From the NCBI GenBank assembly GCA_027063065.1, contig JAMOSO010000024.1, positions 1 to 53,370 of the forward strand: 53,370 nucleotides of DNA. The letters are read 5' to 3'. Of this stretch, positions 1-53,370 are shown piece by piece (within the stretch, counting starts at the first letter, position 1; each line of letters begins with the position of its first letter). The notes beneath the pieces were generated by a model. The model was not told the DNA's origin and searched no databases. It worked only from the letters and a program-made list of their open reading frames with translations. The position numbers and the translations under genes were made by a program. This DNA is from Planctomycetota bacterium. GTDB lineage: Bacteria > Planctomycetota > JAMOSO01.

Positions 1-1
1 G

Positions 2-118
2 TTTATATCGCAAATAAAAGATTTGCACGATGCGGAGCTAGAAAAATTATCTTTAATGTTTAAATCACCAGTTGTTTTTGGGATTGTTTTAATTATATAT
101 TGCACAATATCGTTATGA
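2..118 (+). CDS. C-terminal fragment of an upstream gene, function unknown
   Basis: A reading frame is open from the left window edge to a TGA at 116-118 and gives 38 residues. It has a charged helical stretch (DLHDAELEKL) followed by a hydrophobic run (VVFGIVLIIYC) that could be a terminal membrane segment. The other forward frames close sooner or look less protein-like. It runs the same way as the efflux operon that follows about 50 bases later. No family can be named from so short a tail. The fragment could also be chance; I rate it even odds. Confidence 0.42.
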   Translation, partial: FISQIKDLHDAELEKLSLMFKSPVVFGIVLIIYCTISL

Positions 119-120
119 TT

Positions 121-151
121 GTTAAAAGTAACAATATTGTATTGTTTTAAC
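121..151. promoter_or_regulatory. Nested inverted repeat upstream of the efflux operon (candidate operator)
   Basis: Two nested dyads lie between the end of the upstream fragment and the first efflux gene. The inner one is a perfect 10-base palindrome, ACAATATTGT (131-140). It sits inside outer arms GTTAAAA (121-127) and TTTTAAC (145-151). Such dyads upstream of RND operons are often bound by TetR- or MarR-type repressors, but no such regulator gene is in the window. A weak promoter, TTGCAC (100-105) with TAAAAG 17 bases later, overlaps the site. Confidence 0.35.
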
Positions 152-168
152 TTAGTGGAAAGGTTGTT

Positions 169-1590
169 ATGTGGAAAAATTTATATAAATGTTGTTATAT
201 TGCTGTGTGTTTGTTTGTTGTTTCGTGTAATACTAATCGTGATAAATATGTATACGAAAATATCAAATTACCAAGTCATTTTGAGCATAAAGAAGCTGAA
301 GTAAAAAAAATTAATTCAAATATGAGTTTAGCTCAATTGGTTAAATATGTTTTAGCTAATAATAAAAATATAAAACAAGCTGAACTTAGAATTATTAAAT
401 CTAGTTATTTAACTAAAATAAGTAAGTCAAGGTTTTTGCCAACCCTAGATTTACATATTGAAGCTATGCGTAGTAATAGACCTTCTAATTATCTTTTTAA
501 GAGCATAGATCAATCATCATTGCAAGCAGGAGTTGATTTTAATAATCCTGGGATTATTGATAATTTTGGTACTGATTTAAGATTAAATTATAATTTGTAT
601 AATGGTGGTTTAGATTTATTAAATCAATGGCAGGCGCAAACAGGGTTGAGTTTACAAAGATTAAATTATCAAAGTCTTAGTAATACTTTAATCGCATCTG
701 TTATTAATGCTTGGTATAATCTTAAAGCAGCAAATGATTATATATGTATTGCTCAAGAATCGGCCAAGACAATAAGTGTACAATTAAAGCATAGTCAAAA
801 AAGATTTTCTGCTGGCGGGGATACCTTAAAAAGTGATATTTTAGCATTGCAAGTTAGACTTGCCCAAGCCGAAGAATCAATTTTATTAGCTAAAAATAAC
901 AAAGCATTATTAATGGCGTCATTAGCAACTTTAATGGGTTTAGATGCAGATCGACAAATTATTTTATCTGATGATGATAGTTTTTGTAATTATAAATATC
1001 CAAACGCTTATGAAATTGGTTTAAAGATAGCTTTACAAACACGGCCAGAATTAAAATCTTGGCATAAGAAAGTAGAATTGTCGGCTATAGAAAAAGAAAA
1101 AGCTCAATCAAGTTATATGCCAAAATTAAATTTAATGGGTAGTGTTGGATTTGATGATGCAGATATGAAGTATGATTTTTCTAATCAAAATTGGATGATA
1201 GCTTTGGGAGTCGATTGGAATATATTTAATGGTATGAGCAATTATAATAATTTAAAGTCGGCAAAAATAGCTTTAAAAGAAGCTTTGCGCGCTGATGAAC
1301 AAGCTACTTTAATGGTACAATTAGACGTTAAAAAAGCATACTTAAATAAATTAGCTAGTATGGCACGCAAAAAAGTTACTAAAACAGCAATTAAGGCTTC
1401 CGCAGAAAATTTAAAATTAGTTCAATTACAATATCGTGAAGGTGCTGTAGATATAACTAGATATTTACAGGCAGAATTAGCTTTAACTAGTGCAAAGTTG
1501 CATAATGTTGAAGCGGGTTATGAATGTAAAAAAGCCTATGCTCAAATAATGCGTTCAATAGGTTTGTTTGCAAATAGGAGAATAAAATGA
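169..1590 (+). CDS. TolC/OprM-family outer membrane efflux lipoprotein
   Basis: This is the outer-membrane channel of a tripartite efflux pump. The N-terminus has a short basic start, a hydrophobic stretch and a lipobox ending VVSC (Cys20), so a lipid-anchored OprM/NodT-type protein is predicted. The 473-residue length fits the family. The rest shows the two long helix/beta repeats of TolC proteins, the first with RFLPTLDLHIEAM and the second with SSYMPKLNLMGSVGF followed by a NIFNG strand. ATG at 169 has AAAGG upstream. The stop overlaps the start of the adaptor gene as ATGA, so the three pump genes form one operon. The substrate cannot be told from the sequence. Confidence 0.93.
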   Translation: MWKNLYKCCYIAVCLFVVSCNTNRDKYVYENIKLPSHFEHKEAEVKKINSNMSLAQLVKYVLANNKNIKQAELRIIKSSYLTKISKSRFLPTLDLHIEAMRSNRPSNYLFKSIDQSSLQAGVDFNNPGIIDNFGTDLRLNYNLYNGGLDLLNQWQAQTGLSLQRLNYQSLSNTLIASVINAWYNLKAANDYICIAQESAKTISVQLKHSQKRFSAGGDTLKSDILALQVRLAQAEESILLAKNNKALLMASLATLMGLDADRQIILSDDDSFCNYKYPNAYEIGLKIALQTRPELKSWHKKVELSAIEKEKAQSSYMPKLNLMGSVGFDDADMKYDFSNQNWMIALGVDWNIFNGMSNYNNLKSAKIALKEALRADEQATLMVQLDVKKAYLNKLASMARKKVTKTAIKASAENLKLVQLQYREGAVDITRYLQAELALTSAKLHNVEAGYECKKAYAQIMRSIGLFANRRIK

Positions 1591-2630
1591 TTATAAAAAA
1601 AATAATTTTACACACATTTACTTTTGGTATTTTGTTTTGCGCTTTTACAAATTCTGTTAAAGCTAAACAACATATCATAGAAGTAGATAATTTAATACCA
1701 ACTAAAACTTTAAAAATTAGTTATATTAAAAAACCTCAATATTGCATAGCTGTCGGTAGTGTAAACGCTACAGAACATTGTTTTTTATCCGCTCGTATAC
1801 CAGCACATATCGTTAAAATTAATATAACAGATGGTCAAGTTGTTAAAAAAAATCAAGTGTTAGCTGAACTTGACAACAGGATATATCTTGCTCGGTTAAA
1901 TCAGGCAAAAAAAATTGTGGATGCTACTAAAGCGATGTTAGTTCAAGCAAATCAAACTAAGAAAAGAATAGAAAAACTTTACAATTCAGAGGTGGCCACT
2001 CAAAAGTCTTTAGAACAATCTCAGGCTAATCAATTGCGTTTAAAAGCAGATTACGAAAGAGCCTTGTTTGGACTTGATGAAGCTAAAACTTACTTAAGCT
2101 ATACTAAAATCATTAGCCCTTATGATGGTGTTATTAAAAAATGTTTTGTTGAAGTTGGTGAAAATATCAATCCTGCTCAAAAGTTATTTGCAATATATAA
2201 TCCATCTCAAATGCAGGCGGAAGTAAAGGTAGGTGAAAGTTTAATATCAAATATTAAAATAGGTGATGTTTTGACGGCAACAATAGCCAAACAAACCTAT
2301 AATGTTACGGTTAATGAAATCTCACCAATAGTTAATCAGTTTTCTCGTAGTTTTTTAATAAAAGCTTTATTGCCAAAGAATATCAAATCAATTTTGCCAG
2401 GTGTTTATTGCAGTGTTAATATTTTATGTGGTAAAAATAATACTATTTTAGTGCCACTTAATTGTGTTAAAAGTACAGGACAATTAAGCACTGTTTTAGT
2501 AAAAAATAATCAAGGTATTTGGCAACGCAAATCTGTTAGGGTGGGACAAAAAACTAATAAACAGATAGAAATTTTATCTGGATTAAAAGAGGGTGATATT
2601 ATTGGGGTAGATAATTATGCAAACAAATAA
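1587..2630 (+). CDS. RND efflux periplasmic adaptor subunit (HlyD/MFP family)
   Basis: This is the membrane-fusion protein that links the inner-membrane RND pump to the outer-membrane channel. The 347 residues begin with a signal-like hydrophobic segment (FTFGILFCAFTNSVKA). A lipoyl half-motif follows (ARIPAHIVKINITDGQVVKKNQVLAELD, about residues 70-97), then a coiled-coil hairpin (about 100-165) and the second lipoyl half (TKIISPYDGVIKKCFVEVGE). The beta-barrel and membrane-proximal domains end at GLKEGDIIGVDN. The start overlaps the channel gene by 4 bases and the end overlaps the permease gene by 14 bases. Tight overlaps imply coordinated translation of the three subunits. Confidence 0.93.
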   Translation: MIIKKIILHTFTFGILFCAFTNSVKAKQHIIEVDNLIPTKTLKISYIKKPQYCIAVGSVNATEHCFLSARIPAHIVKINITDGQVVKKNQVLAELDNRIYLARLNQAKKIVDATKAMLVQANQTKKRIEKLYNSEVATQKSLEQSQANQLRLKADYERALFGLDEAKTYLSYTKIISPYDGVIKKCFVEVGENINPAQKLFAIYNPSQMQAEVKVGESLISNIKIGDVLTATIAKQTYNVTVNEISPIVNQFSRSFLIKALLPKNIKSILPGVYCSVNILCGKNNTILVPLNCVKSTGQLSTVLVKNNQGIWQRKSVRVGQKTNKQIEILSGLKEGDIIGVDNYANK

Positions 2631-5600
2631 TTCAATATTACCAAATGATGATAGACCAACAGGATTTCTTTCCAAAATTGTAGGAACATTTCTTGAAGGA
2701 CAAATGGCTATAGTTTTAATTGTAGCCTCATTGGTATTAGGATTAGCTGCTATTTTTTTAACTGCCCGTGAAGAAGAACCGCAGATTGTTGTGCCTATGG
2801 CAGATGTGTTTGTGAGTTGTCCAGGTTCAAGTGCAAATGAAATAGAAAAATTAGTTACTACTCCTTTAGAAAAATACCTTTGGCAAATAGACGGTGTTGA
2901 ACATGTGTATTCAGTTAGTAATCGCGGAGGGGCTGTGGTAACCGTAAGGTTTTTTGTAGGGGAAAACAGAGAAGATTCTTTAGTAAAGTTATATAATAAA
3001 ATAAATTCACATATTCAATATGTTAACAATAATGTTGCAAATTGGTTGATAAAACCAGTTGAAATTGATGATGTACCGATAGTAACTGTAAGCTTGCATT
3101 CAACGGACGCCACCATGTATCAACTGCGCAGGGTTGCCGATGAAGTTGTAGCACGTTTAGAGCCAATTGAAAATATCTCGCGCACCAGAATAGTAGGGGG
3201 TAGTTTACGTCAGTTAAGGGTCGATATTAATCCAGATGCACTAAAGGCTTATGGACTAGATATAAAAGAAGTTCAGCAAATAATAAAGGCATCAAATACG
3301 GTTATAGATGCTGGCGAATTTATTCATAATAATAAAAACAATTTAATAAGCAGTGGAAAGTTTTTTAATGATTTAAATGAGGTTAAAAATGTAGTAGTAG
3401 GGGTCAAAAATATAACGCCTATATACTTAAAAGATATTGCTAAAGTATATGATGGGGCTCAAGAATTACATACATATACCCGAATAGGCTCTTTTGATTG
3501 GAAAGAAACTCAAAATGCAGTAACAATTGCCATAGCAAAAAAAAGAGGCACAAATGCTGTTACTGTCTCAAAAGATGTTTTAGAAAAACTGCATAATTTA
3601 TCTCAAAATGTTATACCGACTAATATTCAATATACAATAACCCGCAATAACGGTGAACAGGCCGATCAAAATGTAAATAATTTATTAAGTTCATTGGTAT
3701 TTGCTATGGTATCTGTAGTGGTGCTTTTGATTTTTACGTTAGGTTGGCGTGAAGGCTTAATCGTTGCGCTTGCCGTGCCTATTAGTTTTGCTTTAGCATT
3801 ATTTGTTAATTATATAAGCGGATACACCATAAACCGAGTAACTTTATTTGCTTTAATTTTAACTTTAGGCTTAGTTGTAGACGACCCAATAACAAATGTT
3901 GATAATATACAAAGGCATATATTAAAAGGTAAACATAAGCCATTTAATGCAACATTGTGGGCTGTAAAAGAAGTGTTGCCACCAGTTATAATGTCGACAG
4001 TAGCAATTATTGTCAGTTTTTTACCTATGTTTTTTATAACTGGTATGATGGGGCCGTACATGGAGCCAATGGCTGTTAATGTGCCTTTAACAGTTACTAT
4101 GTCTACTATTGCGGCGTTGTCAGTGGTGCCTTGGGCGGCATATAATCTGTTAAAGAAAAAATCTGGTTTAGCTAATTTAGAAAATGATAATTCTAATGGT
4201 AAAAATAAAACATCGTTTCTAAAAAAGATATATACATCATTTATGCAACCTTTATTAAACTCTGCTAAAAATAGGTGGGCATTGTTAGGCGCTATAGTTT
4301 TATTGTTGGGGTTTTCGGCTTTATTGGTTGTGATGCGCTTAGTTCCAATGAAGATGTTACCATTTGCCAATAAAGATACACTGCAATTGGTAATTGATAT
4401 GCCAGAAGGCTCGTCATTAGAACTTACAGATGCTGTAGTAAGAGACTTTGAGCAATATTTATTGAAGCAACCTCAAATTGAAAGTTTTCAAAGTTATGTT
4501 GGTGTCAATAGTCCTATGGATTTTAACGGATTAGTGAGACATTATTATCTACGAAATCAACCTCACATTGCAGATATACATATTAATTTGATATCAAAAA
4601 AAATACGGCAAGAACAAAGTCATAATTTAGCATTATCTTGGCGTCACGATTTAGAAAAAATAGCTCAAAAACATAATGCTAAATTAGCTATTGTAGAACA
4701 ACCTCCTGGCCCACCAGTTTTTGCGACTATTACTGCAGAAATTTATGGTAATTTACAATCGGCTTATGCAGATATTTTAAAGGGTGCCGATATAGTTAAA
4801 GCTAAAATGGTTAAAGAACCAGGTGTGTGTGATGTAAATTCAACTATCGAGGCCAAACATTTTAGATACGAATTTATAGTGGATAAAACTAAGGCGGCTT
4901 TACATGGCATCAGTATCTCAGATATAAATGCTAGTTTAGCTATGTTTGTTGGCGGTCTTAAGGCTGGAGATTTACACTTAGAAAATCAAAGAAATGCTGT
5001 GCCAATTTTTATTAGTTTAGCCAGAAAAGATAAGGCTCATTTACAGCAATTAAAACATATTAGTATTAAATCAAAAACAGGATTGTTAATAGATTTAAAT
5101 GAGTTGGGATATTTTAAAAAGGTAATTGCTTCACAGCCTATATATCACAAAGATTTAAAAAGGGTTGCATTTGTAATGGCTGATACAGCTGGTCGTGCTC
5201 CAGGAGAATGTGTATTGGATTTGGCATCCTTTTTTAATAAAAATCCTTTACCTAATAATGTTCATATAAACTGGTCAGGTGAAGGAGAATGGAAAATTAC
5301 TATCAGAGTTTTCAGAGACTTAGGCCTAGCCTTTGGAGCTGCAATGATTGGCATATATATATTACTTATTATACAGACAAGTTCTTTTATTATGCCATTA
5401 GTAATTATGAGTGCCATACCATTAACAGCTATCGGTATTATGCCAGGATTTTGGTTGTTAAATATTATAACTAATCATCCTATAGGCGGCTATGACACGC
5501 CTGTATTTTTTACAGCAACTGCAATGATTGGTATGATTGCTCTTGGTGGTATAGTTGTTAGAAATTCAATAGTTTTAATTGAATTTATCGAAGACAATTT

Positions 5601-5835
5601 AAAAACTGGGGCTACATTACAGGAAAGTATTTTAGACTCTGGAGTGGTCAGAATGCGACCTATTTTATTAACTGCAGCTACAACAGCACTAGGGGCAGTA
5701 CCAATTACATTAGATCCGATTTTTTCTGGTTTAGCATGGTCATTGATATTTGGATTATTTGCCTCGACCGTTTTTACTCTTTTTGTAGTGCCAACTTTGT
5801 ATTATATGATTTATAAAAAGGCTAAGATTAATTGA
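2617..5835 (+). CDS. RND-family efflux permease
   Basis: This is the inner-membrane, proton-driven pump subunit. At 1072 residues it has full RND length with 12 predicted membrane helices and two large periplasmic loops. The proton-relay pair Asp422-Asp423 is present in TM4 (GLVVDDPITNVDN). In TM10 the position matching AcrB Lys940 is Arg982 (GIVVRNSIVLIEF), as in a branch of uncharacterised RND pumps rather than the AcrB type. The EEPQIVVPMADVFV segment after TM1 also belongs to that branch. The gene closes the efflux operon and its last 8 bases overlap convergent gluQ. The substrate is unknown; drug, lipid or metabolite export are all possible. Confidence 0.94.
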   Translation: MQTNNSILPNDDRPTGFLSKIVGTFLEGQMAIVLIVASLVLGLAAIFLTAREEEPQIVVPMADVFVSCPGSSANEIEKLVTTPLEKYLWQIDGVEHVYSVSNRGGAVVTVRFFVGENREDSLVKLYNKINSHIQYVNNNVANWLIKPVEIDDVPIVTVSLHSTDATMYQLRRVADEVVARLEPIENISRTRIVGGSLRQLRVDINPDALKAYGLDIKEVQQIIKASNTVIDAGEFIHNNKNNLISSGKFFNDLNEVKNVVVGVKNITPIYLKDIAKVYDGAQELHTYTRIGSFDWKETQNAVTIAIAKKRGTNAVTVSKDVLEKLHNLSQNVIPTNIQYTITRNNGEQADQNVNNLLSSLVFAMVSVVVLLIFTLGWREGLIVALAVPISFALALFVNYISGYTINRVTLFALILTLGLVVDDPITNVDNIQRHILKGKHKPFNATLWAVKEVLPPVIMSTVAIIVSFLPMFFITGMMGPYMEPMAVNVPLTVTMSTIAALSVVPWAAYNLLKKKSGLANLENDNSNGKNKTSFLKKIYTSFMQPLLNSAKNRWALLGAIVLLLGFSALLVVMRLVPMKMLPFANKDTLQLVIDMPEGSSLELTDAVVRDFEQYLLKQPQIESFQSYVGVNSPMDFNGLVRHYYLRNQPHIADIHINLISKKIRQEQSHNLALSWRHDLEKIAQKHNAKLAIVEQPPGPPVFATITAEIYGNLQSAYADILKGADIVKAKMVKEPGVCDVNSTIEAKHFRYEFIVDKTKAALHGISISDINASLAMFVGGLKAGDLHLENQRNAVPIFISLARKDKAHLQQLKHISIKSKTGLLIDLNELGYFKKVIASQPIYHKDLKRVAFVMADTAGRAPGECVLDLASFFNKNPLPNNVHINWSGEGEWKITIRVFRDLGLAFGAAMIGIYILLIIQTSSFIMPLVIMSAIPLTAIGIMPGFWLLNIITNHPIGGYDTPVFFTATAMIGMIALGGIVVRNSIVLIEFIEDNLKTGATLQESILDSGVVRMRPILLTAATTALGAVPITLDPIFSGLAWSLIFGLFASTVFTLFVVPTLYYMIYKKAKIN

Positions 5836-6685
5836 TAACTACATATTGTTTTGCATATTGTAAAATTTTTTCAATAGACATATTGTTCTCGCGCATATTT
5901 TTTATGCTAGTTGCACCTGTTGATTTTGATAGTTTTTTGCCGTGTTTGTCTAGCACTAAAGGAAGGTGTAACCATTTAGGTATATGCCAGCCTAAAGCGT
6001 TATAAATCAGTATTTGTCTAGCAGTTGATAGTAATAAATCTTGCCCCCGTACAACTTCGGTAATTTGCATATAGTGGTCATCTGCCACTACTGCTAATTC
6101 ATAAGTTGGGCTATTGTCTTTACGCCAAATTAAAAAATCTCCAAAATCAATATTTGTTTGAAATGTTTGCATTCCTAAATTTTGATCAAAAAACTCAACT
6201 GTATAATTGTCTGGCACACGAAAACGCCAATTGATATTAGGATTAGCTTTGTATTGTTGAATGTATGTGGGGCGTAATTTTTTAGAATAAACCACTTCGT
6301 TATATTTATTTGTTTTACTTACGCTATTTATTGTCTTGCGAGAATGCTCGCACGGATAAATATAACCGTTAGCTATTAGTTGCAACCATATTTTATGATA
6401 TCGCTTATAACATAAGCTTTGCTTGTATGGTGCAAATTTACCTCCAATATCGGGGCCTTCATGCCATTTAAAGCCTAACCATTTTAAATCTTCAATGGCA
6501 CTGTTACAGTATTGAGTTTTACTTCTTAGCGAGTCTATATCTTCTAATCTAAATATTAAACGTCCATTTTTATTTTGATTTCTTTGGCTAACACTTAAAA
6601 AAGTTGCAATATGCCCTATGTGTAAATAACCACTGGGTGTAGGGGCTATGCGTGTTCTATAGGTGGTTAATTGTTTATTTTCCAT
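5828..6685 (-). CDS. gluQ: Glutamyl-Q tRNA(Asp) synthetase
   Basis: GluQ enzymes activate glutamate and attach it to queuosine at position 34 of tRNA(Asp). The 285-residue protein has the class I catalytic core of GluRS without the anticodon-binding domain, which separates it from GltX (about 470 residues). The HIGH-type motif is PSGYLHIGH near residues 17-25 and the KMSKS-type motif is KLSKS near 255. The zinc knuckle of the family (C-x-C, then Tyr and Cys) looks degraded: CEHSRK replaces C-x-C and no later Cys is seen, so zinc is probably not bound. It overlaps the sigma-54 regulator upstream by 19 bases and the RND permease by 8 bases convergently. Confidence 0.9.
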   Translation of the reverse strand: MENKQLTTYRTRIAPTPSGYLHIGHIATFLSVSQRNQNKNGRLIFRLEDIDSLRSKTQYCNSAIEDLKWLGFKWHEGPDIGGKFAPYKQSLCYKRYHKIWLQLIANGYIYPCEHSRKTINSVSKTNKYNEVVYSKKLRPTYIQQYKANPNINWRFRVPDNYTVEFFDQNLGMQTFQTNIDFGDFLIWRKDNSPTYELAVVADDHYMQITEVVRGQDLLLSTARQILIYNALGWHIPKWLHLPLVLDKHGKKLSKSTGATSIKNMRENNMSIEKILQYAKQYVVIN

Positions 6686-8163
6686 TTTTTAATACGTGAA
6701 TTTAATGTGGTAGGTTTTATTCCCAATAAATTTGCAGCCCCATCTATCCCGTATATTTTATGATTACATATTTTTAATGCTCTTATTGTATTTTGAATTT
6801 CAAAATCGCGCATTTCATTTTCATTTAATATTTTATTTTTATCATCTATTTTGATTTGACAATGATTAATGTTGGTTATGTTGTTATGTGGTAAATAAAA
6901 TTTTAAAGTACCATTTTGGCTTTCTATTAATGCACGCTCGATGATGTTTTGTAATTCTCGTACATTACCTGGCCAACTATAGCTTTGTAATTGATAAATA
7001 TTTTGTGGATTTAAATTAATATGTTTTATGTCATATTTTAAACAAAGTTTTTGTATGAAGGTTTCGGCTAAAATAGGTATATCTTCGATGCGATTTTTTA
7101 GAGCTGGCAATTCAATAGGAAAGACATTTAACCTGTAATATAAGTCTTTGCGAAAAGTGCCTTTTTTTACCATATCAAATAAATTGCGATTTGTTGCACA
7201 AACTATGCGCACATTTATTTTTCGTGTTTTTGTTTCGCCAAGTTTTTCATATTCGCCTTCTTGCAATACTCTCAATAGCTTACTTTGCAATTCTAATGGG
7301 ATTTCGCCTATTTCATCTAAAAACAAAGTGCCTTGGTGAGCCAATTGAAATCGTCCGTTTTTATCTTTTATTGCACCCGTAAATGCCCCTTGGGCATGTC
7401 CAAAAAACTCTGATTCGTATAATTCACGTGGAATAGAAGCGCAATTTGTTTTTACCAATTGCATATTTGCCCGTTTACTATTGCGATGAATAGCATTTGC
7501 TATTAATTCTTTGCCTGTTCCAGATTCTCCACTAATTAATACTGCGGCATCAGTTGGGGCAACTAAATTTATTTGTTTTAATACGGCATTTATAGATGCT
7601 GAAATGCCGATTATTTCGTTGTTTTTTTGACAAGCCACTACAGTATTGTTGTCTTTAATATTTAATGTATTGATATAATTTTTAGCAAGCTCTCGTGAGT
7701 TGTATACAGCGGATGCTATGATGTTAGCTATATCATTAAATTTAGTTAATTCTGCTTGACTTAATGAGATAAAACTTAGCAAATCCATAGTGCCTAAAGA
7801 CTCTTTTAAATATGTTAATGGAAATACAGCAAAACTTTTTAGGTAATCGTCTTGCAAGTCTGCAATAAATTGCAATCTGTCACTGGCTGCGCATTTATAA
7901 ATCATTTTATTAATCATATTGTTTATAAATGGCTTATGTAGTTTTGTTTGTGTTGAAACTTTATGTAAACAAGAGGTGCCGTTTACACAGTTTTTTGGTT
8001 TATCGCAATCAGTACAGCGTGAAAATGGTAATTTTAATGATATGTTTATTTGGGCTATATTTGCCTGTTGAAATATTAAACTGATTGCTTCTTGGGCAAT
8101 TTCTTCTGGATTACATTTGGTGACTAATCCATTTAAAAATTTTTGTATTTTTTTTATATCCAT
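6667..8163 (-). CDS. Sigma-54-dependent transcriptional activator with GAF-like sensor, AAA+ and Fis-type HTH domains
   Basis: This is a bacterial enhancer-binding protein that opens sigma-54 promoters. Numbering from an upstream ATG at 8190, residues 20-170 look like a GAF sensor, followed by the AAA+ domain with Walker A GESGTGKE (221-228), the sigma-54 contact loop GAFTGA (268-273), Walker B LFLDEIGE and an arginine-finger region. A Fis-like helix-turn-helix ends the protein (AANLLGIKPTTLNSRIKKW). No receiver domain is present. The sensor holds four cysteines (59, 62, 68, 74) that could bind metal or an Fe-S cluster. I place the start at 8163 (MDIKKIQKF) because the nine upstream codons look unlike a domain; neither start has a clear SD. 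It faces away from the sigma gene at 8334, its likely target. Confidence 0.9.
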   Translation of the reverse strand: MDIKKIQKFLNGLVTKCNPEEIAQEAISLIFQQANIAQINISLKLPFSRCTDCDKPKNCVNGTSCLHKVSTQTKLHKPFINNMINKMIYKCAASDRLQFIADLQDDYLKSFAVFPLTYLKESLGTMDLLSFISLSQAELTKFNDIANIIASAVYNSRELAKNYINTLNIKDNNTVVACQKNNEIIGISASINAVLKQINLVAPTDAAVLISGESGTGKELIANAIHRNSKRANMQLVKTNCASIPRELYESEFFGHAQGAFTGAIKDKNGRFQLAHQGTLFLDEIGEIPLELQSKLLRVLQEGEYEKLGETKTRKINVRIVCATNRNLFDMVKKGTFRKDLYYRLNVFPIELPALKNRIEDIPILAETFIQKLCLKYDIKHINLNPQNIYQLQSYSWPGNVRELQNIIERALIESQNGTLKFYLPHNNITNINHCQIKIDDKNKILNENEMRDFEIQNTIRALKICNHKIYGIDGAANLLGIKPTTLNSRIKKWKINN

Positions 8164-8181
8164 AAAACAAATATAACGAAA

Positions 8182-8229
8182 TATCGTCATCGAACAACGA
8201 TAATTAGTTTAAAACTATATTTCGTTGTT
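8182..8229. promoter_or_regulatory. Cluster of ACGA/TCGT dyads, candidate enhancer for the sigma-54 activator
   Basis: Two interleaved dyads occur in the divergent region: TATCGT (8182-8187) with ACGATA (8197-8202), and AACAACGA (8193-8200) with TCGTTGTT (8222-8229). They lie about 65-110 bases upstream of the predicted -24/-12 promoter at 8293, a normal place for an upstream activator site. They also sit just upstream of the activator's own gene, so they could serve autoregulation. This is read directly from the sequence; binding is inference. Confidence 0.4.
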
Positions 8230-8292
8230 GTAGGTATATATGTTTAAATCTGTAAATGGTTTTAATAAAAGGCTTTAGCTAAATTTAAAACA

Positions 8293-8310
8293 TTGGCATA
8301 CTTATAGCTG
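8293..8310 (+). promoter_or_regulatory. Sigma-54 (-24/-12) promoter of the ECF-like sigma gene
   Basis: The segment TTGGCATACTTATAGCTG has the invariant GG (8295-8296) and GC (8307-8308) separated by exactly 10 bases, with a good TTGGCA at the -24 element. The -12 element is weaker (TAGCT in place of TTGCA/T). Transcription would begin near 8320, just before AGGAG (8324-8328) and the ATG at 8334. A sigma-54 activator gene lies divergently next door. No good sigma-70 promoter is evident here. Confidence 0.55.
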
Positions 8311-8333
8311 TTAAATAATAAATAGGAGATATT

Positions 8334-8894
8334 ATGTTAACAAATGATGAATTTAGTCAACTTATAACCAATTACCAAGGTGAGTTTACTGGTTATTTAA
8401 ATAGAATTTTAAACGATCGCAGTAAAATAGAAGATGTCTTAAGTGATGCTATTTTATCTGCGTATGCTGGGCTTAGTAAATTTGAAAAAGGTACTAACTT
8501 TAGAGCATGGATGTATCGCATAATTTTAAATAAAGTATTTGTGGCAAACCGTGAAACTAAAAGAATGATGGTTAACTCTGAGTTGGTAGAAAAAATAGAG
8601 CCCAGTTTATATGATACAGATATTTATAATAATCCAGAAAGTGTAGTGGATAAATGCGATGATGAAGTAGCCTTAGCTTTAAATCAATTAAATAAACAGC
8701 AATTAAAATGTTTAATTATGCAAACAGTGGAGTCTTATTCTTATCAAGAGATTGCCAAAAAACTAGATATGCCATTAGGCACTGTAATGACTAATATTTC
8801 AAGAGCCAGAAGTAAAATGCGTAGAATACTAGGCGATTATGCCTTGTCGCGCGGTTTATGCGCAGGGGCGCATCGCTATTTTGCGGTGGCGTGA
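8334..8894 (+). CDS. ECF-type sigma-70 family RNA polymerase sigma factor
   Basis: The 186-residue protein has two sigma domains only. Region 2 covers about residues 8-75 (LSDAILSAYAGLSKFEKGTNFRAWMYRI, with the FRAWMYRI -10 contact helix). Region 4 covers about 120-175 (YSYQEIAKKLDMPLGTVMTNISRARSKMRRIL, a helix-turn-helix for the -35 box). The ATG is preceded by AGGAG at 6-base spacing. No anti-sigma factor is adjacent; the next gene is convergent. The sigma-54-like promoter ahead of it implies a cascade in which the GAF-AAA+ activator switches on an alternative sigma factor. Its regulon is unknown. Confidence 0.9.
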   Translation: MLTNDEFSQLITNYQGEFTGYLNRILNDRSKIEDVLSDAILSAYAGLSKFEKGTNFRAWMYRIILNKVFVANRETKRMMVNSELVEKIEPSLYDTDIYNNPESVVDKCDDEVALALNQLNKQQLKCLIMQTVESYSYQEIAKKLDMPLGTVMTNISRARSKMRRILGDYALSRGLCAGAHRYFAVA

Positions 8895-8895
8895 T

Positions 8896-9369
8896 TTAAA
8901 AGTAATCCCAAAGTGTCTTATGCTTTTTGGGATTACTTATGGCACGCTTTATTTTTTGTGCATTGGTCAATTTAAAAGATTTTAATAATTCATCGTTTGT
9001 TGCTGTTTTTTGCGCAATGGTTTTTTTTGGAGTCATTTTTTGTTTGACATGTTTGGGTGTCTTTTTTTTAATCGATTTGGATATTACCTTATCTTTGGTT
9101 GTTACTTTAATATCTTTTTTAGTATTTGCAACGTTAACAGGTAAAGGTTTTAATGGAGTTTCTCCTAAGATTGTTAATACTTTATTTATCTGATTATGCA
9201 AAGCAATATTATTAGGCTGTAATTTTAGTTGTGTTTTTAATAATGCTTTAGCCTCGGTAAATCTAAAAGACTTAATTAATATATCACTGCGAGTTAATAC
9301 ATCCTCATTGGCATAACTAAAATTAGTTAATGTTATAATTGTTAATAGTAATAAGATATTTTTAAGCAT
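8896..9369 (-). CDS. Small exported lysine-rich protein of unknown function
   Basis: The protein of 157 residues is not one I recognise. It has a typical signal peptide (NILLLLTIITLTNFSYA, cleavage near residue 21). A short TPR-like helical pair follows (DILIKSFRFTEAKALLKTQLKLQPNNIALHNQINKVL, about 28-64). The rest is a very basic Lys/Thr-rich region (about 80-150) ending WDYF. Its start overlaps the end of rlmH by 8 bases, so the two are co-transcribed. The basic tail could contact nucleic acid, LPS or peptidoglycan, but nothing decides between these. Confidence 0.72.
   Translation of the reverse strand: MLKNILLLLTIITLTNFSYANEDVLTRSDILIKSFRFTEAKALLKTQLKLQPNNIALHNQINKVLTILGETPLKPLPVNVANTKKDIKVTTKDKVISKSIKKKTPKHVKQKMTPKKTIAQKTATNDELLKSFKLTNAQKIKRAISNPKKHKTLWDYF
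8900..8938. terminator. Hairpin shared by the 3' ends of two convergent genes
   Basis: Perfect 13-base arms AAGTAATCCCAAA (8900-8912) and TTTGGGATTACTT (8926-8938) enclose a 13-base loop. On the minus strand the hairpin lies within the last codons of the exported-protein gene and runs into TTTT. On the plus strand it starts 6 bases after the sigma-factor stop. It can serve as terminator for both genes while also coding for the C-terminal residues KHKTLWDYF. Confidence 0.65.
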
Positions 9370-9847
9370 TGTGATACGGATGTCCTTTAATTATTGTTAA
9401 AGCCCTATAAACCGCCTCACTTAACACAACACGGGCTATTGAGCCAGCCATTACTAAGCCTGATAAAGACCAAATTACATCAGCTTGATTTCTTATGGTT
9501 TGGCTTAAACCTAATGCGCCTCCAATTATTATTATTACACGATCTTTACCGATGAATTTTCCTTGAGATAGTATAGCATTTTTTGTAAATGCTACTAAAT
9601 TATCTGTATCAATATGTGTGCCACGTTCATCACAGGCAACTAAATAGTCATTGGGTTTTAAAAAATTGTTTATTTTTTTGGCTTCATTTGCCTTTACTTC
9701 GCTTGGGTTACGATTGTCGACACGTTCTTCTTTATAATAATGTATTTCACAAGGACCAATTGATTTGATGCGTTTTGCATATTCGTCAATTAAGGTTTGT
9801 GCCGCAGGAGGTTTGGCTTTGGCTGGAAAAAGTAATACTATTTTCAT
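9362..9847 (-). CDS. rlmH: 23S rRNA (pseudouridine(1915)-N3)-methyltransferase RlmH
   Basis: RlmH is a SPOUT-class enzyme that methylates N3 of pseudouridine 1915 in helix 69 of 23S rRNA, on assembled ribosomes. The 161-residue length is typical. The family signature is clear: LVACDERGTHIDTDNLV in the middle, the glycine-rich knot IIIIGGALGLS (about 108-118), and the C-terminal ending HPYHNA in which the YH pair is conserved. The gene heads a two-gene minus-strand unit with the small exported protein. No clear SD precedes ATG 9847. It is divergent from the nucleosidase-like gene at 9893. Confidence 0.94.
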   Translation of the reverse strand: MKIVLLFPAKAKPPAAQTLIDEYAKRIKSIGPCEIHYYKEERVDNRNPSEVKANEAKKINNFLKPNDYLVACDERGTHIDTDNLVAFTKNAILSQGKFIGKDRVIIIIGGALGLSQTIRNQADVIWSLSGLVMAGSIARVVLSEAVYRALTIIKGHPYHNA

Positions 9848-9892
9848 AAGGAGTATTGTAGTAAAATCCTAATATGTTTAAACGAAATAATT

Positions 9893-10441
9893 ATGCTTAG
9901 ATTTCATTGTGCGTTAAAAGCAGAAGCTGCCCCCATAAATGCTTTTTTTGGTTTAAGTCTACAAAAACGTACTAATACGTATAGTCTTTTTGCCAAGGAC
10001 AATATGCAAATGTTAGTTACAGGCTCGGGCGCACATAAAATACAATTGGCATTAAATGATTTTAAACCAAATGCTTGCTCAGCTATTTGGTTAAATATCG
10101 GTATAGCAGGTTCTGCAGAATTTAGCCATGGTTCTGTTGTACCTGTTGCCGCTGTAAAATACTTATATCATAAACCAGTGGCTATTAATTGTGATCAAAA
10201 AGGCGTAACAGTTTTAACTTTAAATAAACCTAGCTTAATTTATCCAGAAAAAGTCTTATTGGATATGGAGCTATGGCATTTAAAACAGTTTATAGGCAAC
10301 GATTTGCTTTATAGCCTAAAAATAGTATCGGATGTGCCAAATAGTGGCTTTGTATCTAGTAAAAAACAAATAAAAGATTTAATTCGTCAGGCAATGCCAC
10401 AAATAAATAAAATGGTTTCAAAAAATGACTTAAACTATTGA
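9893..10441 (+). CDS. Nucleoside phosphorylase/MTA-SAH nucleosidase superfamily protein
   Basis: The 182-residue protein shows the order of motifs of the PNP/UDP superfamily in compressed form. There is a glycine turn TGSGAHKIQLAL (about 43-54), the strand NIGIAGSAEF (about 69-78), a GSVVPV segment, the substrate-binding Met-Glu in LLDMELWHL (about 122-130), and the catalytic-type Asp in KIVSDVPN (about 143-150). MTA/SAH nucleosidases are normally near 230 residues, so this is a short member, closer to uncharacterised phosphorylases than to MtnN. It could hydrolyse or phosphorolyse a purine nucleoside. Being near metH, a role in SAH recycling is possible but unsupported. Confidence 0.68.
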   Translation: MLRFHCALKAEAAPINAFFGLSLQKRTNTYSLFAKDNMQMLVTGSGAHKIQLALNDFKPNACSAIWLNIGIAGSAEFSHGSVVPVAAVKYLYHKPVAINCDQKGVTVLTLNKPSLIYPEKVLLDMELWHLKQFIGNDLLYSLKIVSDVPNSGFVSSKKQIKDLIRQAMPQINKMVSKNDLNY

Positions 10442-10540
10442 TATACATAGATTTAAAAATAGAACTTTATTTAATGTGAGTTTTAGCCGATAAATTAGAT
10501 TACAGGTTTTTATATATAATTTATAGATGGTGGAGAAGCG

Positions 10541-10840
10541 ATGTCTGATGTGCTTTCACAAGAAGAAATAGACGCCCTTTTAAGTGGTGCAAGCTTTGAT
10601 GACGAGCCTGTAGTCTCATCTAAGTCATCTAAAAAATCAAAACCTGTTGAAGAAATACACATAGATGTCAGCAAGCTTGCTAATATTGGCAAACAAAAAG
10701 TAGTTTCGTCATTACATACATATAAAATAGATGATAACATTTTTTATAGTGAGCCAGGTTCTACGGTGTTACATGATGAAGAGTATGCAAAAGTATTATA
10801 CAATTTTGATCGAGTACGCCATTTTGTAGAGGCGATATAG
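10541..10840 (+). CDS. Small protein with a FliM-type N-terminal CheY-binding peptide
   Basis: The first 17 residues, beginning MSDVLSQEEIDALLSG, match the conserved N-terminus of flagellar switch protein FliM, the peptide that binds phosphorylated CheY. A Ser/Lys-rich linker follows (about 25-36), then about 60 residues (IDVSKLANIGKQKVV and onward) with no resemblance to the FliM or FliN domains. At 99 residues it is far too short to be a switch protein. The start has GGTGGAG upstream. It may be a CheY-binding adaptor, a regulator, or a truncated product that kept the peptide. No flagellar gene is adjacent, though a chemoreceptor lies in the window. Confidence 0.72.
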   Translation: MSDVLSQEEIDALLSGASFDDEPVVSSKSSKKSKPVEEIHIDVSKLANIGKQKVVSSLHTYKIDDNIFYSEPGSTVLHDEEYAKVLYNFDRVRHFVEAI

Positions 10841-10913
10841 TGTATTTATAAAATTATAAATAAATATGACTTTTACTTAAATGTAATTAAACTCTATTAG
10901 AAAGGTAAAAGTT

Positions 10914-11828
10914 ATGTTAGGAACGCATTATTTATTAACGGCGATGCAATTGCCGGGCATAAAGTTTGACGATGTATACAATTTGCAAAGAAATATCTCG
11001 TACATACCTGGCAATTTAAATGAATTATTATTTGAGATATCTCATCATCATTCACAACTAACTAAATTTAATAAATATACAAAAACAACTTGGATGCAAG
11101 CTGAAGATGCTACTAAAGCATTAGAAAGCCAGTGTTACAATTGTCATATTTCAATTATTACAAATGAAGATAATAATTATCCAACACATTTAAAACATAT
11201 TGCAAAGCCACCTTTTATTATTTTTGCCAGAGGAAATAAAACTTTATTAGACAGAACAGCAATAGTTGTAACAGGCACTAAAAAACCTACTGTGTATGGG
11301 CAAAAATGTGCCAAAAGAATAGGTCAAGTAATATGTGATCTCGGATTAATTGTAGTTGGCGGTTTAAAATGCAAAACTGCCAAATTGGCACACGAAGGAT
11401 GTTTAAAGTCATTAGGAAATACTATTGCAATTAGTGATAGAGCTTTGCCAACACCAGAAAAAGCCGACTATTTAGCAGAACAAATTATAGATATGAATGG
11501 ATTAGTAATCTCAGAAAACGCACCTAATACTTTAAATATCAATTCTATAGAAGCGATGCGCTTAAGCGTAGGGTTATCCAGAGCCGTAATAGTTATCGAA
11601 TATAATCAGCAAGATTTATTGCGACATCTAATCAACTTTGCTAGGTATAGTCATAAAGCAGTGGCAACCTTAGGTGAAGCTAATCATTTTAAAATTGATA
11701 ACGATTGCTTGCCTGATTTTATAAAAATATTAAAAAATCGTCTTGATTTAGAAAATTTTTTAAATGACGCTTTACATACCCATTATCATAACAGCCAAAC
11801 AATTAAACAATTAAGTTTACATAGTTAA
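10914..11828 (+). CDS. Divergent DprA/Smf-like protein
   Basis: DprA loads RecA on incoming single strands during transformation. This 304-residue protein keeps the DprA outline: an N-terminal helical region, the linker YPTHLKHIAKPPFIIFARGN that matches the usual start of the Rossmann fold, then VVTGTKKPTVYGQK, GLIVVGGLKCKTAKLAHEGCL, ISENAPN and LSRAVIVIEY. Several hallmark positions have changed. The VGSR motif reads VTGTKK, the SGLARGID motif reads GGLKCKTA, and the RNR before GLS is missing (IEAMRLSVGLS). The DNA-binding pocket is therefore probably altered. It may be a paralogue with another ligand (related Rossmann folds bind nucleotides) or a decaying gene, although the frame is intact. 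SD AAAGG is present. Confidence 0.68.
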   Translation: MLGTHYLLTAMQLPGIKFDDVYNLQRNISYIPGNLNELLFEISHHHSQLTKFNKYTKTTWMQAEDATKALESQCYNCHISIITNEDNNYPTHLKHIAKPPFIIFARGNKTLLDRTAIVVTGTKKPTVYGQKCAKRIGQVICDLGLIVVGGLKCKTAKLAHEGCLKSLGNTIAISDRALPTPEKADYLAEQIIDMNGLVISENAPNTLNINSIEAMRLSVGLSRAVIVIEYNQQDLLRHLINFARYSHKAVATLGEANHFKIDNDCLPDFIKILKNRLDLENFLNDALHTHYHNSQTIKQLSLHS

Positions 11829-11885
11829 ACTATTAATAAGTTTTGGTTGCTTACATTACTTCTAAATTTAAAATACTTTTTAATT

Positions 11886-12164
11886 ATGGATATAATATTT
11901 GATAAACATACTAAGGCCTTGCATAAACGCATCGAAAAAATGATTCGTCAAATGCAAGAAAATCCCAAAAATTTAGAAGCTTACAAAATAGAATGGGTCA
12001 ACAAAATAGCGTCTACTGCTGCTGAATTTGAATCAGGTGGTTTTTCTAATCGTCAATGCGAGGTGATTAATGATATTTATAAAGCATACAAACAATGTAA
12101 AAAACATAAACCTAGTATTTTAAAAGATGCAAAGCGTACAGTTATTCAGGGTGAGTTTAAATAA
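11886..12164 (+). CDS. Small hypothetical protein coupled to a LacI regulator
   Basis: I do not recognise this 92-residue protein. It is charged and mostly helical (HKRIEKMIRQMQENPKNLEAYKIEW), without signal peptide or membrane segment, so cytoplasmic. An upstream TTG at 11847 would add 13 hydrophobic residues, but ATG 11886 gives a more regular protein; no clear SD is seen for either. Its stop and the ATG of the LacI gene share one base (TAATG), which implies translational coupling. Confidence 0.6.
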   Translation: MDIIFDKHTKALHKRIEKMIRQMQENPKNLEAYKIEWVNKIASTAAEFESGGFSNRQCEVINDIYKAYKQCKKHKPSILKDAKRTVIQGEFK

Positions 12165-13171
12165 TGAACAATAAAATTGTTACTGCAAAAGATGTCGCTA
12201 TTTTAGCTGGCGTAAGCCCAGCTACAGTGTCTAGGGTTATTAACAATGATAAGCGAATTAGCAACGAGACAACAAACTCTGTTCGTTATGCAGTAAACAA
12301 ATTAGGGTATAAAGTAAATCCGTTAGCCAGAGGTTTAAAAACTAATCAAAGTATGACAGTCGGTTTAATAGCGCCTGAGTTAGCCAATGAATTTTATATG
12401 AATATTGCAAAAGGGGTTGAGCGTTATCTGCGTCCCCATGGATATACTTTACTTGTATGCAATACTGCAGAGGACAATTTGATAGAACAGGATAGGATTA
12501 AACACTTGCGTGAAAGAAGGGTAGACGGAGTAATTATCATTCCAACTACTGGCAATGGCGAAGCGTATAAAAGTTTGTATCACAAAAAAATACCTGTTGT
12601 TTTAGTTGATAGAAAGGTCTCTAACTATTCTGGTGATATTGTTTTAGCTAATAATTTATCTGGAGCATTTAATGTGGTTAGCAAATTGATTGAAGATGGC
12701 TATCAAAAAATTGCTTTTATTGGTGGTAATGCCGATGTAAGTACTGCCAGCGAAAGACATCAAGGCTACTTAAAAGCATTAAAACAACACAATATTAAAC
12801 GTGATAAACAACTGGAAGTCTTTGGTAAATTTAATGTGCAAGGAGGTTATGATGCCATGCAAAAAATATGGCAAAGAAATGCTTTGCAAACTAAATTTGA
12901 TGCTATTTTTATAGTTAATTATTTTATGCATATTGGCGCTACAAAATTTTTAAACACACAATTAAATATGTCTAAAGCTCCTGTTATTGCTTCATTTGAT
13001 GATATGGATTTATCACCATTATTAAGTTTTGCATCTTATACAGTGGCGCAACCAATGTTGCAAATGGGTGCCGAAGCCGCCAAGTTACTTCTAGACAGAA
13101 TAAATAACCGTAATAGTAGACAAAATAAAACTGTAATTTTACCCACAGAAATAGTTGCTTATCGGCGTTAA
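12164..13171 (+). CDS. LacI-family transcriptional regulator, probable regulator of fucI
   Basis: The 335-residue protein has the full LacI layout. The helix-turn-helix is at residues 4-25 (VTAKDVAILAGVSPATVSRVI), a hinge helix at about 48-58 (KVNPLARGLKT), then a periplasmic-binding-protein-like effector domain (TVGLIAPELANEFY to IVAYRR). Fifty-two bases separate it from fucI, and that gap holds a perfect 14-base palindrome with central CG, typical of LacI-family operators. The likely effector is therefore L-fucose, L-fuculose or a derivative, but this rests on context only. It is translationally coupled to the small gene upstream. Confidence 0.9.
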   Translation: MNNKIVTAKDVAILAGVSPATVSRVINNDKRISNETTNSVRYAVNKLGYKVNPLARGLKTNQSMTVGLIAPELANEFYMNIAKGVERYLRPHGYTLLVCNTAEDNLIEQDRIKHLRERRVDGVIIIPTTGNGEAYKSLYHKKIPVVLVDRKVSNYSGDIVLANNLSGAFNVVSKLIEDGYQKIAFIGGNADVSTASERHQGYLKALKQHNIKRDKQLEVFGKFNVQGGYDAMQKIWQRNALQTKFDAIFIVNYFMHIGATKFLNTQLNMSKAPVIASFDDMDLSPLLSFASYTVAQPMLQMGAEAAKLLLDRINNRNSRQNKTVILPTEIVAYRR

Positions 13172-13193
13172 ATTGTTAAGCTAAAGCAAAATA

Positions 13194-13207
13194 TGCAATC
13201 GATTGCA
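13194..13207. promoter_or_regulatory. LacI-type operator upstream of fucI
   Basis: TGCAATCGATTGCA is a perfect 14-base palindrome with CG at its centre, the hallmark of LacI/GalR-family operators. It lies between the LacI regulator stop (13171) and fucI (13224), 7-10 bases ahead of the AAGGAG ribosome-binding site. Bound repressor would block fucI transcription coming from either the regulator gene or a local promoter. I saw no second exact copy in the window. Confidence 0.7.
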
Positions 13208-13223
13208 CAGATAAAGGAGAACC

Positions 13224-15032
13224 ATGGCAAAAGTAAGCCCAGCAAAAAACACAATGAAATCACGTTTAAGAGGACGCCTGCCCAAGGTTGGTATTCGTCC
13301 AACAATTGACGGACGTTTAGGTGGTGTAAGAGAATCTCAAGAAGAATTAACTTTAAATATGGCAAAAAAAGCTGCCGAATTTATTAGTAAAAATTTACGT
13401 CATGCTTGTGGCGCACCTGTTGAATGTGTAATACCTGAATATTGCATAGGTGGTGCAGCAGAAGCCAGTGATTGTGCAGAATTATTTCAACGCGAAGGTG
13501 TTGGGGTATCTTTAACAGCAACGCCTTGTTGGTGCTATGGTTCAGAAACTATGGATATGGATACGCTTACTCCAAAAGCTATTTGGGGATTTAATGGTAC
13601 AGAACGCCCAGGTGCTGTATATTTGGCTGCAGTTTTGGCTGCGCATAATCAAAAGGGAATTCCTGCATTTGGTATATACGGTCAAAATGTGCAAGATTCT
13701 GACGACACAGAAATCCCTCAAGACGTAAAAGAAAAAATATTACGTTTTGTACGCTCTGGCATAGCCGTTGCCAGCATGAAGGGCAAAAGTTATTTGTCAA
13801 TAGGCTCTGTTTCAATGGGTATTGCCGGTTCGATTGTAGATCCTAATTTCTTTGAAGACTATTTTGGTATGCGTTGTGAATCAGTTGAATCAGTTGAGAT
13901 TATTCGCCGTATTGACAAAGAAATTTACGATAAAGATGAGTACCAACGTGCAATTGCTTGGGTTCGTGAAAATTTACAAGAAGGCGAAGATGAAAATCCT
14001 ATCGAGAAACAACGTACTAGAGAACAAAAAGACCAAGAATGGGAGTTTGTTACTAAAACGGCAATTATTTCTAGGGATTTAATGATTGGCAATCCAAAAT
14101 TAGCTGAGATGGGCTATGGGGAAGAAGCTCTAGGGCATAACGCCATTGCTGCTGGATTTCAAGGGCAACGCCAATGGACTGATACATATCCAAATGGTGA
14201 TTTCTTAGAAACTATGTTAAATTCTAGCTTTGATTGGGACGGTATTCGTCAGCCATATATTGTTGCTACTGAAAATGATTGTCTTAATGGCATATCAATG
14301 TTATTTGGAAATTTATTAACTAATACTGCTCAAATTTTCTCTGATGTGCGTACATATTGGAGCCCAGAAGCAGTAAAGCGTGTAACAGGCAAAGCACTTA
14401 CTGGTGATGCTGCCAATGGAATTATTCATTTAATTAATTCTGGTTCAACAACCTTAGATGGTAGCGCGCAACAAAGTATAGATGGCAAGCCAGCCATGAA
14501 ACCTTTTTGGGATATAAGTACCCAAGAAGCCGAAGCTTGCATTGATAATACTAAATTTTGGGCAGCTGATCAGGGGTATTTTCCAGGTGGTGGATTTTCA
14601 ACTAAATTTTTAACTAAAGGTGGTATGCCAATTACAATGTGTCGCATCAATTTAGTTAAGGGATTGGGGCCTGTATTACAAATCGCAGAAGGTGTTACTG
14701 TAGAATTAGACAAAGATGTAAATGAAATCTTAGATAATCGTACTTCTCCAGGTTGGCCAACAACTTGGTTTGCTCCTCGCTTGACAGGTGAAGGTGTTTT
14801 TAAAGATGTGTATTCTGTAATGAATGCGTGGGGTGCTAATCATGGTGCTATAAGCTATGGGCATATCGGAGCTGATTTAATAACATTGGCATCAATGTTG
14901 CGTATTCCAGTGAATATGCATAATGTTGCAGACGAGCAGATTTTTCGTCCAGCGGCTTGGGGAATGCACGGTATGGATAAAGAAGGGGCAGATTTTAGAG
15001 CCTGTCAAAACTTTGGGCCATTGTATTCTTAA
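13224..15032 (+). CDS. fucI: L-fucose isomerase
   Basis: FucI is a cytoplasmic Mn-dependent ketol isomerase that converts L-fucose to L-fuculose (and D-arabinose to D-ribulose). The 602 residues compare with about 591 in E. coli. The metal ligands are present with exact spacing: Glu350 (ATENDCLNG) and Asp374 (IFSDVRTYW), 24 residues apart as in E. coli Glu337/Asp361, and a His at 540 (WGANHGA) matching His528. SD AAGGAG precedes the ATG. No fuculokinase or fuculose-phosphate aldolase gene is in the window, so the later steps are elsewhere. A GH29 fucosidase at 28423 could supply fucose. Expression is probably controlled by the upstream LacI regulator. Confidence 0.97.
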
Positions 15033-15043
15033 AGCATAATTAC

Positions 15044-15075
15044 AAGGATAGATTGTATTAATGCAATCTATCCTT
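15044..15075 (+). terminator. Hairpin after fucI
   Basis: Perfect 12-base arms AAGGATAGATTG (15044-15055) and CAATCTATCCTT (15064-15075) enclose an 8-base loop and are followed by ATTTAA, a weak U tract. It lies between fucI and the SGNH esterase gene, so it would end or reduce transcription into the esterase gene. Confidence 0.65.
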
Positions 15076-15093
15076 ATTTAAGAGAAAATATTA

Positions 15094-16200
15094 ATGACAA
15101 AAAAATGTAAAACTCTTTCTGATTTAGATAAGTGTATGGCACCGTTGAGCTCGGATTTTGATTTGCTTAAATGGTATAGCCCAAATAATAATTGTTTGCG
15201 TTTGAGTGGGTTTCCTTGGTACAAAAAAGATGGCGTATATAGACGTTTGCCTGTCCAAAATGATTTAATAATACCTGAAGCAGTTGATATTTTAGCAGAG
15301 CATACTGCTGGTGGGCAAATTGCATTTCAAACGGATTCTACCCAAATAGCCATTAAAGTTAAATTAGCAGGACTAGCCGATATGAATCATATGCCTTCAA
15401 CTGGTCAATGTGGCTTTGATTTGTATATTGGTGAACCGTATCAACAAAAGTTTTATACTTCTTCTAAATACGACCATCGCAAAGACGAATATGAAGTTTT
15501 GTTATTTAAGCATTCTGATAAAAAAATGCGGTCTATCACACTTAATTTTCCACTTTATCAAGGTGTTAAAGATGTACAAATAGGTTTAGCAAAAGAAGCA
15601 AATGTATTATTGCCTTTGCCTTGGTTCAGTAAAAGTCGTATTGTCATTTACGGAACTTCTATTACTCAGGGGGGATGTGCATCACGTCCTGGAATGGCTT
15701 ATACAAATATTATGAGTCGAGTGCTAAATACAGAAATTGTTAATTTGGGTTTTTCTGGCAATGGTAAAGGTGAACCAAGCGTAGTTAAAACATTAGCTAA
15801 TATTGAAAATACAAATTTATTTATATTAGATTACGAAGCCAACTCTAGCGATACGATAAAAGACTCGTTACCACAGGTAATTAAAATCATTAGGGATACA
15901 CACAAAAATACACCGATTATAATTTTGTCAAGAATAGCCTTTGCAAGCGATATTATTCATAAAGAGTCATTAGTAAAACGCAATGACAATTGTAAAATGC
16001 AATCGGCATTAGTACATAAACTTACAAGTCAAGGCGATAATCATTTATATTTTATAGATGGTTCAAAAATACTGCGCTCGGATTACGATGAATGTACTGT
16101 TGATGGCATACATCCAAATGATTTAGGTTTTATGAGAATGGCAAAATATCTAGCAAGCTTTATTGAAGATAATCATTTATTGCAAAACCAAAATTGTTAA
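15094..16200 (+). CDS. SGNH-family esterase with GxDLY-type N-terminal domain
   Basis: The protein (368 residues) is a two-domain esterase. The N-terminal beta-rich domain carries CGFDLYIGE (about 106-114), the signature of the domain that precedes many SGNH hydrolases. The catalytic domain begins at about 180 and keeps all blocks: Ser189 in GTSIT, Gly222-Asn223 in GFSGNG, DYEAN with Asn250, and Asp337/His340 in VDGIHPNDLG. Such enzymes often remove acetyl groups from sugars or glycans. No signal peptide is evident, so it would act in the cytoplasm, perhaps deacetylating imported fucose-containing oligosaccharides. It follows fucI, separated by a hairpin. The substrate is inferred only from context. 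Confidence 0.88.
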   Translation: MTKKCKTLSDLDKCMAPLSSDFDLLKWYSPNNNCLRLSGFPWYKKDGVYRRLPVQNDLIIPEAVDILAEHTAGGQIAFQTDSTQIAIKVKLAGLADMNHMPSTGQCGFDLYIGEPYQQKFYTSSKYDHRKDEYEVLLFKHSDKKMRSITLNFPLYQGVKDVQIGLAKEANVLLPLPWFSKSRIVIYGTSITQGGCASRPGMAYTNIMSRVLNTEIVNLGFSGNGKGEPSVVKTLANIENTNLFILDYEANSSDTIKDSLPQVIKIIRDTHKNTPIIILSRIAFASDIIHKESLVKRNDNCKMQSALVHKLTSQGDNHLYFIDGSKILRSDYDECTVDGIHPNDLGFMRMAKYLASFIEDNHLLQNQNC

Positions 16201-16309
16201 TTTTGCGTATTGATACTTACATTATAATAATAGTTTAAAATTAATTGTAGAATGCTATGCTAGATTTAAATTAAAACATATTAAATACCTATACTTAATG
16301 GAGAAGGTT

Positions 16310-17788
16310 GTGCGCAAATTTAAGACAGGAAAAGAAGTTTATGCCTTAATTAAACGCTCATTTGATAAAAATCAACGTATTCCATTTTTACCTCAAATTA
16401 TTTTAGATGTGGAAAGAGCCTTGTTAAAACGTGAAACAGGCGCTAAAGAATTATCTGCTATAATTTTAGATGATCCAATTTTGACTGCTAAAATAATTAA
16501 ACTTGGCAATAGTTTACACTACAACAGTTCTTCTGTGAAAGTTAAAACCGTAACTCAAGCCATTGTGGTGTTGGGCTTTGGTGTGGTACGTAGCGCTATT
16601 TTAAATTTTAGTATTATTCAATTAGTCAAAGATTTGCAAGGGGCAAATAATTTTAGGAGCGTTTGGAAACACTCCCTAGCCACGGGAATTTTAGCTAGAG
16701 AATTAAGTCTATCTATTGATAAGGATTTAGCAGAAGAAGCATTTGTTGGAGGCTTACTTCATGACATAGGTCGCTTAATAATGTCTCAAGTATTTTCTAA
16801 ACATTTTGATATGGTTAATAGTCTTTGTAGCAATCAAGAGATGAGCGAGCTAGAAGCAGAGCTAGAAGTCTTTTTATGTACACATGTCGATATTGGTTTG
16901 TATTTAGCTAAAGAGTGGTCATTTCCAAAAGACTTAATTAATATTATTGAGTTTCATGAAACAGATCCGTTTTCTCAATTATTTGCTATGAATTTACCCA
17001 AAACAACACAGGCTGTAATTTTAGCAGATCAATTAGTTAATGCTCTTGACGATCCTTTTATCGATGAAGCGTCTTTAAAAATCAGAAGATTAAAAAAACG
17101 AGCCCAAAAAATATTAAATGTTGATATTGATACATTAAGTATATTTTTACAAAAATTACCATTAAAAGTAGAGCAATCAGCGCAAATTTTGGATCACATT
17201 ATTAATGATAAGACCAAATTAAAAAAAGAAAAACAACCTAACCAGCAAGTGGATGTTACACCAGATGTTAAAATTAATGATTTAGAAAATAAATTAGCAC
17301 TAATGACTGTTGCAGCTGATGAGGCTTATCAGCATAGTAGTATTTCTTTGTTCTTTGAAGCCACAGCCAAAAGTTTTGCCAAAGCTTTAAATAGTAATTT
17401 GTTTTTTATTTTATTTTATAGTCATAGTGCTAAAGCAATAAAAGCTAGGCTTGGGTATGGATTAAGTGCTAATGTAATCCAGTCTAAGTTATGTGTGTCC
17501 GTATCAGAAAAAAACAATTTAATAGTGGATGTATACAAAACTAATATGCCAATAGTAGTTACCGCTAATAATTTAGATAAATATTCTACAATATCTGATA
17601 CTTCTTTATTCTCACAGGTTTTAACCACCAATATTGTGGCGGTTCCAATTACTTTAAAATCAAAAGTAGTTGGTGTCTTATTGGCTTGCAGGGATGTAAA
17701 GTTTGTAAATTTTACTAAAGATGACATAAAAGTGATAACTTCTTATTCTAAAAATATCACCCAAGTGCTTCGTAAAGGAGTGCTATGA
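16310..17788 (+). CDS. HDOD domain protein with C-terminal GAF domain
   Basis: This is a signalling protein. The HDOD domain spans about residues 15-215 (RIPFLPQIILDVERALL, LSAIILDDPILTAKIIKLGNS, FVGGLLHDIGRLIM). A charged linker follows (LKKEKQPNQQVD, about 305-320) and then a GAF-like domain (about 335-490). A start at ATG 16298 is possible, but the bases GGAGAAGG at 16300-16307 form an ideal Shine-Dalgarno placed 6 bases ahead of the in-frame GTG at 16310, so I choose GTG. The stop overlaps the PilZ gene as ATGA, coupling the two. HDOD proteins commonly act in c-di-GMP, chemotaxis or stress signalling; the specific role is unknown. Confidence 0.87.
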   Translation: MRKFKTGKEVYALIKRSFDKNQRIPFLPQIILDVERALLKRETGAKELSAIILDDPILTAKIIKLGNSLHYNSSSVKVKTVTQAIVVLGFGVVRSAILNFSIIQLVKDLQGANNFRSVWKHSLATGILARELSLSIDKDLAEEAFVGGLLHDIGRLIMSQVFSKHFDMVNSLCSNQEMSELEAELEVFLCTHVDIGLYLAKEWSFPKDLINIIEFHETDPFSQLFAMNLPKTTQAVILADQLVNALDDPFIDEASLKIRRLKKRAQKILNVDIDTLSIFLQKLPLKVEQSAQILDHIINDKTKLKKEKQPNQQVDVTPDVKINDLENKLALMTVAADEAYQHSSISLFFEATAKSFAKALNSNLFFILFYSHSAKAIKARLGYGLSANVIQSKLCVSVSEKNNLIVDVYKTNMPIVVTANNLDKYSTISDTSLFSQVLTTNIVAVPITLKSKVVGVLLACRDVKFVNFTKDDIKVITSYSKNITQVLRKGVL

Positions 17789-18171
17789 GTAATCAACGTA
17801 ACTCTCCTAGATTTCCAGTAAACTTAGATGTAGATTTTTATATTAATCATAATTTACATACTGGTTTGCTTTTGACAGCTTCACCATTTGGCGTATTTTT
17901 AAAAACAAATGAACAATTAAGTGTAAATCAGATAATTAAAATTATATTGCCTTTAACACATATAAATTTACAAGTAATAGGGCGTATAGCTTGGGTAGCA
18001 AACAAAATACCTTATGGAGCAGGTGTAGAGTTTCAAAATTTAAATCAAGAAGAGCAAGATGTCATTTTAAACACTATTAAAAGTGGGCTATGGTTAAGTG
18101 GGTGTCTAGGCAACAAAAACAATATCTTTAGCACAGATTCGCAAGAAATTATTGCCGATTTAGATTGTTAA
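17785..18171 (+). CDS. PilZ domain protein
   Basis: The 128-residue protein is a single PilZ domain, usually a c-di-GMP receptor. The RxxxR motif is present at residues 5-9 (RNSPR). The second motif, normally (D/N)-x-S-x-x-G, reads TASPFG, so its first position is Thr in place of Asp/Asn and binding could be weaker. The central strands NLQVIGRIAWV and GAGVEFQNL match PilZ proteins linked to gliding or pilus motility. It is translationally coupled to the HDOD-GAF gene, suggesting one signalling unit. The last 25 residues lie beyond the domain and have no recognisable motif. Confidence 0.87.
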   Translation: MSNQRNSPRFPVNLDVDFYINHNLHTGLLLTASPFGVFLKTNEQLSVNQIIKIILPLTHINLQVIGRIAWVANKIPYGAGVEFQNLNQEEQDVILNTIKSGLWLSGCLGNKNNIFSTDSQEIIADLDC

Positions 18172-18184
18172 TTTAGTTTTGGCT

Positions 18185-18217
18185 GATAGCTAAGCTTTAT
18201 TTTAAAGCTTAGCTATC
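18185..18217. terminator. Bidirectional terminator between the PilZ gene and metH
   Basis: Perfect 14-base arms GATAGCTAAGCTTT (18185-18198) and AAAGCTTAGCTATC (18204-18217) enclose a 5-base loop. It sits between the stop of the plus-strand PilZ gene and the stop of minus-strand metH. U tracts are weak on both sides, but the stem is strong and the position between convergent genes fits. Confidence 0.75.
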
Positions 18218-18227
18218 TAATGAATGT

Positions 18228-20951
18228 TTAATAATTAAGATTAGGTCTTAACCATTTTTCGACATCTTCTATGTTTTTTTCGCCTTGTTTGGCAAGGGCT
18301 ATAACTTGATCCTTATCAATTTTGCCTACACCAAAATAATTTGATTCTGGATGAGCAAAATAAAAGCCACTTACCGATGCTGTTGGTAGCATTGCATTGC
18401 TCTCTGTTAGGCTAATACCTGTATGTTTTTGAATGTCCAAAGCTTCCCACATCACGCTCTTTAAGCTATGGTCTGGACAGGCTGTATAACCGGGGGCAGG
18501 GCGAATGCCAGTGTATTCCTCGGCTATTAATTGGTTGTTGTTTAAGGCTTCAGTTTTTGCGTAACCCCAAATATCAGTTCTTGTTTTTTTATGCAGCATT
18601 TCAGCCAATGCCTCAGCTAATCTATCAGCTAAGGCTTTTAATAAAATGGCGTTATAATCATCGTTATCATTTTTATATTTAGCTAATGTTTTTTCTATAT
18701 TAATACCTGCTGTAACACTAAAAATGCCTAAATAATCCAAGACACCACTAGCTTTAGGTGCGATATAATCAGCCAAACTTTGATTGGGTCGTCCGTTTGT
18801 TTTTTTTGCTTGCTGTCTGGCAAATACAAATTTTGCCAAAGGCTTATCACGTGTTTCATCATTGTATATCGCTATGGTTTCATTATCGATTGTATTGGCA
18901 GGCTTGATACTTACAAAACTGTTAGCTTGGATGATTTTTTTATCAATAATATCATCTAGCATTTTATTGGCGTCATTAAAAAGTTTAGTGGCTTCTTCGC
19001 CATATTTTTTGTCAGATAAAATAGCAGGATACCTACCCTTTAATTGCCATGTAGAAAAAAACGGTGTCCAATCAATGTGCTCACGAATAGAGTTAATATT
19101 TATATCTCTATCAATAATGTTTTCGATGGTACTAGGTTTTATGGTGGTATAATTATGCCAATCAATTTGCTTTTTATTTTTTACTGCATCATTATAAGTA
19201 ATTAAAACTTTTTCAGCGCGTCGCTCGTCATATTTTTGCCTTTCTAATTTGTTGGCAGCCTTAATTTTTGCTTTATATTTTGCCCCTGTTTCAGGATTTA
19301 ATAAATCTGCAGCAGCTGGAGCTGATTTTGACGCATCTAATATATGCTGTACAGGTCCATCATAAATATTATCTACTTTAACAGCGGTGTGAATACGGCT
19401 AGTTGTAGCCCCTCCTAATAATAACGGGATATTCATACCTGCTTTTTGCATATCTTTGGCTACATCAACCATTTCATCTAAAGAAGGTGTAATTAATCCA
19501 CTTAAACCTATTATGTCAACTTGAAGTTCTTTGGCTTTAGATATGATTTCTTCTTTAGAAACCATTACGCCAATATCTATTACTTCAAAATTATTACAAG
19601 CTAATACAACGCCGACAATGTTTTTGCCTATATCGTGAACATCTCCTTTAACTGTAGCTAAAAGAATTTTACCTTGCGATGAAGACTCGCCATTTTTTTC
19701 TTCTTCGATATACGGTAATAATTTTGCCACTGCTTTTTTCATCACACGGGCACTCTTTACAACCTGTGGCAAAAACATCTTGCCGGCACCAAATAAATCA
19801 CCTACGGTGTTCATTCCCGCCATTAAAGGTCCTTCGATAACTTTTAGAGTAGGGCTGTATTTATGCCTAGCTTCTTCGACATCTTCTTCGACAAATTCTA
19901 CCAGTCCTTTGACCAAAGCGTGTTCTAGACGTTTTTCTACACTTAATTTACGCCAAGCATTGTCTGTCTTTTTTTCTTTAGTTGTACCTTTGACATTTTC
20001 TGCAAAATCTAATAAGCGCTCTGTAGCATCATCTCGTCTATCTAATAAAACATCTTCTATACGCTCTAATAAATCTTTTGGGATGTCATCATATACTTCT
20101 AGCATAGTTGGGTTTACTATGCCCATATCCATTCCGTCTTTAATGGCATGATATAAAAATGCCGAATGCATAGCTTCTCTAACGGCAGTGTTGCCACGGA
20201 AAGAAAAACTAATATTTGATACTCCGCCACTTACATGGGCGCCAGCTAGGTTTTCTCGTACCCATCTAGTGGCTTGTATAAAATCTATGGCATTTCTACG
20301 ATGTTCGTCCATGCCAGTTGCCACTGGAAATATATTTAAATCAAAAATAATATCCTGTGGTGCAAAATTAACTTTATTACTTGTTAAAATATCATAAGAA
20401 CGTTTTACTATTTCGATACGGCGTTCGTAAGTATCGGCTTGACCTTTTTCGTCAAACGCCATAACGATAGTGGCTGCACCATATTTTTTAATTAATTTTG
20501 CTTGGCGAATAAATTCTTCTTCACCAACTTTTAATGATATGGAATTTACAATACCTTTGCCTTGTATACATTTTAAGCCAGCCTCTATGATTTCCCATTT
20601 TGAAGAGTCGACCATTATAGGGGCTTTGGCTATGTCTGGTTCAGATGCAATTAAATTTAAAAACATTTGCATACTAGCAACGCCGTCTAGCATACCTTCG
20701 TCCATATTTATATCAATAATCTGTGCGCCACCTTCTACTTGATCTCTGGCAATTTGTAAGGCCTCATCGTATGATTCTTCTTTAATTAAACGTAAAAATT
20801 TACGACTGCCTGTAACATTAGTGCGTTCTCCAATATTGATAAAATTTAATTCTGGAGAAATAATCAAAGGCTCTAATCCACTTAAAGTTAAGTAGGGTAT
20901 ATCGTGCCATTTGTATTGGTAATCACCTTTATAGTCTGGATGTAAACTCAT
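18228..20951 (-). CDS. metH: Methionine synthase, C-terminal part (folate, cobalamin and reactivation domains)
   Basis: MetH transfers a methyl group from methyl-tetrahydrofolate through cobalamin to homocysteine. This 907-residue gene carries everything except the homocysteine domain. It has the pterin-binding barrel (about 30-300, [13 protein letters not shown]), the cobalamin cap and Rossmann domain with the axial-ligand motif DVHDIG (His439), and the AdoMet reactivation domain at the end ([15 protein letters not shown], then [19 protein letters not shown]). The homocysteine domain is the separate gene at 20951-21964. Stop and start share one base (TAATG) and this gene has its own AGGAG, so the split looks natural and not like a frameshift. 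Together the parts (1244 residues) equal the usual MetH length of about 1230. Confidence 0.96.
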
Positions 20952-21964
20952 TATTTTTTCTCCTGAAATTGTGGAATGCTGCGCGGTTTATAGCCTTGAG
21001 CTATTCTTGCCATTTCCTTTATATGCTCAGGAGTTGTTCCGCAACAACCGCCCAATATATTTACTAAATCATTTTTTAAATAATTTTCAATATGTACGCC
21101 CATTTGTTTGGCATCTTGATCGTATTCGCCAAACTCGTTTGGCAAGCCAGCGTTTGGATATGCGCTGATACCACATTTGGCGTATTTGTTTAAGATTTCA
21201 AGGTATTGCTGTAATTCTGCGGCACCTAAAGCGCAATTAAGTCCGATAGTTAAAAGTGGCAAATGAGTTAATGAAATCAAAAATGCCTCTGTTGTTTGGC
21301 CAGATAATGTACGACCACTAGCGTCTGTAATTGTGCCAGAAATCATTAAAGGAACTTCTTGTTTTAAGTTTTCCATTGCATTTTGACAAGCAAATAAAGC
21401 AGCTTTGGCGTTTAATGTGTCGAAAATGGTTTCAATTAAGAGTATATCTACACCTGCTTCAATCAGGGCTGTAGCTTGTGTTTGATAGGCGTCAACTAGC
21501 TGGTCAAATGTAATTGCACGGTAGCCAGGATCGTTAACATCTGGAGATAAGGATGCTGTGCGATTGGTGGGCCCTATAGAACCTGCTACAAATCTAGGTT
21601 TATCAGGGTTTTTTGCCGTAAATTCATCAGCAATTTTTTTGGCTATTTTTACAGAATGAATATTTAAATCTCTTACAGCAGATTCTAAGTTATAATCGGC
21701 TTGAGCTATGGTAGTCGCAGAAAAAGTATTGGTTTCTATTATGTCTGCACCAGCTGCTAAGAATTCTGCGTGTACGGATTCTATTACATCTGGACGAGTA
21801 AGGGATAGTAAATCATTGTTGCCTTTAAGTGGGGTGGGGTGATTTTCAAAAAAACCTTTGCGAAAATCATCTTCACAAAGATTGTGGCGTTGAATCATAG
21901 TACCCATTGCACCATCTAAAATCAAAACCCGTTCTAGCATTAATGTTTTAAGTTTTTGGTTCAT
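20951..21964 (-). CDS. metH: Methionine synthase, homocysteine S-methyltransferase part
   Basis: The 337-residue protein is the zinc-dependent homocysteine-binding barrel of MetH as a free-standing gene. The opening [11 protein letters not shown] (about 15-24) and the zinc cysteines Cys244 (GLNC) and Cys307-Cys308 ([11 protein letters not shown]) are intact. It ends in the linker that in single-chain MetH leads into the folate domain. It is first in a two-gene unit with the rest of MetH, joined by a TAATG overlap, and the two chains must associate for catalysis. SD AGGA precedes the ATG. Comparable split enzymes are known in Bacteroidota. A sigma-70 promoter is visible at 22036-22064; I see no cobalamin or SAM riboswitch in the short leader. 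Confidence 0.94.
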
Positions 21965-22035
21965 ATTTGTCCTATCTGCACTATTAAAATTGGTTGTGTA
22001 TATGTTTATAAATTTAGATATATACTAATTTAAAA

Positions 22036-22064
22036 ATTATATTGTAATAAAAAATGCAATCCAA
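22036..22064 (-). promoter_or_regulatory. Sigma-70 promoter of the split metH operon
   Basis: On the minus strand TTGGAT (22059-22064) and TATAAT (22036-22041) are 17 bases apart. The -10 is a perfect consensus match. The leader to the ATG at 21964 is about 65 bases, too short for a cobalamin riboswitch. Within the 331-base gap 21965-22295 I see only this promoter, the divergent one at 22184 and its dyad. Confidence 0.7.
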
Positions 22065-22183
22065 CTTTTTTACAATACTAACCTAATGGTTGATTGGTAT
22101 ATATGTTAAGTAGCGACTTATATATTGCTTTATTAAAGGTATAAGTGGTATTTTGATAGGTCGATTATTTTGATGTAGTTTTC

Positions 22184-22241
22184 TTGACAAGGCAGGTTTC
22201 TGATTTATGATAAAGAGCATCTGATATCATATCTATATCAG
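22184..22241 (+). promoter_or_regulatory. Strong promoter with downstream dyad for the carbohydrate block
   Basis: TTGACA (22184-22189, perfect) and TATGAT (22206-22211) are separated by 16 bases, with a start near 22218. Immediately downstream an inverted repeat CTGATAT (22221-22227) / ATATCAG (22235-22241) with a 7-base spacer covers about +4 to +24, a repressor position. The same CTGATAT heptamer recurs in both Gfo/Idh promoters at 36533 and 36635, suggesting a shared regulator. Confidence 0.65.
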
Positions 22242-22295
22242 GTTAATTTTATTAATATAGAATATAACTTTATTTTGTAAAAATTTGGAGAGATC

Positions 22296-23252
22296 ATGAA
22301 AAAATTAATACTTTTAGCTATGATAATATGTGGCACAAATGCAATGACTATGGCTAAACAATGTAACTGGATTGCGACTTCCGGAGATTGGAATAACGCT
22401 TCTAATTGGGAAAACGCTAAAGTGCCAACTATCAATGATAGCGTTGTGTTTTCTGGGGACAAAATCGATACCATATATATTAAATCTAAGGCTGTAGCAA
22501 AGTCAATTACAGTAGCTGAGGATGCAACTCTTACAATCAATTTGAAATCAACAAATTTAACTGTTGCCGAAGATATAGTAATCAAAGGCGGAACTTTTCT
22601 TGGGGGTGGTGGCAAAAGTGTTATAGAAGTTGGGCGTAATTTTATATATACAGCTAATCACTTTTTAGCCAGTGGCTCAACAGTTGTTTTAAAAGGTGAT
22701 GGCATATTAAGTGGTGGACGTTACAACAAATTAATTATGGCATTTAAAGATAAAACAATAGAATTAGACGGTTCAATATATCCAAGGTCAGTATCGTTAC
22801 AAGGCGGAACTTTACAAAGCGTTAAAGGTGGAATAAAGTTTTATAGTGATAAACCTGTTCTTAAAGGTTTTGATACTTCCGTAACTCAAATTAATTATAT
22901 TGCTTTTCAACCAGGTAGAGTATGCGAAATTAATCTGCCTAATATCAAGACAGATAGCTCTATAAACTTTGAATGTAATCACGTAAAAGTTAATTATGTA
23001 GTTACTGGCAAATTAGAAGTTGCCCAAGGTATAAAAGTGTTTGGGAATGATAATGGTTTACCTACATTGGTGTTAAACGGAGGTGAAATCGCTACAAAAT
23101 CTATTGATTTAGGACTGCGAAATAGATCTCGTGGAGGCGTTTTAAAAATAATATCTGGTAAAATCACTGTAGACGAAGCTGTAAGCGTTTGTAATGGAGA
23201 ATCTTCTACAAAAATACCAGAAACTGGATACGAATCACTTGTAATTAAATAA
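22296..23252 (+). CDS. Exported beta-strand-rich protein, function unknown
   Basis: The 318-residue protein has a signal peptide (KLILLAMIICGTNAMTMA, cleavage near 20) and then a start typical of autotransporter-like or beta-helix surface proteins (WIATSGDWNNASNWENAKVPTINDSVVFSG cut here to its theme: GDW, NW, VP, VVFSG). Short, regular beta repeats follow (ATLTINLKSTNLTVAEDIVIKGGTF and similar), with many GG turns. No catalytic motif and no membrane barrel are visible. It is transcribed from the strong promoter at 22184 and followed by its own terminator at 23281, before the heparinase-like gene. A surface-exposed or secreted glycan-associated role is a guess from position only. Confidence 0.7.
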   Translation: MKKLILLAMIICGTNAMTMAKQCNWIATSGDWNNASNWENAKVPTINDSVVFSGDKIDTIYIKSKAVAKSITVAEDATLTINLKSTNLTVAEDIVIKGGTFLGGGGKSVIEVGRNFIYTANHFLASGSTVVLKGDGILSGGRYNKLIMAFKDKTIELDGSIYPRSVSLQGGTLQSVKGGIKFYSDKPVLKGFDTSVTQINYIAFQPGRVCEINLPNIKTDSSINFECNHVKVNYVVTGKLEVAQGIKVFGNDNGLPTLVLNGGEIATKSIDLGLRNRSRGGVLKIISGKITVDEAVSVCNGESSTKIPETGYESLVIK

Positions 23253-23280
23253 ATTTAAATCAAACCAATTCAAACAAATC

Positions 23281-23319
23281 AATACTTAGTCAATTTTTTG
23301 GTTAAGTATTTTATTTTTT
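23281..23319 (+). terminator. Rho-independent terminator after the exported beta-rich protein
   Basis: Arms AATACTTA (23281-23288) and TAAGTATT (23303-23310) are followed directly by TTATTTTTT. The stem is short, so it may be partial and allow readthrough into the heparinase-like gene, whose SD (GAAAGG) begins just after. Confidence 0.65.
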
Positions 23320-23333
23320 AGAAAGGCACGGCT

Positions 23334-25970
23334 ATGTTCAAAAAAAATATGTTTATTCTAGTGGGTTTATTAATAGTTTTTGTTAGCTCTGCTTTTTGTG
23401 CTGACAATAGACTAGATTCTTTTGATAAATATATCAAACCTGATTCAGCCATAAAATCCAGTCATCCTTTTTTGCTGTATTCATCGCAAGATATTGCCAT
23501 TCTCAGACAAAAATCAAAGACCCCTTACTTTAAAGACTTTGTAAGTGATTTAATGAGATTTGCAGACGTTACGTTAATTAAATATAAGGACTATGTCTTT
23601 CCTTTTAAGGAAAATCCAAACTATAACACAGCATCAGAAGCTTTAATTATGGCATATTTATTAAGTGGTGATAAAAAATATGCTAAAAGTGCAATATCTA
23701 CAACTTTAAGATTTGTTAAAGCTCATTATTTAAAAGTACCCTTAGTTACATCTGGTAAATTTACAGGGCATTTAAGAGATGGTAATTCGGTAAGTTTTGT
23801 TTTAAATACTATAGCTATTGTATATGACGCATTGTATTCAGAAATGACACCTGATGAACGTTTTAAAATACGTCGTGCAATTGCCTATTTTTGCAAATTA
23901 ACATACGATATGGCTGTTACAGAAGAATATGGATTTGGTTTTTATAAAAACTATCGTGCTGGTCAAATGGGTGCATTGGGGCTGGCTTGTTTATCAATAA
24001 AAAATGAAGTGGATTTAGAAACGCAAGAATGGTTAGACAAAGCTATTCGTATGTCAGTAGCTTGGGGTAATGTAGCTGTTAAGGCTGATGGTATGTATCC
24101 TGAAGGCGTTACATATTTGTACTATATGCTTCGTAATCAACTATTGTTTTTTGAAGCTTTAAATCGTAATACAGGTCTTAACCTTTTTAAACGCACCAAT
24201 TATAAAAAAGCAGTTGTATGGACTATTTGGAGTTCCATGCCTTGGACTTATGAATTTGATAATTATGGCGATGGTCGTACAACAGTGTATATGCAAGATA
24301 TGCCATTTGTTTTACAAAAAAATTATCCTGAATATGGCGATTTTTTAGTTCGCAAAGTATACGGCACGCACTTGCGTTATCGCGCAAATGCATGGTCACT
24401 TTTGTATGGCCATAAACCACAAGCTCTTGCACATAATATATCAACACCTACAGAAAAAAAATGTTTTTTTGCAAGACTGTTTGGTAAAAAGACTGCCAAA
24501 AAAGTTAAGCAATCAGGATTTAATCCCAAGGCAAAGTTAGGTTTAAGTAAGGTTTTTCCTTTGGGAGGTATGGCCGCATTTAGAACTGGTTGGTCAAATG
24601 ATGATATGTTACTTTTAACTTATGCCGCCGATTATGAATATGATGCTCATTGTCAAGCAGATAAAGGTCATTTTAATTTATATGCATATGGCAAAACATG
24701 GGCGGCAGATTCTGGTTATGGCAATGATGCCAAGCAGTTTAATACAGCTACATCTTCAAAATCTCATAGCGTTGTTTTAATTGACGATAAAGGTCAAGCC
24801 TATGATCACACAATGAGACAATCGGGTACATTTGGAGAAATTATAGACTATTACGCTAATAATAATTTTGGTTATGTAAAGGTAGATCAGTCAGATGCCT
24901 ATAACTGGTATGTTCGCTATCGTTATTATAATAAAAGAGTATGGACTCCTGTTAAGCACGCATACCGTAATATTTTATTTATTAACAAAGGTCAAACCCC
25001 GCCTTATGTATTAGTTTATGATGATATTCAAAAAGATGATCAAGCTCATCAATATGATTGGCAATTTCAAACTGCACCGGGCAATATTGTACAGACAGAA
25101 AATAATGCGATTAATATCCGTCCTGTACAATTTGCTGGCAAATCTTTGTATTGCGCAGGCGCAGGGGCATGGGATAATTTTAAAAGTCCAGGCTTTAACG
25201 TATACCGAAAACAAGCAGGAGAAATAACATTTAAGGTAAATGTACCAAAAGCTGGTAAATATTATATGTGGGCTTTAGCAAGAGCAAAGGCGTTTACCAA
25301 TGCTGAAGTTGATGTTTATGTTAATTCTAAATTATATCCAAGGTGTGCATTGGGAAAAACAAAAGATTTTGCATGGAAAAAATACGACAACAAACAACAT
25401 CATGCAAAACGTGAAGTTTTTCAACTAGATTTTAAAGAGGGTGAAAATACTGTATTTTTTAGAGGCGTGTTTTCTGGTTATGAAATTGCAAAATGTATTA
25501 TAACTGATGATCCAAATTTTGTGCCAACAACTGCAGTTGCTAAAAGCAAGGCTGTAATTGCTTCTTTTGGTGCTGAGCAAGTTGTAAAATTAAAGGATGT
25601 AGTTGTCAAAGATGTTGATACTAAAACAGATGCTACTTGTGATGTGAAAATGCTTTATCCAAATGATTGTAAAATCACGCAAGATTTATGTTTGCCATCA
25701 AAAGAGTTATCTCACCCAAGGGTTAAGTTTTCTATTAAAACAGTTAAACCAGATTTTCTGGCTATGGTTTACCCTCATTTGAGTTCGATGGAAATACCAA
25801 AAACTTCAACTGAAAAAATAGAAGGTGATATTAAAACTATTATCTCATGGGAAAATTGTGATGATAATATAACTGTTAGTAAAGATGGCAATATCTTATT
25901 TGAACGTTTTAATAAATCAGGAAAATTATTATTACAATTAGATACTTTGAGCAGAGAAATAATAAAATAA
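23334..25970 (+). CDS. Heparinase II/III-family protein (putative polysaccharide lyase) with a C-terminal accessory domain
   Basis: The 878-residue protein has a signal peptide (FILVGLLIVFVSSAFCA). An alpha-toroid domain covers about residues 40-340, with the family's NYRAGQMGALGLACL and MYPEGVTYLYY segments. The beta-sandwich heparinase II/III domain starts about 400 and shows DYEYDAHCQADKGHFNLYAYG and WAADSGYGND, then SHSVVLIDD, the usual His-containing core. Residues about 620-725 (AGEITFKVNVPKAGKYYMWALAR) look like a carbohydrate-binding jelly roll. Members cleave uronate-containing polysaccharides by beta-elimination, in the periplasm here. The substrate (glycosaminoglycan, alginate or other) cannot be told. 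It leads the run of sugar genes to 34106 and would supply unsaturated uronates. Confidence 0.85.
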   Translation: MFKKNMFILVGLLIVFVSSAFCADNRLDSFDKYIKPDSAIKSSHPFLLYSSQDIAILRQKSKTPYFKDFVSDLMRFADVTLIKYKDYVFPFKENPNYNTASEALIMAYLLSGDKKYAKSAISTTLRFVKAHYLKVPLVTSGKFTGHLRDGNSVSFVLNTIAIVYDALYSEMTPDERFKIRRAIAYFCKLTYDMAVTEEYGFGFYKNYRAGQMGALGLACLSIKNEVDLETQEWLDKAIRMSVAWGNVAVKADGMYPEGVTYLYYMLRNQLLFFEALNRNTGLNLFKRTNYKKAVVWTIWSSMPWTYEFDNYGDGRTTVYMQDMPFVLQKNYPEYGDFLVRKVYGTHLRYRANAWSLLYGHKPQALAHNISTPTEKKCFFARLFGKKTAKKVKQSGFNPKAKLGLSKVFPLGGMAAFRTGWSNDDMLLLTYAADYEYDAHCQADKGHFNLYAYGKTWAADSGYGNDAKQFNTATSSKSHSVVLIDDKGQAYDHTMRQSGTFGEIIDYYANNNFGYVKVDQSDAYNWYVRYRYYNKRVWTPVKHAYRNILFINKGQTPPYVLVYDDIQKDDQAHQYDWQFQTAPGNIVQTENNAINIRPVQFAGKSLYCAGAGAWDNFKSPGFNVYRKQAGEITFKVNVPKAGKYYMWALARAKAFTNAEVDVYVNSKLYPRCALGKTKDFAWKKYDNKQHHAKREVFQLDFKEGENTVFFRGVFSGYEIAKCIITDDPNFVPTTAVAKSKAVIASFGAEQVVKLKDVVVKDVDTKTDATCDVKMLYPNDCKITQDLCLPSKELSHPRVKFSIKTVKPDFLAMVYPHLSSMEIPKTSTEKIEGDIKTIISWENCDDNITVSKDGNILFERFNKSGKLLLQLDTLSREIIK

Positions 25971-25999
25971 AATAACATTTTAAAAGTATAGGATTTAAT

Positions 26000-28402
26000 A
26001 TGACAGAGATCTTTAATTTTGACGACCAAGATAGGGCAGTTGTAATCAACCGTTTTGATACTCCACAACCTTGGATTAACTATTTATCAAATGGTAGTTT
26101 TCATGCATTTGTTTCTCAAGCTGGCGGTGGGCTGGCTTGGTGGAAAACACCAGTAAACTTACGTTTAACTAGGTATCGACAATATAACTTACCCATTGAT
26201 TCACCTGGATTCTATGTGTATATTCGCCGTAAAAATGGTGATATTTGGTCGCCAACATTTAGACCTTGTGAAAAAGGGCTAGATAGTTGGAACGCAAAAC
26301 ATAAGCCAGGAAAAACTGTTTTTATAGCTCAAAAAGATGGATTAGTGGCGATTTTGACTTTATTTGTAGCGCCTGATAGAGATGGTTTAGTGTGGGATTT
26401 AAAATTAAATAATAAAACCGATGCTGAAATAGCATTAGATGTATTTGCTTATGTTGAATTATCCCAGCTTAATTGGGAGCATGAAGCAACTTCTGGCTAT
26501 TATCATAAATTGCAATTAAAAACTTGGTTTGATAAAAAATCTCAATCGGTCAATTATTTATGTCATACTATTAATCCGCGCAAAAACGAAGTTCCTTTAG
26601 TGTTTTTTGCTGGCAATCGTAAGGCTACTTCTTATTCTGGCAGTCGCGAAGAATTTATGGGTGCATATAGAAGCGAGCGCAATCCTATTGCAGTGGAAAA
26701 TGGTCAATGTCAAAATAGCACTATCGAATGTGGTGAGCCAATTGCGGCTCTTCATAATGCTGTAGTTGTTGGTGCGAATACTAGTGATAGGTTAGATTTC
26801 TTTTTAGGTGTTGCGCCTAGTGCTTTAATGGATTTAGAAAAAGCAGAACAAGTTAGAGATGATATTTTAGAATTTATTTACAAAGATGATAATATAGATA
26901 AGCAATTGCTAAAATTAGATTGCTGGTGGGAAAATCATTTTGATAAATTTCAATGTGATATCCCAGATGCTGTATCTAAACGTCAAATTAATACATGGAA
27001 TGTTGTCAATAGCGTAGTAACAGGTAGATTTTCGCGTTCTATAAATACTGTAGCCCCTGGTATTAGAGGAGTAGGCTTTAGAGATACATGTCAAGATATG
27101 TTGGCAATTGCTTATCGTCAACCACAATGGGCAATTAAAAATTTAAAATTTTTATTAACTCAACAATTTAGAGATGGTCATACTGTTCATTGTTCTTTTC
27201 CTGAAGAAAAAAAACCTCCACAAAAAACAGTACACAGTGATAATCATCTTTGGTTGCCTTTATTAGCTTATGCCATTTTAGCAGAAACAGGGGATTATTC
27301 TTTATTGCAAGAAAAAATAGACTACATTGGTGCCAAAGATTTTGATACAGATGGTGAAGGTACAATTTGGGAACATCTAGTATCTGCTATGCAATTTACA
27401 GATAATAATCTTGGTGTTCATGGTATCCCATTGACTTTTCACAGTGATTGGAATGATATTATTGGCAGATTTAATAAAGAAGGGCGCGGTGAAACTGTTT
27501 TTGCTGGAATGCAATATGTTGTAGCATTGCGTTATATGGTGGAAATTGCAGAAGAAAATAACTTTAACGAATTAAACTTATTAAAAGATATGTTGCAACG
27601 CCAAGTGGCATCGCTAGAAAAATGCAGTTGGGATGGTCAATGGTGGTTGCGTGGTTTTGATGATGATAAAAACCCTGTAGGCTCAAATAATAATTCCGCT
27701 GGTAAAATTTTTCTTAATCCACAAAGTTGGGCTGTATTGAGCGGAGTAGGCAATGCCAGTCAACATGTTGTAGCGATGGATGCCGTCAATCGCGAATTAA
27801 CCACTGGAGTTGGACTTAAAATTTTATCGCCAGGATTTCATTATTGGCAAGATGCAGGAGAAGCTAAAATTGGATATGGTCCAGGCTGTGGTGAAAACGG
27901 GGCTGTATTTTGCCATGCCAATGCTTGGGCTGTTATCGCCGAAGCATTATTAGGTAATGCCGAACGCGCGTGGGAATATTATAACCAATTAATTCCTGCT
28001 AATATTATTAAAAAAGTTGGTATTAAACGTTACCGAGCTGAACCATATGCTTGGGTTAGTAATATTGTAGGCCCAGAAAACAATCAATTTGGTTGGGGTA
28101 ATGTAGAGCAGGTAACTGGTACTGCGGCGTGGATGGATGTGGCAGCCACACAATATCTAATCGGCTTGAGACCAACCTTAAAAGGATTGCTAATAGCACC
28201 TTGTATACCAAAAGATTGGTCGGAACTATCTGTCACTAGAATGTATCGTAATGTTAAATTAAATGTAAAAATAATTAATGAAAGCAAATCTGGTGGCACT
28301 GTTAAAAGTGTGTCTGTTGATGGCGTAAAAATAGAAGGTGATTTAATAACTTCTGCTATAATCAAAAATAAACAAGTGTGTGATATTATAGTACAATTAT
28401 AA
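26000..28402 (+). CDS. GH94-family glycoside phosphorylase (first copy)
   Basis: GH94 enzymes phosphorolyse beta-linked disaccharides such as cellobiose or diacetylchitobiose, giving a sugar 1-phosphate. The 800-residue protein has the N-terminal beta-sandwich (NRFDTPQPWINYLSNGSF) and the alpha6/alpha6 barrel, with the family motif GFRDTCQDML (359-368), HSDNHLWLP, and the general-acid region HSDWND (about 481-486, where cellobiose phosphorylases read GDWND). No signal peptide, so cytoplasmic. It lies 29 bases after the heparinase-like gene and 20 bases before the fucosidase, in one operon. The exact disaccharide is unknown. SD AGGA precedes the ATG. Confidence 0.92.
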   Translation: MTEIFNFDDQDRAVVINRFDTPQPWINYLSNGSFHAFVSQAGGGLAWWKTPVNLRLTRYRQYNLPIDSPGFYVYIRRKNGDIWSPTFRPCEKGLDSWNAKHKPGKTVFIAQKDGLVAILTLFVAPDRDGLVWDLKLNNKTDAEIALDVFAYVELSQLNWEHEATSGYYHKLQLKTWFDKKSQSVNYLCHTINPRKNEVPLVFFAGNRKATSYSGSREEFMGAYRSERNPIAVENGQCQNSTIECGEPIAALHNAVVVGANTSDRLDFFLGVAPSALMDLEKAEQVRDDILEFIYKDDNIDKQLLKLDCWWENHFDKFQCDIPDAVSKRQINTWNVVNSVVTGRFSRSINTVAPGIRGVGFRDTCQDMLAIAYRQPQWAIKNLKFLLTQQFRDGHTVHCSFPEEKKPPQKTVHSDNHLWLPLLAYAILAETGDYSLLQEKIDYIGAKDFDTDGEGTIWEHLVSAMQFTDNNLGVHGIPLTFHSDWNDIIGRFNKEGRGETVFAGMQYVVALRYMVEIAEENNFNELNLLKDMLQRQVASLEKCSWDGQWWLRGFDDDKNPVGSNNNSAGKIFLNPQSWAVLSGVGNASQHVVAMDAVNRELTTGVGLKILSPGFHYWQDAGEAKIGYGPGCGENGAVFCHANAWAVIAEALLGNAERAWEYYNQLIPANIIKKVGIKRYRAEPYAWVSNIVGPENNQFGWGNVEQVTGTAAWMDVAATQYLIGLRPTLKGLLIAPCIPKDWSELSVTRMYRNVKLNVKIINESKSGGTVKSVSVDGVKIEGDLITSAIIKNKQVCDIIVQL

Positions 28403-28422
28403 ATTTATATAAGGATTGTGGA

Positions 28423-29676
28423 ATGCAAAACAAACAAAACACTAATACTCTTAATCAATGGATGAGTAATAAATTTGGATTGTTTATTCACTGGGGTATA
28501 TATTCTGTACCTGCTCAAGGTGAATGGGTGCGTTTTTTTAATGATATAAAATTAGAAGATTACGATAAATATGCCAATCAATTTGATCCAAAAAAATTTG
28601 ATGCAGAAAAATGGGCTGATGATGCTTGGAACGCTGGTATGCGCTATATTGTTTTTACAACTAAACATCATGATGGATTTTGTATGTATGACAGTAAACA
28701 TACTGATTTTAAAATTACAAATACTGCCTACGGAAAAGATATTACTGCTGAATTAGTTAAAGCTTTTAGAAATAAGGGGTTTCAAATTGGTTTTTACCAT
28801 AGTTTGGTAGATTGGCGTCATCCTCATTTTATTCCTGATTTAGAACATCCAGATGGTAAATATGGTCAAACTGACTTTCCAGATAGGGATTTAAATATTT
28901 ATCGTGAATATTTATATGCACAAGTAGAGCAGTTATTGACTTGTTATGGCAAAATAGATGTTTTGTTTTTTGATTATACATCACAATACAAAGAATCTTC
29001 GGAATGGCAGGCGGAAAAATTACTAGAAATGATTTATAAACTGCAACCAGAGATAATTGTTAATGATAGATTGTCTTATGATAAAACACCTGTTTTTTAT
29101 GGTGATTATTGTACCCCTGAAATTTCACTACCAAATCAAGCATTAACAATCGATGGAAAATTAGTGCCTTGGGAAACCTGTATGAATATGAATGATAACT
29201 GGGGTTATCATGCTGTGGATCAAAATTGGAAAACTGCTAAAACAATTATCCACGCTTTAATACACTGTGCTAGTATGGGCGGTAATTTATTATTAAATAT
29301 TGGCCCTGATGCTTTGGGGCAGTTTCCAACAGCTAGTATTGAGGTTCTGGAGGAACTTGGACAATGGATAAAAATATTTGGACATACCATTTATGGTTGT
29401 AATTCATCTAAGTTTAAACCTCCTGTGGGATGTTATTATACTCAAGCAGATGAAAAAACATTATATCTACATATGATTAATCCGCTGATGGGTGATTTAA
29501 TTTTACCAGAATTAGATGGATTAGTTAAAAATATAACGATTTGTAAAGATGGCTCTGAAGTAATGATGGTTACAACTTGGGGCAAGGAGTTGTTGTTAAA
29601 AGATGAATTGCGTATAAGACCACCTAAACATCTATCAAGAGATATGATTGATGTTTTAAAAATAGAACTTAAATAA
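28423..29676 (+). CDS. GH29 alpha-L-fucosidase
   Basis: The protein of 417 residues has the GH29 barrel: KFGLFIHWGIYSVPAQGEW (17-35), YIVFTTKHHDGFCMYDSKHTDF (75-96) with the substrate-binding His pair, then IDVLFFDYTSQ holding the catalytic nucleophile Asp184. The acid/base is not conserved in GH29 and I do not assign it. There is no signal peptide, unlike many fucosidases of glycan degraders, so it would hydrolyse imported oligosaccharides. It sits between two GH94 genes, joined by short gaps. The freed L-fucose would feed fucI at 13224. SD AAGGA is present. Confidence 0.95.
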   Translation: MQNKQNTNTLNQWMSNKFGLFIHWGIYSVPAQGEWVRFFNDIKLEDYDKYANQFDPKKFDAEKWADDAWNAGMRYIVFTTKHHDGFCMYDSKHTDFKITNTAYGKDITAELVKAFRNKGFQIGFYHSLVDWRHPHFIPDLEHPDGKYGQTDFPDRDLNIYREYLYAQVEQLLTCYGKIDVLFFDYTSQYKESSEWQAEKLLEMIYKLQPEIIVNDRLSYDKTPVFYGDYCTPEISLPNQALTIDGKLVPWETCMNMNDNWGYHAVDQNWKTAKTIIHALIHCASMGGNLLLNIGPDALGQFPTASIEVLEELGQWIKIFGHTIYGCNSSKFKPPVGCYYTQADEKTLYLHMINPLMGDLILPELDGLVKNITICKDGSEVMMVTTWGKELLLKDELRIRPPKHLSRDMIDVLKIELK

Positions 29677-29688
29677 TTGGTGTTAACG

Positions 29689-32019
29689 ATGGCAGAAAAA
29701 AAGACTATTTATGATTGCGATACATCGGGTTATTGGTGTAGTGAAAAGGATTATATTAACAAAGATAAAAGCTTTGGTTTGTTTATCGACAATGGCAAGG
29801 CGTATCAAATTAATAATCCTGATACGCCACGTCCGTGGTTAAATTATTTAAGCAATAAACATTTTGGTTCTGTAATTTCTAACCGCGGATTAGGTTTTTA
29901 TTGGTATGATTCATCGTTGTTGCGCATTACCAAATATGAGCATCCTATAGATTATTTACCACGTGAATTTCAAGATGGTAGAGATTTTATTATTACCGAT
30001 GAAGACACTGGAGAAAGTGCCAACTTGTTGCGTGATGCTCAAGATTTGATTTGTGAACATCGCCCTGGTTACACTAAATTTAAAGCTAGCGTTCTTGATG
30101 TTAAATGCACTGTTACAGTTTTTGTGCCATTAGAAGATTGCTGTGAAATAATCTTATTTAGTTTATGCTCTGATACTAGGCGTAGATTAAAAATACATAC
30201 TACGCAGGTTTGGGCGTTTGCATTATTTGGAGTGCATTCTGCTGAAGATGGAATCCCTTACGTATCTACACCGGGAAAAGACATTAAAATTAACAATGAC
30301 TCTAAAGCCATATATGCTCACTCAACAAATCAAGATTTACCTTATGAAATGTTTGGTTTATATACATCCCCACAAGCTAATAATGCAAAGTGTCAAAATA
30401 TATATGATAAACGCAAAGACGGCCGTGATTTTATATTTAATCATTGCAGTTTGATTTTTAATTTTGAACTTGAAGCAAATACAGAACACAATATAGAGAT
30501 TATTTCTGGCGCAGAAAACAACAAAAAAGATTTTGACTTATTATGTAAGAAATATGTTAATCAAAAAAATGCAAAAGATGCTTTTGATCAATTAACTAAT
30601 CAGTGGAATAATTGGATAGAAAATAATCATTGTTCTATTCCAGATGTTAATATTCAAAACTTTCTAAATGTTTGGTTTAAAAATCAAATGCATTTGGTTT
30701 TTAATCATGTTCGCTCTGGTCAAAATGGTTACCGAGACAGCTTGCAAGATGTATGGGGCTATACAATTATAGATGCGCAAGCTAGCTTAAAACGTTTTTA
30801 TGAAATTTTATCCTATCAATATACGGATGGAACAGCACCACGCAGTTTTTCATCATTTAATGATAATAAACATGACTTGCGTAGATTTATGGATTCTCCT
30901 GTTTGGATACCGCGTACTTTGATAGATTTGGTAAAAGAAATAGGTGATTTTAGTATACTTGATAAACAAGTACCTTTTATTAATGGAGAATTAGCCAGCG
31001 TAGAAGAACATACATGGCGAGCTTTAGATTATTTGTATAATAATCGTGGGTTACACGGCGCTTGCTTAACAGGAGATGGGGATTGGAACGATGCTTTAGA
31101 AGGTATTAGTAAAGATGGCGATGCTGTTTCTGTATGGCTAACTATTGCCTTGTATGACGGGATGAAACTTTTTGCTGAATTATTAAAATCGGCTGGTAAA
31201 CAAGAAAAATCTTTAATCTTGCAATCGCGAATGGCAGAAATTAAAGATGTAATTAATAAAAATTCTTGGGATGGTAATTGGTATGTTTATGGTTATACAG
31301 GTACAGGCGCACCGATTGGTTCTAAAGATAATAAAGAAGGTAAAATACATTTAAATGCACAAACTTGGGCTGTATTTTCTGGTTTAGCTGATACAGAACG
31401 GGCTAATATTACTTTGCAATCAGTTGATAAATATTTAAACACGCCTTTGGGGCCAGTTTTAATGAACCCTCCATATGTTAATGATGGTGCTGAGGTTGGG
31501 CGTATAGCAAATTTAGAACCGGGTACATTTGAAAATGCTTCAATATATCAACATGCTGTATCTTTTTATATTTTTGCTCTTTTAGCCTTGGATAAATCAG
31601 AACAAGCAGTACAAATTTTAGCTAATTTATTGCCAACTAATCCAGACAATTTTGATACCAGACGTACAAGTGAACCTTATTGTACAGGTAATTATTATTG
31701 TGGTCCAAATCATCCGCGTTTTGGACAAAACTTTTTTACTTGGTTTACAGGTAATGCCGCTTGGTTAATGCGCGCAGGATTTGATAATATGTTAGGTGTA
31801 AAGGCAGGGTTTAACGGCTTAGAGATTTCGCCATGTGTTCCACATAGCTGGAAAACTTACACTGTGGTGCGCAATTTTAGAAATTGTAGTTATACAATAA
31901 ATTTTAAACGTCAGTTAAACTGTAAAGATATTTACCTATTGGTTGACGGCAATAAAATTGATGGTAACGTAATACCTGTTTCAAGAAACTCTACATGTTG
32001 TGTAGAGGTTGAATTTTAA
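29689..32019 (+). CDS. GH94-family glycoside phosphorylase (second copy)
   Basis: This is a second GH94 enzyme of 776 residues, clearly different from the first copy. It has RPWLNYLSNKHFGSVIS at the start, GYRDSLQDVWG in the barrel, and the acid motif GDGDWNDALEGIS, which is closer to classical cellobiose or cellobionic-acid phosphorylases than the HSDWND of its neighbour. The C-terminus keeps the family pattern (RRTSEPYCTGNYYCGPNHPRFGQ). An upstream TTG at 29677 abuts the fucosidase stop; ATG 29689 with GGTG upstream seems more likely. Two GH94 genes of different subtype in one operon suggest two different disaccharide products. Confidence 0.92.
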   Translation: MAEKKTIYDCDTSGYWCSEKDYINKDKSFGLFIDNGKAYQINNPDTPRPWLNYLSNKHFGSVISNRGLGFYWYDSSLLRITKYEHPIDYLPREFQDGRDFIITDEDTGESANLLRDAQDLICEHRPGYTKFKASVLDVKCTVTVFVPLEDCCEIILFSLCSDTRRRLKIHTTQVWAFALFGVHSAEDGIPYVSTPGKDIKINNDSKAIYAHSTNQDLPYEMFGLYTSPQANNAKCQNIYDKRKDGRDFIFNHCSLIFNFELEANTEHNIEIISGAENNKKDFDLLCKKYVNQKNAKDAFDQLTNQWNNWIENNHCSIPDVNIQNFLNVWFKNQMHLVFNHVRSGQNGYRDSLQDVWGYTIIDAQASLKRFYEILSYQYTDGTAPRSFSSFNDNKHDLRRFMDSPVWIPRTLIDLVKEIGDFSILDKQVPFINGELASVEEHTWRALDYLYNNRGLHGACLTGDGDWNDALEGISKDGDAVSVWLTIALYDGMKLFAELLKSAGKQEKSLILQSRMAEIKDVINKNSWDGNWYVYGYTGTGAPIGSKDNKEGKIHLNAQTWAVFSGLADTERANITLQSVDKYLNTPLGPVLMNPPYVNDGAEVGRIANLEPGTFENASIYQHAVSFYIFALLALDKSEQAVQILANLLPTNPDNFDTRRTSEPYCTGNYYCGPNHPRFGQNFFTWFTGNAAWLMRAGFDNMLGVKAGFNGLEISPCVPHSWKTYTVVRNFRNCSYTINFKRQLNCKDIYLLVDGNKIDGNVIPVSRNSTCCVEVEF

Positions 32020-32033
32020 ACTTTGGAGAAGAT

Positions 32034-32816
32034 ATGAGTAATATTAAGTTAATAGTGGTAGATTTAGACGGTACAGCATTAGTGCCTGATCAAGTGCCTT
32101 ATGCACGTTTTACTAAAGAATTTGCATCATTTTTAGACAATTTTGTAGCTAATGGAGGTCAATGGGGCATTAATAGTACGTGGGATGTACAAGGCGAATT
32201 GGATTTGGTTAAATGTAGTCCTATGACAAGTAAGCCTGCATTTTTAATGGGTGAGCTTGGACATCAACTAGCAAAAATTAAAGATGACAAAATAGAAATG
32301 GTTGAGCCATATACAAGTACAGTGCAAGCAGAAGTGCGTCAATGGGGCGAAAAATATTGGCATCAATTAATTAATATTATTACTCAAAAATGCACTTTAC
32401 AAAGTATGCATTTATATGGACATTTTTTTGGTTGCACTGTTGGCAAAGGACAGGTAAATGCCTTAAAAGAAGTAATTACTCAATGTGCCGATTTATGTGA
32501 TTCTGTAGTGATTGATTCTACCTTAGACGAAGAGTCGCCACGTTTTAGTATGTATCCAAGTTGTATTTCTAAAGGCCGTGTTCTATCCGAAGTGATTAAA
32601 ACTATGGGACTTTCTCCTGAAGAAGTTATAGCAGCTGGTGATCAAGCTCCAGATTTAGCTATGATGGACAATGCTATATCTGCCCATCCTATCTGCCCAG
32701 AAAACGCTGCTCAAGAAGTTAAAGATTATGTCTTAAGCCATGGCGGAGCAGTTGGTAAGGGTGTCGCTCCCGTTGGTATAATGGATGCTTTTAATCAAAT
32801 AGTTGCTAAAAAATAA
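32034..32816 (+). CDS. HAD-superfamily sugar phosphatase
   Basis: The 260-residue protein shows HAD motif I DLDGTALV (Asp10 and Asp12), a cap typical of the Cof/IIB type in the middle, a Lys (about 180, SKGRVLSEV) and motif IV AAGDQAPDLAMMD. It lies 14 bases after a GH94 gene and 9 bases before the next, in the same operon. A natural role would be dephosphorylation of a sugar phosphate made by the phosphorylases or a downstream kinase. The substrate is not identifiable. Confidence 0.85.
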   Translation: MSNIKLIVVDLDGTALVPDQVPYARFTKEFASFLDNFVANGGQWGINSTWDVQGELDLVKCSPMTSKPAFLMGELGHQLAKIKDDKIEMVEPYTSTVQAEVRQWGEKYWHQLINIITQKCTLQSMHLYGHFFGCTVGKGQVNALKEVITQCADLCDSVVIDSTLDEESPRFSMYPSCISKGRVLSEVIKTMGLSPEEVIAAGDQAPDLAMMDNAISAHPICPENAAQEVKDYVLSHGGAVGKGVAPVGIMDAFNQIVAKK

Positions 32817-32825
32817 AGGGTTATT

Positions 32826-34106
32826 ATGAGCGATGTGCATGATGATATTGCAAAATGTGCCTTAGAGGCGTTACCAGTTGGTATACAAGAATTGTTTAAA
32901 CCTTATTTAAAAGATTATTTAGAAAGTTCTTGGTATCCAGATTACTTTGCCGATCGCTCAATGACACGCGAGGCAAAGGATGCAATTGATATAGATGCGG
33001 ATCGCTATATTTGTCCTTTGCCACCTAACAATGATGACTATAAACGCATTTTAGATCTAACTGAAGATGAGGCTAAAAATGGTATCGTACCATTGCGAGA
33101 AATGTATTTAATAGGGCATTATTTAAAATTAGCTATTGATGCATTTAAAAATCAAGATTATAAATCATGTATTAAATTTTGTGGTGTATATTCACACTTA
33201 ATTGGTGATACAGGCGAGCCAATTCACGCTGTAAATCCTGCCACTGTCGAAAAAGTAATCCCACCGCCAGCAGAATGTATAGGTATGGAATTGCATGCGA
33301 CTGTTGAAAAACTTAAAGCTAAAGTAGATATAACTGGTTATCAACCACGCTTATTAGGTACAAGCTATTTGGCAACAATTATGGCAATTTTTAAAGAATT
33401 AGTTGCGGTAAAAATGGTTGGGGTACAACAAATTGCGCCGATAGTACAAAATTTGTATGCAGGTAAAATAGAAGAAGCTAAAAAGTTTTCTTCTATTGCA
33501 CAATCTGCAAGTGCTAAATTAACGGCGGATTTTATTTATACTGTTGTACATTTAGCCAAAAATGGTGATAACGTAGAGCCATTATCAATGAATTTATGTG
33601 ATTACCCTTATGCTTTGTCAGATGTTGATATGCTTTATCGCCACCGCCCAATGAATAGTATTTCGCTTGTGCCGTATAGTGGTGGCAAAACATTGCCTTT
33701 AAGTATATTGAATGTTGTAGGACAAATCATAGACGTGCAAGGCTTGGGCGTAGTACCTTTTTTAGGCCCACCACATACCAAAGAACATATACGTGAAACG
33801 TTTATTGAATACGCTATTGAACCTGGGGCTTTTACTAGATTTCAAGCAACTGTTGGTGGTAATCCCCGTTTTGCTAATACTATCCCAAAAGCTATTTTTA
33901 GCATATATGGTGATGGGGTTAAGTTAGCAAGTACACAGCCTATTAGTCATAAAGAAGCGGGGCAGTTGTTGACCGCTGATATAACTGATGTTCGCTGGTT
34001 AAAATTAGTGATGACTTATACAGATAATGCAACAAGTGATGATGTTGCAAAATCACCCCATGGTTGGATTTATCACGGCGTCTGGGGCGAGCCTATATTA
34101 AGTTAA
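32826..34106 (+). CDS. Zinc-dependent phospholipase C/S1-P1 nuclease-like protein fused to an NPCBM domain
   Basis: The N-terminal half (about 1-245) looks like the zinc phospholipase C/S1-P1 nuclease fold. His5 stands near the start, YLIGHYLKLAIDAF lies at about 95-108, and the metal motif HLIGDTGEPIHAVN matches the H-x3-D-x6-H type pattern. The C-terminal half (about 260-426) matches the NPCBM carbohydrate-binding module (LPLSILNVVGQIIDV, then FQATVGGNP, IFSIYGDGVKLAST, LKLVMTYTDNATSDD, HGVWGEPIL). No signal peptide is apparent, which is unusual for both domains. It is the last gene of the operon. The fusion and position suggest action on a glycan or glycolipid; the reaction is unknown. Confidence 0.75.
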   Translation: MSDVHDDIAKCALEALPVGIQELFKPYLKDYLESSWYPDYFADRSMTREAKDAIDIDADRYICPLPPNNDDYKRILDLTEDEAKNGIVPLREMYLIGHYLKLAIDAFKNQDYKSCIKFCGVYSHLIGDTGEPIHAVNPATVEKVIPPPAECIGMELHATVEKLKAKVDITGYQPRLLGTSYLATIMAIFKELVAVKMVGVQQIAPIVQNLYAGKIEEAKKFSSIAQSASAKLTADFIYTVVHLAKNGDNVEPLSMNLCDYPYALSDVDMLYRHRPMNSISLVPYSGGKTLPLSILNVVGQIIDVQGLGVVPFLGPPHTKEHIRETFIEYAIEPGAFTRFQATVGGNPRFANTIPKAIFSIYGDGVKLASTQPISHKEAGQLLTADITDVRWLKLVMTYTDNATSDDVAKSPHGWIYHGVWGEPILS

Positions 34107-34114
34107 TTACTGTG

Positions 34115-34828
34115 TTATTGATTGCCAGACCAAAATTGCTTTACTTTCTCAGCATTATATCCGGGGTGCATAACTTCATCTTTTAAATGCCAAGATACGC
34201 TACTGTCAGCAAATAATAAGTTGCTTCCAAAATTATGTCTAAGTGATATGTGATAATTTTGATAATTAGAATTGTAGTGAATCATGCCTTTGCTTTTTGT
34301 CGAATCTTTTGCGGAACAGCCAGCCCATGTTAATAAATTTGAAGGAGATTTAATAGAGCTCAATCTTTTTGGTCCATAATAATTGTTTGAATCGCTTGTG
34401 TCGGGATCGGTATAAACATATTGATAGTTATAGCCGTAAGAAGATTCAAATGCTCCGTATGGAGCACCGCTATCACTGTATAATGTAAATTTGTTTGCAT
34501 CCGCTGCTGCTTGTGATGGACAGTAGAAAATACCAAAAGTAGGATTGCTATTAGTTCCAGATGCCCCACTGTAATCCCAAATTCTATAAGGCCATCTACT
34601 TTCGATTAACCAACCGCGATAATCCATGGCATAACTCATATGAGCAAGCCCGACTTGTTTTAGGTTATTAGCGCAAGATGCTTGATGCGCTTTATTTTTT
34701 GCCTCTTTTAACGCAGGTAATAACATGCTGGCTAATATTGAAATAATAGCTATTACTACTAATAACTCTATTAAAGTAAATCTGTTTGATATAGTACTGT
34801 GTATGTTTTTTTTTATATTATCAAACAT
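34115..34828 (-). CDS. Prepilin-type N-terminal methylation domain protein (first)
   Basis: The protein (237 residues from ATG 34828) begins with a type IV prepilin-like leader and helix ([23 protein letters not shown]) with Glu5 conserved, then [16 protein letters not shown]. The residue before the Phe is Arg in place of the usual Gly, so processing by prepilin peptidase is uncertain. The C-terminal motif reads H-x9-DS ([17 protein letters not shown]) where related proteins have H-x9-DG. The ATG shares a base with the stop of the preceding gene (TAATG); an upstream Met at 34846 is less likely. These proteins are numerous in Lentisphaerota and Planctomycetota and are probably secreted or anchored; their function is unclear. 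Confidence 0.87.
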
Positions 34829-35517
34829 TATTTGCCACCAGACCAAAATAATTGCCTAAAATTTGGTTCTGTACCACCTTCTATCACTTCTGTGCGATCA
34901 TGATACGAAACATGACCATCAGCAAAAACCATATTGCTGCCTTTATCATGGCGTGTTGATATTTGGTTGTTTTCATAAGTAGGCTTGTAATAAACCATTG
35001 AATAACTTTCGGTGGAATTTAATTTGTTGCAGTCTGCTAAAATTAAAAGTTGGGCAGGGGCTTTTATAGAGCTAAGTCTTCCTATAAAATTAGATTGATC
35101 AACATTTAAATATATGTAATTATTACCATAGGATCCGCAAATTTTATGGACTGGTGTTGTAGTCCAAGTATTCCATTTATAAGTGTCTTCTTTTTTATTG
35201 GCGGGGCAATAAAATGGGCCATAACTTCTAGTAGGGTAAGTTGCTAAATCGTCAACATATTCACAAAGTTCATTTGGCCAATTTTTAACAGGCAAATAAT
35301 TTTCATGATCTACAGAGTAAGACAAAGATGCAAAGCCTAATTGCTTTAAGTTATTTGCGCATGATATTTTTAATGCTTTTTCTCTAGCTTCTTTTAACGA
35401 AGGTAAAAGCATGCTAGCTAAAATAGAAATGATAGAAATAACTACTAATAACTCTATTAAAGTAAATAAATTGATTCCTTTTTTGCCGTTTTTTTTTGCA
35501 ATTAGGTTGGTTTTCAT
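34828..35517 (-). CDS. Prepilin-type N-terminal methylation domain protein (second)
   Basis: This 229-residue protein is a paralogue of its neighbour: [37 protein letters not shown], then an H-x9-DG motif ([17 protein letters not shown]). Leu in place of Gly precedes the Phe at the expected cleavage site. SD AGGA precedes the ATG at 35517. It begins 2 bases after the stop of the Gfo/Idh gene and overlaps the next prepilin gene by one base, so all three form one minus-strand operon starting at the promoter at 36584. Confidence 0.88.
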
Positions 35518-35519
35518 AT

Positions 35520-36497
35520 TTATTCCTTTCTGTATTTGTCGGCGTAGTCTCTGGCGTTTAAAGCTAGCCTAGTAACAGCTAATGTGCTTTTAGTGTCGAT
35601 TAAGCAATTGTCAAGACCATGAGTAGAGTCTATAAAGTCTTTAAAAAAACTTTTTTGGGGCAATAAATCTAGCTCTTTTCTGCCTTCTGTATGGGTTGTG
35701 ATATACGCTTTGTTTTCTGCGGCTTCTAATACACCTTTTTCGCCAGCTATTCTGCAACTATCCCGACATGCAATGTCTTTATGAGCTTTTAAGAAATCAA
35801 AATTAATACAGCCAACTGCTCCAGTTGTAAACTGAAAGGCAATAACGCCTGCACTTTCACAATCGTTATACCCTTGATTGCATAGTGTTGTATGATATGC
35901 GTTGCTAATTTCAAAGTCGCCCATATACCAATAAGACCAATCGATGGCATGGGTTGCTACCCAGCATAATGTGCTGCCGTACAATGAGCGTTGTTTGTAA
36001 AATTGGGGTCTGGTCGCATTAAAAGAATATGATTTTTGACTATTAATTAAAATAGGCTTGCCAATTAAACCATCATCCAATGCTTTTTTGACTGTATGAA
36101 AATGTCTACTGTAACGCATTGCATGCATACCGATAAACTGTGATTTTGAGTTTTTTAATGCTTCTTCAAGTTCGTCAAGTTCTTGAATATTTATTGCTAC
36201 TGGTTTTTCGCATAAAACATGTATGCCACGTTTGATACATTCTAAAGAAATACGTTGATGATAACAAAAAATAGGGGCAACACTGACTGCATCTGGTTGC
36301 TCTTTGTCTAACATTTCTATCCAATTGTCATATTCTTTGGGTACTGTTGTATATTCTGCAATAGATAATTTAAAATTATCTAGATTTTCATCCGATGAGC
36401 CTTTGGCTATCGCCACAAAAGTACAGTCTTTTATTTCATTTAATGCTGTCAAGGCGTAGCTTTGATGCCCTTGTCCACCAATCATAGCTATTTTCAT
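35520..36497 (-). CDS. Gfo/Idh/MocA-family oxidoreductase (first)
   Basis: The 325-residue protein has the family's N-terminal Rossmann fold ([15 protein letters not shown] near the start) and the catalytic segment [15 protein letters not shown] (EKP at about 92-95, with the conserved Lys). The C-terminal alpha/beta domain holds the likely catalytic His ([10 protein letters not shown]). Members act on sugars, inositols or sugar acids with NAD(P). The usual GxGxxG reads GGQGHQ. The strong SD AAGGAGG and a canonical promoter precede it. It is divergent from a second family member at 36769 and lies beside glycan genes; its substrate is unknown. Confidence 0.88.
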
Positions 36498-36531
36498 TAC
36501 ACCTCCTTATTGCAAGTAGCTTATGCTAAAG

Positions 36532-36589
36532 CCTGATATATTTCATATTTCACCTGATTTAAATATATCTCAAAAATAATATATGTCAA
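36532..36589 (-). promoter_or_regulatory. Promoter and direct repeats for the minus-strand Gfo/Idh operon
   Basis: On the minus strand TTGACA (36584-36589) and TATATT (36562-36567) are 16 bases apart. On the plus strand CCTGAT occurs at 36532 and 36553, exactly 21 bases apart (two helical turns), one next to the predicted start and one in the leader. Two half sites 21 bases apart resemble AraC-type direct repeats. The downstream copy belongs to the CTGATAT motif shared with 22221 and 36635. Confidence 0.55.
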
Positions 36590-36618
36590 GTGAGGCTAAA
36601 TTAATCAGCGTTTGATGC

Positions 36619-36648
36619 TTGACTTATGATATGTCTGATATAACATAA
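36619..36648 (+). promoter_or_regulatory. Promoter and imperfect palindrome for the plus-strand Gfo/Idh gene
   Basis: TTGACT (36619-36624) and TAACAT (36641-36646) are 16 bases apart. A 25-base imperfect palindrome (36624-36648) has outer arms TTATG and CATAA, with 10 of 12 symmetrical positions matching. It overlaps the promoter and contains CTGATAT (36635-36641). The gene starts 121 bases later. Confidence 0.5.
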
Positions 36649-36655
36649 ATAGCAG

Positions 36656-36680
36656 TTGGCATTAAAGATATGCCAATTTT
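36656..36680 (+). terminator. Short hairpin with T run in the leader of the second Gfo/Idh gene
   Basis: Perfect 7-base arms TTGGCAT (36656-36662) and ATGCCAA (36670-36676) around a 7-base loop are followed by TTTT. It sits in the 5' leader between promoter and gene. It may be a weak attenuator or a protein-binding site. Confidence 0.35.
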
Positions 36681-36768
36681 AAAATTATATTTTATTGGGT
36701 TTGGTAAAATATTTATAAACCAATACATTAAAATAAAACCTACAAATATACGTATATAAGGATTTAAA

Positions 36769-37983
36769 ATGGTAAAGGTAGCATTGATTGGGGTTTCTGG
36801 TTTTGCAGAAGTACACTATAATAATTTGGTTGAGTTTCAAAATGATGGAAAACTAGAGATAGTTGCAGCCACTGTCATTAATCAGGCAGAAGAAGTTGTT
36901 AAATGCGATAACTTAAAAAATTTAGGTTGTCAAATATTTAAAGATTATCAAGAAATGTTATCTTCGTTTAAAAATAAAATTGATATCTGTTTTATACCAA
37001 CAGGGATAAGTTTACATGCTCCAATGGCAATAGCGGCCATGCAAAGCGGGGCTAATTGTATTATTGAAAAACCAGCTGCCGCAACTATAGAAGATGTCAT
37101 TGCAATGCGTAAAGTATCAAAAGAAACGCAAAAATTTATAGCAGTAGGGTTTCAAACTATTTATGTACCAGAAATACAACAGGCTAAAAAAATAATTGTT
37201 GATCAAAAATTAGGTTTATTAAAACGTGTTAAAGTTTTAGGCTTATGGCCTCGTGATTATAAATATTATAGTCGTAACAATTGGGCGGGCAAAATAAAAG
37301 ACGTAAGGGGGGACTGGGTTCTTGATTCTCCATTTAACAACGCTTTAGCTCATTATTTAAATGTTGCCTGTTTTTTTGCAGGCAAAACGGAACATACAAC
37401 AGCTGATATAAAAAGCGTACAAGCGACATTATGTCGAATTAATCCAGAAATAGAAAACGCTGATACAGCATCGATAAAAGTGATAACTAAATCCGATATA
37501 GAAATATTGTTTCATACAACACATGCTTCTGAAGAAGCATTTGGGCCTAATATCGTTATAGAATGCGAAAATGGAACTATATCTACAGATATGAGCACTA
37601 TAACAATTAAAAAAAATAACAAAGAAGATCAAGTCTTAACCATTGATCAAAGTTTGCAAAGAAAGAATATCATTAATGCTCTTATTCAGCGTGTATCAGA
37701 TTCAGAAGCGTTTGTCTGCGGATTAGATATTGCCACAGCGCATACTCTGGCTGTTAATGGAGCGCAAAAATCATCTAAAATTATAGTGGCCGATCAAAAC
37801 GATATTGAAAAATTAAACATAGACAACGATAATTACCGTTATATATGCAAAGATTTAGACAAAGTATTACATAAGTGCTTTGAAACTAATACTATGCTAA
37901 ACAGCGAACATTATCCATGGCTTTCTGTAGGTGATATTGTCTCAATGGAAAACTACACTAAATTTGAAATCAATTGCACTTAA
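36769..37983 (+). CDS. Gfo/Idh/MocA-family oxidoreductase (second)
   Basis: The 404-residue protein is larger than its neighbour. It has a Rossmann start VALIGVSGFAEVHYNNL, the IEKPAAATIEDVIAM segment with the conserved Lys (EKP at about 96-99), and a C-terminal domain with DSPFNNALAHYLNVACFF (an NxxxHY catalytic-like region). SD AAGGA is at normal spacing. It stands alone on the plus strand with its own promoter. A sugar or sugar-acid dehydrogenase linked to the neighbouring glycan genes is likely; substrate and product are unknown. Confidence 0.87.
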   Translation: MVKVALIGVSGFAEVHYNNLVEFQNDGKLEIVAATVINQAEEVVKCDNLKNLGCQIFKDYQEMLSSFKNKIDICFIPTGISLHAPMAIAAMQSGANCIIEKPAAATIEDVIAMRKVSKETQKFIAVGFQTIYVPEIQQAKKIIVDQKLGLLKRVKVLGLWPRDYKYYSRNNWAGKIKDVRGDWVLDSPFNNALAHYLNVACFFAGKTEHTTADIKSVQATLCRINPEIENADTASIKVITKSDIEILFHTTHASEEAFGPNIVIECENGTISTDMSTITIKKNNKEDQVLTIDQSLQRKNIINALIQRVSDSEAFVCGLDIATAHTLAVNGAQKSSKIIVADQNDIEKLNIDNDNYRYICKDLDKVLHKCFETNTMLNSEHYPWLSVGDIVSMENYTKFEINCT

Positions 37984-37998
37984 ATCAAAAATAACCGT

Positions 37999-38027
37999 GT
38001 AGCTTTAATCTTATCGGTTAAAGCTAC
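37999..38027 (+). terminator. Hairpin after the second Gfo/Idh gene
   Basis: Perfect 10-base arms GTAGCTTTAA (37999-38008) and TTAAAGCTAC (38018-38027) with a 9-base loop begin 16 bases after the stop. No U tract follows, so efficiency is doubtful. Confidence 0.5.
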
Positions 38028-38395
38028 GCTCTACGCGATATAATCTCTTCCACTAATGATATTGGGCTAAAAAAAGCTGCAAAAAAGGCAGGAATTAAAA
38101 TTTTCAAATAAATATAGTACAACGGATATAAATAGAGTCTAATGATGGTTATGCTCATCATGGTCTCCTATGCAACATAACTCTTATTATGTTGTATGCA
38201 AGGTGGTTTGTTCTAATTTTAGAAATAAACAAGCCCTACCGATTCATCACCATATCCATAAAAGGCTTTTACTGTAATCAAATGCTGCATCCAACCATGA
38301 ATCTAATTTATGTTGTACGCGTCTTAAATCGGGTCGATTTTTTTAAAAGAACAGTTGGCATTAGCCCTAGAGCATTTCGCAAAAAAATACATTAA
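38022..38395 (+). pseudogene. Remnant of an AraC-family regulator, in two pieces
   Basis: Two pieces of an AraC-type DNA-binding domain lie in the 632-base gap between genes. Piece A (38022-38112) reads LRDIISSTNDIGLKKAAKKAG, like the first helix-turn-helix of the family. Piece B (38321-38395) reads NRVDFFKRTVGISPRAFRKK, matching the family's C-terminal signature FxRxFKRxxGxSPxxFR. About 200 bases with inverted-repeat ends separate them. The N-terminal half of a regulator is not found. The rest of the gap (38396-38615) holds only a hairpin CTTTTGCT/AGCAAAAG (38406-38430) and AT-rich sequence. It could once have controlled the neighbouring sugar genes. Confidence 0.55.
38117..38318. repeat. 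Small element with imperfect terminal inverted repeats inside the AraC remnant
   Basis: The left end starts GTACAAC at 38117; the right end finishes GTTGTAC at 38318. Beyond these 7 matched bases the inverted similarity continues with gaps for about 20 more (ATAAAT, AGA-TC, ATG, TGG). Internally an 11-base stem, ATGCAACATAA (38170-38180) with TTATGTTGTAT (38187-38197), has one wobble, and TTATGTTGTAYGC occurs twice. No transposase is coded, and I find no target-site duplication. A MITE-like insert of about 200 bases is the best reading, but chance and old rearrangement remain possible. Confidence 0.4.
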
Positions 38396-38615
38396 AAATA
38401 AGCCCCTTTTGCTTTATTTATTAGCAAAAGAGCAAAGCCCAAAATATTTCAAGGGTAAAAAATGGTAGAATATATAACAGGTAGCATTTTGCGGTATTTA
38501 TTATCATACATTACTACATATTGTAGGTCTTTATGTAAAGTTAGTTGATTGACTACAATTGCACTATATAATAAAAGGCATATTTTATTATAAAAAATTA
38601 GGATTAAGGAGAATT

Positions 38616-39824
38616 ATGGCAGCTTATATAGCCAGACAACCAATATTTGATACGGAAAAACAAATTTTTGGATATGAGTTGCTATTTCGTTCAGGTGTAG
38701 AAAATATTTTTACTGGCAAAGACGCTACCAATGCCACAACCGATGTTTTATCTTCTAGTATGTTAGAATTTGGCCTTGGAACATTAACCAACGGTGCTAA
38801 AGCTTTTGTTAATTTTACAGAAAAATTATTACTTAATAATACGCCTAATTTATTACCTAATGACTTAGTAGTTATAGAAATTCTTGAAGATGTACCACCT
38901 ACTCCAGAAATAATTGCCAAGTGTAAAGAATATAAAAATGCGGGTTACACAGTGGCCTTAGACGACTATGTTGATGGTCCTGAATTTGAACCATTATTTA
39001 AAATTATTGATATAATTAAAGTTGATTTTAGTATTTCCAATCGTGCTGAACGCGAAAGTTTTGCCAAGAAATTTATACCAATGGGTATTAAATTATTGGC
39101 AGAAAAAGTAGAAACCCAAGAGGACTATATACACGCAAAAGCAAATGGTTATGTTTACTTTCAAGGCTACTTTTTTTGCAAACCATTAATCATATCCTCT
39201 AAACAACTTCCAGGTTCTAAGGCAAGCTATGTTAGATTAATGGCTAATATACAAAAAAAAGATTTAAACGTAACCGACCTTGAAAAAATTATCAAAACTG
39301 ATGTATCTTTGTCTTTTAAGTTACTCAAATATATCAATTCATCATCTTTTGGTTTACGCAATAAAATAAGTTCCATTCAACACGCTTTAACACTATTAGG
39401 TGTAGCCAATGTAAAAAAATGGGCAACATTAATTGCTATGGCCAATGTCGGCTCGGATAAACCTAGCGAATTATTAGTAAACGCATTAATACGCGCTAGA
39501 TTTTGCGAATTACTAGCTAAAGAATTAAATAAAAAAGTAAATCCAAATGATATGTTTTTACTTGGTTTATTATCTTTAATAGACGCAATGACCGATAGGC
39601 CACTAAAAGAAATGTTAAATCAAATGCCCCTAGAAGATGATTTACACAATGCCTTACTAGGCAAAAAATGCCCTATGCGCGATTTATTTGATATAGCTAT
39701 CGCCTACGAAAGAGCCGATTGGAAACAACTACAAGACATTCAAATAAATCTAGGCTGTGGCGAAACCATCATAGCGCAAATGTACTTAGAGGCATTGAAA
39801 TGGGTCAACGAAATAGAAATTTAA
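38616..39824 (+). CDS. Degenerate EAL plus HDOD signalling protein (YuxH type)
   Basis: The 402-residue protein starts at ATG 38616, preceded by AAGGAG; an upstream TTG would add 19 unrelated residues. The EAL-like domain covers about 1-200: the EAL position reads YELLFR, with VEILEDV, LDDYVDGPEFEP, LAEKVET and YFQGYFFCKP following. Several residues needed for c-di-GMP hydrolysis are absent, as is usual in this family, so it is likely a sensor rather than a phosphodiesterase. The HDOD domain covers about 205-400 (DLEKIIKTDVSLSFKLLKYINS). It converges on trpG with a 4-base overlap. With the HDOD-GAF and PilZ genes it points to c-di-GMP-type signalling. Confidence 0.9.
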   Translation: MAAYIARQPIFDTEKQIFGYELLFRSGVENIFTGKDATNATTDVLSSSMLEFGLGTLTNGAKAFVNFTEKLLLNNTPNLLPNDLVVIEILEDVPPTPEIIAKCKEYKNAGYTVALDDYVDGPEFEPLFKIIDIIKVDFSISNRAERESFAKKFIPMGIKLLAEKVETQEDYIHAKANGYVYFQGYFFCKPLIISSKQLPGSKASYVRLMANIQKKDLNVTDLEKIIKTDVSLSFKLLKYINSSSFGLRNKISSIQHALTLLGVANVKKWATLIAMANVGSDKPSELLVNALIRARFCELLAKELNKKVNPNDMFLLGLLSLIDAMTDRPLKEMLNQMPLEDDLHNALLGKKCPMRDLFDIAIAYERADWKQLQDIQINLGCGETIIAQMYLEALKWVNEIEI

Positions 39825-40435
39825 TTTTGCATTAAGAAGTTTTTCAATAAATCTTTACCGCCTTCAGTGGCAAAAGATTCTGGGTGAAACTGAATACCAT
39901 AAATAGGATATTGTTTATGTTTAATCGCCATAATTTCACCTGTTTCGGCGATGCTTGCTGTAAGCTCTAAACACTCTGGTAAAGAGTTTGCTTCTGCTAT
40001 TAAAGAGTGATAACGCATAACCTCAAGAGGATTTGGCATACCTTTAAAAATACTAAGATTATTATGCTTAATTGGACTAATCTTGCCATGCATTGGTGTA
40101 TCAGCTTTAACAATTTTACCACCAAATACATGCACTACACCTTGCATACCCAAACAAACACCAAGCAAAGGTGTGTGTATACCTAGCTCCTTAATAATAT
40201 CTGCGCATACGCCAAAATATTTTTTATCATCTGGTGAACCAGGGCCTGGTGAAATGATAATTCTGTCTGGCTTTGCTAGACGGATATCATCTATGCTTAT
40301 TTTATCATTGCGCTTTACAATAATTTCTACATTTTCTATAGAACCTAGATTTTTTTCTGTATTTAAAATCTCACCAATAAATTGATAAAGATTATAAGTA
40401 AACGAATCATAATTATCGACTATATAAACCTTCAT
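39821..40435 (-). CDS. trpG: Anthranilate synthase component II (glutamine amidotransferase)
   Basis: This glutaminase subunit delivers ammonia to TrpE. The class I amidotransferase motifs are complete in 204 residues: the opening DNYDSFTYNL, the oxyanion SPGPGSPDD, the nucleophile Cys94 in GVCLGMQ, and the His184/Glu186 pair in FHPES. PabA is nearly identical in sequence and the protein could serve both pathways; the partner gene is TrpE-like, so I call it TrpG. It is the last gene of trpR-trpE-trpG, joined to trpE by a TAATG overlap. The remaining trp genes are not in the window. Confidence 0.9.
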   Translation of the reverse strand: MKVYIVDNYDSFTYNLYQFIGEILNTEKNLGSIENVEIIVKRNDKISIDDIRLAKPDRIIISPGPGSPDDKKYFGVCADIIKELGIHTPLLGVCLGMQGVVHVFGGKIVKADTPMHGKISPIKHNNLSIFKGMPNPLEVMRYHSLIAEANSLPECLELTASIAETGEIMAIKHKQYPIYGIQFHPESFATEGGKDLLKNFLMQN

Positions 40436-41832
40436 TATTTGCTGCCCTTATTGTTTTTTATAAATAAATCCAAAACTTTTTTTGTACCTGCAAATTTACG
40501 ATTAATTTCTTGATATTCATCTTCAGGGTTAGAATCGTACACATTGCCACCGCATGTTTGTACATAAGCATCTTCACCATTAGCAAAAATTGTGCGAATA
40601 GGAATAGCAAAAGTACAATCACCGTTAAAAGAAAATGTCCCAACGGCACCGCCGTAGGGGCCTCGACCATCGTTTTCTAAATCATCAATAATTTTCATAG
40701 CTTCAATTTTAGGAGCTCCAGTTAAAGTACCCGCTGGAAAATTACTTGCTAATGCACTAAACATATCATGATTTTCGGCAATAATACCTACTATTTCACT
40801 AGCTATATGTTGCACATGACTAAAGCGTTTAATATCCATTAAGGAGCGTACTTTAACTGTACCAAATCTAGCAACACGCCCTATATCATTACGATGCAAA
40901 TCTACAATCATATTATGTTCAGCAATTTCTTTAGGATTATTTAACAACTCTCTTGCCAAAGAAGTGTCTTCTTTTTTATTAGCCCCTCGCTTAGTTGTGC
41001 CTGCCAATGGAAAAGTCTCCATTTCACCTTGTCGCAATCTAAACAATAACTCTGGACTAGCACCTATTAATTTTTGATTATTAAATTTTAAATAATACAT
41101 TTGCGGAGATGGATTAATCTCTCTTAGTTGTTCGTATAAATTTATGCAATCACCTTTTAGAGTAAAGCGTTTTTTAAAACCCACTTCTGTCTGAAAAATC
41201 TTACCATCAATTATATCCTGTTTTACTTTCATTACTGCTTGGCGATGCTGTTGCTTATCCATTGTTTCTTCGCCGATAATAACTTCTAAATTACCATTTA
41301 TAGAATCTGGCTCTGCCATTATTTCTTCAACTAAATCCAAGCGTGATTTTTCATAATAAAAATAAATCAATTCGCCTGTCATCTTATCTAAAATTAACCC
41401 GTCTTTATACAAACCAAATCTAAAAGCATCAAACATATCACTGCTTTGCAATTGTAATGCTGGCTCAAAATAGTTCATACTATCATAACCCAAATACCCT
41501 GTTAAACCTCCAGCATATTTTCTGGAAATAATATTTTGAGGTACAATTGAGCGTAATAAATAATATGGGTTTTCACTTTGATATGTTGTTTTTTTGCCAT
41601 GACGGTTTTCAATAACCAAATCTTTATTATTGGCATATATTTGAAGTTCTGGATCAAAACCGATAATTGAATGTCGCGATATATTAGAATCTTCTCCCAA
41701 AGATTCTAAATAAAAACAAGTGTCAAAACGCTTTTCTATTTTTTTAAAAAAACCAAAAAAATCACAATCAGCACTGATTGTAATATAATTAGGTTTACGA
41801 GGTAATTTTATTAATGGTGGGATTTCATTCAT
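40435..41832 (-). CDS. trpE: Anthranilate synthase component I
   Basis: TrpE makes anthranilate from chorismate and ammonia. The 465-residue protein keeps the C-terminal chorismate core (DLHRNDIGRVARFGTV, FPAGTLTGAPKIEAM, CGGNVYDSNPEDEYQE). At the key site it reads PLAGTTKRGA, with Ala where PabB has the nucleophilic Lys, so it is anthranilate rather than aminodeoxychorismate synthase. The tryptophan-feedback region shows YLES (41-44), close to the LLES of inhibitable TrpE. It overlaps trpR by 8 bases and trpG by 1 base. Confidence 0.93.
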   Translation of the reverse strand: MNEIPPLIKLPRKPNYITISADCDFFGFFKKIEKRFDTCFYLESLGEDSNISRHSIIGFDPELQIYANNKDLVIENRHGKKTTYQSENPYYLLRSIVPQNIISRKYAGGLTGYLGYDSMNYFEPALQLQSSDMFDAFRFGLYKDGLILDKMTGELIYFYYEKSRLDLVEEIMAEPDSINGNLEVIIGEETMDKQQHRQAVMKVKQDIIDGKIFQTEVGFKKRFTLKGDCINLYEQLREINPSPQMYYLKFNNQKLIGASPELLFRLRQGEMETFPLAGTTKRGANKKEDTSLARELLNNPKEIAEHNMIVDLHRNDIGRVARFGTVKVRSLMDIKRFSHVQHIASEIVGIIAENHDMFSALASNFPAGTLTGAPKIEAMKIIDDLENDGRGPYGGAVGTFSFNGDCTFAIPIRTIFANGEDAYVQTCGGNVYDSNPEDEYQEINRKFAGTKKVLDLFIKNNKGSK

Positions 41833-42079
41833 AATGTATTTTGTCTTTCAAAGCTTTTGAACCACGGGTAACAGTAGCTATGCCAACACCTAGTATCTCG
41901 GCAATTTGACGTTGCGGTTTACCCTCTTTTAATAATTTAAATATTTCTAAGCGTTTACTAATTTCGCTCAGTTCAGATGTTGTTAATAAATCTGTCAATA
42001 ATTCTTCCATCTGTATAGCACTATTGGCCGAATAAAGATGTTTACTTAATTTTTTGATATGAACGGACTGTGTATTCAT
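41825..42079 (-). CDS. trpR: Trp operon repressor (TrpR/YerC-YecD family)
   Basis: The 84-residue protein is short for TrpR (about 107), but its DNA-binding half is very close to it: RQIAEILGVGIATVTRGSKALK matches the TrpR helix-turn-helix with GIATxTRGS. The upstream part LTTSELSEISKRLEIFKLLKEG aligns with the dimer-core helices. Being first in an operon with trpEG and carrying a CTAG operator on its own start, it should be an autoregulating Trp-sensing repressor. A YerC/YecD-type relative with another role is the alternative. The gene has no Shine-Dalgarno. Confidence 0.88.
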   Translation of the reverse strand: MNTQSVHIKKLSKHLYSANSAIQMEELLTDLLTTSELSEISKRLEIFKLLKEGKPQRQIAEILGVGIATVTRGSKALKDKIHYE

Positions 42080-42118
42080 GTACTAGTACATAGTAGGGAT
42101 TGAATACTATTTTGTAAA
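42078..42118 (-). promoter_or_regulatory. trpR promoter and TrpR-like operator overlapping the start codon
   Basis: On the minus strand TTTACA (42113-42118) and TACTAT (42090-42095) are 17 bases apart. A perfect 14-base palindrome ATGTACTAGTACAT (42078-42091) begins inside the ATG and covers the predicted transcription start. Its GTACTAGTAC core matches the CTAG half site of the E. coli trp operator. With the start 6-8 bases after the -10, the mRNA would have a leader of only about 2-4 bases, so it is nearly leaderless. Confidence 0.75.
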
Positions 42119-42262
42119 GTTTTTTTTAATCTCTGCTATGCAGTCTTCAAAACATATTTGGTATTACATCATATAAATCTTTTCTACTACTGAGAAAACA
42201 TAACTGCTATTGATACAGGTTTATTACTAATTGATAAATACTTAAATTTTGAGTTGTAAAAT

Positions 42263-42301
42263 TTCAAAAGGCACTGTAAATAAATCGCAGTGCCTTTTGA
42301 A
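42263..42301 (-). terminator. Terminator of the SSS symporter gene
   Basis: Perfect 14-base arms TTCAAAAGGCACTG (42263-42276) and CAGTGCCTTTTGAA (42288-42301) with an 11-base loop start 8 bases past the symporter stop. On the minus strand the stem runs into ATTTTAC, a modest U tract. The rest of 42119-42262 is AT-rich, and I see nothing else in it. Confidence 0.75.
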
Positions 42302-42308
42302 TAAAAAA

Positions 42309-44654
42309 TTAAATTTCAGTTTCTTTTTTTAATAATTCTTCTAATTCACGCTCTTCTTTATGAGCTTCTTCAATAGTTACATGTTCTATATTTTCAACTA
42401 ACGCAATATCATCTGCGCTAACATTGCCAATTACACGACCATCATCCAACAAATTATCTTCTTTTTCTGCCAACCTTTGAAATAATTTACGCAAATCTAA
42501 AGTTCCACCAATTGTAAACCAAACTGTTGAAACAACTGCAACTGCCCCTGGAACAACAACATTACTAATCAAAAACCAGTCTGCCCAAGCTTTATCGCTC
42601 ATAGGCGAAACATAATTAACAATACAAAGTATTACAAAACTGCCAAAGCCCCAACCTATGGACCAAATAAATACTGACCATGCTAAAATTTTATCACCCT
42701 TAGTGTATTGAGAGTCAATACCAACCAATTTTTGAATAGCCACAAAAAAAGTCAGTTTTTCTTTTTCAACAGATTTGCCCTCGCGCCTATATTTGCCACG
42801 ATGCAAAAGCCTATCCATATTAAAAGCTTCTTTGCATGTAAAATAAGAAACAATAATATAAAGAGAAATAGCTACAACCATACTAATAAAAAATATTTCT
42901 TGGGAATTGATAGGAAATGAATCTGGATTCATCCGCCAAACAATAAAAGGTTCTAATGGACCAGATAAAGTCTCTAAGATATTGCCTAAAGTGCCTACAT
43001 AGCCCATTGAATCTAATGCTGGATATATATAAGCTGGCCACATTTTTTGCAAAATAATACCGCCTGTTGCTATAGATGAACCAGCCAATAACGATGCAAA
43101 AGCTCCAGCTGTTGTACCGCGTTTCCAATACAATCCACCAATAATTACAGGGCCTGAGCCACCAATCCAGATAGCACCTGTTATGGCAAAAAACATTAAA
43201 ATAAAATCAATTTGAGAAAAGTAAAACGAAAATAGAAAAGCAAAAACTGCTACCAGAGCTATAACAATCCTCAACATCATTAATTGTTGGTGCGGGGTTA
43301 CTGGCTTGCCTCGCAATGGTAAAATCAAATCTTGCACGATAATACTGCCCCATGAATGCATATAGGTAGTATCGGTACTGATAAGTAAAAATATACATAG
43401 GGCGCAAAAAATACCTGTAATACCTATTGGCAAAATATCTCTAAGTGCCGATGGCACACGCATTTGATTAAAAATTGTATTAAAGCTTGTAGCTGCCGAT
43501 TTGTCGGAATGAGCAATAATATTTTTAATATTATCACGCAAAGGCTCTCTAGAGTTAGTAGAATCTTTAATTACCAAAGAGCTAATTGATTGCGGTGCAG
43601 TGCCAGTGGCAATATAAGTTTGAATATCTTTTTTTACTGTTGCATTTTCTGGTGAAACCACATCGGCAACTACTTTGGCAGCCAACTGTTGACGACACTC
43701 TTGCGCCTCTTTAGAAAAATGACTGTGTGTTAAAAATGTAAACCCTGCTATTGCCAAAAGTATATACATCATATTAGCAAAACCTGCTCGCCAAGTACCA
43801 AGAACAGCACCCATTTTTTGTTCATGAGCATTCAAAGCTGCGGCGTTATAGCCTTGACTACCAGACCACGACATACGATTTAATACATTACTTAATAACC
43901 CTACAAAAATATAAAACAAATTAAAGGTTCTTAACTTATCTATATCAAAAGGGTTTAATAAACTTTTACCCGGCTCTACATTAAGTAAAGCTGGTTCTAT
44001 TTCTTGCCCCCAAGAGAATTTAAATAAAATATAAATCACAATTATGGCATATAACGGATAACTTAAAATACCTTGAATACAATCTGTAACCATAATTGTG
44101 ATTTGACCACCTATACAAACAATAAAAACGGCCAAAGATAAAAAGGTTGCCATTACCAAGCCAAAGGTTGGAAAGCTAACACCTAAGATACTTATTTCTA
44201 ATGGTAAATCGCAATAATAAATTAAAAAGCGTGCGCCCACCGCAGGGAAAATAGCATAGTTTAATACGCCTGATACTGATTGCAAAATGGCGGCAAAAAT
44301 CCTAAAAGTGCGACTATAACGCATTTCTAAAAACTGCCCCATTGTCAAAGCACGGGTTTCTCTAAATCTAAAGATACAATAACCTGTTAAAGTTATAATA
44401 ATGCCCAATGGCAAACCTATGCCAGACCAAAATGATACGGCAAAGCCTGAGTTATAATACATCTCAAACATTGCCACCAAACTAATTAATCCCATGCCAG
44501 CTTCTGCACCAGCTACAGCAACAACATAACGCCCTGCAACACGTCCAGCAGCTAAAAAGTCAGAAACTCCTTTAACGTATTTCTGCGCTTTTAAAGAAAC
44601 GGCTAAAACCAATAATAATGGTACAAATACAATAAGCCAATCAATCCAATGCAT
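42309..44654 (-). CDS. Sodium:solute symporter (SSS/SLC5 family)
   Basis: From ATG 44654 the protein has 781 residues, longer than the usual 500-650. AAGGAG lies 5 bases upstream of that ATG; the upstream Met at 44723 is less likely. It opens with a membrane helix (WLIVFVPLLLVLAVSL), then DFLAAGRVAGRYVVAVAGAEAGMGL and GYCIFRFRETRALTMGQFLEMRYSRTFRI, typical of SSS transporters. At least 13 hydrophobic segments are seen. A polar insertion lies between two central helices (about 325-395) and a charged, coiled C-terminal tail ends the chain. It follows lacI-gnd-pfkB on the same strand, separated by a hairpin, and is probably the uptake system for a sugar acid or sugar. Confidence 0.9.
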   Translation of the reverse strand: MHWIDWLIVFVPLLLVLAVSLKAQKYVKGVSDFLAAGRVAGRYVVAVAGAEAGMGLISLVAMFEMYYNSGFAVSFWSGIGLPLGIIITLTGYCIFRFRETRALTMGQFLEMRYSRTFRIFAAILQSVSGVLNYAIFPAVGARFLIYYCDLPLEISILGVSFPTFGLVMATFLSLAVFIVCIGGQITIMVTDCIQGILSYPLYAIIVIYILFKFSWGQEIEPALLNVEPGKSLLNPFDIDKLRTFNLFYIFVGLLSNVLNRMSWSGSQGYNAAALNAHEQKMGAVLGTWRAGFANMMYILLAIAGFTFLTHSHFSKEAQECRQQLAAKVVADVVSPENATVKKDIQTYIATGTAPQSISSLVIKDSTNSREPLRDNIKNIIAHSDKSAATSFNTIFNQMRVPSALRDILPIGITGIFCALCIFLLISTDTTYMHSWGSIIVQDLILPLRGKPVTPHQQLMMLRIVIALVAVFAFLFSFYFSQIDFILMFFAITGAIWIGGSGPVIIGGLYWKRGTTAGAFASLLAGSSIATGGIILQKMWPAYIYPALDSMGYVGTLGNILETLSGPLEPFIVWRMNPDSFPINSQEIFFISMVVAISLYIIVSYFTCKEAFNMDRLLHRGKYRREGKSVEKEKLTFFVAIQKLVGIDSQYTKGDKILAWSVFIWSIGWGFGSFVILCIVNYVSPMSDKAWADWFLISNVVVPGAVAVVSTVWFTIGGTLDLRKLFQRLAEKEDNLLDDGRVIGNVSADDIALVENIEHVTIEEAHKEERELEELLKKETEI

Positions 44655-44688
44655 AAAACTCCTTATCAATATAGTTAAAAACATAGTA

Positions 44689-44720
44689 TATGATGCCAAA
44701 GAAAAACTTTTGGCATCATA
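44689..44720 (-). terminator. Hairpin between pfkB and the symporter gene
   Basis: Twelve-base arms TATGATGCCAAA (44689-44700) and TTTGGCATCATA (44709-44720) with an 8-base loop lie about 100 bases after the pfkB stop. On the minus strand they are followed by TACTATGTTTTT. It probably terminates lacI-gnd-pfkB, or lets only part of the transcript through to the symporter. Confidence 0.6.
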
Positions 44721-44823
44721 CAACTATCGATATATATGATTAATAAAGCATATTTATGCTAACTTAGCAAATGTATTTTAAATAAATCGTATGACTTAGT
44801 GTAAATAATAGCCTATTTGCTTA

Positions 44824-45897
44824 CTATCTACGAACCCTTGCATTACCTTCCCAAATACTCCAAATCATCTCTTCATCAGCTGGTTGAGCATAGTCAGTAT
44901 TCATAGTGGCTGCCAAAGCTCCGCTTGCCCAACCAAATTGAGTGGCTTTTTCTGATTGCCAACCTTTTAAAATCCCGTACAACAATCCGCCAACAAAACC
45001 ATCACCACCACCAATGCGATCATAAACTACAATATCACGAGGCATAATAACATGCCAATCTTGATTATCAGACACAATAGCACCCCATTTATGATTATTA
45101 GTATTCACAACCTCACGCAAAGTTGTGGCATAAATAGAGCCATTTGGATAAACTTTTTTTACCCTTTCAATCATTTCTTTAAAACTTTCAATTTTAGCCT
45201 CTAACCCTTCTCCACCAGCTTCAGGGCCCTGAATACCAAGACAAAGCTGAAAATCTTCTTCGTTGCCTACTAAAATATCAGATAAGGATGCAATCTCAGA
45301 AAAAACTTCGCTTAATTCTGCTTCACGCCCCTTCCAAAATGAAGCTCGATGATTTAAATCAAATGAAATTTTAGTGCCATATTTTTTGGCAGTACGGGCA
45401 ATATCTAAACAAAACTGAGACGTCTCTTTAGAAAGAGCCCCAATCAAACCAGACAAATGCACAATTTGCACACCATCTTGACCAAAGATTTTATCCAAAT
45501 CAAAATCTTTTACATTTAATTTACGACCTACCTCACCAGCCCTGTCATTTTGAACACGGGGGCCTCGTGAACCAAAACCGCTATCAGCCATATTAATTTG
45601 ATGGCGATATCCCCAAGGATCTTCTTGTTCAAACTCAGGACCTTCAAAATCCATACGTCGTGAACGCAAATTATCCTTAATAAAATGAGATACTGGTGAA
45701 CCTTTTACAAAAGATGTTAAAATCTTAACGGGTAAGCCCAAAAACGAAGCTACACTTCCAACATTTGACTCGGCAGATGTCGCAGTCATTTTAAATATAT
45801 CGCTACAATGAAATGGTTGACCATTCACAGGTGTCAATCTAACGCCCATACTTGTTGGGATAAGTAATGAATATTTATAATCTTTTTTTAATTCCAT
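44824..45897 (-). CDS. PfkB-family sugar or sugar-acid kinase
   Basis: The 357-residue protein is a ribokinase-fold kinase. The N-terminal glycine-rich substrate region reads TSAESNVGSVASFLGLPV (AESNVG in place of the usual GGxxxN). The C-terminal anion-hole motif with the catalytic Asp is DRIGGGDGFVGGLLYGIL. The sequence type is nearest to 2-keto-3-deoxygluconate kinases. It follows gnd by 15 bases in the operon lacI-gnd-pfkB. Kinase specificity decides the cluster's chemistry: with gnd as neighbour, D-gluconate would give the Gnd substrate, while KDG would not. I cannot tell them apart from the sequence. Confidence 0.86.
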   Translation of the reverse strand: MELKKDYKYSLLIPTSMGVRLTPVNGQPFHCSDIFKMTATSAESNVGSVASFLGLPVKILTSFVKGSPVSHFIKDNLRSRRMDFEGPEFEQEDPWGYRHQINMADSGFGSRGPRVQNDRAGEVGRKLNVKDFDLDKIFGQDGVQIVHLSGLIGALSKETSQFCLDIARTAKKYGTKISFDLNHRASFWKGREAELSEVFSEIASLSDILVGNEEDFQLCLGIQGPEAGGEGLEAKIESFKEMIERVKKVYPNGSIYATTLREVVNTNNHKWGAIVSDNQDWHVIMPRDIVVYDRIGGGDGFVGGLLYGILKGWQSEKATQFGWASGALAATMNTDYAQPADEEMIWSIWEGNARVRR

Positions 45898-45912
45898 TTT
45901 TTGCCTTATAAA

Positions 45913-47367
45913 TTATACGTTATAACTATTTGAAGTAGTATCACCACCTCTTCCAGTCCAGTTTGTATGAAAAAACTCCCCGCGTGGTTTATCGATACGT
46001 TCATAAGTATGCGCACCAAAATAATCCCTTTGAGCCTGTAATAAATTGGCAGGTAAGCGCTCTGTTCTATAACCATCAAAATAGCTTATAGCACTTGAAA
46101 TAGCAGGCACGGCAATACCATTATTAATTGCCAAAGCCACAACTTTACGCCAACCAACCTGACAATCATCAACTTCTTTTTGAAAATAAGGATCGATTAA
46201 TAAATTGCTCAAATTAGGATTGTTATCAAAAGCTTCTTTAATTTTACCTAAAAATGAAGAACGTATAATACACCCGCCACGCCACATTAGTGCAATCGCA
46301 CCAAAATTTAGTCTCCAGTTATACTCTTTACCTGCTTCTTTCATAAGAGCATAACCTTGCGCATACGATATTATTTTAGACGCATATAACGCATCACAAA
46401 TAGCATCTAACATCTCTTGTTTATCACCAGTAAAATTAATCTTTGGACCTTTAAAATGCTTACTAGCTTCTACACGTTCTTCTTTTTGAGATGATACACA
46501 ACGGGCAAACACGGCTTCGCCAATTAAAGTAAGTGGCACACCTAAATCTAATGCTGTAATGCCAGTCCATTTTCCAGTACCCTTTTGACCTGCAGTATCT
46601 AAAATATTTTCAACTAATGCAGAACCATCTTCATCTTTATAGCCCATAATATCACGAGTAATCTCGTTTAAGTAAGAACTTAACTTACCGTTTTCCCACT
46701 GGGCAAACGTTTCTTGCATTTCATCAGCACTCATACCAAGCACATTTTTCATAATTGAATAAGCCTCACAAATCAATTGCATATCACCGTACTCAATACC
46801 ATTATGAACCATTTTAACAAAATGACCTGAACCACCATCACCAATCCAATCACAACAAGGTTCATCATTTTCTACTTTAGCGGCAATAGCCTGAAAAATA
46901 GGTTTAACTGATTCCCATGCTTCCACAGCACCGCCAGGCATTATTGAAGGCCCTGTCAATGCACCCTCTTCACCTCCAGATACACCAGAACCAATAAAAT
47001 GAATACCTTTTTCTTTTAAAGATGCAAAACGACGATCAGTATCTGGAAAATGTGTATTACCGCCATCGATAATAATATCACCCTTGTCCAATAACGGCGC
47101 AATTTTATCGATAAAAATATCAACCACTGGACCTGCTTTAACCATAAGCATAACTTTGCGAGGAGTTTTTAAATTGGCTACCAAATCCTCTACAGTATGA
47201 CAACCTATGATATTTTTACCTTTGGCACGACCTTCAATAAAATTATCAACTTTGTCGGTTGAACGATTATGCACTGCTACAGTAAAACCACGAGATTCCA
47301 TATTAAGAACCAAATTTTCTCCCATTACTGCAAGTCCTACCAACCCAATATCAGCTTTATCAGCCAT
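45913..47367 (-). CDS. gnd: 6-phosphogluconate dehydrogenase (decarboxylating)
   Basis: Gnd oxidises 6-phosphogluconate to ribulose 5-phosphate and CO2 with NADP. At 484 residues it is the long, classical form. It has the Rossmann start GLVGLAVMGENL, NRST at 34-37 (an NADP-type site), the substrate motif SGVSGGEEGA (128-137), and catalytic Lys185 and Glu192 in GHFVKMVHNGIEYGDM. The C-terminal helix ends HTNWTGRGGDTTSN. SD AAGGAG is strong, 9 bases after the LacI stop. Being co-transcribed with a regulator and a kinase, rather than with pentose-phosphate genes, suggests it is dedicated here to sugar-acid breakdown. Confidence 0.96.
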   Translation of the reverse strand: MADKADIGLVGLAVMGENLVLNMESRGFTVAVHNRSTDKVDNFIEGRAKGKNIIGCHTVEDLVANLKTPRKVMLMVKAGPVVDIFIDKIAPLLDKGDIIIDGGNTHFPDTDRRFASLKEKGIHFIGSGVSGGEEGALTGPSIMPGGAVEAWESVKPIFQAIAAKVENDEPCCDWIGDGGSGHFVKMVHNGIEYGDMQLICEAYSIMKNVLGMSADEMQETFAQWENGKLSSYLNEITRDIMGYKDEDGSALVENILDTAGQKGTGKWTGITALDLGVPLTLIGEAVFARCVSSQKEERVEASKHFKGPKINFTGDKQEMLDAICDALYASKIISYAQGYALMKEAGKEYNWRLNFGAIALMWRGGCIIRSSFLGKIKEAFDNNPNLSNLLIDPYFQKEVDDCQVGWRKVVALAINNGIAVPAISSAISYFDGYRTERLPANLLQAQRDYFGAHTYERIDKPRGEFFHTNWTGRGGDTTSNSYNV

Positions 47368-47376
47368 CTTTTCTCC

Positions 47377-48345
47377 TTAAATTGAATCCCTAATTACTAG
47401 AGATGTTGAAAAATTATATGTTTGTAAACTTATACCTTTATTTAAAAAACCATGGATTTGTTCGTATAAATACACTCCAATAGTCTCTGTTCCCTGTTCA
47501 ATTGTACTTAAAGATGGGTTTGTATACGCACTATATCTATCATTATCAAAACCCATTATTGCAACCTGTTTTGGGACTTTAATATTAGCCTTAGATAAAG
47601 TATGTAAAATCCCCAATGCGATTCTATCGTTATGACATACTAACGCATCTAAATCAGAAAGATTATTAATAATTTCGACTCCCACAGCTTTACCGCCTTC
47701 AAATGATGGTTGCGAGTTAAAGACTAATTCTCTTTGTAAACCAGCCAACTTTAAACCACTACGGTAACCTCTTAAACGTGGTTCTTGTCTAAAACCCTGC
47801 AAAACCAAAGCTATCTTTTTGCGACCACGACTAGCCAATTCTAAAACTGCATCATGAAAACCATTTTCGCGATTAATCATAACGCTTGGATAATTTGTAT
47901 CTACAACAGGGTCAACCAACATAAATGGATAGGACTGCTCCATCAAAGTATCATAATGATTATGTGCAGATATCTCCATCGCAGAAAAAATAACAATGGC
48001 ATCACAATGTGGTTTCATTTTATCTAGCAACTCTAATTCGTGGTCAAAACTACGCGCCCTATTTATAAGCAAAGAATAATCCGCCAAACTAAATAAACGC
48101 GTCATTGTGTCAATTCTAGCCCTGTTGACTTCGGAATCTGCCGAACTTTGTATCACACCGATAGTATTATTACGCCCCGTCCGCAAACCCCTGGCTCTAA
48201 TATTTGGCTGAAACTTCATATCTTTAGCAATTTGCAAAACACGCTCTCTAGTAGAATTTTTAACAGGACCAGAGTCGTTAAAAACCCTGCTAACGGTGCG
48301 TGCTGAACACCCTGCTAAATTTGCTATATCATGTATGGTTGCCAT
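47377..48345 (-). CDS. LacI-family regulator of the sugar-acid cluster
   Basis: The protein (322 residues) has the LacI helix-turn-helix at 2-24 (TIHDIANLAGCSARTVSRVF), a hinge (NIRARGLRTGRN) and an effector-binding domain starting TIGVIQSSADSEVNR. It is the first gene of a minus-strand operon with gnd and pfkB and divergent from the larA-like gene. A perfect palindrome with central CG, 35 bases ahead of its start, is the likely binding site and overlaps both promoters or their starts. The effector would be a sugar acid such as gluconate, mannonate or a phosphorylated product. Confidence 0.91.
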   Translation of the reverse strand: MATIHDIANLAGCSARTVSRVFNDSGPVKNSTRERVLQIAKDMKFQPNIRARGLRTGRNNTIGVIQSSADSEVNRARIDTMTRLFSLADYSLLINRARSFDHELELLDKMKPHCDAIVIFSAMEISAHNHYDTLMEQSYPFMLVDPVVDTNYPSVMINRENGFHDAVLELASRGRKKIALVLQGFRQEPRLRGYRSGLKLAGLQRELVFNSQPSFEGGKAVGVEIINNLSDLDALVCHNDRIALGILHTLSKANIKVPKQVAIMGFDNDRYSAYTNPSLSTIEQGTETIGVYLYEQIHGFLNKGISLQTYNFSTSLVIRDSI

Positions 48346-48402
48346 AATCGTTCCAATCAGTTATATTTTGCCACAGTTTATGCCATCGATGGCATTTGTC
48401 AA
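48339..48402. promoter_or_regulatory. Divergent promoters around a LacI-type operator
   Basis: The palindrome ATGCCATCGATGGCAT (48380-48395) is perfect over 16 bases with a CG centre. For the minus strand, TTGACA (48397-48402) and TAAACT (48375-48380) lie 16 bases apart, so the operator fills the spacer. For the plus strand, TTGCCA (48339-48344) and TATATT (48362-48367) lie 17 bases apart and the operator starts about +6. One bound repressor would silence both arms. Confidence 0.75.
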
Positions 48403-48416
48403 CAGGAGAACAAAAA

Positions 48417-49694
48417 ATGACTACTCATTTCGCAAAGGGTTCAAGATCAATAATATTTAATCAAAATCAAAAATCTCTGGCGTTAGATAATATTTTGGCA
48501 AGCATTAATATTGACGCAAAACGCGTTTTATTAATCCCTCCAGATTATACTAGGCTACATTCTGACGCTGGCAATTTAACCGCCATGCTATACGCAAAAC
48601 TAAGCTCAAACGCCCACGTAGATATTTTACCTGCCCTTGGCACGCACGTTCCAATGACACAAGATGAAATAATCAGTATGTTTGGCAATGAAATACCAAT
48701 GGATAGATTTTTAATTCACGATTGGCGTAATGGAGTAACCGAATTAGGTATTGTACCAGAAGAAAAAATAGCACAATTATCCGAAGGAGCTGTCAAATAC
48801 CCAATGCAAGTTGCCATTAGTAATCATTTAGTAAATGGCAATTATGATTTAATTTTAAGCATTGGACAAATAGTGCCTCACGAAGTAATCGGTATGGCAA
48901 ATTATACAAAGAATATTTGTATAGGCGTCGGCGGAGCTGACATGATCAACAAAAGTCATTACCTAGGTGCAGCTTATGGCATTGAACGTATATTAGGCAA
49001 TACTGTTACACCTGTTAGACAGGCATTGGATTACGGATTTAATCAATTTATTAACCATTTGCCAATTCATTTTATTTTTACAGTTATGGCAAAAGAAAAC
49101 GAAAAATTAGTAATGCGCGGCCTCTATGGTGGCGATGATTTTGCCACGTTTGAAAAAGCCGCAAAACTTTCACAACAAGTGAATTTAGATTTATTAGATC
49201 AGCCAATTAAAAAAGCCATTGTGTATTTAGAACCTGGAGAATTTAAATCAACTTGGCTAGGCAACAAAGCTGTATATCGCCTACGCAAAGCAATGGCAGA
49301 CGATGGAGAGCTAATCATACTCGCCCCCGCATTACGAGAATTTGGCGAAGACAAAGAAATCGATCGCCTAATACGTAAATATGGTTACTTAGGCACACCT
49401 ACAACTTTACAACAATGCAAAGACAATGATGAATTACGCAACAATTTAAGTGCCGCAGCACATTTAATACACGGCGCAAGTGAAGGTCGATTTTCTATAA
49501 CTTATTGCCCTGGAGAAAACATCAGCCAACAAGAAATAGAAAGTGTAGGTTATAAATATAAAAGCTATGCAGAAATGTCCACCTTATATAATCCAAACAT
49601 ATTAAAAGACGGATACAATCAAGTGAATGAAGAAGAAATTTTTTACGTTTCAAACCCTGCCCTAGGTCTATGGGCATTAAAAAGTGATTTTTAA
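48417..49694 (+). CDS. LarA-family nickel-pincer hydroxyacid racemase/epimerase
   Basis: The 425-residue protein belongs to the LarA (DUF2088) superfamily. ATG 48417 with AGGAG at 8 bases is preferred over TTG 48396. All catalytic positions of lactate racemase can be placed: His77 (GTHVPMT), His155 and Lys165 (PHEVIGMANYTK, 10 residues apart as in LarA His174/Lys184), and the nickel ligand His181, 16 after the Lys as in LarA His200. PPDYTR (41-46) is the usual DxTR. A member of this superfamily is known to epimerise D-gluconate at C2. Its neighbours (UxuB-like SDR, gnd) support a gluconate/mannonate substrate. LarB, LarC and LarE, which make the cofactor, are not in the window. Confidence 0.9.
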   Translation: MTTHFAKGSRSIIFNQNQKSLALDNILASINIDAKRVLLIPPDYTRLHSDAGNLTAMLYAKLSSNAHVDILPALGTHVPMTQDEIISMFGNEIPMDRFLIHDWRNGVTELGIVPEEKIAQLSEGAVKYPMQVAISNHLVNGNYDLILSIGQIVPHEVIGMANYTKNICIGVGGADMINKSHYLGAAYGIERILGNTVTPVRQALDYGFNQFINHLPIHFIFTVMAKENEKLVMRGLYGGDDFATFEKAAKLSQQVNLDLLDQPIKKAIVYLEPGEFKSTWLGNKAVYRLRKAMADDGELIILAPALREFGEDKEIDRLIRKYGYLGTPTTLQQCKDNDELRNNLSAAAHLIHGASEGRFSITYCPGENISQQEIESVGYKYKSYAEMSTLYNPNILKDGYNQVNEEEIFYVSNPALGLWALKSDF

Positions 49695-49715
49695 TTTTAT
49701 TTAATTGGAGTAAAT

Positions 49716-50540
49716 ATGAAATTATCTCTCGATAATCAAGTCGCAGTTGTTACCGGTGCAGCTGGAGTACTATGTTCATCACTGGCAAAATCATTATTAG
49801 AATGTGGCGCTAAAGTAGTTTTACTTGGTCGTACAGCATCTAAAGTAGAAAATTTAGCCAAAAAATTTGCCGACGAAGGTCTGACGCAAACACTTGCTAT
49901 CGGTGCTGACGTTTTAGACAAACAATCTTTAATCAATGCTAAAAAGAAAATCAACGACACTTGGGGAGCAGTATCCATTTTGGTAAATGGCGCTGGAGGC
50001 AACTCACCAGGTGCAACAAGTCCGCAGGAAGTTATGGATAGCAAAGAAGGTTCATTTTTTGAAATGGACTTAGACGGTTTCGATCAAGTTATGAAACTAA
50101 ACTACAATGGAACATTATTACCATGTATGGTTTTTGGCGAAGATATGCTTGATTGTCAAAATGCATCTATTATCAATATCAGTTCTATGTCTGCCATTTC
50201 ACCATTAACTAAAGTGGCTGGATATAGCTCTTCAAAAGCAGCTATTAATAACTTTACCCAGTGGTTAGCGGTACATTTTTCTAAAAAAGGTATCCGTGTA
50301 AATGCAATCGCACCTGGCTTTTTTGTATCAGAACAAAATCGTTTTTTACTTTATGAAGAAGACGGCAAGACACTGACACCGCGAGGCAATAAAATCATTA
50401 AAGCCACGCCAATGGAACAGTTTGGTAATCCTGAAGATTTAAATGGTGCTTTAGCCTTTTTATGCAGCCCACAAGCACGCTTTATCACAGGCATTGTTTT
50501 ACCTATTGATGGCGGATTCTCTGCTTATTCTGGAGTTTAA
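49716..50540 (+). CDS. UxuB-like SDR oxidoreductase (probable D-mannonate oxidoreductase)
   Basis: The 274-residue protein is a classical SDR: VAVVTGAAGVLCSSLA (NAD site, about 9-24), NGAGGNSPGATS, the Ser-Tyr-Lys triad (INISSMSAIS, then GYSSSKAA), RVNAIAPGFFVSEQNRFLL and a C-terminal DGGFSAYSGV. GVLC, NGAGGNSP, QNR and AYSGV are features of the SDR-type fructuronate reductases called UxuB in Bacillus and Thermotoga. It would reduce D-fructuronate to D-mannonate or do the reverse. It lies 21 bases after the larA-like gene in the same operon. Gluconate 5-dehydrogenase is the main alternative. Confidence 0.87.
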   Translation: MKLSLDNQVAVVTGAAGVLCSSLAKSLLECGAKVVLLGRTASKVENLAKKFADEGLTQTLAIGADVLDKQSLINAKKKINDTWGAVSILVNGAGGNSPGATSPQEVMDSKEGSFFEMDLDGFDQVMKLNYNGTLLPCMVFGEDMLDCQNASIINISSMSAISPLTKVAGYSSSKAAINNFTQWLAVHFSKKGIRVNAIAPGFFVSEQNRFLLYEEDGKTLTPRGNKIIKATPMEQFGNPEDLNGALAFLCSPQARFITGIVLPIDGGFSAYSGV

Positions 50541-50550
50541 AATACTACAG

Positions 50551-50585
50551 TAAAGGCTAATACTTCATTTGCGTATTAGCCTTTA
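50551..50585 (+). terminator. Terminator of the larA-uxuB arm
   Basis: Perfect 13-base arms TAAAGGCTAATAC (50551-50563) and GTATTAGCCTTTA (50573-50585) with a 9-base loop start 10 bases after the SDR stop and are followed by TATTTTAG. Confidence 0.8.
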
Positions 50586-50662
50586 TATTTTAGCACATAT
50601 CAACTTGGACTTATAAACACAACCATTTATAATATTTTTAAATATTATAAGGGAATTTTAAA

Positions 50663-50935
50663 ATGGATTGGAAAGTATTTTTTACTATTTTTGGCTCGGT
50701 TTTTTTAGCAGAACTTGGCGATAAAACTCAACTTGCTACCATGTTATTTGCTTCAGATAAAGCGGTAAGTAAGTATACTGTTTTTTTAGCTGCTTCAGCT
50801 GCTTTAATAGTAGCCACAGCTGTTGGAGTAATTGCAGGCAGTTTATTATCTGAATATATCAATGTTAAATATCTCAATTATATAGCAGGGATTGGATTTA
50901 TAATTATCGGGGCATTAACTTTATATAATGCTTAA
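50663..50935 (+). CDS. Single-domain GDT1/TMEM165 (UPF0016) family transporter
   Basis: At 90 residues this is a half-size member of the GDT1 family, cation (Mn2+/Ca2+) exporters. The signature ExGDKT is present as ELGDKTQLATML (about 17-28). Three hydrophobic helices are predicted. Full members have two such domains; half-size ones are expected to work as dimers. It lies alone between two terminators, divergent in function from its neighbours. SD AAGGGA is present. Confidence 0.9.
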   Translation: MDWKVFFTIFGSVFLAELGDKTQLATMLFASDKAVSKYTVFLAASAALIVATAVGVIAGSLLSEYINVKYLNYIAGIGFIIIGALTLYNA

Positions 50936-50942
50936 TTAATAC

Positions 50943-50990
50943 AATCACAATTTAACCATAACTTACAACTGCTATGATTAAATTGTGATT
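50943..50990. terminator. Bidirectional terminator between the GDT1-type gene and the chemoreceptor
   Basis: Perfect 13-base arms AATCACAATTTAA (50943-50955) and TTAAATTGTGATT (50978-50990) around a 22-base loop lie between the convergent stops. Confidence 0.6.
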
Positions 50991-50998
50991 TAATATTA

Positions 50999-52824
50999 TT
51001 AACTAATTCGTTTTTGATTTGATGTTGAAATTTGTGATGCAGATTTTGAATCCTTAACACCTTCTACCATACGTTTTAAATCATCAACAAAACGCATAAC
51101 CTCAGAAGCTTGTGCGCCCAACTCTTCGGCAGATGCGGCTCCCTCTTCTGAATTTGCCGCATTTTGTTGCGTAACTTTATTCATTTGAGCTACTGTAATA
51201 TTAATTTGCTCAATACCTTTAGACTGTTCATTACTTGCCGAAGCAATTTCGGTAGCAATATCATTAACTTTAGATATTCCTTCAGATATTTGATTTAAAA
51301 CATCGACCACTTCTTTAGTTATTGAAACACCATTATTAGCATTCTCAACCGAATTAGTAATCAAAGATGCTGTACTTTTAGCTGCCTCAGCCGATCTTTG
51401 AGCCAAACTACGCACTTCTTCGGCAACAACAGCAAACCCCTTGCCAGCATCACCCGCACGAGCAGCTTCTACAGCAGCATTTAAAGCTAACAGATTGGTT
51501 TGAAAGGCTATTTCTTCAATTGTTTTAACAATACCAAATGTTTCGTCTGATGATTTTTTAATTTCTGAAATTGCATCTGTCATTTTTAGCATAGATTTAA
51601 AACCTAAATCAGCTGCTTGTTTTGCATCGGAAGCCAACTGTTGCGCATGGTTAGAACTGTCAGTATTTTGTTTAATCATAGATGTAAACTCTTCTAATGA
51701 TGCAGAAGTTTCTTCAAGACTAGAAGCCTGCTCATTGGCACTTTCTGCCAATTCTTGAGATGCCTGTGCAACTTGAGTTGACGCAGAAGTAACCTGATGA
51801 GCGCCATCAGCTAAACCTTCAATACTAACGTTTATTTTATCAATGGATTTACCAGAGATTAACCAAAGCAAAAATACACCTATCAATAACAAAAGCAAAG
51901 ACGGAATAAATGTAACTAATTTTAAATATCTAATATCCGCGTTAATTTCTGCAACATTTAATTGATAAACCATAACAGCGACAGTTTCTCCATTAAAACT
52001 ATGCAATGGAAAAGCCATATAAGTTAAATCATTCATCTTGAAAGAAGTAGGTTTAATCTTACCTTTATCAAAAAATTCATTTGTTACAAGCGCTTCATTA
52101 AAATTGTCCGATTTACTAACAAAAATAAAATCTTTAAATGTCTTGGCGTTCTCCACAATATTTGACATTTTAAATTTAGATGTTATCGGCAATAATTTTT
52201 TATCCATATAAACGGCAATATCTTCTTTATCCAAATTTTTTGTAGATAAATAAATATTGTTCATATTATGAATAGACTCAACATCACCCAAATACTTATT
52301 ATTATCGTCAAATATAGGTGCTAAGCCACGAATCACCAAACCTGATCTGCCAGCCTCAATACCTAAAATAGGCTTTTTAGTTTTGCTAATAGATATAATA
52401 GTATTTCTGAAAGAGCTTAAATCATCACCACGCTTTTTTGACCACATTCTGGCAAATGATCTAGCTGGTGGTAAATGAAAATGAATTTTCTTTTTTTACC
52501 TGTAATTTCTGATGCATTTTTGATAACACTGGCAACATTATCAAATAAAATTTTACTACCCTTTTTGACACTGTTAGTTTCATAGAATTTTTTGTATGCT
52601 TTTTTCACTTCTGGCATACCTGCAAATATACTTGACTCGCTTAATGCTTTTTTGGAAACTCGTTTAATATCTTGATTCACTGTTATAACTTTTAACTGTA
52701 ACCTATCTTCTATTTGTTTATTTTTTGATTTCTCTAATAATGTCGATATTACTATACCAATAACAAAAAATATCACACAGAACATTACAATAGGTGTTAA
52801 TAATATTTTGGTTTTAAATTTCAT
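50999..52824 (-). pseudogene. Methyl-accepting chemotaxis protein interrupted by a frameshift
   Basis: Two overlapping frames make one chemoreceptor of about 600 residues. The N-terminal frame (52824 to about 52497) has a membrane helix (LTPIVMFCVIFFVIGIVIS) and the start of a dCache-like periplasmic domain. The C-terminal frame (about 52490 to 50999) completes that domain, adds a second helix ([18 protein letters not shown]) and the methyl-accepting domain with its invariant hairpin ([19 protein letters not shown] and [14 protein letters not shown]). Adding one A to the run of seven A at 52491-52497 joins the frames and restores a conserved [10 protein letters not shown] segment. No separate HAMP is obvious. 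The break may be real, phase variable, bypassed by slippage, or a sequencing error. Confidence 0.88.
52491..52497 (-). other. Homopolymer at the chemoreceptor frameshift
   Basis: Seven T on the plus strand (A7 on the coding strand), followed by GAAAA. One extra A, or a -1 slip of the ribosome or polymerase on this tract, exactly rejoins the two reading frames. No stem-loop stimulator is evident in the sequence just after it. Confidence 0.75.
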
Positions 52825-52849
52825 AACCAGCCCCCCTAAAAAAAATAAA

Positions 52850-52868
52850 ACTCTTTATAAAAAAGAGT
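52850..52868. promoter_or_regulatory. Short hairpin upstream of the chemoreceptor gene
   Basis: Arms ACTCTTT (52850-52856) and AAAGAGT (52862-52868) with a 5-base loop lie 26 bases upstream of the chemoreceptor start, near an AGGGGGG ribosome-binding site. The role is unknown. Nothing else is seen between 52869 and 52960. Confidence 0.3.
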
Positions 52869-52960
52869 AATATATAAATAAAATACTACTTTTTATGATA
52901 AAGGTTTTATGTAAATATTAAAGCCTAAAAATCATCACTGTTAGCACAAAGTAGTAATAT

Positions 52961-53225
52961 CCACTTTTGCAATATTACAGCAAACCAGTAGTGTATTATA
53001 GCGCTCGTCATAATGTTTCCCGAATTAATACCTACAGACGACAATACCCTTACACTGTTTGGCAGAGCCTTAAAAAACCTTGATATAGAGTGTATTTATA
53101 CCAAAACACCACAAGCAAAGAGTCAGGTTAAAAGTGTAAACCAAACATTACAAGATTACATATAGACTAACGAAAAGCCGCCTATTATTGAGGATGAGAA
53201 TATTAATTGGAGACCACTTTATTAA
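52961..53225 (+). pseudogene. Transposase remnant (ISNCY-like)
   Basis: Pieces of a DDE transposase C-terminal part occur in two frames. The first (52961-53034) reads YYSKPVVYYSARHNVSRIN, where functional members have KPxxxYSDKHSVFRVN, so the catalytic Asp has become Ala. The second (53013-53165) reads FGRALKNLDIECIYTKTPQAKSQVKSVNQTLQDY, matching the conserved FGRALKELxIxxIxAxSPQAKGRVERANxTLQD segment up to a TAG. A further 20 codons to 53225 continue the frame. The missing ends, the frameshift and the stop show it is dead. No inverted repeats of the element were found. Confidence 0.72.
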
Positions 53226-53323
53226 ATGGACCCTGTTTAAATAAATAAATTTTATAGATTATTTATTTATATTATGCCACAATATTTCATTTCAATTAAT
53301 ATAGAAAATCAAAAAGGATTAGT

Positions 53324-53370
53324 ATGCAATTTGCGGACCCAAAAAACGATATAGCATTTAAAAAAATCTT
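53324..53370 (+). CDS. Start of an Rpn/PD-(D/E)XK family transposase-nuclease, cut by the window edge
   Basis: The first 15 codons read MQFADPKNDIAFKKI, the characteristic N-terminus of Rpn-type recombination-promoting nucleases (often annotated as PD-(D/E)XK family transposases). AAAGGA lies 7 bases upstream of the ATG. The catalytic core would lie beyond the window. With the transposase remnant just before it, this end of the window is a mobile-element region. Confidence 0.72.
   Translation, partial: MQFADPKNDIAFKKI

Follow-up and report, generated by a model that had tools for sequence, protein, structure and literature searches.

A 99-residue protein with a putative FliM-type CheY-docking peptide and no switch domain in a Planctomycetota genome without detected FliM

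The window analyzed here is a stretch of 53,370 nucleotides (contig JAMOSO010000024.1, positions 1 to 53,370) from a Planctomycetota genome assembly of 2.13 Mb, 71 contigs and 90% completeness. On its forward strand, positions 10541..10840 hold an ORF that starts with ATG and encodes 99 residues followed by a stop, the translation beginning with MSDVLSQEEIDALLSG. A GGAG lies ahead of the ATG in the likely ribosome-binding site region (10526..10540, +), the GC content by codon position (0.52/0.29/0.24) follows the pattern of the adjoining genes, and a paralog is encoded in the same genome. ORF 10541..10840 is a real gene. It is flanked by a nucleosidase-like gene on one side and by dprA on the other, outside any flagellar cluster.

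The upstream region was searched for regulatory elements. The string GCCGATAA lies 55 nt ahead of the ATG, and ATGTGAGTTT..GCCGAT is common to this region and to the region upstream of the flagellin gene. A sigma-28-like flagellar promoter was rejected, as the 4 matches of GCCGATAA in the window were reached in 4 of 100 shuffles. A flagellin-like promoter was likewise discarded: among upstream-region pairs, 5.8% align equally well, and genome-wide the loose pattern has only 3 occurrences compared to 2 for its control. Near the ORF there was no pattern of a sigma-70-type promoter or of a terminator, and the Rfam search returned no element.

According to our in silico analysis, residues 2–17 (10544..10591, +), SDVLSQEEIDALLSGA, form a putative CheY-docking peptide. 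The best NCBIfam match of the protein is to residues 1–46 of the curated FliY model, which aligns from its position 1 in register with the N-terminus of the ORF (E=7e-4), and positions 1–32 of the FliM model TIGR01397 align to residues 3–32 (E=0.014). The first 16 residues differ little from FliM, a near-perfect consensus at the extreme N-terminus. Against a peptide profile built partly from this genome's own copies, the ORF peptide scores E=8.8e-7. The EIDALL motif of FliM and FliY has been described as the docking site for CheY-P, the FliM N-terminus being held in the groove between alpha4 and alpha5 of CheY before the middle domain is engaged in a second step (PMC9126983). When about 190 kb of the genome was scanned with a degenerate motif, written as a regular expression, only 4 of the 532 open frames with 60 residues or more carried it, which places the motif far above chance; these code for the ORF 10541..10840 product, its paralog, FliN, and a FliY-like protein. 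Separately, two phage families of unknown function, PHROG 8774 and 31201, have N-termini that weakly match the docking peptide (E=0.004 and 0.007); a phage protein with a CheY-docking peptide would merit a look.

The peptide is followed by a probably flexible linker, SFDDEPVVSSKSSKKSKPV (residues 18–36; 10592..10648, +), where pLDDT falls below 50 (residues 17–38) and where conservation in the paralog is poor except for FDD. Residues 56–99 (10706..10837, +) form a C-terminal module of unknown fold that is conserved in the paralog. The whole protein matches no Pfam family up to E=1, no sequence in the PDB, and no family beyond about residue 50. The Pfam search found none of the switch domains (SpoA, CheC/CheX, FliM middle). 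This bears out the initial annotation, which had described at this position an ORF with the CheY-binding peptide of FliM and no switch domain; the further claim, that what follows the peptide is a short domain without relation to FliM or FliN, is supported as well. The residues beyond the peptide had not been recognized then, and a Pfam search with the C-terminal 44 residues gave no match up to E=10. A single-sequence AlphaFold model was too low in confidence for a fold search (pLDDT 49, pTM 0.22); it suggests a helix at residues 7–15 and a C-terminus made of a beta-hairpin and then a helix.

The paralog (C41:24049–24324, minus strand) encodes 92 aa with 37% identity to the ORF product, has its own AAGGAG site, and has no flagellar neighbors. 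With this second copy, the label "orphan" given initially is not quite right. The whole-protein alignment scores 109 against a maximum of 60 in 2000 shuffles, and the C-terminal part 94 against a maximum of 44 (2000 shuffles). Two blocks are conserved, the N-terminal peptide and the C-terminal module. In the module, identity reaches 42% (alignment A3), with YS-PGSTV-H-E--AK-L--F---R-F common to both proteins and a two-copy consensus of YYSxPGSTVxHxExxAKxLxxF; no third copy of the module was found in the genome. In the paralog the peptide, LSNKEINLLLNN, is degenerate: the Asp and Ala of EIDALL are gone, and docking may be a property that the paralog does not share. The close likeness of its first 16 residues to FliM would also allow the ORF to be read as the 5' part or relic of a fliM or fliN gene, ending in random sequence; a fliM fragment was the outcome that the initial annotation had named as fatal to its proposal. 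Against this, the paralog keeps the same two-part architecture of peptide and C-terminal module, the codon pattern is normal, and the remainder aligns to FliN no better than shuffled sequences do (179 of 2000 reach the score). On these sequence comparisons we regard a fragment as very unlikely, with next to no weight among the explanations considered.

Both traits of this two-member family, the peptide and the YS-PGSTV-H-E--AK-L--F module, are present in the 99-residue protein. The initial annotation had proposed to look for the same small protein in related genomes; apart from the paralog in the same genome, none was found. Among 392 genomes of the phylum, where the collection offers no further genome of the source's family, order or class, the best other matches were real FliM N-termini or frame noise, and three weak matches (L008, L010, and L012) were rejected as true FliM N-termini. 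A scan of 84,980 GTDB species genomes with short peptide patterns, whose reach is limited to close relatives, returned only FliM or FliN-like N-termini. Phage or plasmid origin was also dismissed, with no tblastn match and no relative in IMG/VR. The two-copy family is lineage-restricted and built on a known docking peptide. In the open-access library searched, outside which most subscription papers lie, we found no description of a switch-less protein with the FliM peptide, which is a weak negative. One further candidate, L003:275–628 from an unclassified MAG, was set aside as a family member: it is a short SpoA/FliN-like protein that starts with MSDVLSQEELDALF, and peptide-bearing FliN-like proteins therefore occur elsewhere too.

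We then compared the protein with known systems. It has in common with the FliM N-terminal region (FliM_N, EIDALL) the N-terminal 16 residues, equally placed with respect to the start codon, but has neither PF02154, the middle (CheC-like) domain, nor PF01052 (SpoA), and measures 99 aa against about 330. FliY combines a CheC/CheX-type phosphatase, SpoA, and an N-terminal CheY peptide; the likeness is confined to its residues 1–46, whereas the phosphatase and SpoA domains are missing from the 99-residue protein, a CheX-like region and SpoA being present in the C43 gene described below. CheZ, which is not a rotor protein, carries a C-terminal CheY-binding helix, a peptide for the same surface of CheY. 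The resemblance to CheZ is by analogy only; our protein lacks the helical bundle and its peptide is N-terminal. CheO of Campylobacter jejuni, which in pull-downs binds CheA, CheZ, FliM, and FliY but not CheY, is likened to it by description and not by sequence, as a non-canonical accessory that connects chemotaxis proteins with those of the rotor (PMC9665402).

The rest of the genome encodes flagella and a chemotaxis pathway. A flagellar cluster at L055 (C27) reads fliK-flgD-flgE-flgE-like-motA-motB-fliL-fliN, and a flagellin gene is present at L056; FliK, FliL, FliN, and flagellin were named by Pfam match, and flgD, flgE, motA, and motB from reading of the translations. There are 57 receiver-domain matches and 11 CheW-domain matches, the latter on several contigs. 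Two of the receivers are stand-alone proteins of contig 48 (at about 36.8 kb and 79–81 kb) that match an E. coli CheY query closely (E 1e-34 and 5e-33), contain SDWNMPNM and YVVKPFT segments, and provide the cognate CheY. A true fliM, which the initial annotation had suggested looking for, was not found by two independent domain searches: the FliM middle domain PF02154 gave no match in the genome, and the SpoA domain PF01052 gave two genes only, fliN and a fliY-like gene. In the loci examined from Nitrospirae and Deltaproteobacteria, fliM precedes fliN and FliN has no peptide, whereas here fliL is directly followed by fliN, at the place of fliM. As the assembly is 90% complete, fliM can be called likely absent from the genome, but no more than that.

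Searched genome-wide, the peptide profile matched four genes at E<=1.5e-5, with seven copies in all, and the next match stood at 0.71; since these copies partly went into the profile, it is this gap that counts and not the E-values. The genes are ORF 10541..10840, its paralog, fliN, and the fliY-like gene. FliN carries MADDNALSQDEIDALLGG (L055:9537–9986, C27), with no fliM between fliL and fliN. The fliY-like gene (C43:1–1257; L056:1–1257) contains at least 4 tandem copies, VSNEEIDALLAG, VSNDDIDALLAG, VSNDDIAALFAE, and VSNDDMAALLGS, spaced by 75, 84, and 84 nt and with 68–78% DNA identity to the reference copy; there may be more, since the contig edge cuts off the 5' end of the gene. On the 3' side of the tandem peptides lie a CheX-like region (E=1.3e-5; 25.5 bits for a Pfam cut-off of 27) and then SpoA. 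We found no description of tandem FliM-type peptides on FliY in the open-access library searched, a weak negative as most subscription papers lie outside it. Every peptide copy found in this genome outside the two-copy family belongs to a C-ring protein, FliN or FliY-like.

Taken together, the 99-residue protein is probably a small cytoplasmic accessory that docks CheY-P, either associated with the C-ring or acting as an adaptor or buffer. That it acts on CheY-P is plausible in view of the genuine CheY, CheW, and flagellar genes of this genome, and from the sequence we infer CheY-P binding, a partner, and an effect on motor bias. Like the FliM N-terminus, the N-terminal peptide would adopt a helical fold within the alpha4-beta5-alpha5 groove of phosphorylated CheY, and a flexible linker would connect it to the C-terminal module, which would bind another partner. 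In a cell without detected FliM, docking peptides would be spread over FliN, the FliY-like protein, and the 99-residue protein, and the latter would add CheY-P docking sites to the C-ring or keep CheY-P on another partner. A peptide that resembles FliM by coincidence, its helix serving another interaction in which CheY has no part, could account for the loss of the Asp and Ala of EIDALL in the paralog; such an explanation is improbable for a protein that begins with a near-perfect FliM consensus and whose genome encodes both flagella and CheY.

Within the CheY-P-docking reading, a role at the motor and sequestration are equally likely, because the other peptide copies found sit on C-ring proteins. 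It is quite possible that the protein is itself a C-ring subunit, its C-terminal module attaching to FliN, FliY or FliG so that the missing N-terminal docking function of FliM is supplied in trans. The failure of two independent domain searches to find FliM, the direct succession of fliL and fliN, and the confinement of the non-family peptides to C-ring proteins all point this way, but the ORF is not in a flagellar cluster and, with peptides present on FliN and the FliY-like protein, a further subunit would be redundant. More tentatively, the protein may be a soluble buffer, sink or adaptor that titrates CheY-P or delivers it to a partner outside the motor, as would suit a free peptide without switch domain, a gene located away from flagellar genes, and a number of receiver and CheW matches, 57 for the receivers alone, that leaves room for cross-talk control. 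A plain sink, however, needs no conserved C-terminal module, and it may have little effect: in E. coli, more FliM lowers unbound CheY-P, yet remodelling compensates motor bias and motor output is robust to the level of free FliM (PMC7064772).

A wider proposal, which we hold to be rather unlikely, is that of a FliM-less switch in which CheY-P docking has been handed to FliN, a tandem-peptide FliY-like protein, and small docking proteins of a new family loading CheY-P in trans onto the rotor or another target. In well-studied bacteria, the N-terminal peptide of FliM or FliY tethers CheY-P to the motor, and the 99-residue protein would be a free-standing carrier of it. If so, the docking step would be separable from the switch and could be redistributed, as in a genome without detected FliM where the peptide has multiplied elsewhere, and this would bear on how the number of docking sites sets motor sensitivity.

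Two other observations were made in the window. A methyl-accepting chemotaxis protein at 50999–52824 (minus strand) is split into overlapping ORFs, 52417–52824 and 50999–52447, perhaps by a frameshift or an assembly error. A cobalamin-dependent methionine synthase at 18228–21964 (minus strand) is encoded by two abutting ORFs of 337 and 907 aa that meet at 20951.

Follow-up and report, generated by a model that had tools for sequence, protein, structure and literature searches.

A candidate glucuronate route avoiding mannonate dehydratase in a planctomycetal gene cluster with a LarA group 18 epimerase and a PfkB-family kinase

Introduction

Can a compact set of neighbouring genes carry D-fructuronate to ribulose 5-phosphate without the help of mannonate dehydratase (UxuA)? 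This question is raised by a locus at positions 44824-50540 of a contig of a Planctomycetota bacterium (JAMOSO010000024.1), of which we analysed the whole stretch of 53,370 nucleotides (hereafter the window) together with the remainder of the genome and with genomes of the same phylum. The original prediction had drawn such a path and knew of no described pathway with this gene set. As an idea the route is not new, having already been proposed for Thermotoga maritima (PMC6978723, PMC3750489). The cluster is therefore best seen as a variant, in which the same job would fall to a different LarA group and a different family of kinases.

Results

Organisation and control of the locus

The cluster in the window was confirmed: the PfkB kinase, gnd and lacI genes are found on the minus strand and the LarA-like and SDR genes on the plus strand, with five genes within 44824-50540. 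A sixth gene, originally counted to the same divergent control region, is that of a symporter and lies outside these limits, behind a stem-loop. The features are listed below.

42309-44723, minus strand: sodium:solute symporter family protein (PF00474 above cut-off, TIGR00813 below cut-off)
44824-45897, minus strand: PfkB-family kinase of 357 aa (PF00294), proposed gluconate (or mannonate) 6-kinase
45913-47367, minus strand: gnd, decarboxylating NADP-dependent 6-phosphogluconate dehydrogenase (TIGR00873)
47377-48345, minus strand: LacI-family regulator (PF00356 and PF13377), probable local repressor
48380-48395: perfect 16-bp palindrome ATGCCATCGATGGCAT in the lacI/larA gap, candidate LacI operator
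48417-49694, plus strand: LarA-like gene with ATG start (NF052594, LarA-superfamily group 18)
49716-50540, plus strand: SDR gene (NF006132), proposed fructuronate reductase (D-mannonate oxidoreductase, SDR-type UxuB)
50552-50584, plus strand: stem-loop AAAGGCTAATAC-9 nt-GTATTAGCCTTT followed by TATATTTT, downstream of the SDR gene, probable terminator

The lacI and larA genes diverge from a gap of 71 bp (48346-48416), where promoter-like hexamers (matches to consensus only) flank the palindrome on both strands; an alternative TTG start of the LarA-like gene is possible at 48396. No second exact copy of the palindrome is present anywhere in the window, and the regulator reaches the cut-off of no curated LacI equivalog. 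A LacI-type repressor bound to this palindrome would control both directions. A tie of UxaC to the same operator was considered and rejected, given that the surroundings of uxaC in the window genome contain neither a palindrome copy nor a convincing site; a good operator site was also not found near the kdgK-kdgA pair of the genome. At the other end of the operon, pfkB and the symporter gene are separated by a stem-loop of 14 pairs that has a T-rich tail (44722-44687). Co-transcription of the symporter (a possible uronate importer) with the operon is therefore uncertain.

Several further observations were made elsewhere in the window. A second LacI-type palindrome-like site (ATGCAATCGATTGCAC, 13193-13208) has a lacI gene (12164-13171) on one side and a gene for L-fucose isomerase (13224-15032) on the other. 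Fucose or uronates may come from a glycan cluster at 22296-32019, which encodes a heparinase II/III-like protein, an alpha-L-fucosidase and two GH94 phosphorylase-like proteins. A cobalamin-dependent methionine synthase (18228-21964) is divided over two ORFs, with the homocysteine domain at 20951-21964 and the remainder at 18228-20951. For a methyl-accepting chemotaxis protein (50999-52824) there are two ORFs that overlap and differ in frame, which suggests a frameshift or split gene. Finally, a 99-aa protein at 10541-10840, which has no Pfam match, starts like the CheY-binding end of FliM (LSQEEIDALLSG).

The LarA-like protein belongs to group 18

With 611 bits against a cut-off of 500, the LarA-like protein is assigned to NF052594, 'nickel-dependent putative hexonate epimerase'. 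It keeps the full set of catalytic and NPN-binding residues of LarA as listed in PMC7583248, namely the catalytic D43, H77, H155 and K284 and the NPN-binding R46, K165 and H181. Four of these (His77, His155, Lys165 and His181) had been recognised in the original prediction, which also claimed exactly the spacing of lactate racemase. This is correct for H155-K165-H181, where the distances of 10 and 16 residues equal those of H174-K184-H200 in LarA, whereas H77 and H155 are 78 residues apart against 66 for H108 and H174.

Two features reported for groups 18-20 (PMC7583248) are found in the window protein: the E-V loop that follows the second catalytic His (E156, V157) and the Trp in helix 11 (W280). 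Moreover, D43, R46, H77, H155, E156, V157, K165, H181, W280 and K284 are invariant in 20 relatives. The best structural match of the protein model is T. maritima GntE2 (4nar, Z 40.6), with lactate racemases at 29.7 or lower, and the genes for NPN synthesis (larB, larC and larE) are all found in the genome.

The substrate of group 18 has so far only been hypothesised, and T. maritima GntE2 and C. glutamicum GntE1 were shown to be active on D-mannonate (PMC7583248). The genomic neighbours of group 18 point by context to mannonate/gluconate, and we propose that the window protein is a D-mannonate/D-gluconate 2-epimerase.

Reductase, Gnd and the rest of the genome

The SDR reaches 380 bits on NF006132 (D-mannonate oxidoreductase, cut-off 281); the original prediction had likened it to fructuronate reductases. 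Gnd reaches 771.6 bits on the TIGR00873 equivalog (cut-off 426.7) and is the sole Gnd match in the genome.

UxuA, KdgK and KdgA are, as stated in the original prediction, not encoded in the cluster. Extending the search to the genome gives a divided outcome for these bypassed genes. For UxuA there is no PF03786 match in the assembly, which is approximately 90% complete, so that the absence of any single gene is weak evidence. KdgA, on the other hand, is present elsewhere and adjoins a second PfkB protein that is KdgK-like: on the aldolase/KDG-kinase fusion model the latter obtains 445 bits against 162 for the window kinase. Given this separate KDG kinase/aldolase pair, the window kinase is to be regarded as a second, different enzyme. 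UxaC is present as well, outside the cluster. Zwf yields two partial matches, the better one with E 4e-57, where most relatives reach about 1e-105 or lower; the gene may be broken or split. The single Gnd could have an additional role in the oxidative pentose phosphate pathway.

A separate clade of PfkB kinases

The window PfkB protein reaches no curated kinase equivalog and remains far under the cut-offs of the KDG-kinase equivalogs (98 bits against 440, 48 against 400 and 29 against 400). Its AlphaFold model is nearest to the T. maritima KDG kinase TM0067 (2afb; Z 42.0, 28% identity) and has the PfkB fold of KDG kinase. Orthologs, defined by at least 70% identity (with no sequences between 70% and 37%), are present in 18 of the 392 genomes of the phylum, distributed over 11 families. 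The 16 full-length orthologs share 70-75% identity, form one separate clade (100/100) and have GDGF instead of GDSF. Both KDG-site Tyr residues are replaced by Asn in the window kinase and in all 15 other full-length orthologs, while the two acid-binding Arg are kept in all 16; in the Thermus and Sulfolobus KDG kinase structures the two Tyr line the KDG site.

All 18 genomes with a kinase ortholog also contain a LarA match of at least 150 bits and a Gnd match, and the co-occurrence of kinase and LarA has a Fisher p of approximately 2e-12 (phylogeny not corrected for). LarA is not of group 18 in four of these genomes; in one of them (G276) the LarA between SDR and Gnd closely resembles GntE2 (4nar, E 8e-61), whose function was proven by experiment. 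The kinase therefore tracks the reaction, not one LarA group. Around unlinked kinase copies no conserved neighbours hint at another function, beyond the synteny of three close relatives. A literature search, which covered few subscription papers, turned up no description of a PfkB kinase for gluconate or mannonate. The clade is a candidate family of gluconate (or mannonate) kinases.

Recurrence of the gene set in related genomes

Group-18 LarA occurs in 49 of the 392 genomes. We compared 40 LarA neighbourhoods, four from named genomes, those of the kinase and some further ones of LarA, and found that SDR, Gnd, UxaC and the kinase recur near LarA, confirming that the gene set is also present in relatives. 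Of 49 loci, 15 have Gnd at a distance of up to about 9 kb from LarA and 8 have UxaC, and many group-18 loci have neither Gnd nor the kinase close by. Two relatives, the closed genomes G310 and G330 (loci L050 and L052), have SDR-LarA-PfkB-Gnd-UxaC in this order next to TRAP transporter genes and a ROK regulator; they count as one lineage because they are of the same genus. Neither of these closed genomes has a match for Zwf, and each has one Gnd, inside the cluster; their 6-phosphogluconate therefore most likely comes from the cluster pathway.

Other loci present variations on this arrangement. Four genomes (G126, G208, G260 and G156) have SDR-LarA-Gnd-UxaC without the kinase, of which an ortholog is found elsewhere in each genome. 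RpiB, the next enzyme after ribulose 5-phosphate, adjoins LarA in three loci. Four related loci have an FGGY kinase between LarA of group 18 and the SDR, as if it would fill the PfkB step; for those scanned, the scores are similar for gluconokinase (gntK) and xylulokinase (XylB), weak and well under cut-off. Mutual exclusion of group-18 LarA and UxuA was considered as a general pattern and rejected, given a weak overlap of the two across genomes.

Two side observations concern individual loci. A weak match to UxaE (tagaturonate epimerase) at L063:10205-12076 adjoins SDR-Gnd-RpiB-LarA, which recalls the T. maritima locus. A HAD-like protein (L049:9752-10654 and L084:5172-6050, 45% identical to each other) is part of the cluster of LarA-18, Gnd and SDR in G286 and in G093, two genomes that do not have the window-type kinase; it is absent from the other neighbourhoods scanned, a pattern that is complementary to that kinase.

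Discussion

We consider it probable that the genes of the cluster supply the middle and lower steps of a glucuronate catabolism that avoids mannonate dehydratase and runs via mannonate and gluconate to ribulose 5-phosphate. UxaC (encoded elsewhere) would yield D-fructuronate, which the SDR would convert to D-mannonate; the group-18 LarA, equipped with the nickel-pincer nucleotide, would then invert C2 to give D-gluconate. Phosphorylation of gluconate at C6 would be carried out by the PfkB-family kinase, after which Gnd would form ribulose 5-phosphate from 6-phosphogluconate by oxidation and decarboxylation, such that NADPH from Gnd makes up for the NAD(P)H that the reductase consumes. Following the genome searches, the route from fructuronate to ribulose 5-phosphate as originally drawn is still the best explanation of the locus, with gluconate as the substrate that we infer for the kinase.

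The order of the two middle steps deserves attention. We favour epimerisation first and phosphorylation second, but the reverse order, with PfkB as a mannonate kinase and LarA epimerising 6-phosphomannonate to 6-phosphogluconate, is equally compatible with the gene set. It also has a precedent: extracts of galacturonate-grown Lactobacillus suebicus show both activities, a mannonate kinase and a 6-phosphomannonate 2-epimerase to which no genes have been assigned, and formed no gluconate from mannonate without ATP (PMC6978723). Nonetheless, both assayed LarA enzymes of groups 19/20 use free D-mannonate (PMC7583248) and the kinase is found together with the GntE2-like LarA of G276, and we regard the reverse order as rather unlikely. 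We are just as doubtful that mannonate 6-kinase has its first gene family in the PfkB clade and that LarA group 18 is a 6-phosphomannonate 2-epimerase; if true, a nickel-pincer enzyme would have a phosphorylated sugar acid as its substrate, and there would be candidate genes for both L. suebicus activities.

The window kinase might also be taken for a KDG kinase, given that its nearest fold and its nearest curated families are those of KDG kinases. The cluster would then be part of the usual mannonate-KDG-KDPG route, and LarA would catalyse a side reaction. This is very improbable: UxuA was not found in the genome, a KdgK-like kinase with a far higher score on the fusion model is located beside KdgA, and Gnd would serve no purpose in such a route. 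KDG-kinase identity of the gene was thus rejected on the basis of its low scores, the separate KdgK-KdgA pair and the two changes from Tyr to Asn. A further option is that gnd is merely a housekeeping gene of the oxidative pentose phosphate pathway, placed here by chance, whereas LarA and the SDR act on another hexonate. The window genome, with its Zwf matches and single Gnd, would allow for this, but the linkage of Gnd to LarA in 15 of 49 loci and the Zwf-less genomes G310 and G330, with their sole Gnd in the cluster, led us to reject chance placement and make this option highly unlikely too.

The preferred route, with gluconate as intermediate, has a close counterpart. For T. maritima, Rodionova 2012 (as cited in PMC6978723) put forward a pathway in which mannonate is epimerised at C2 and phosphorylated before Gnd acts, the corresponding galacturonate route is UxaR-regulated with the regulon gnd-uxaE-uxaD-gntE-gntK (PMC3750489), and the epimerase was proven in 2020 (PMC7583248). 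Reduction, LarA-type 2-epimerisation to gluconate, phosphorylation and Gnd would be common to both (PMC3750489, PMC7583248), and the window cluster likewise brings together the genes for reductase, LarA-type epimerase, kinase and Gnd. Differences are that T. maritima uses an epimerase of LarA group 20 (GntE2), and UxaE for galacturonate, against group 18 and a PfkB kinase here, and that it additionally has a UxuA/KdgK/KdgA branch. The kinase of T. maritima, GntK, is of the FGGY type. The FGGY gluconokinases have a fold unrelated to PfkB, and the window cluster contains no FGGY gene and has the PfkB kinase instead.

The galacturonate pathway of L. suebicus also joins the isomerase pathway to 6-phosphogluconate and Gnd and is redox-neutral to ribulose 5-phosphate, although phosphorylation precedes epimerisation and a phosphoketolase follows downstream (PMC6978723). 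With the PfkB KDG kinases (TM0067, 2afb) the window kinase has its fold in common, whereas its clade is linked to LarA and Gnd, not to UxuA and KdgA, and both KDG-site Tyr are replaced. Compared to the canonical UxuA route, the window genome is without a detectable mannonate dehydratase.

Our literature search, limited to few subscription papers, found no paper on the route in Lentisphaerota, and within the literature searched neither the PfkB kinase nor LarA group 18 was previously tied to it. New here are, by context, a function for LarA group 18 and a candidate family of PfkB gluconate/mannonate kinases. LarA group 18, formerly with a guessed substrate, thereby gains one through strong genomic context. 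The kinase family, which is conserved (18 of 392 sampled genomes), would likely be called KDG kinase by automatic annotation. Misread in this way, the genomes seem to run the KDG route; read correctly, they would lead glucuronate into the pentose phosphate pathway with release of CO2 and balanced redox. The closed genomes G310 and G330, in which Zwf has no match, seem to rely on this route to obtain 6-phosphogluconate.
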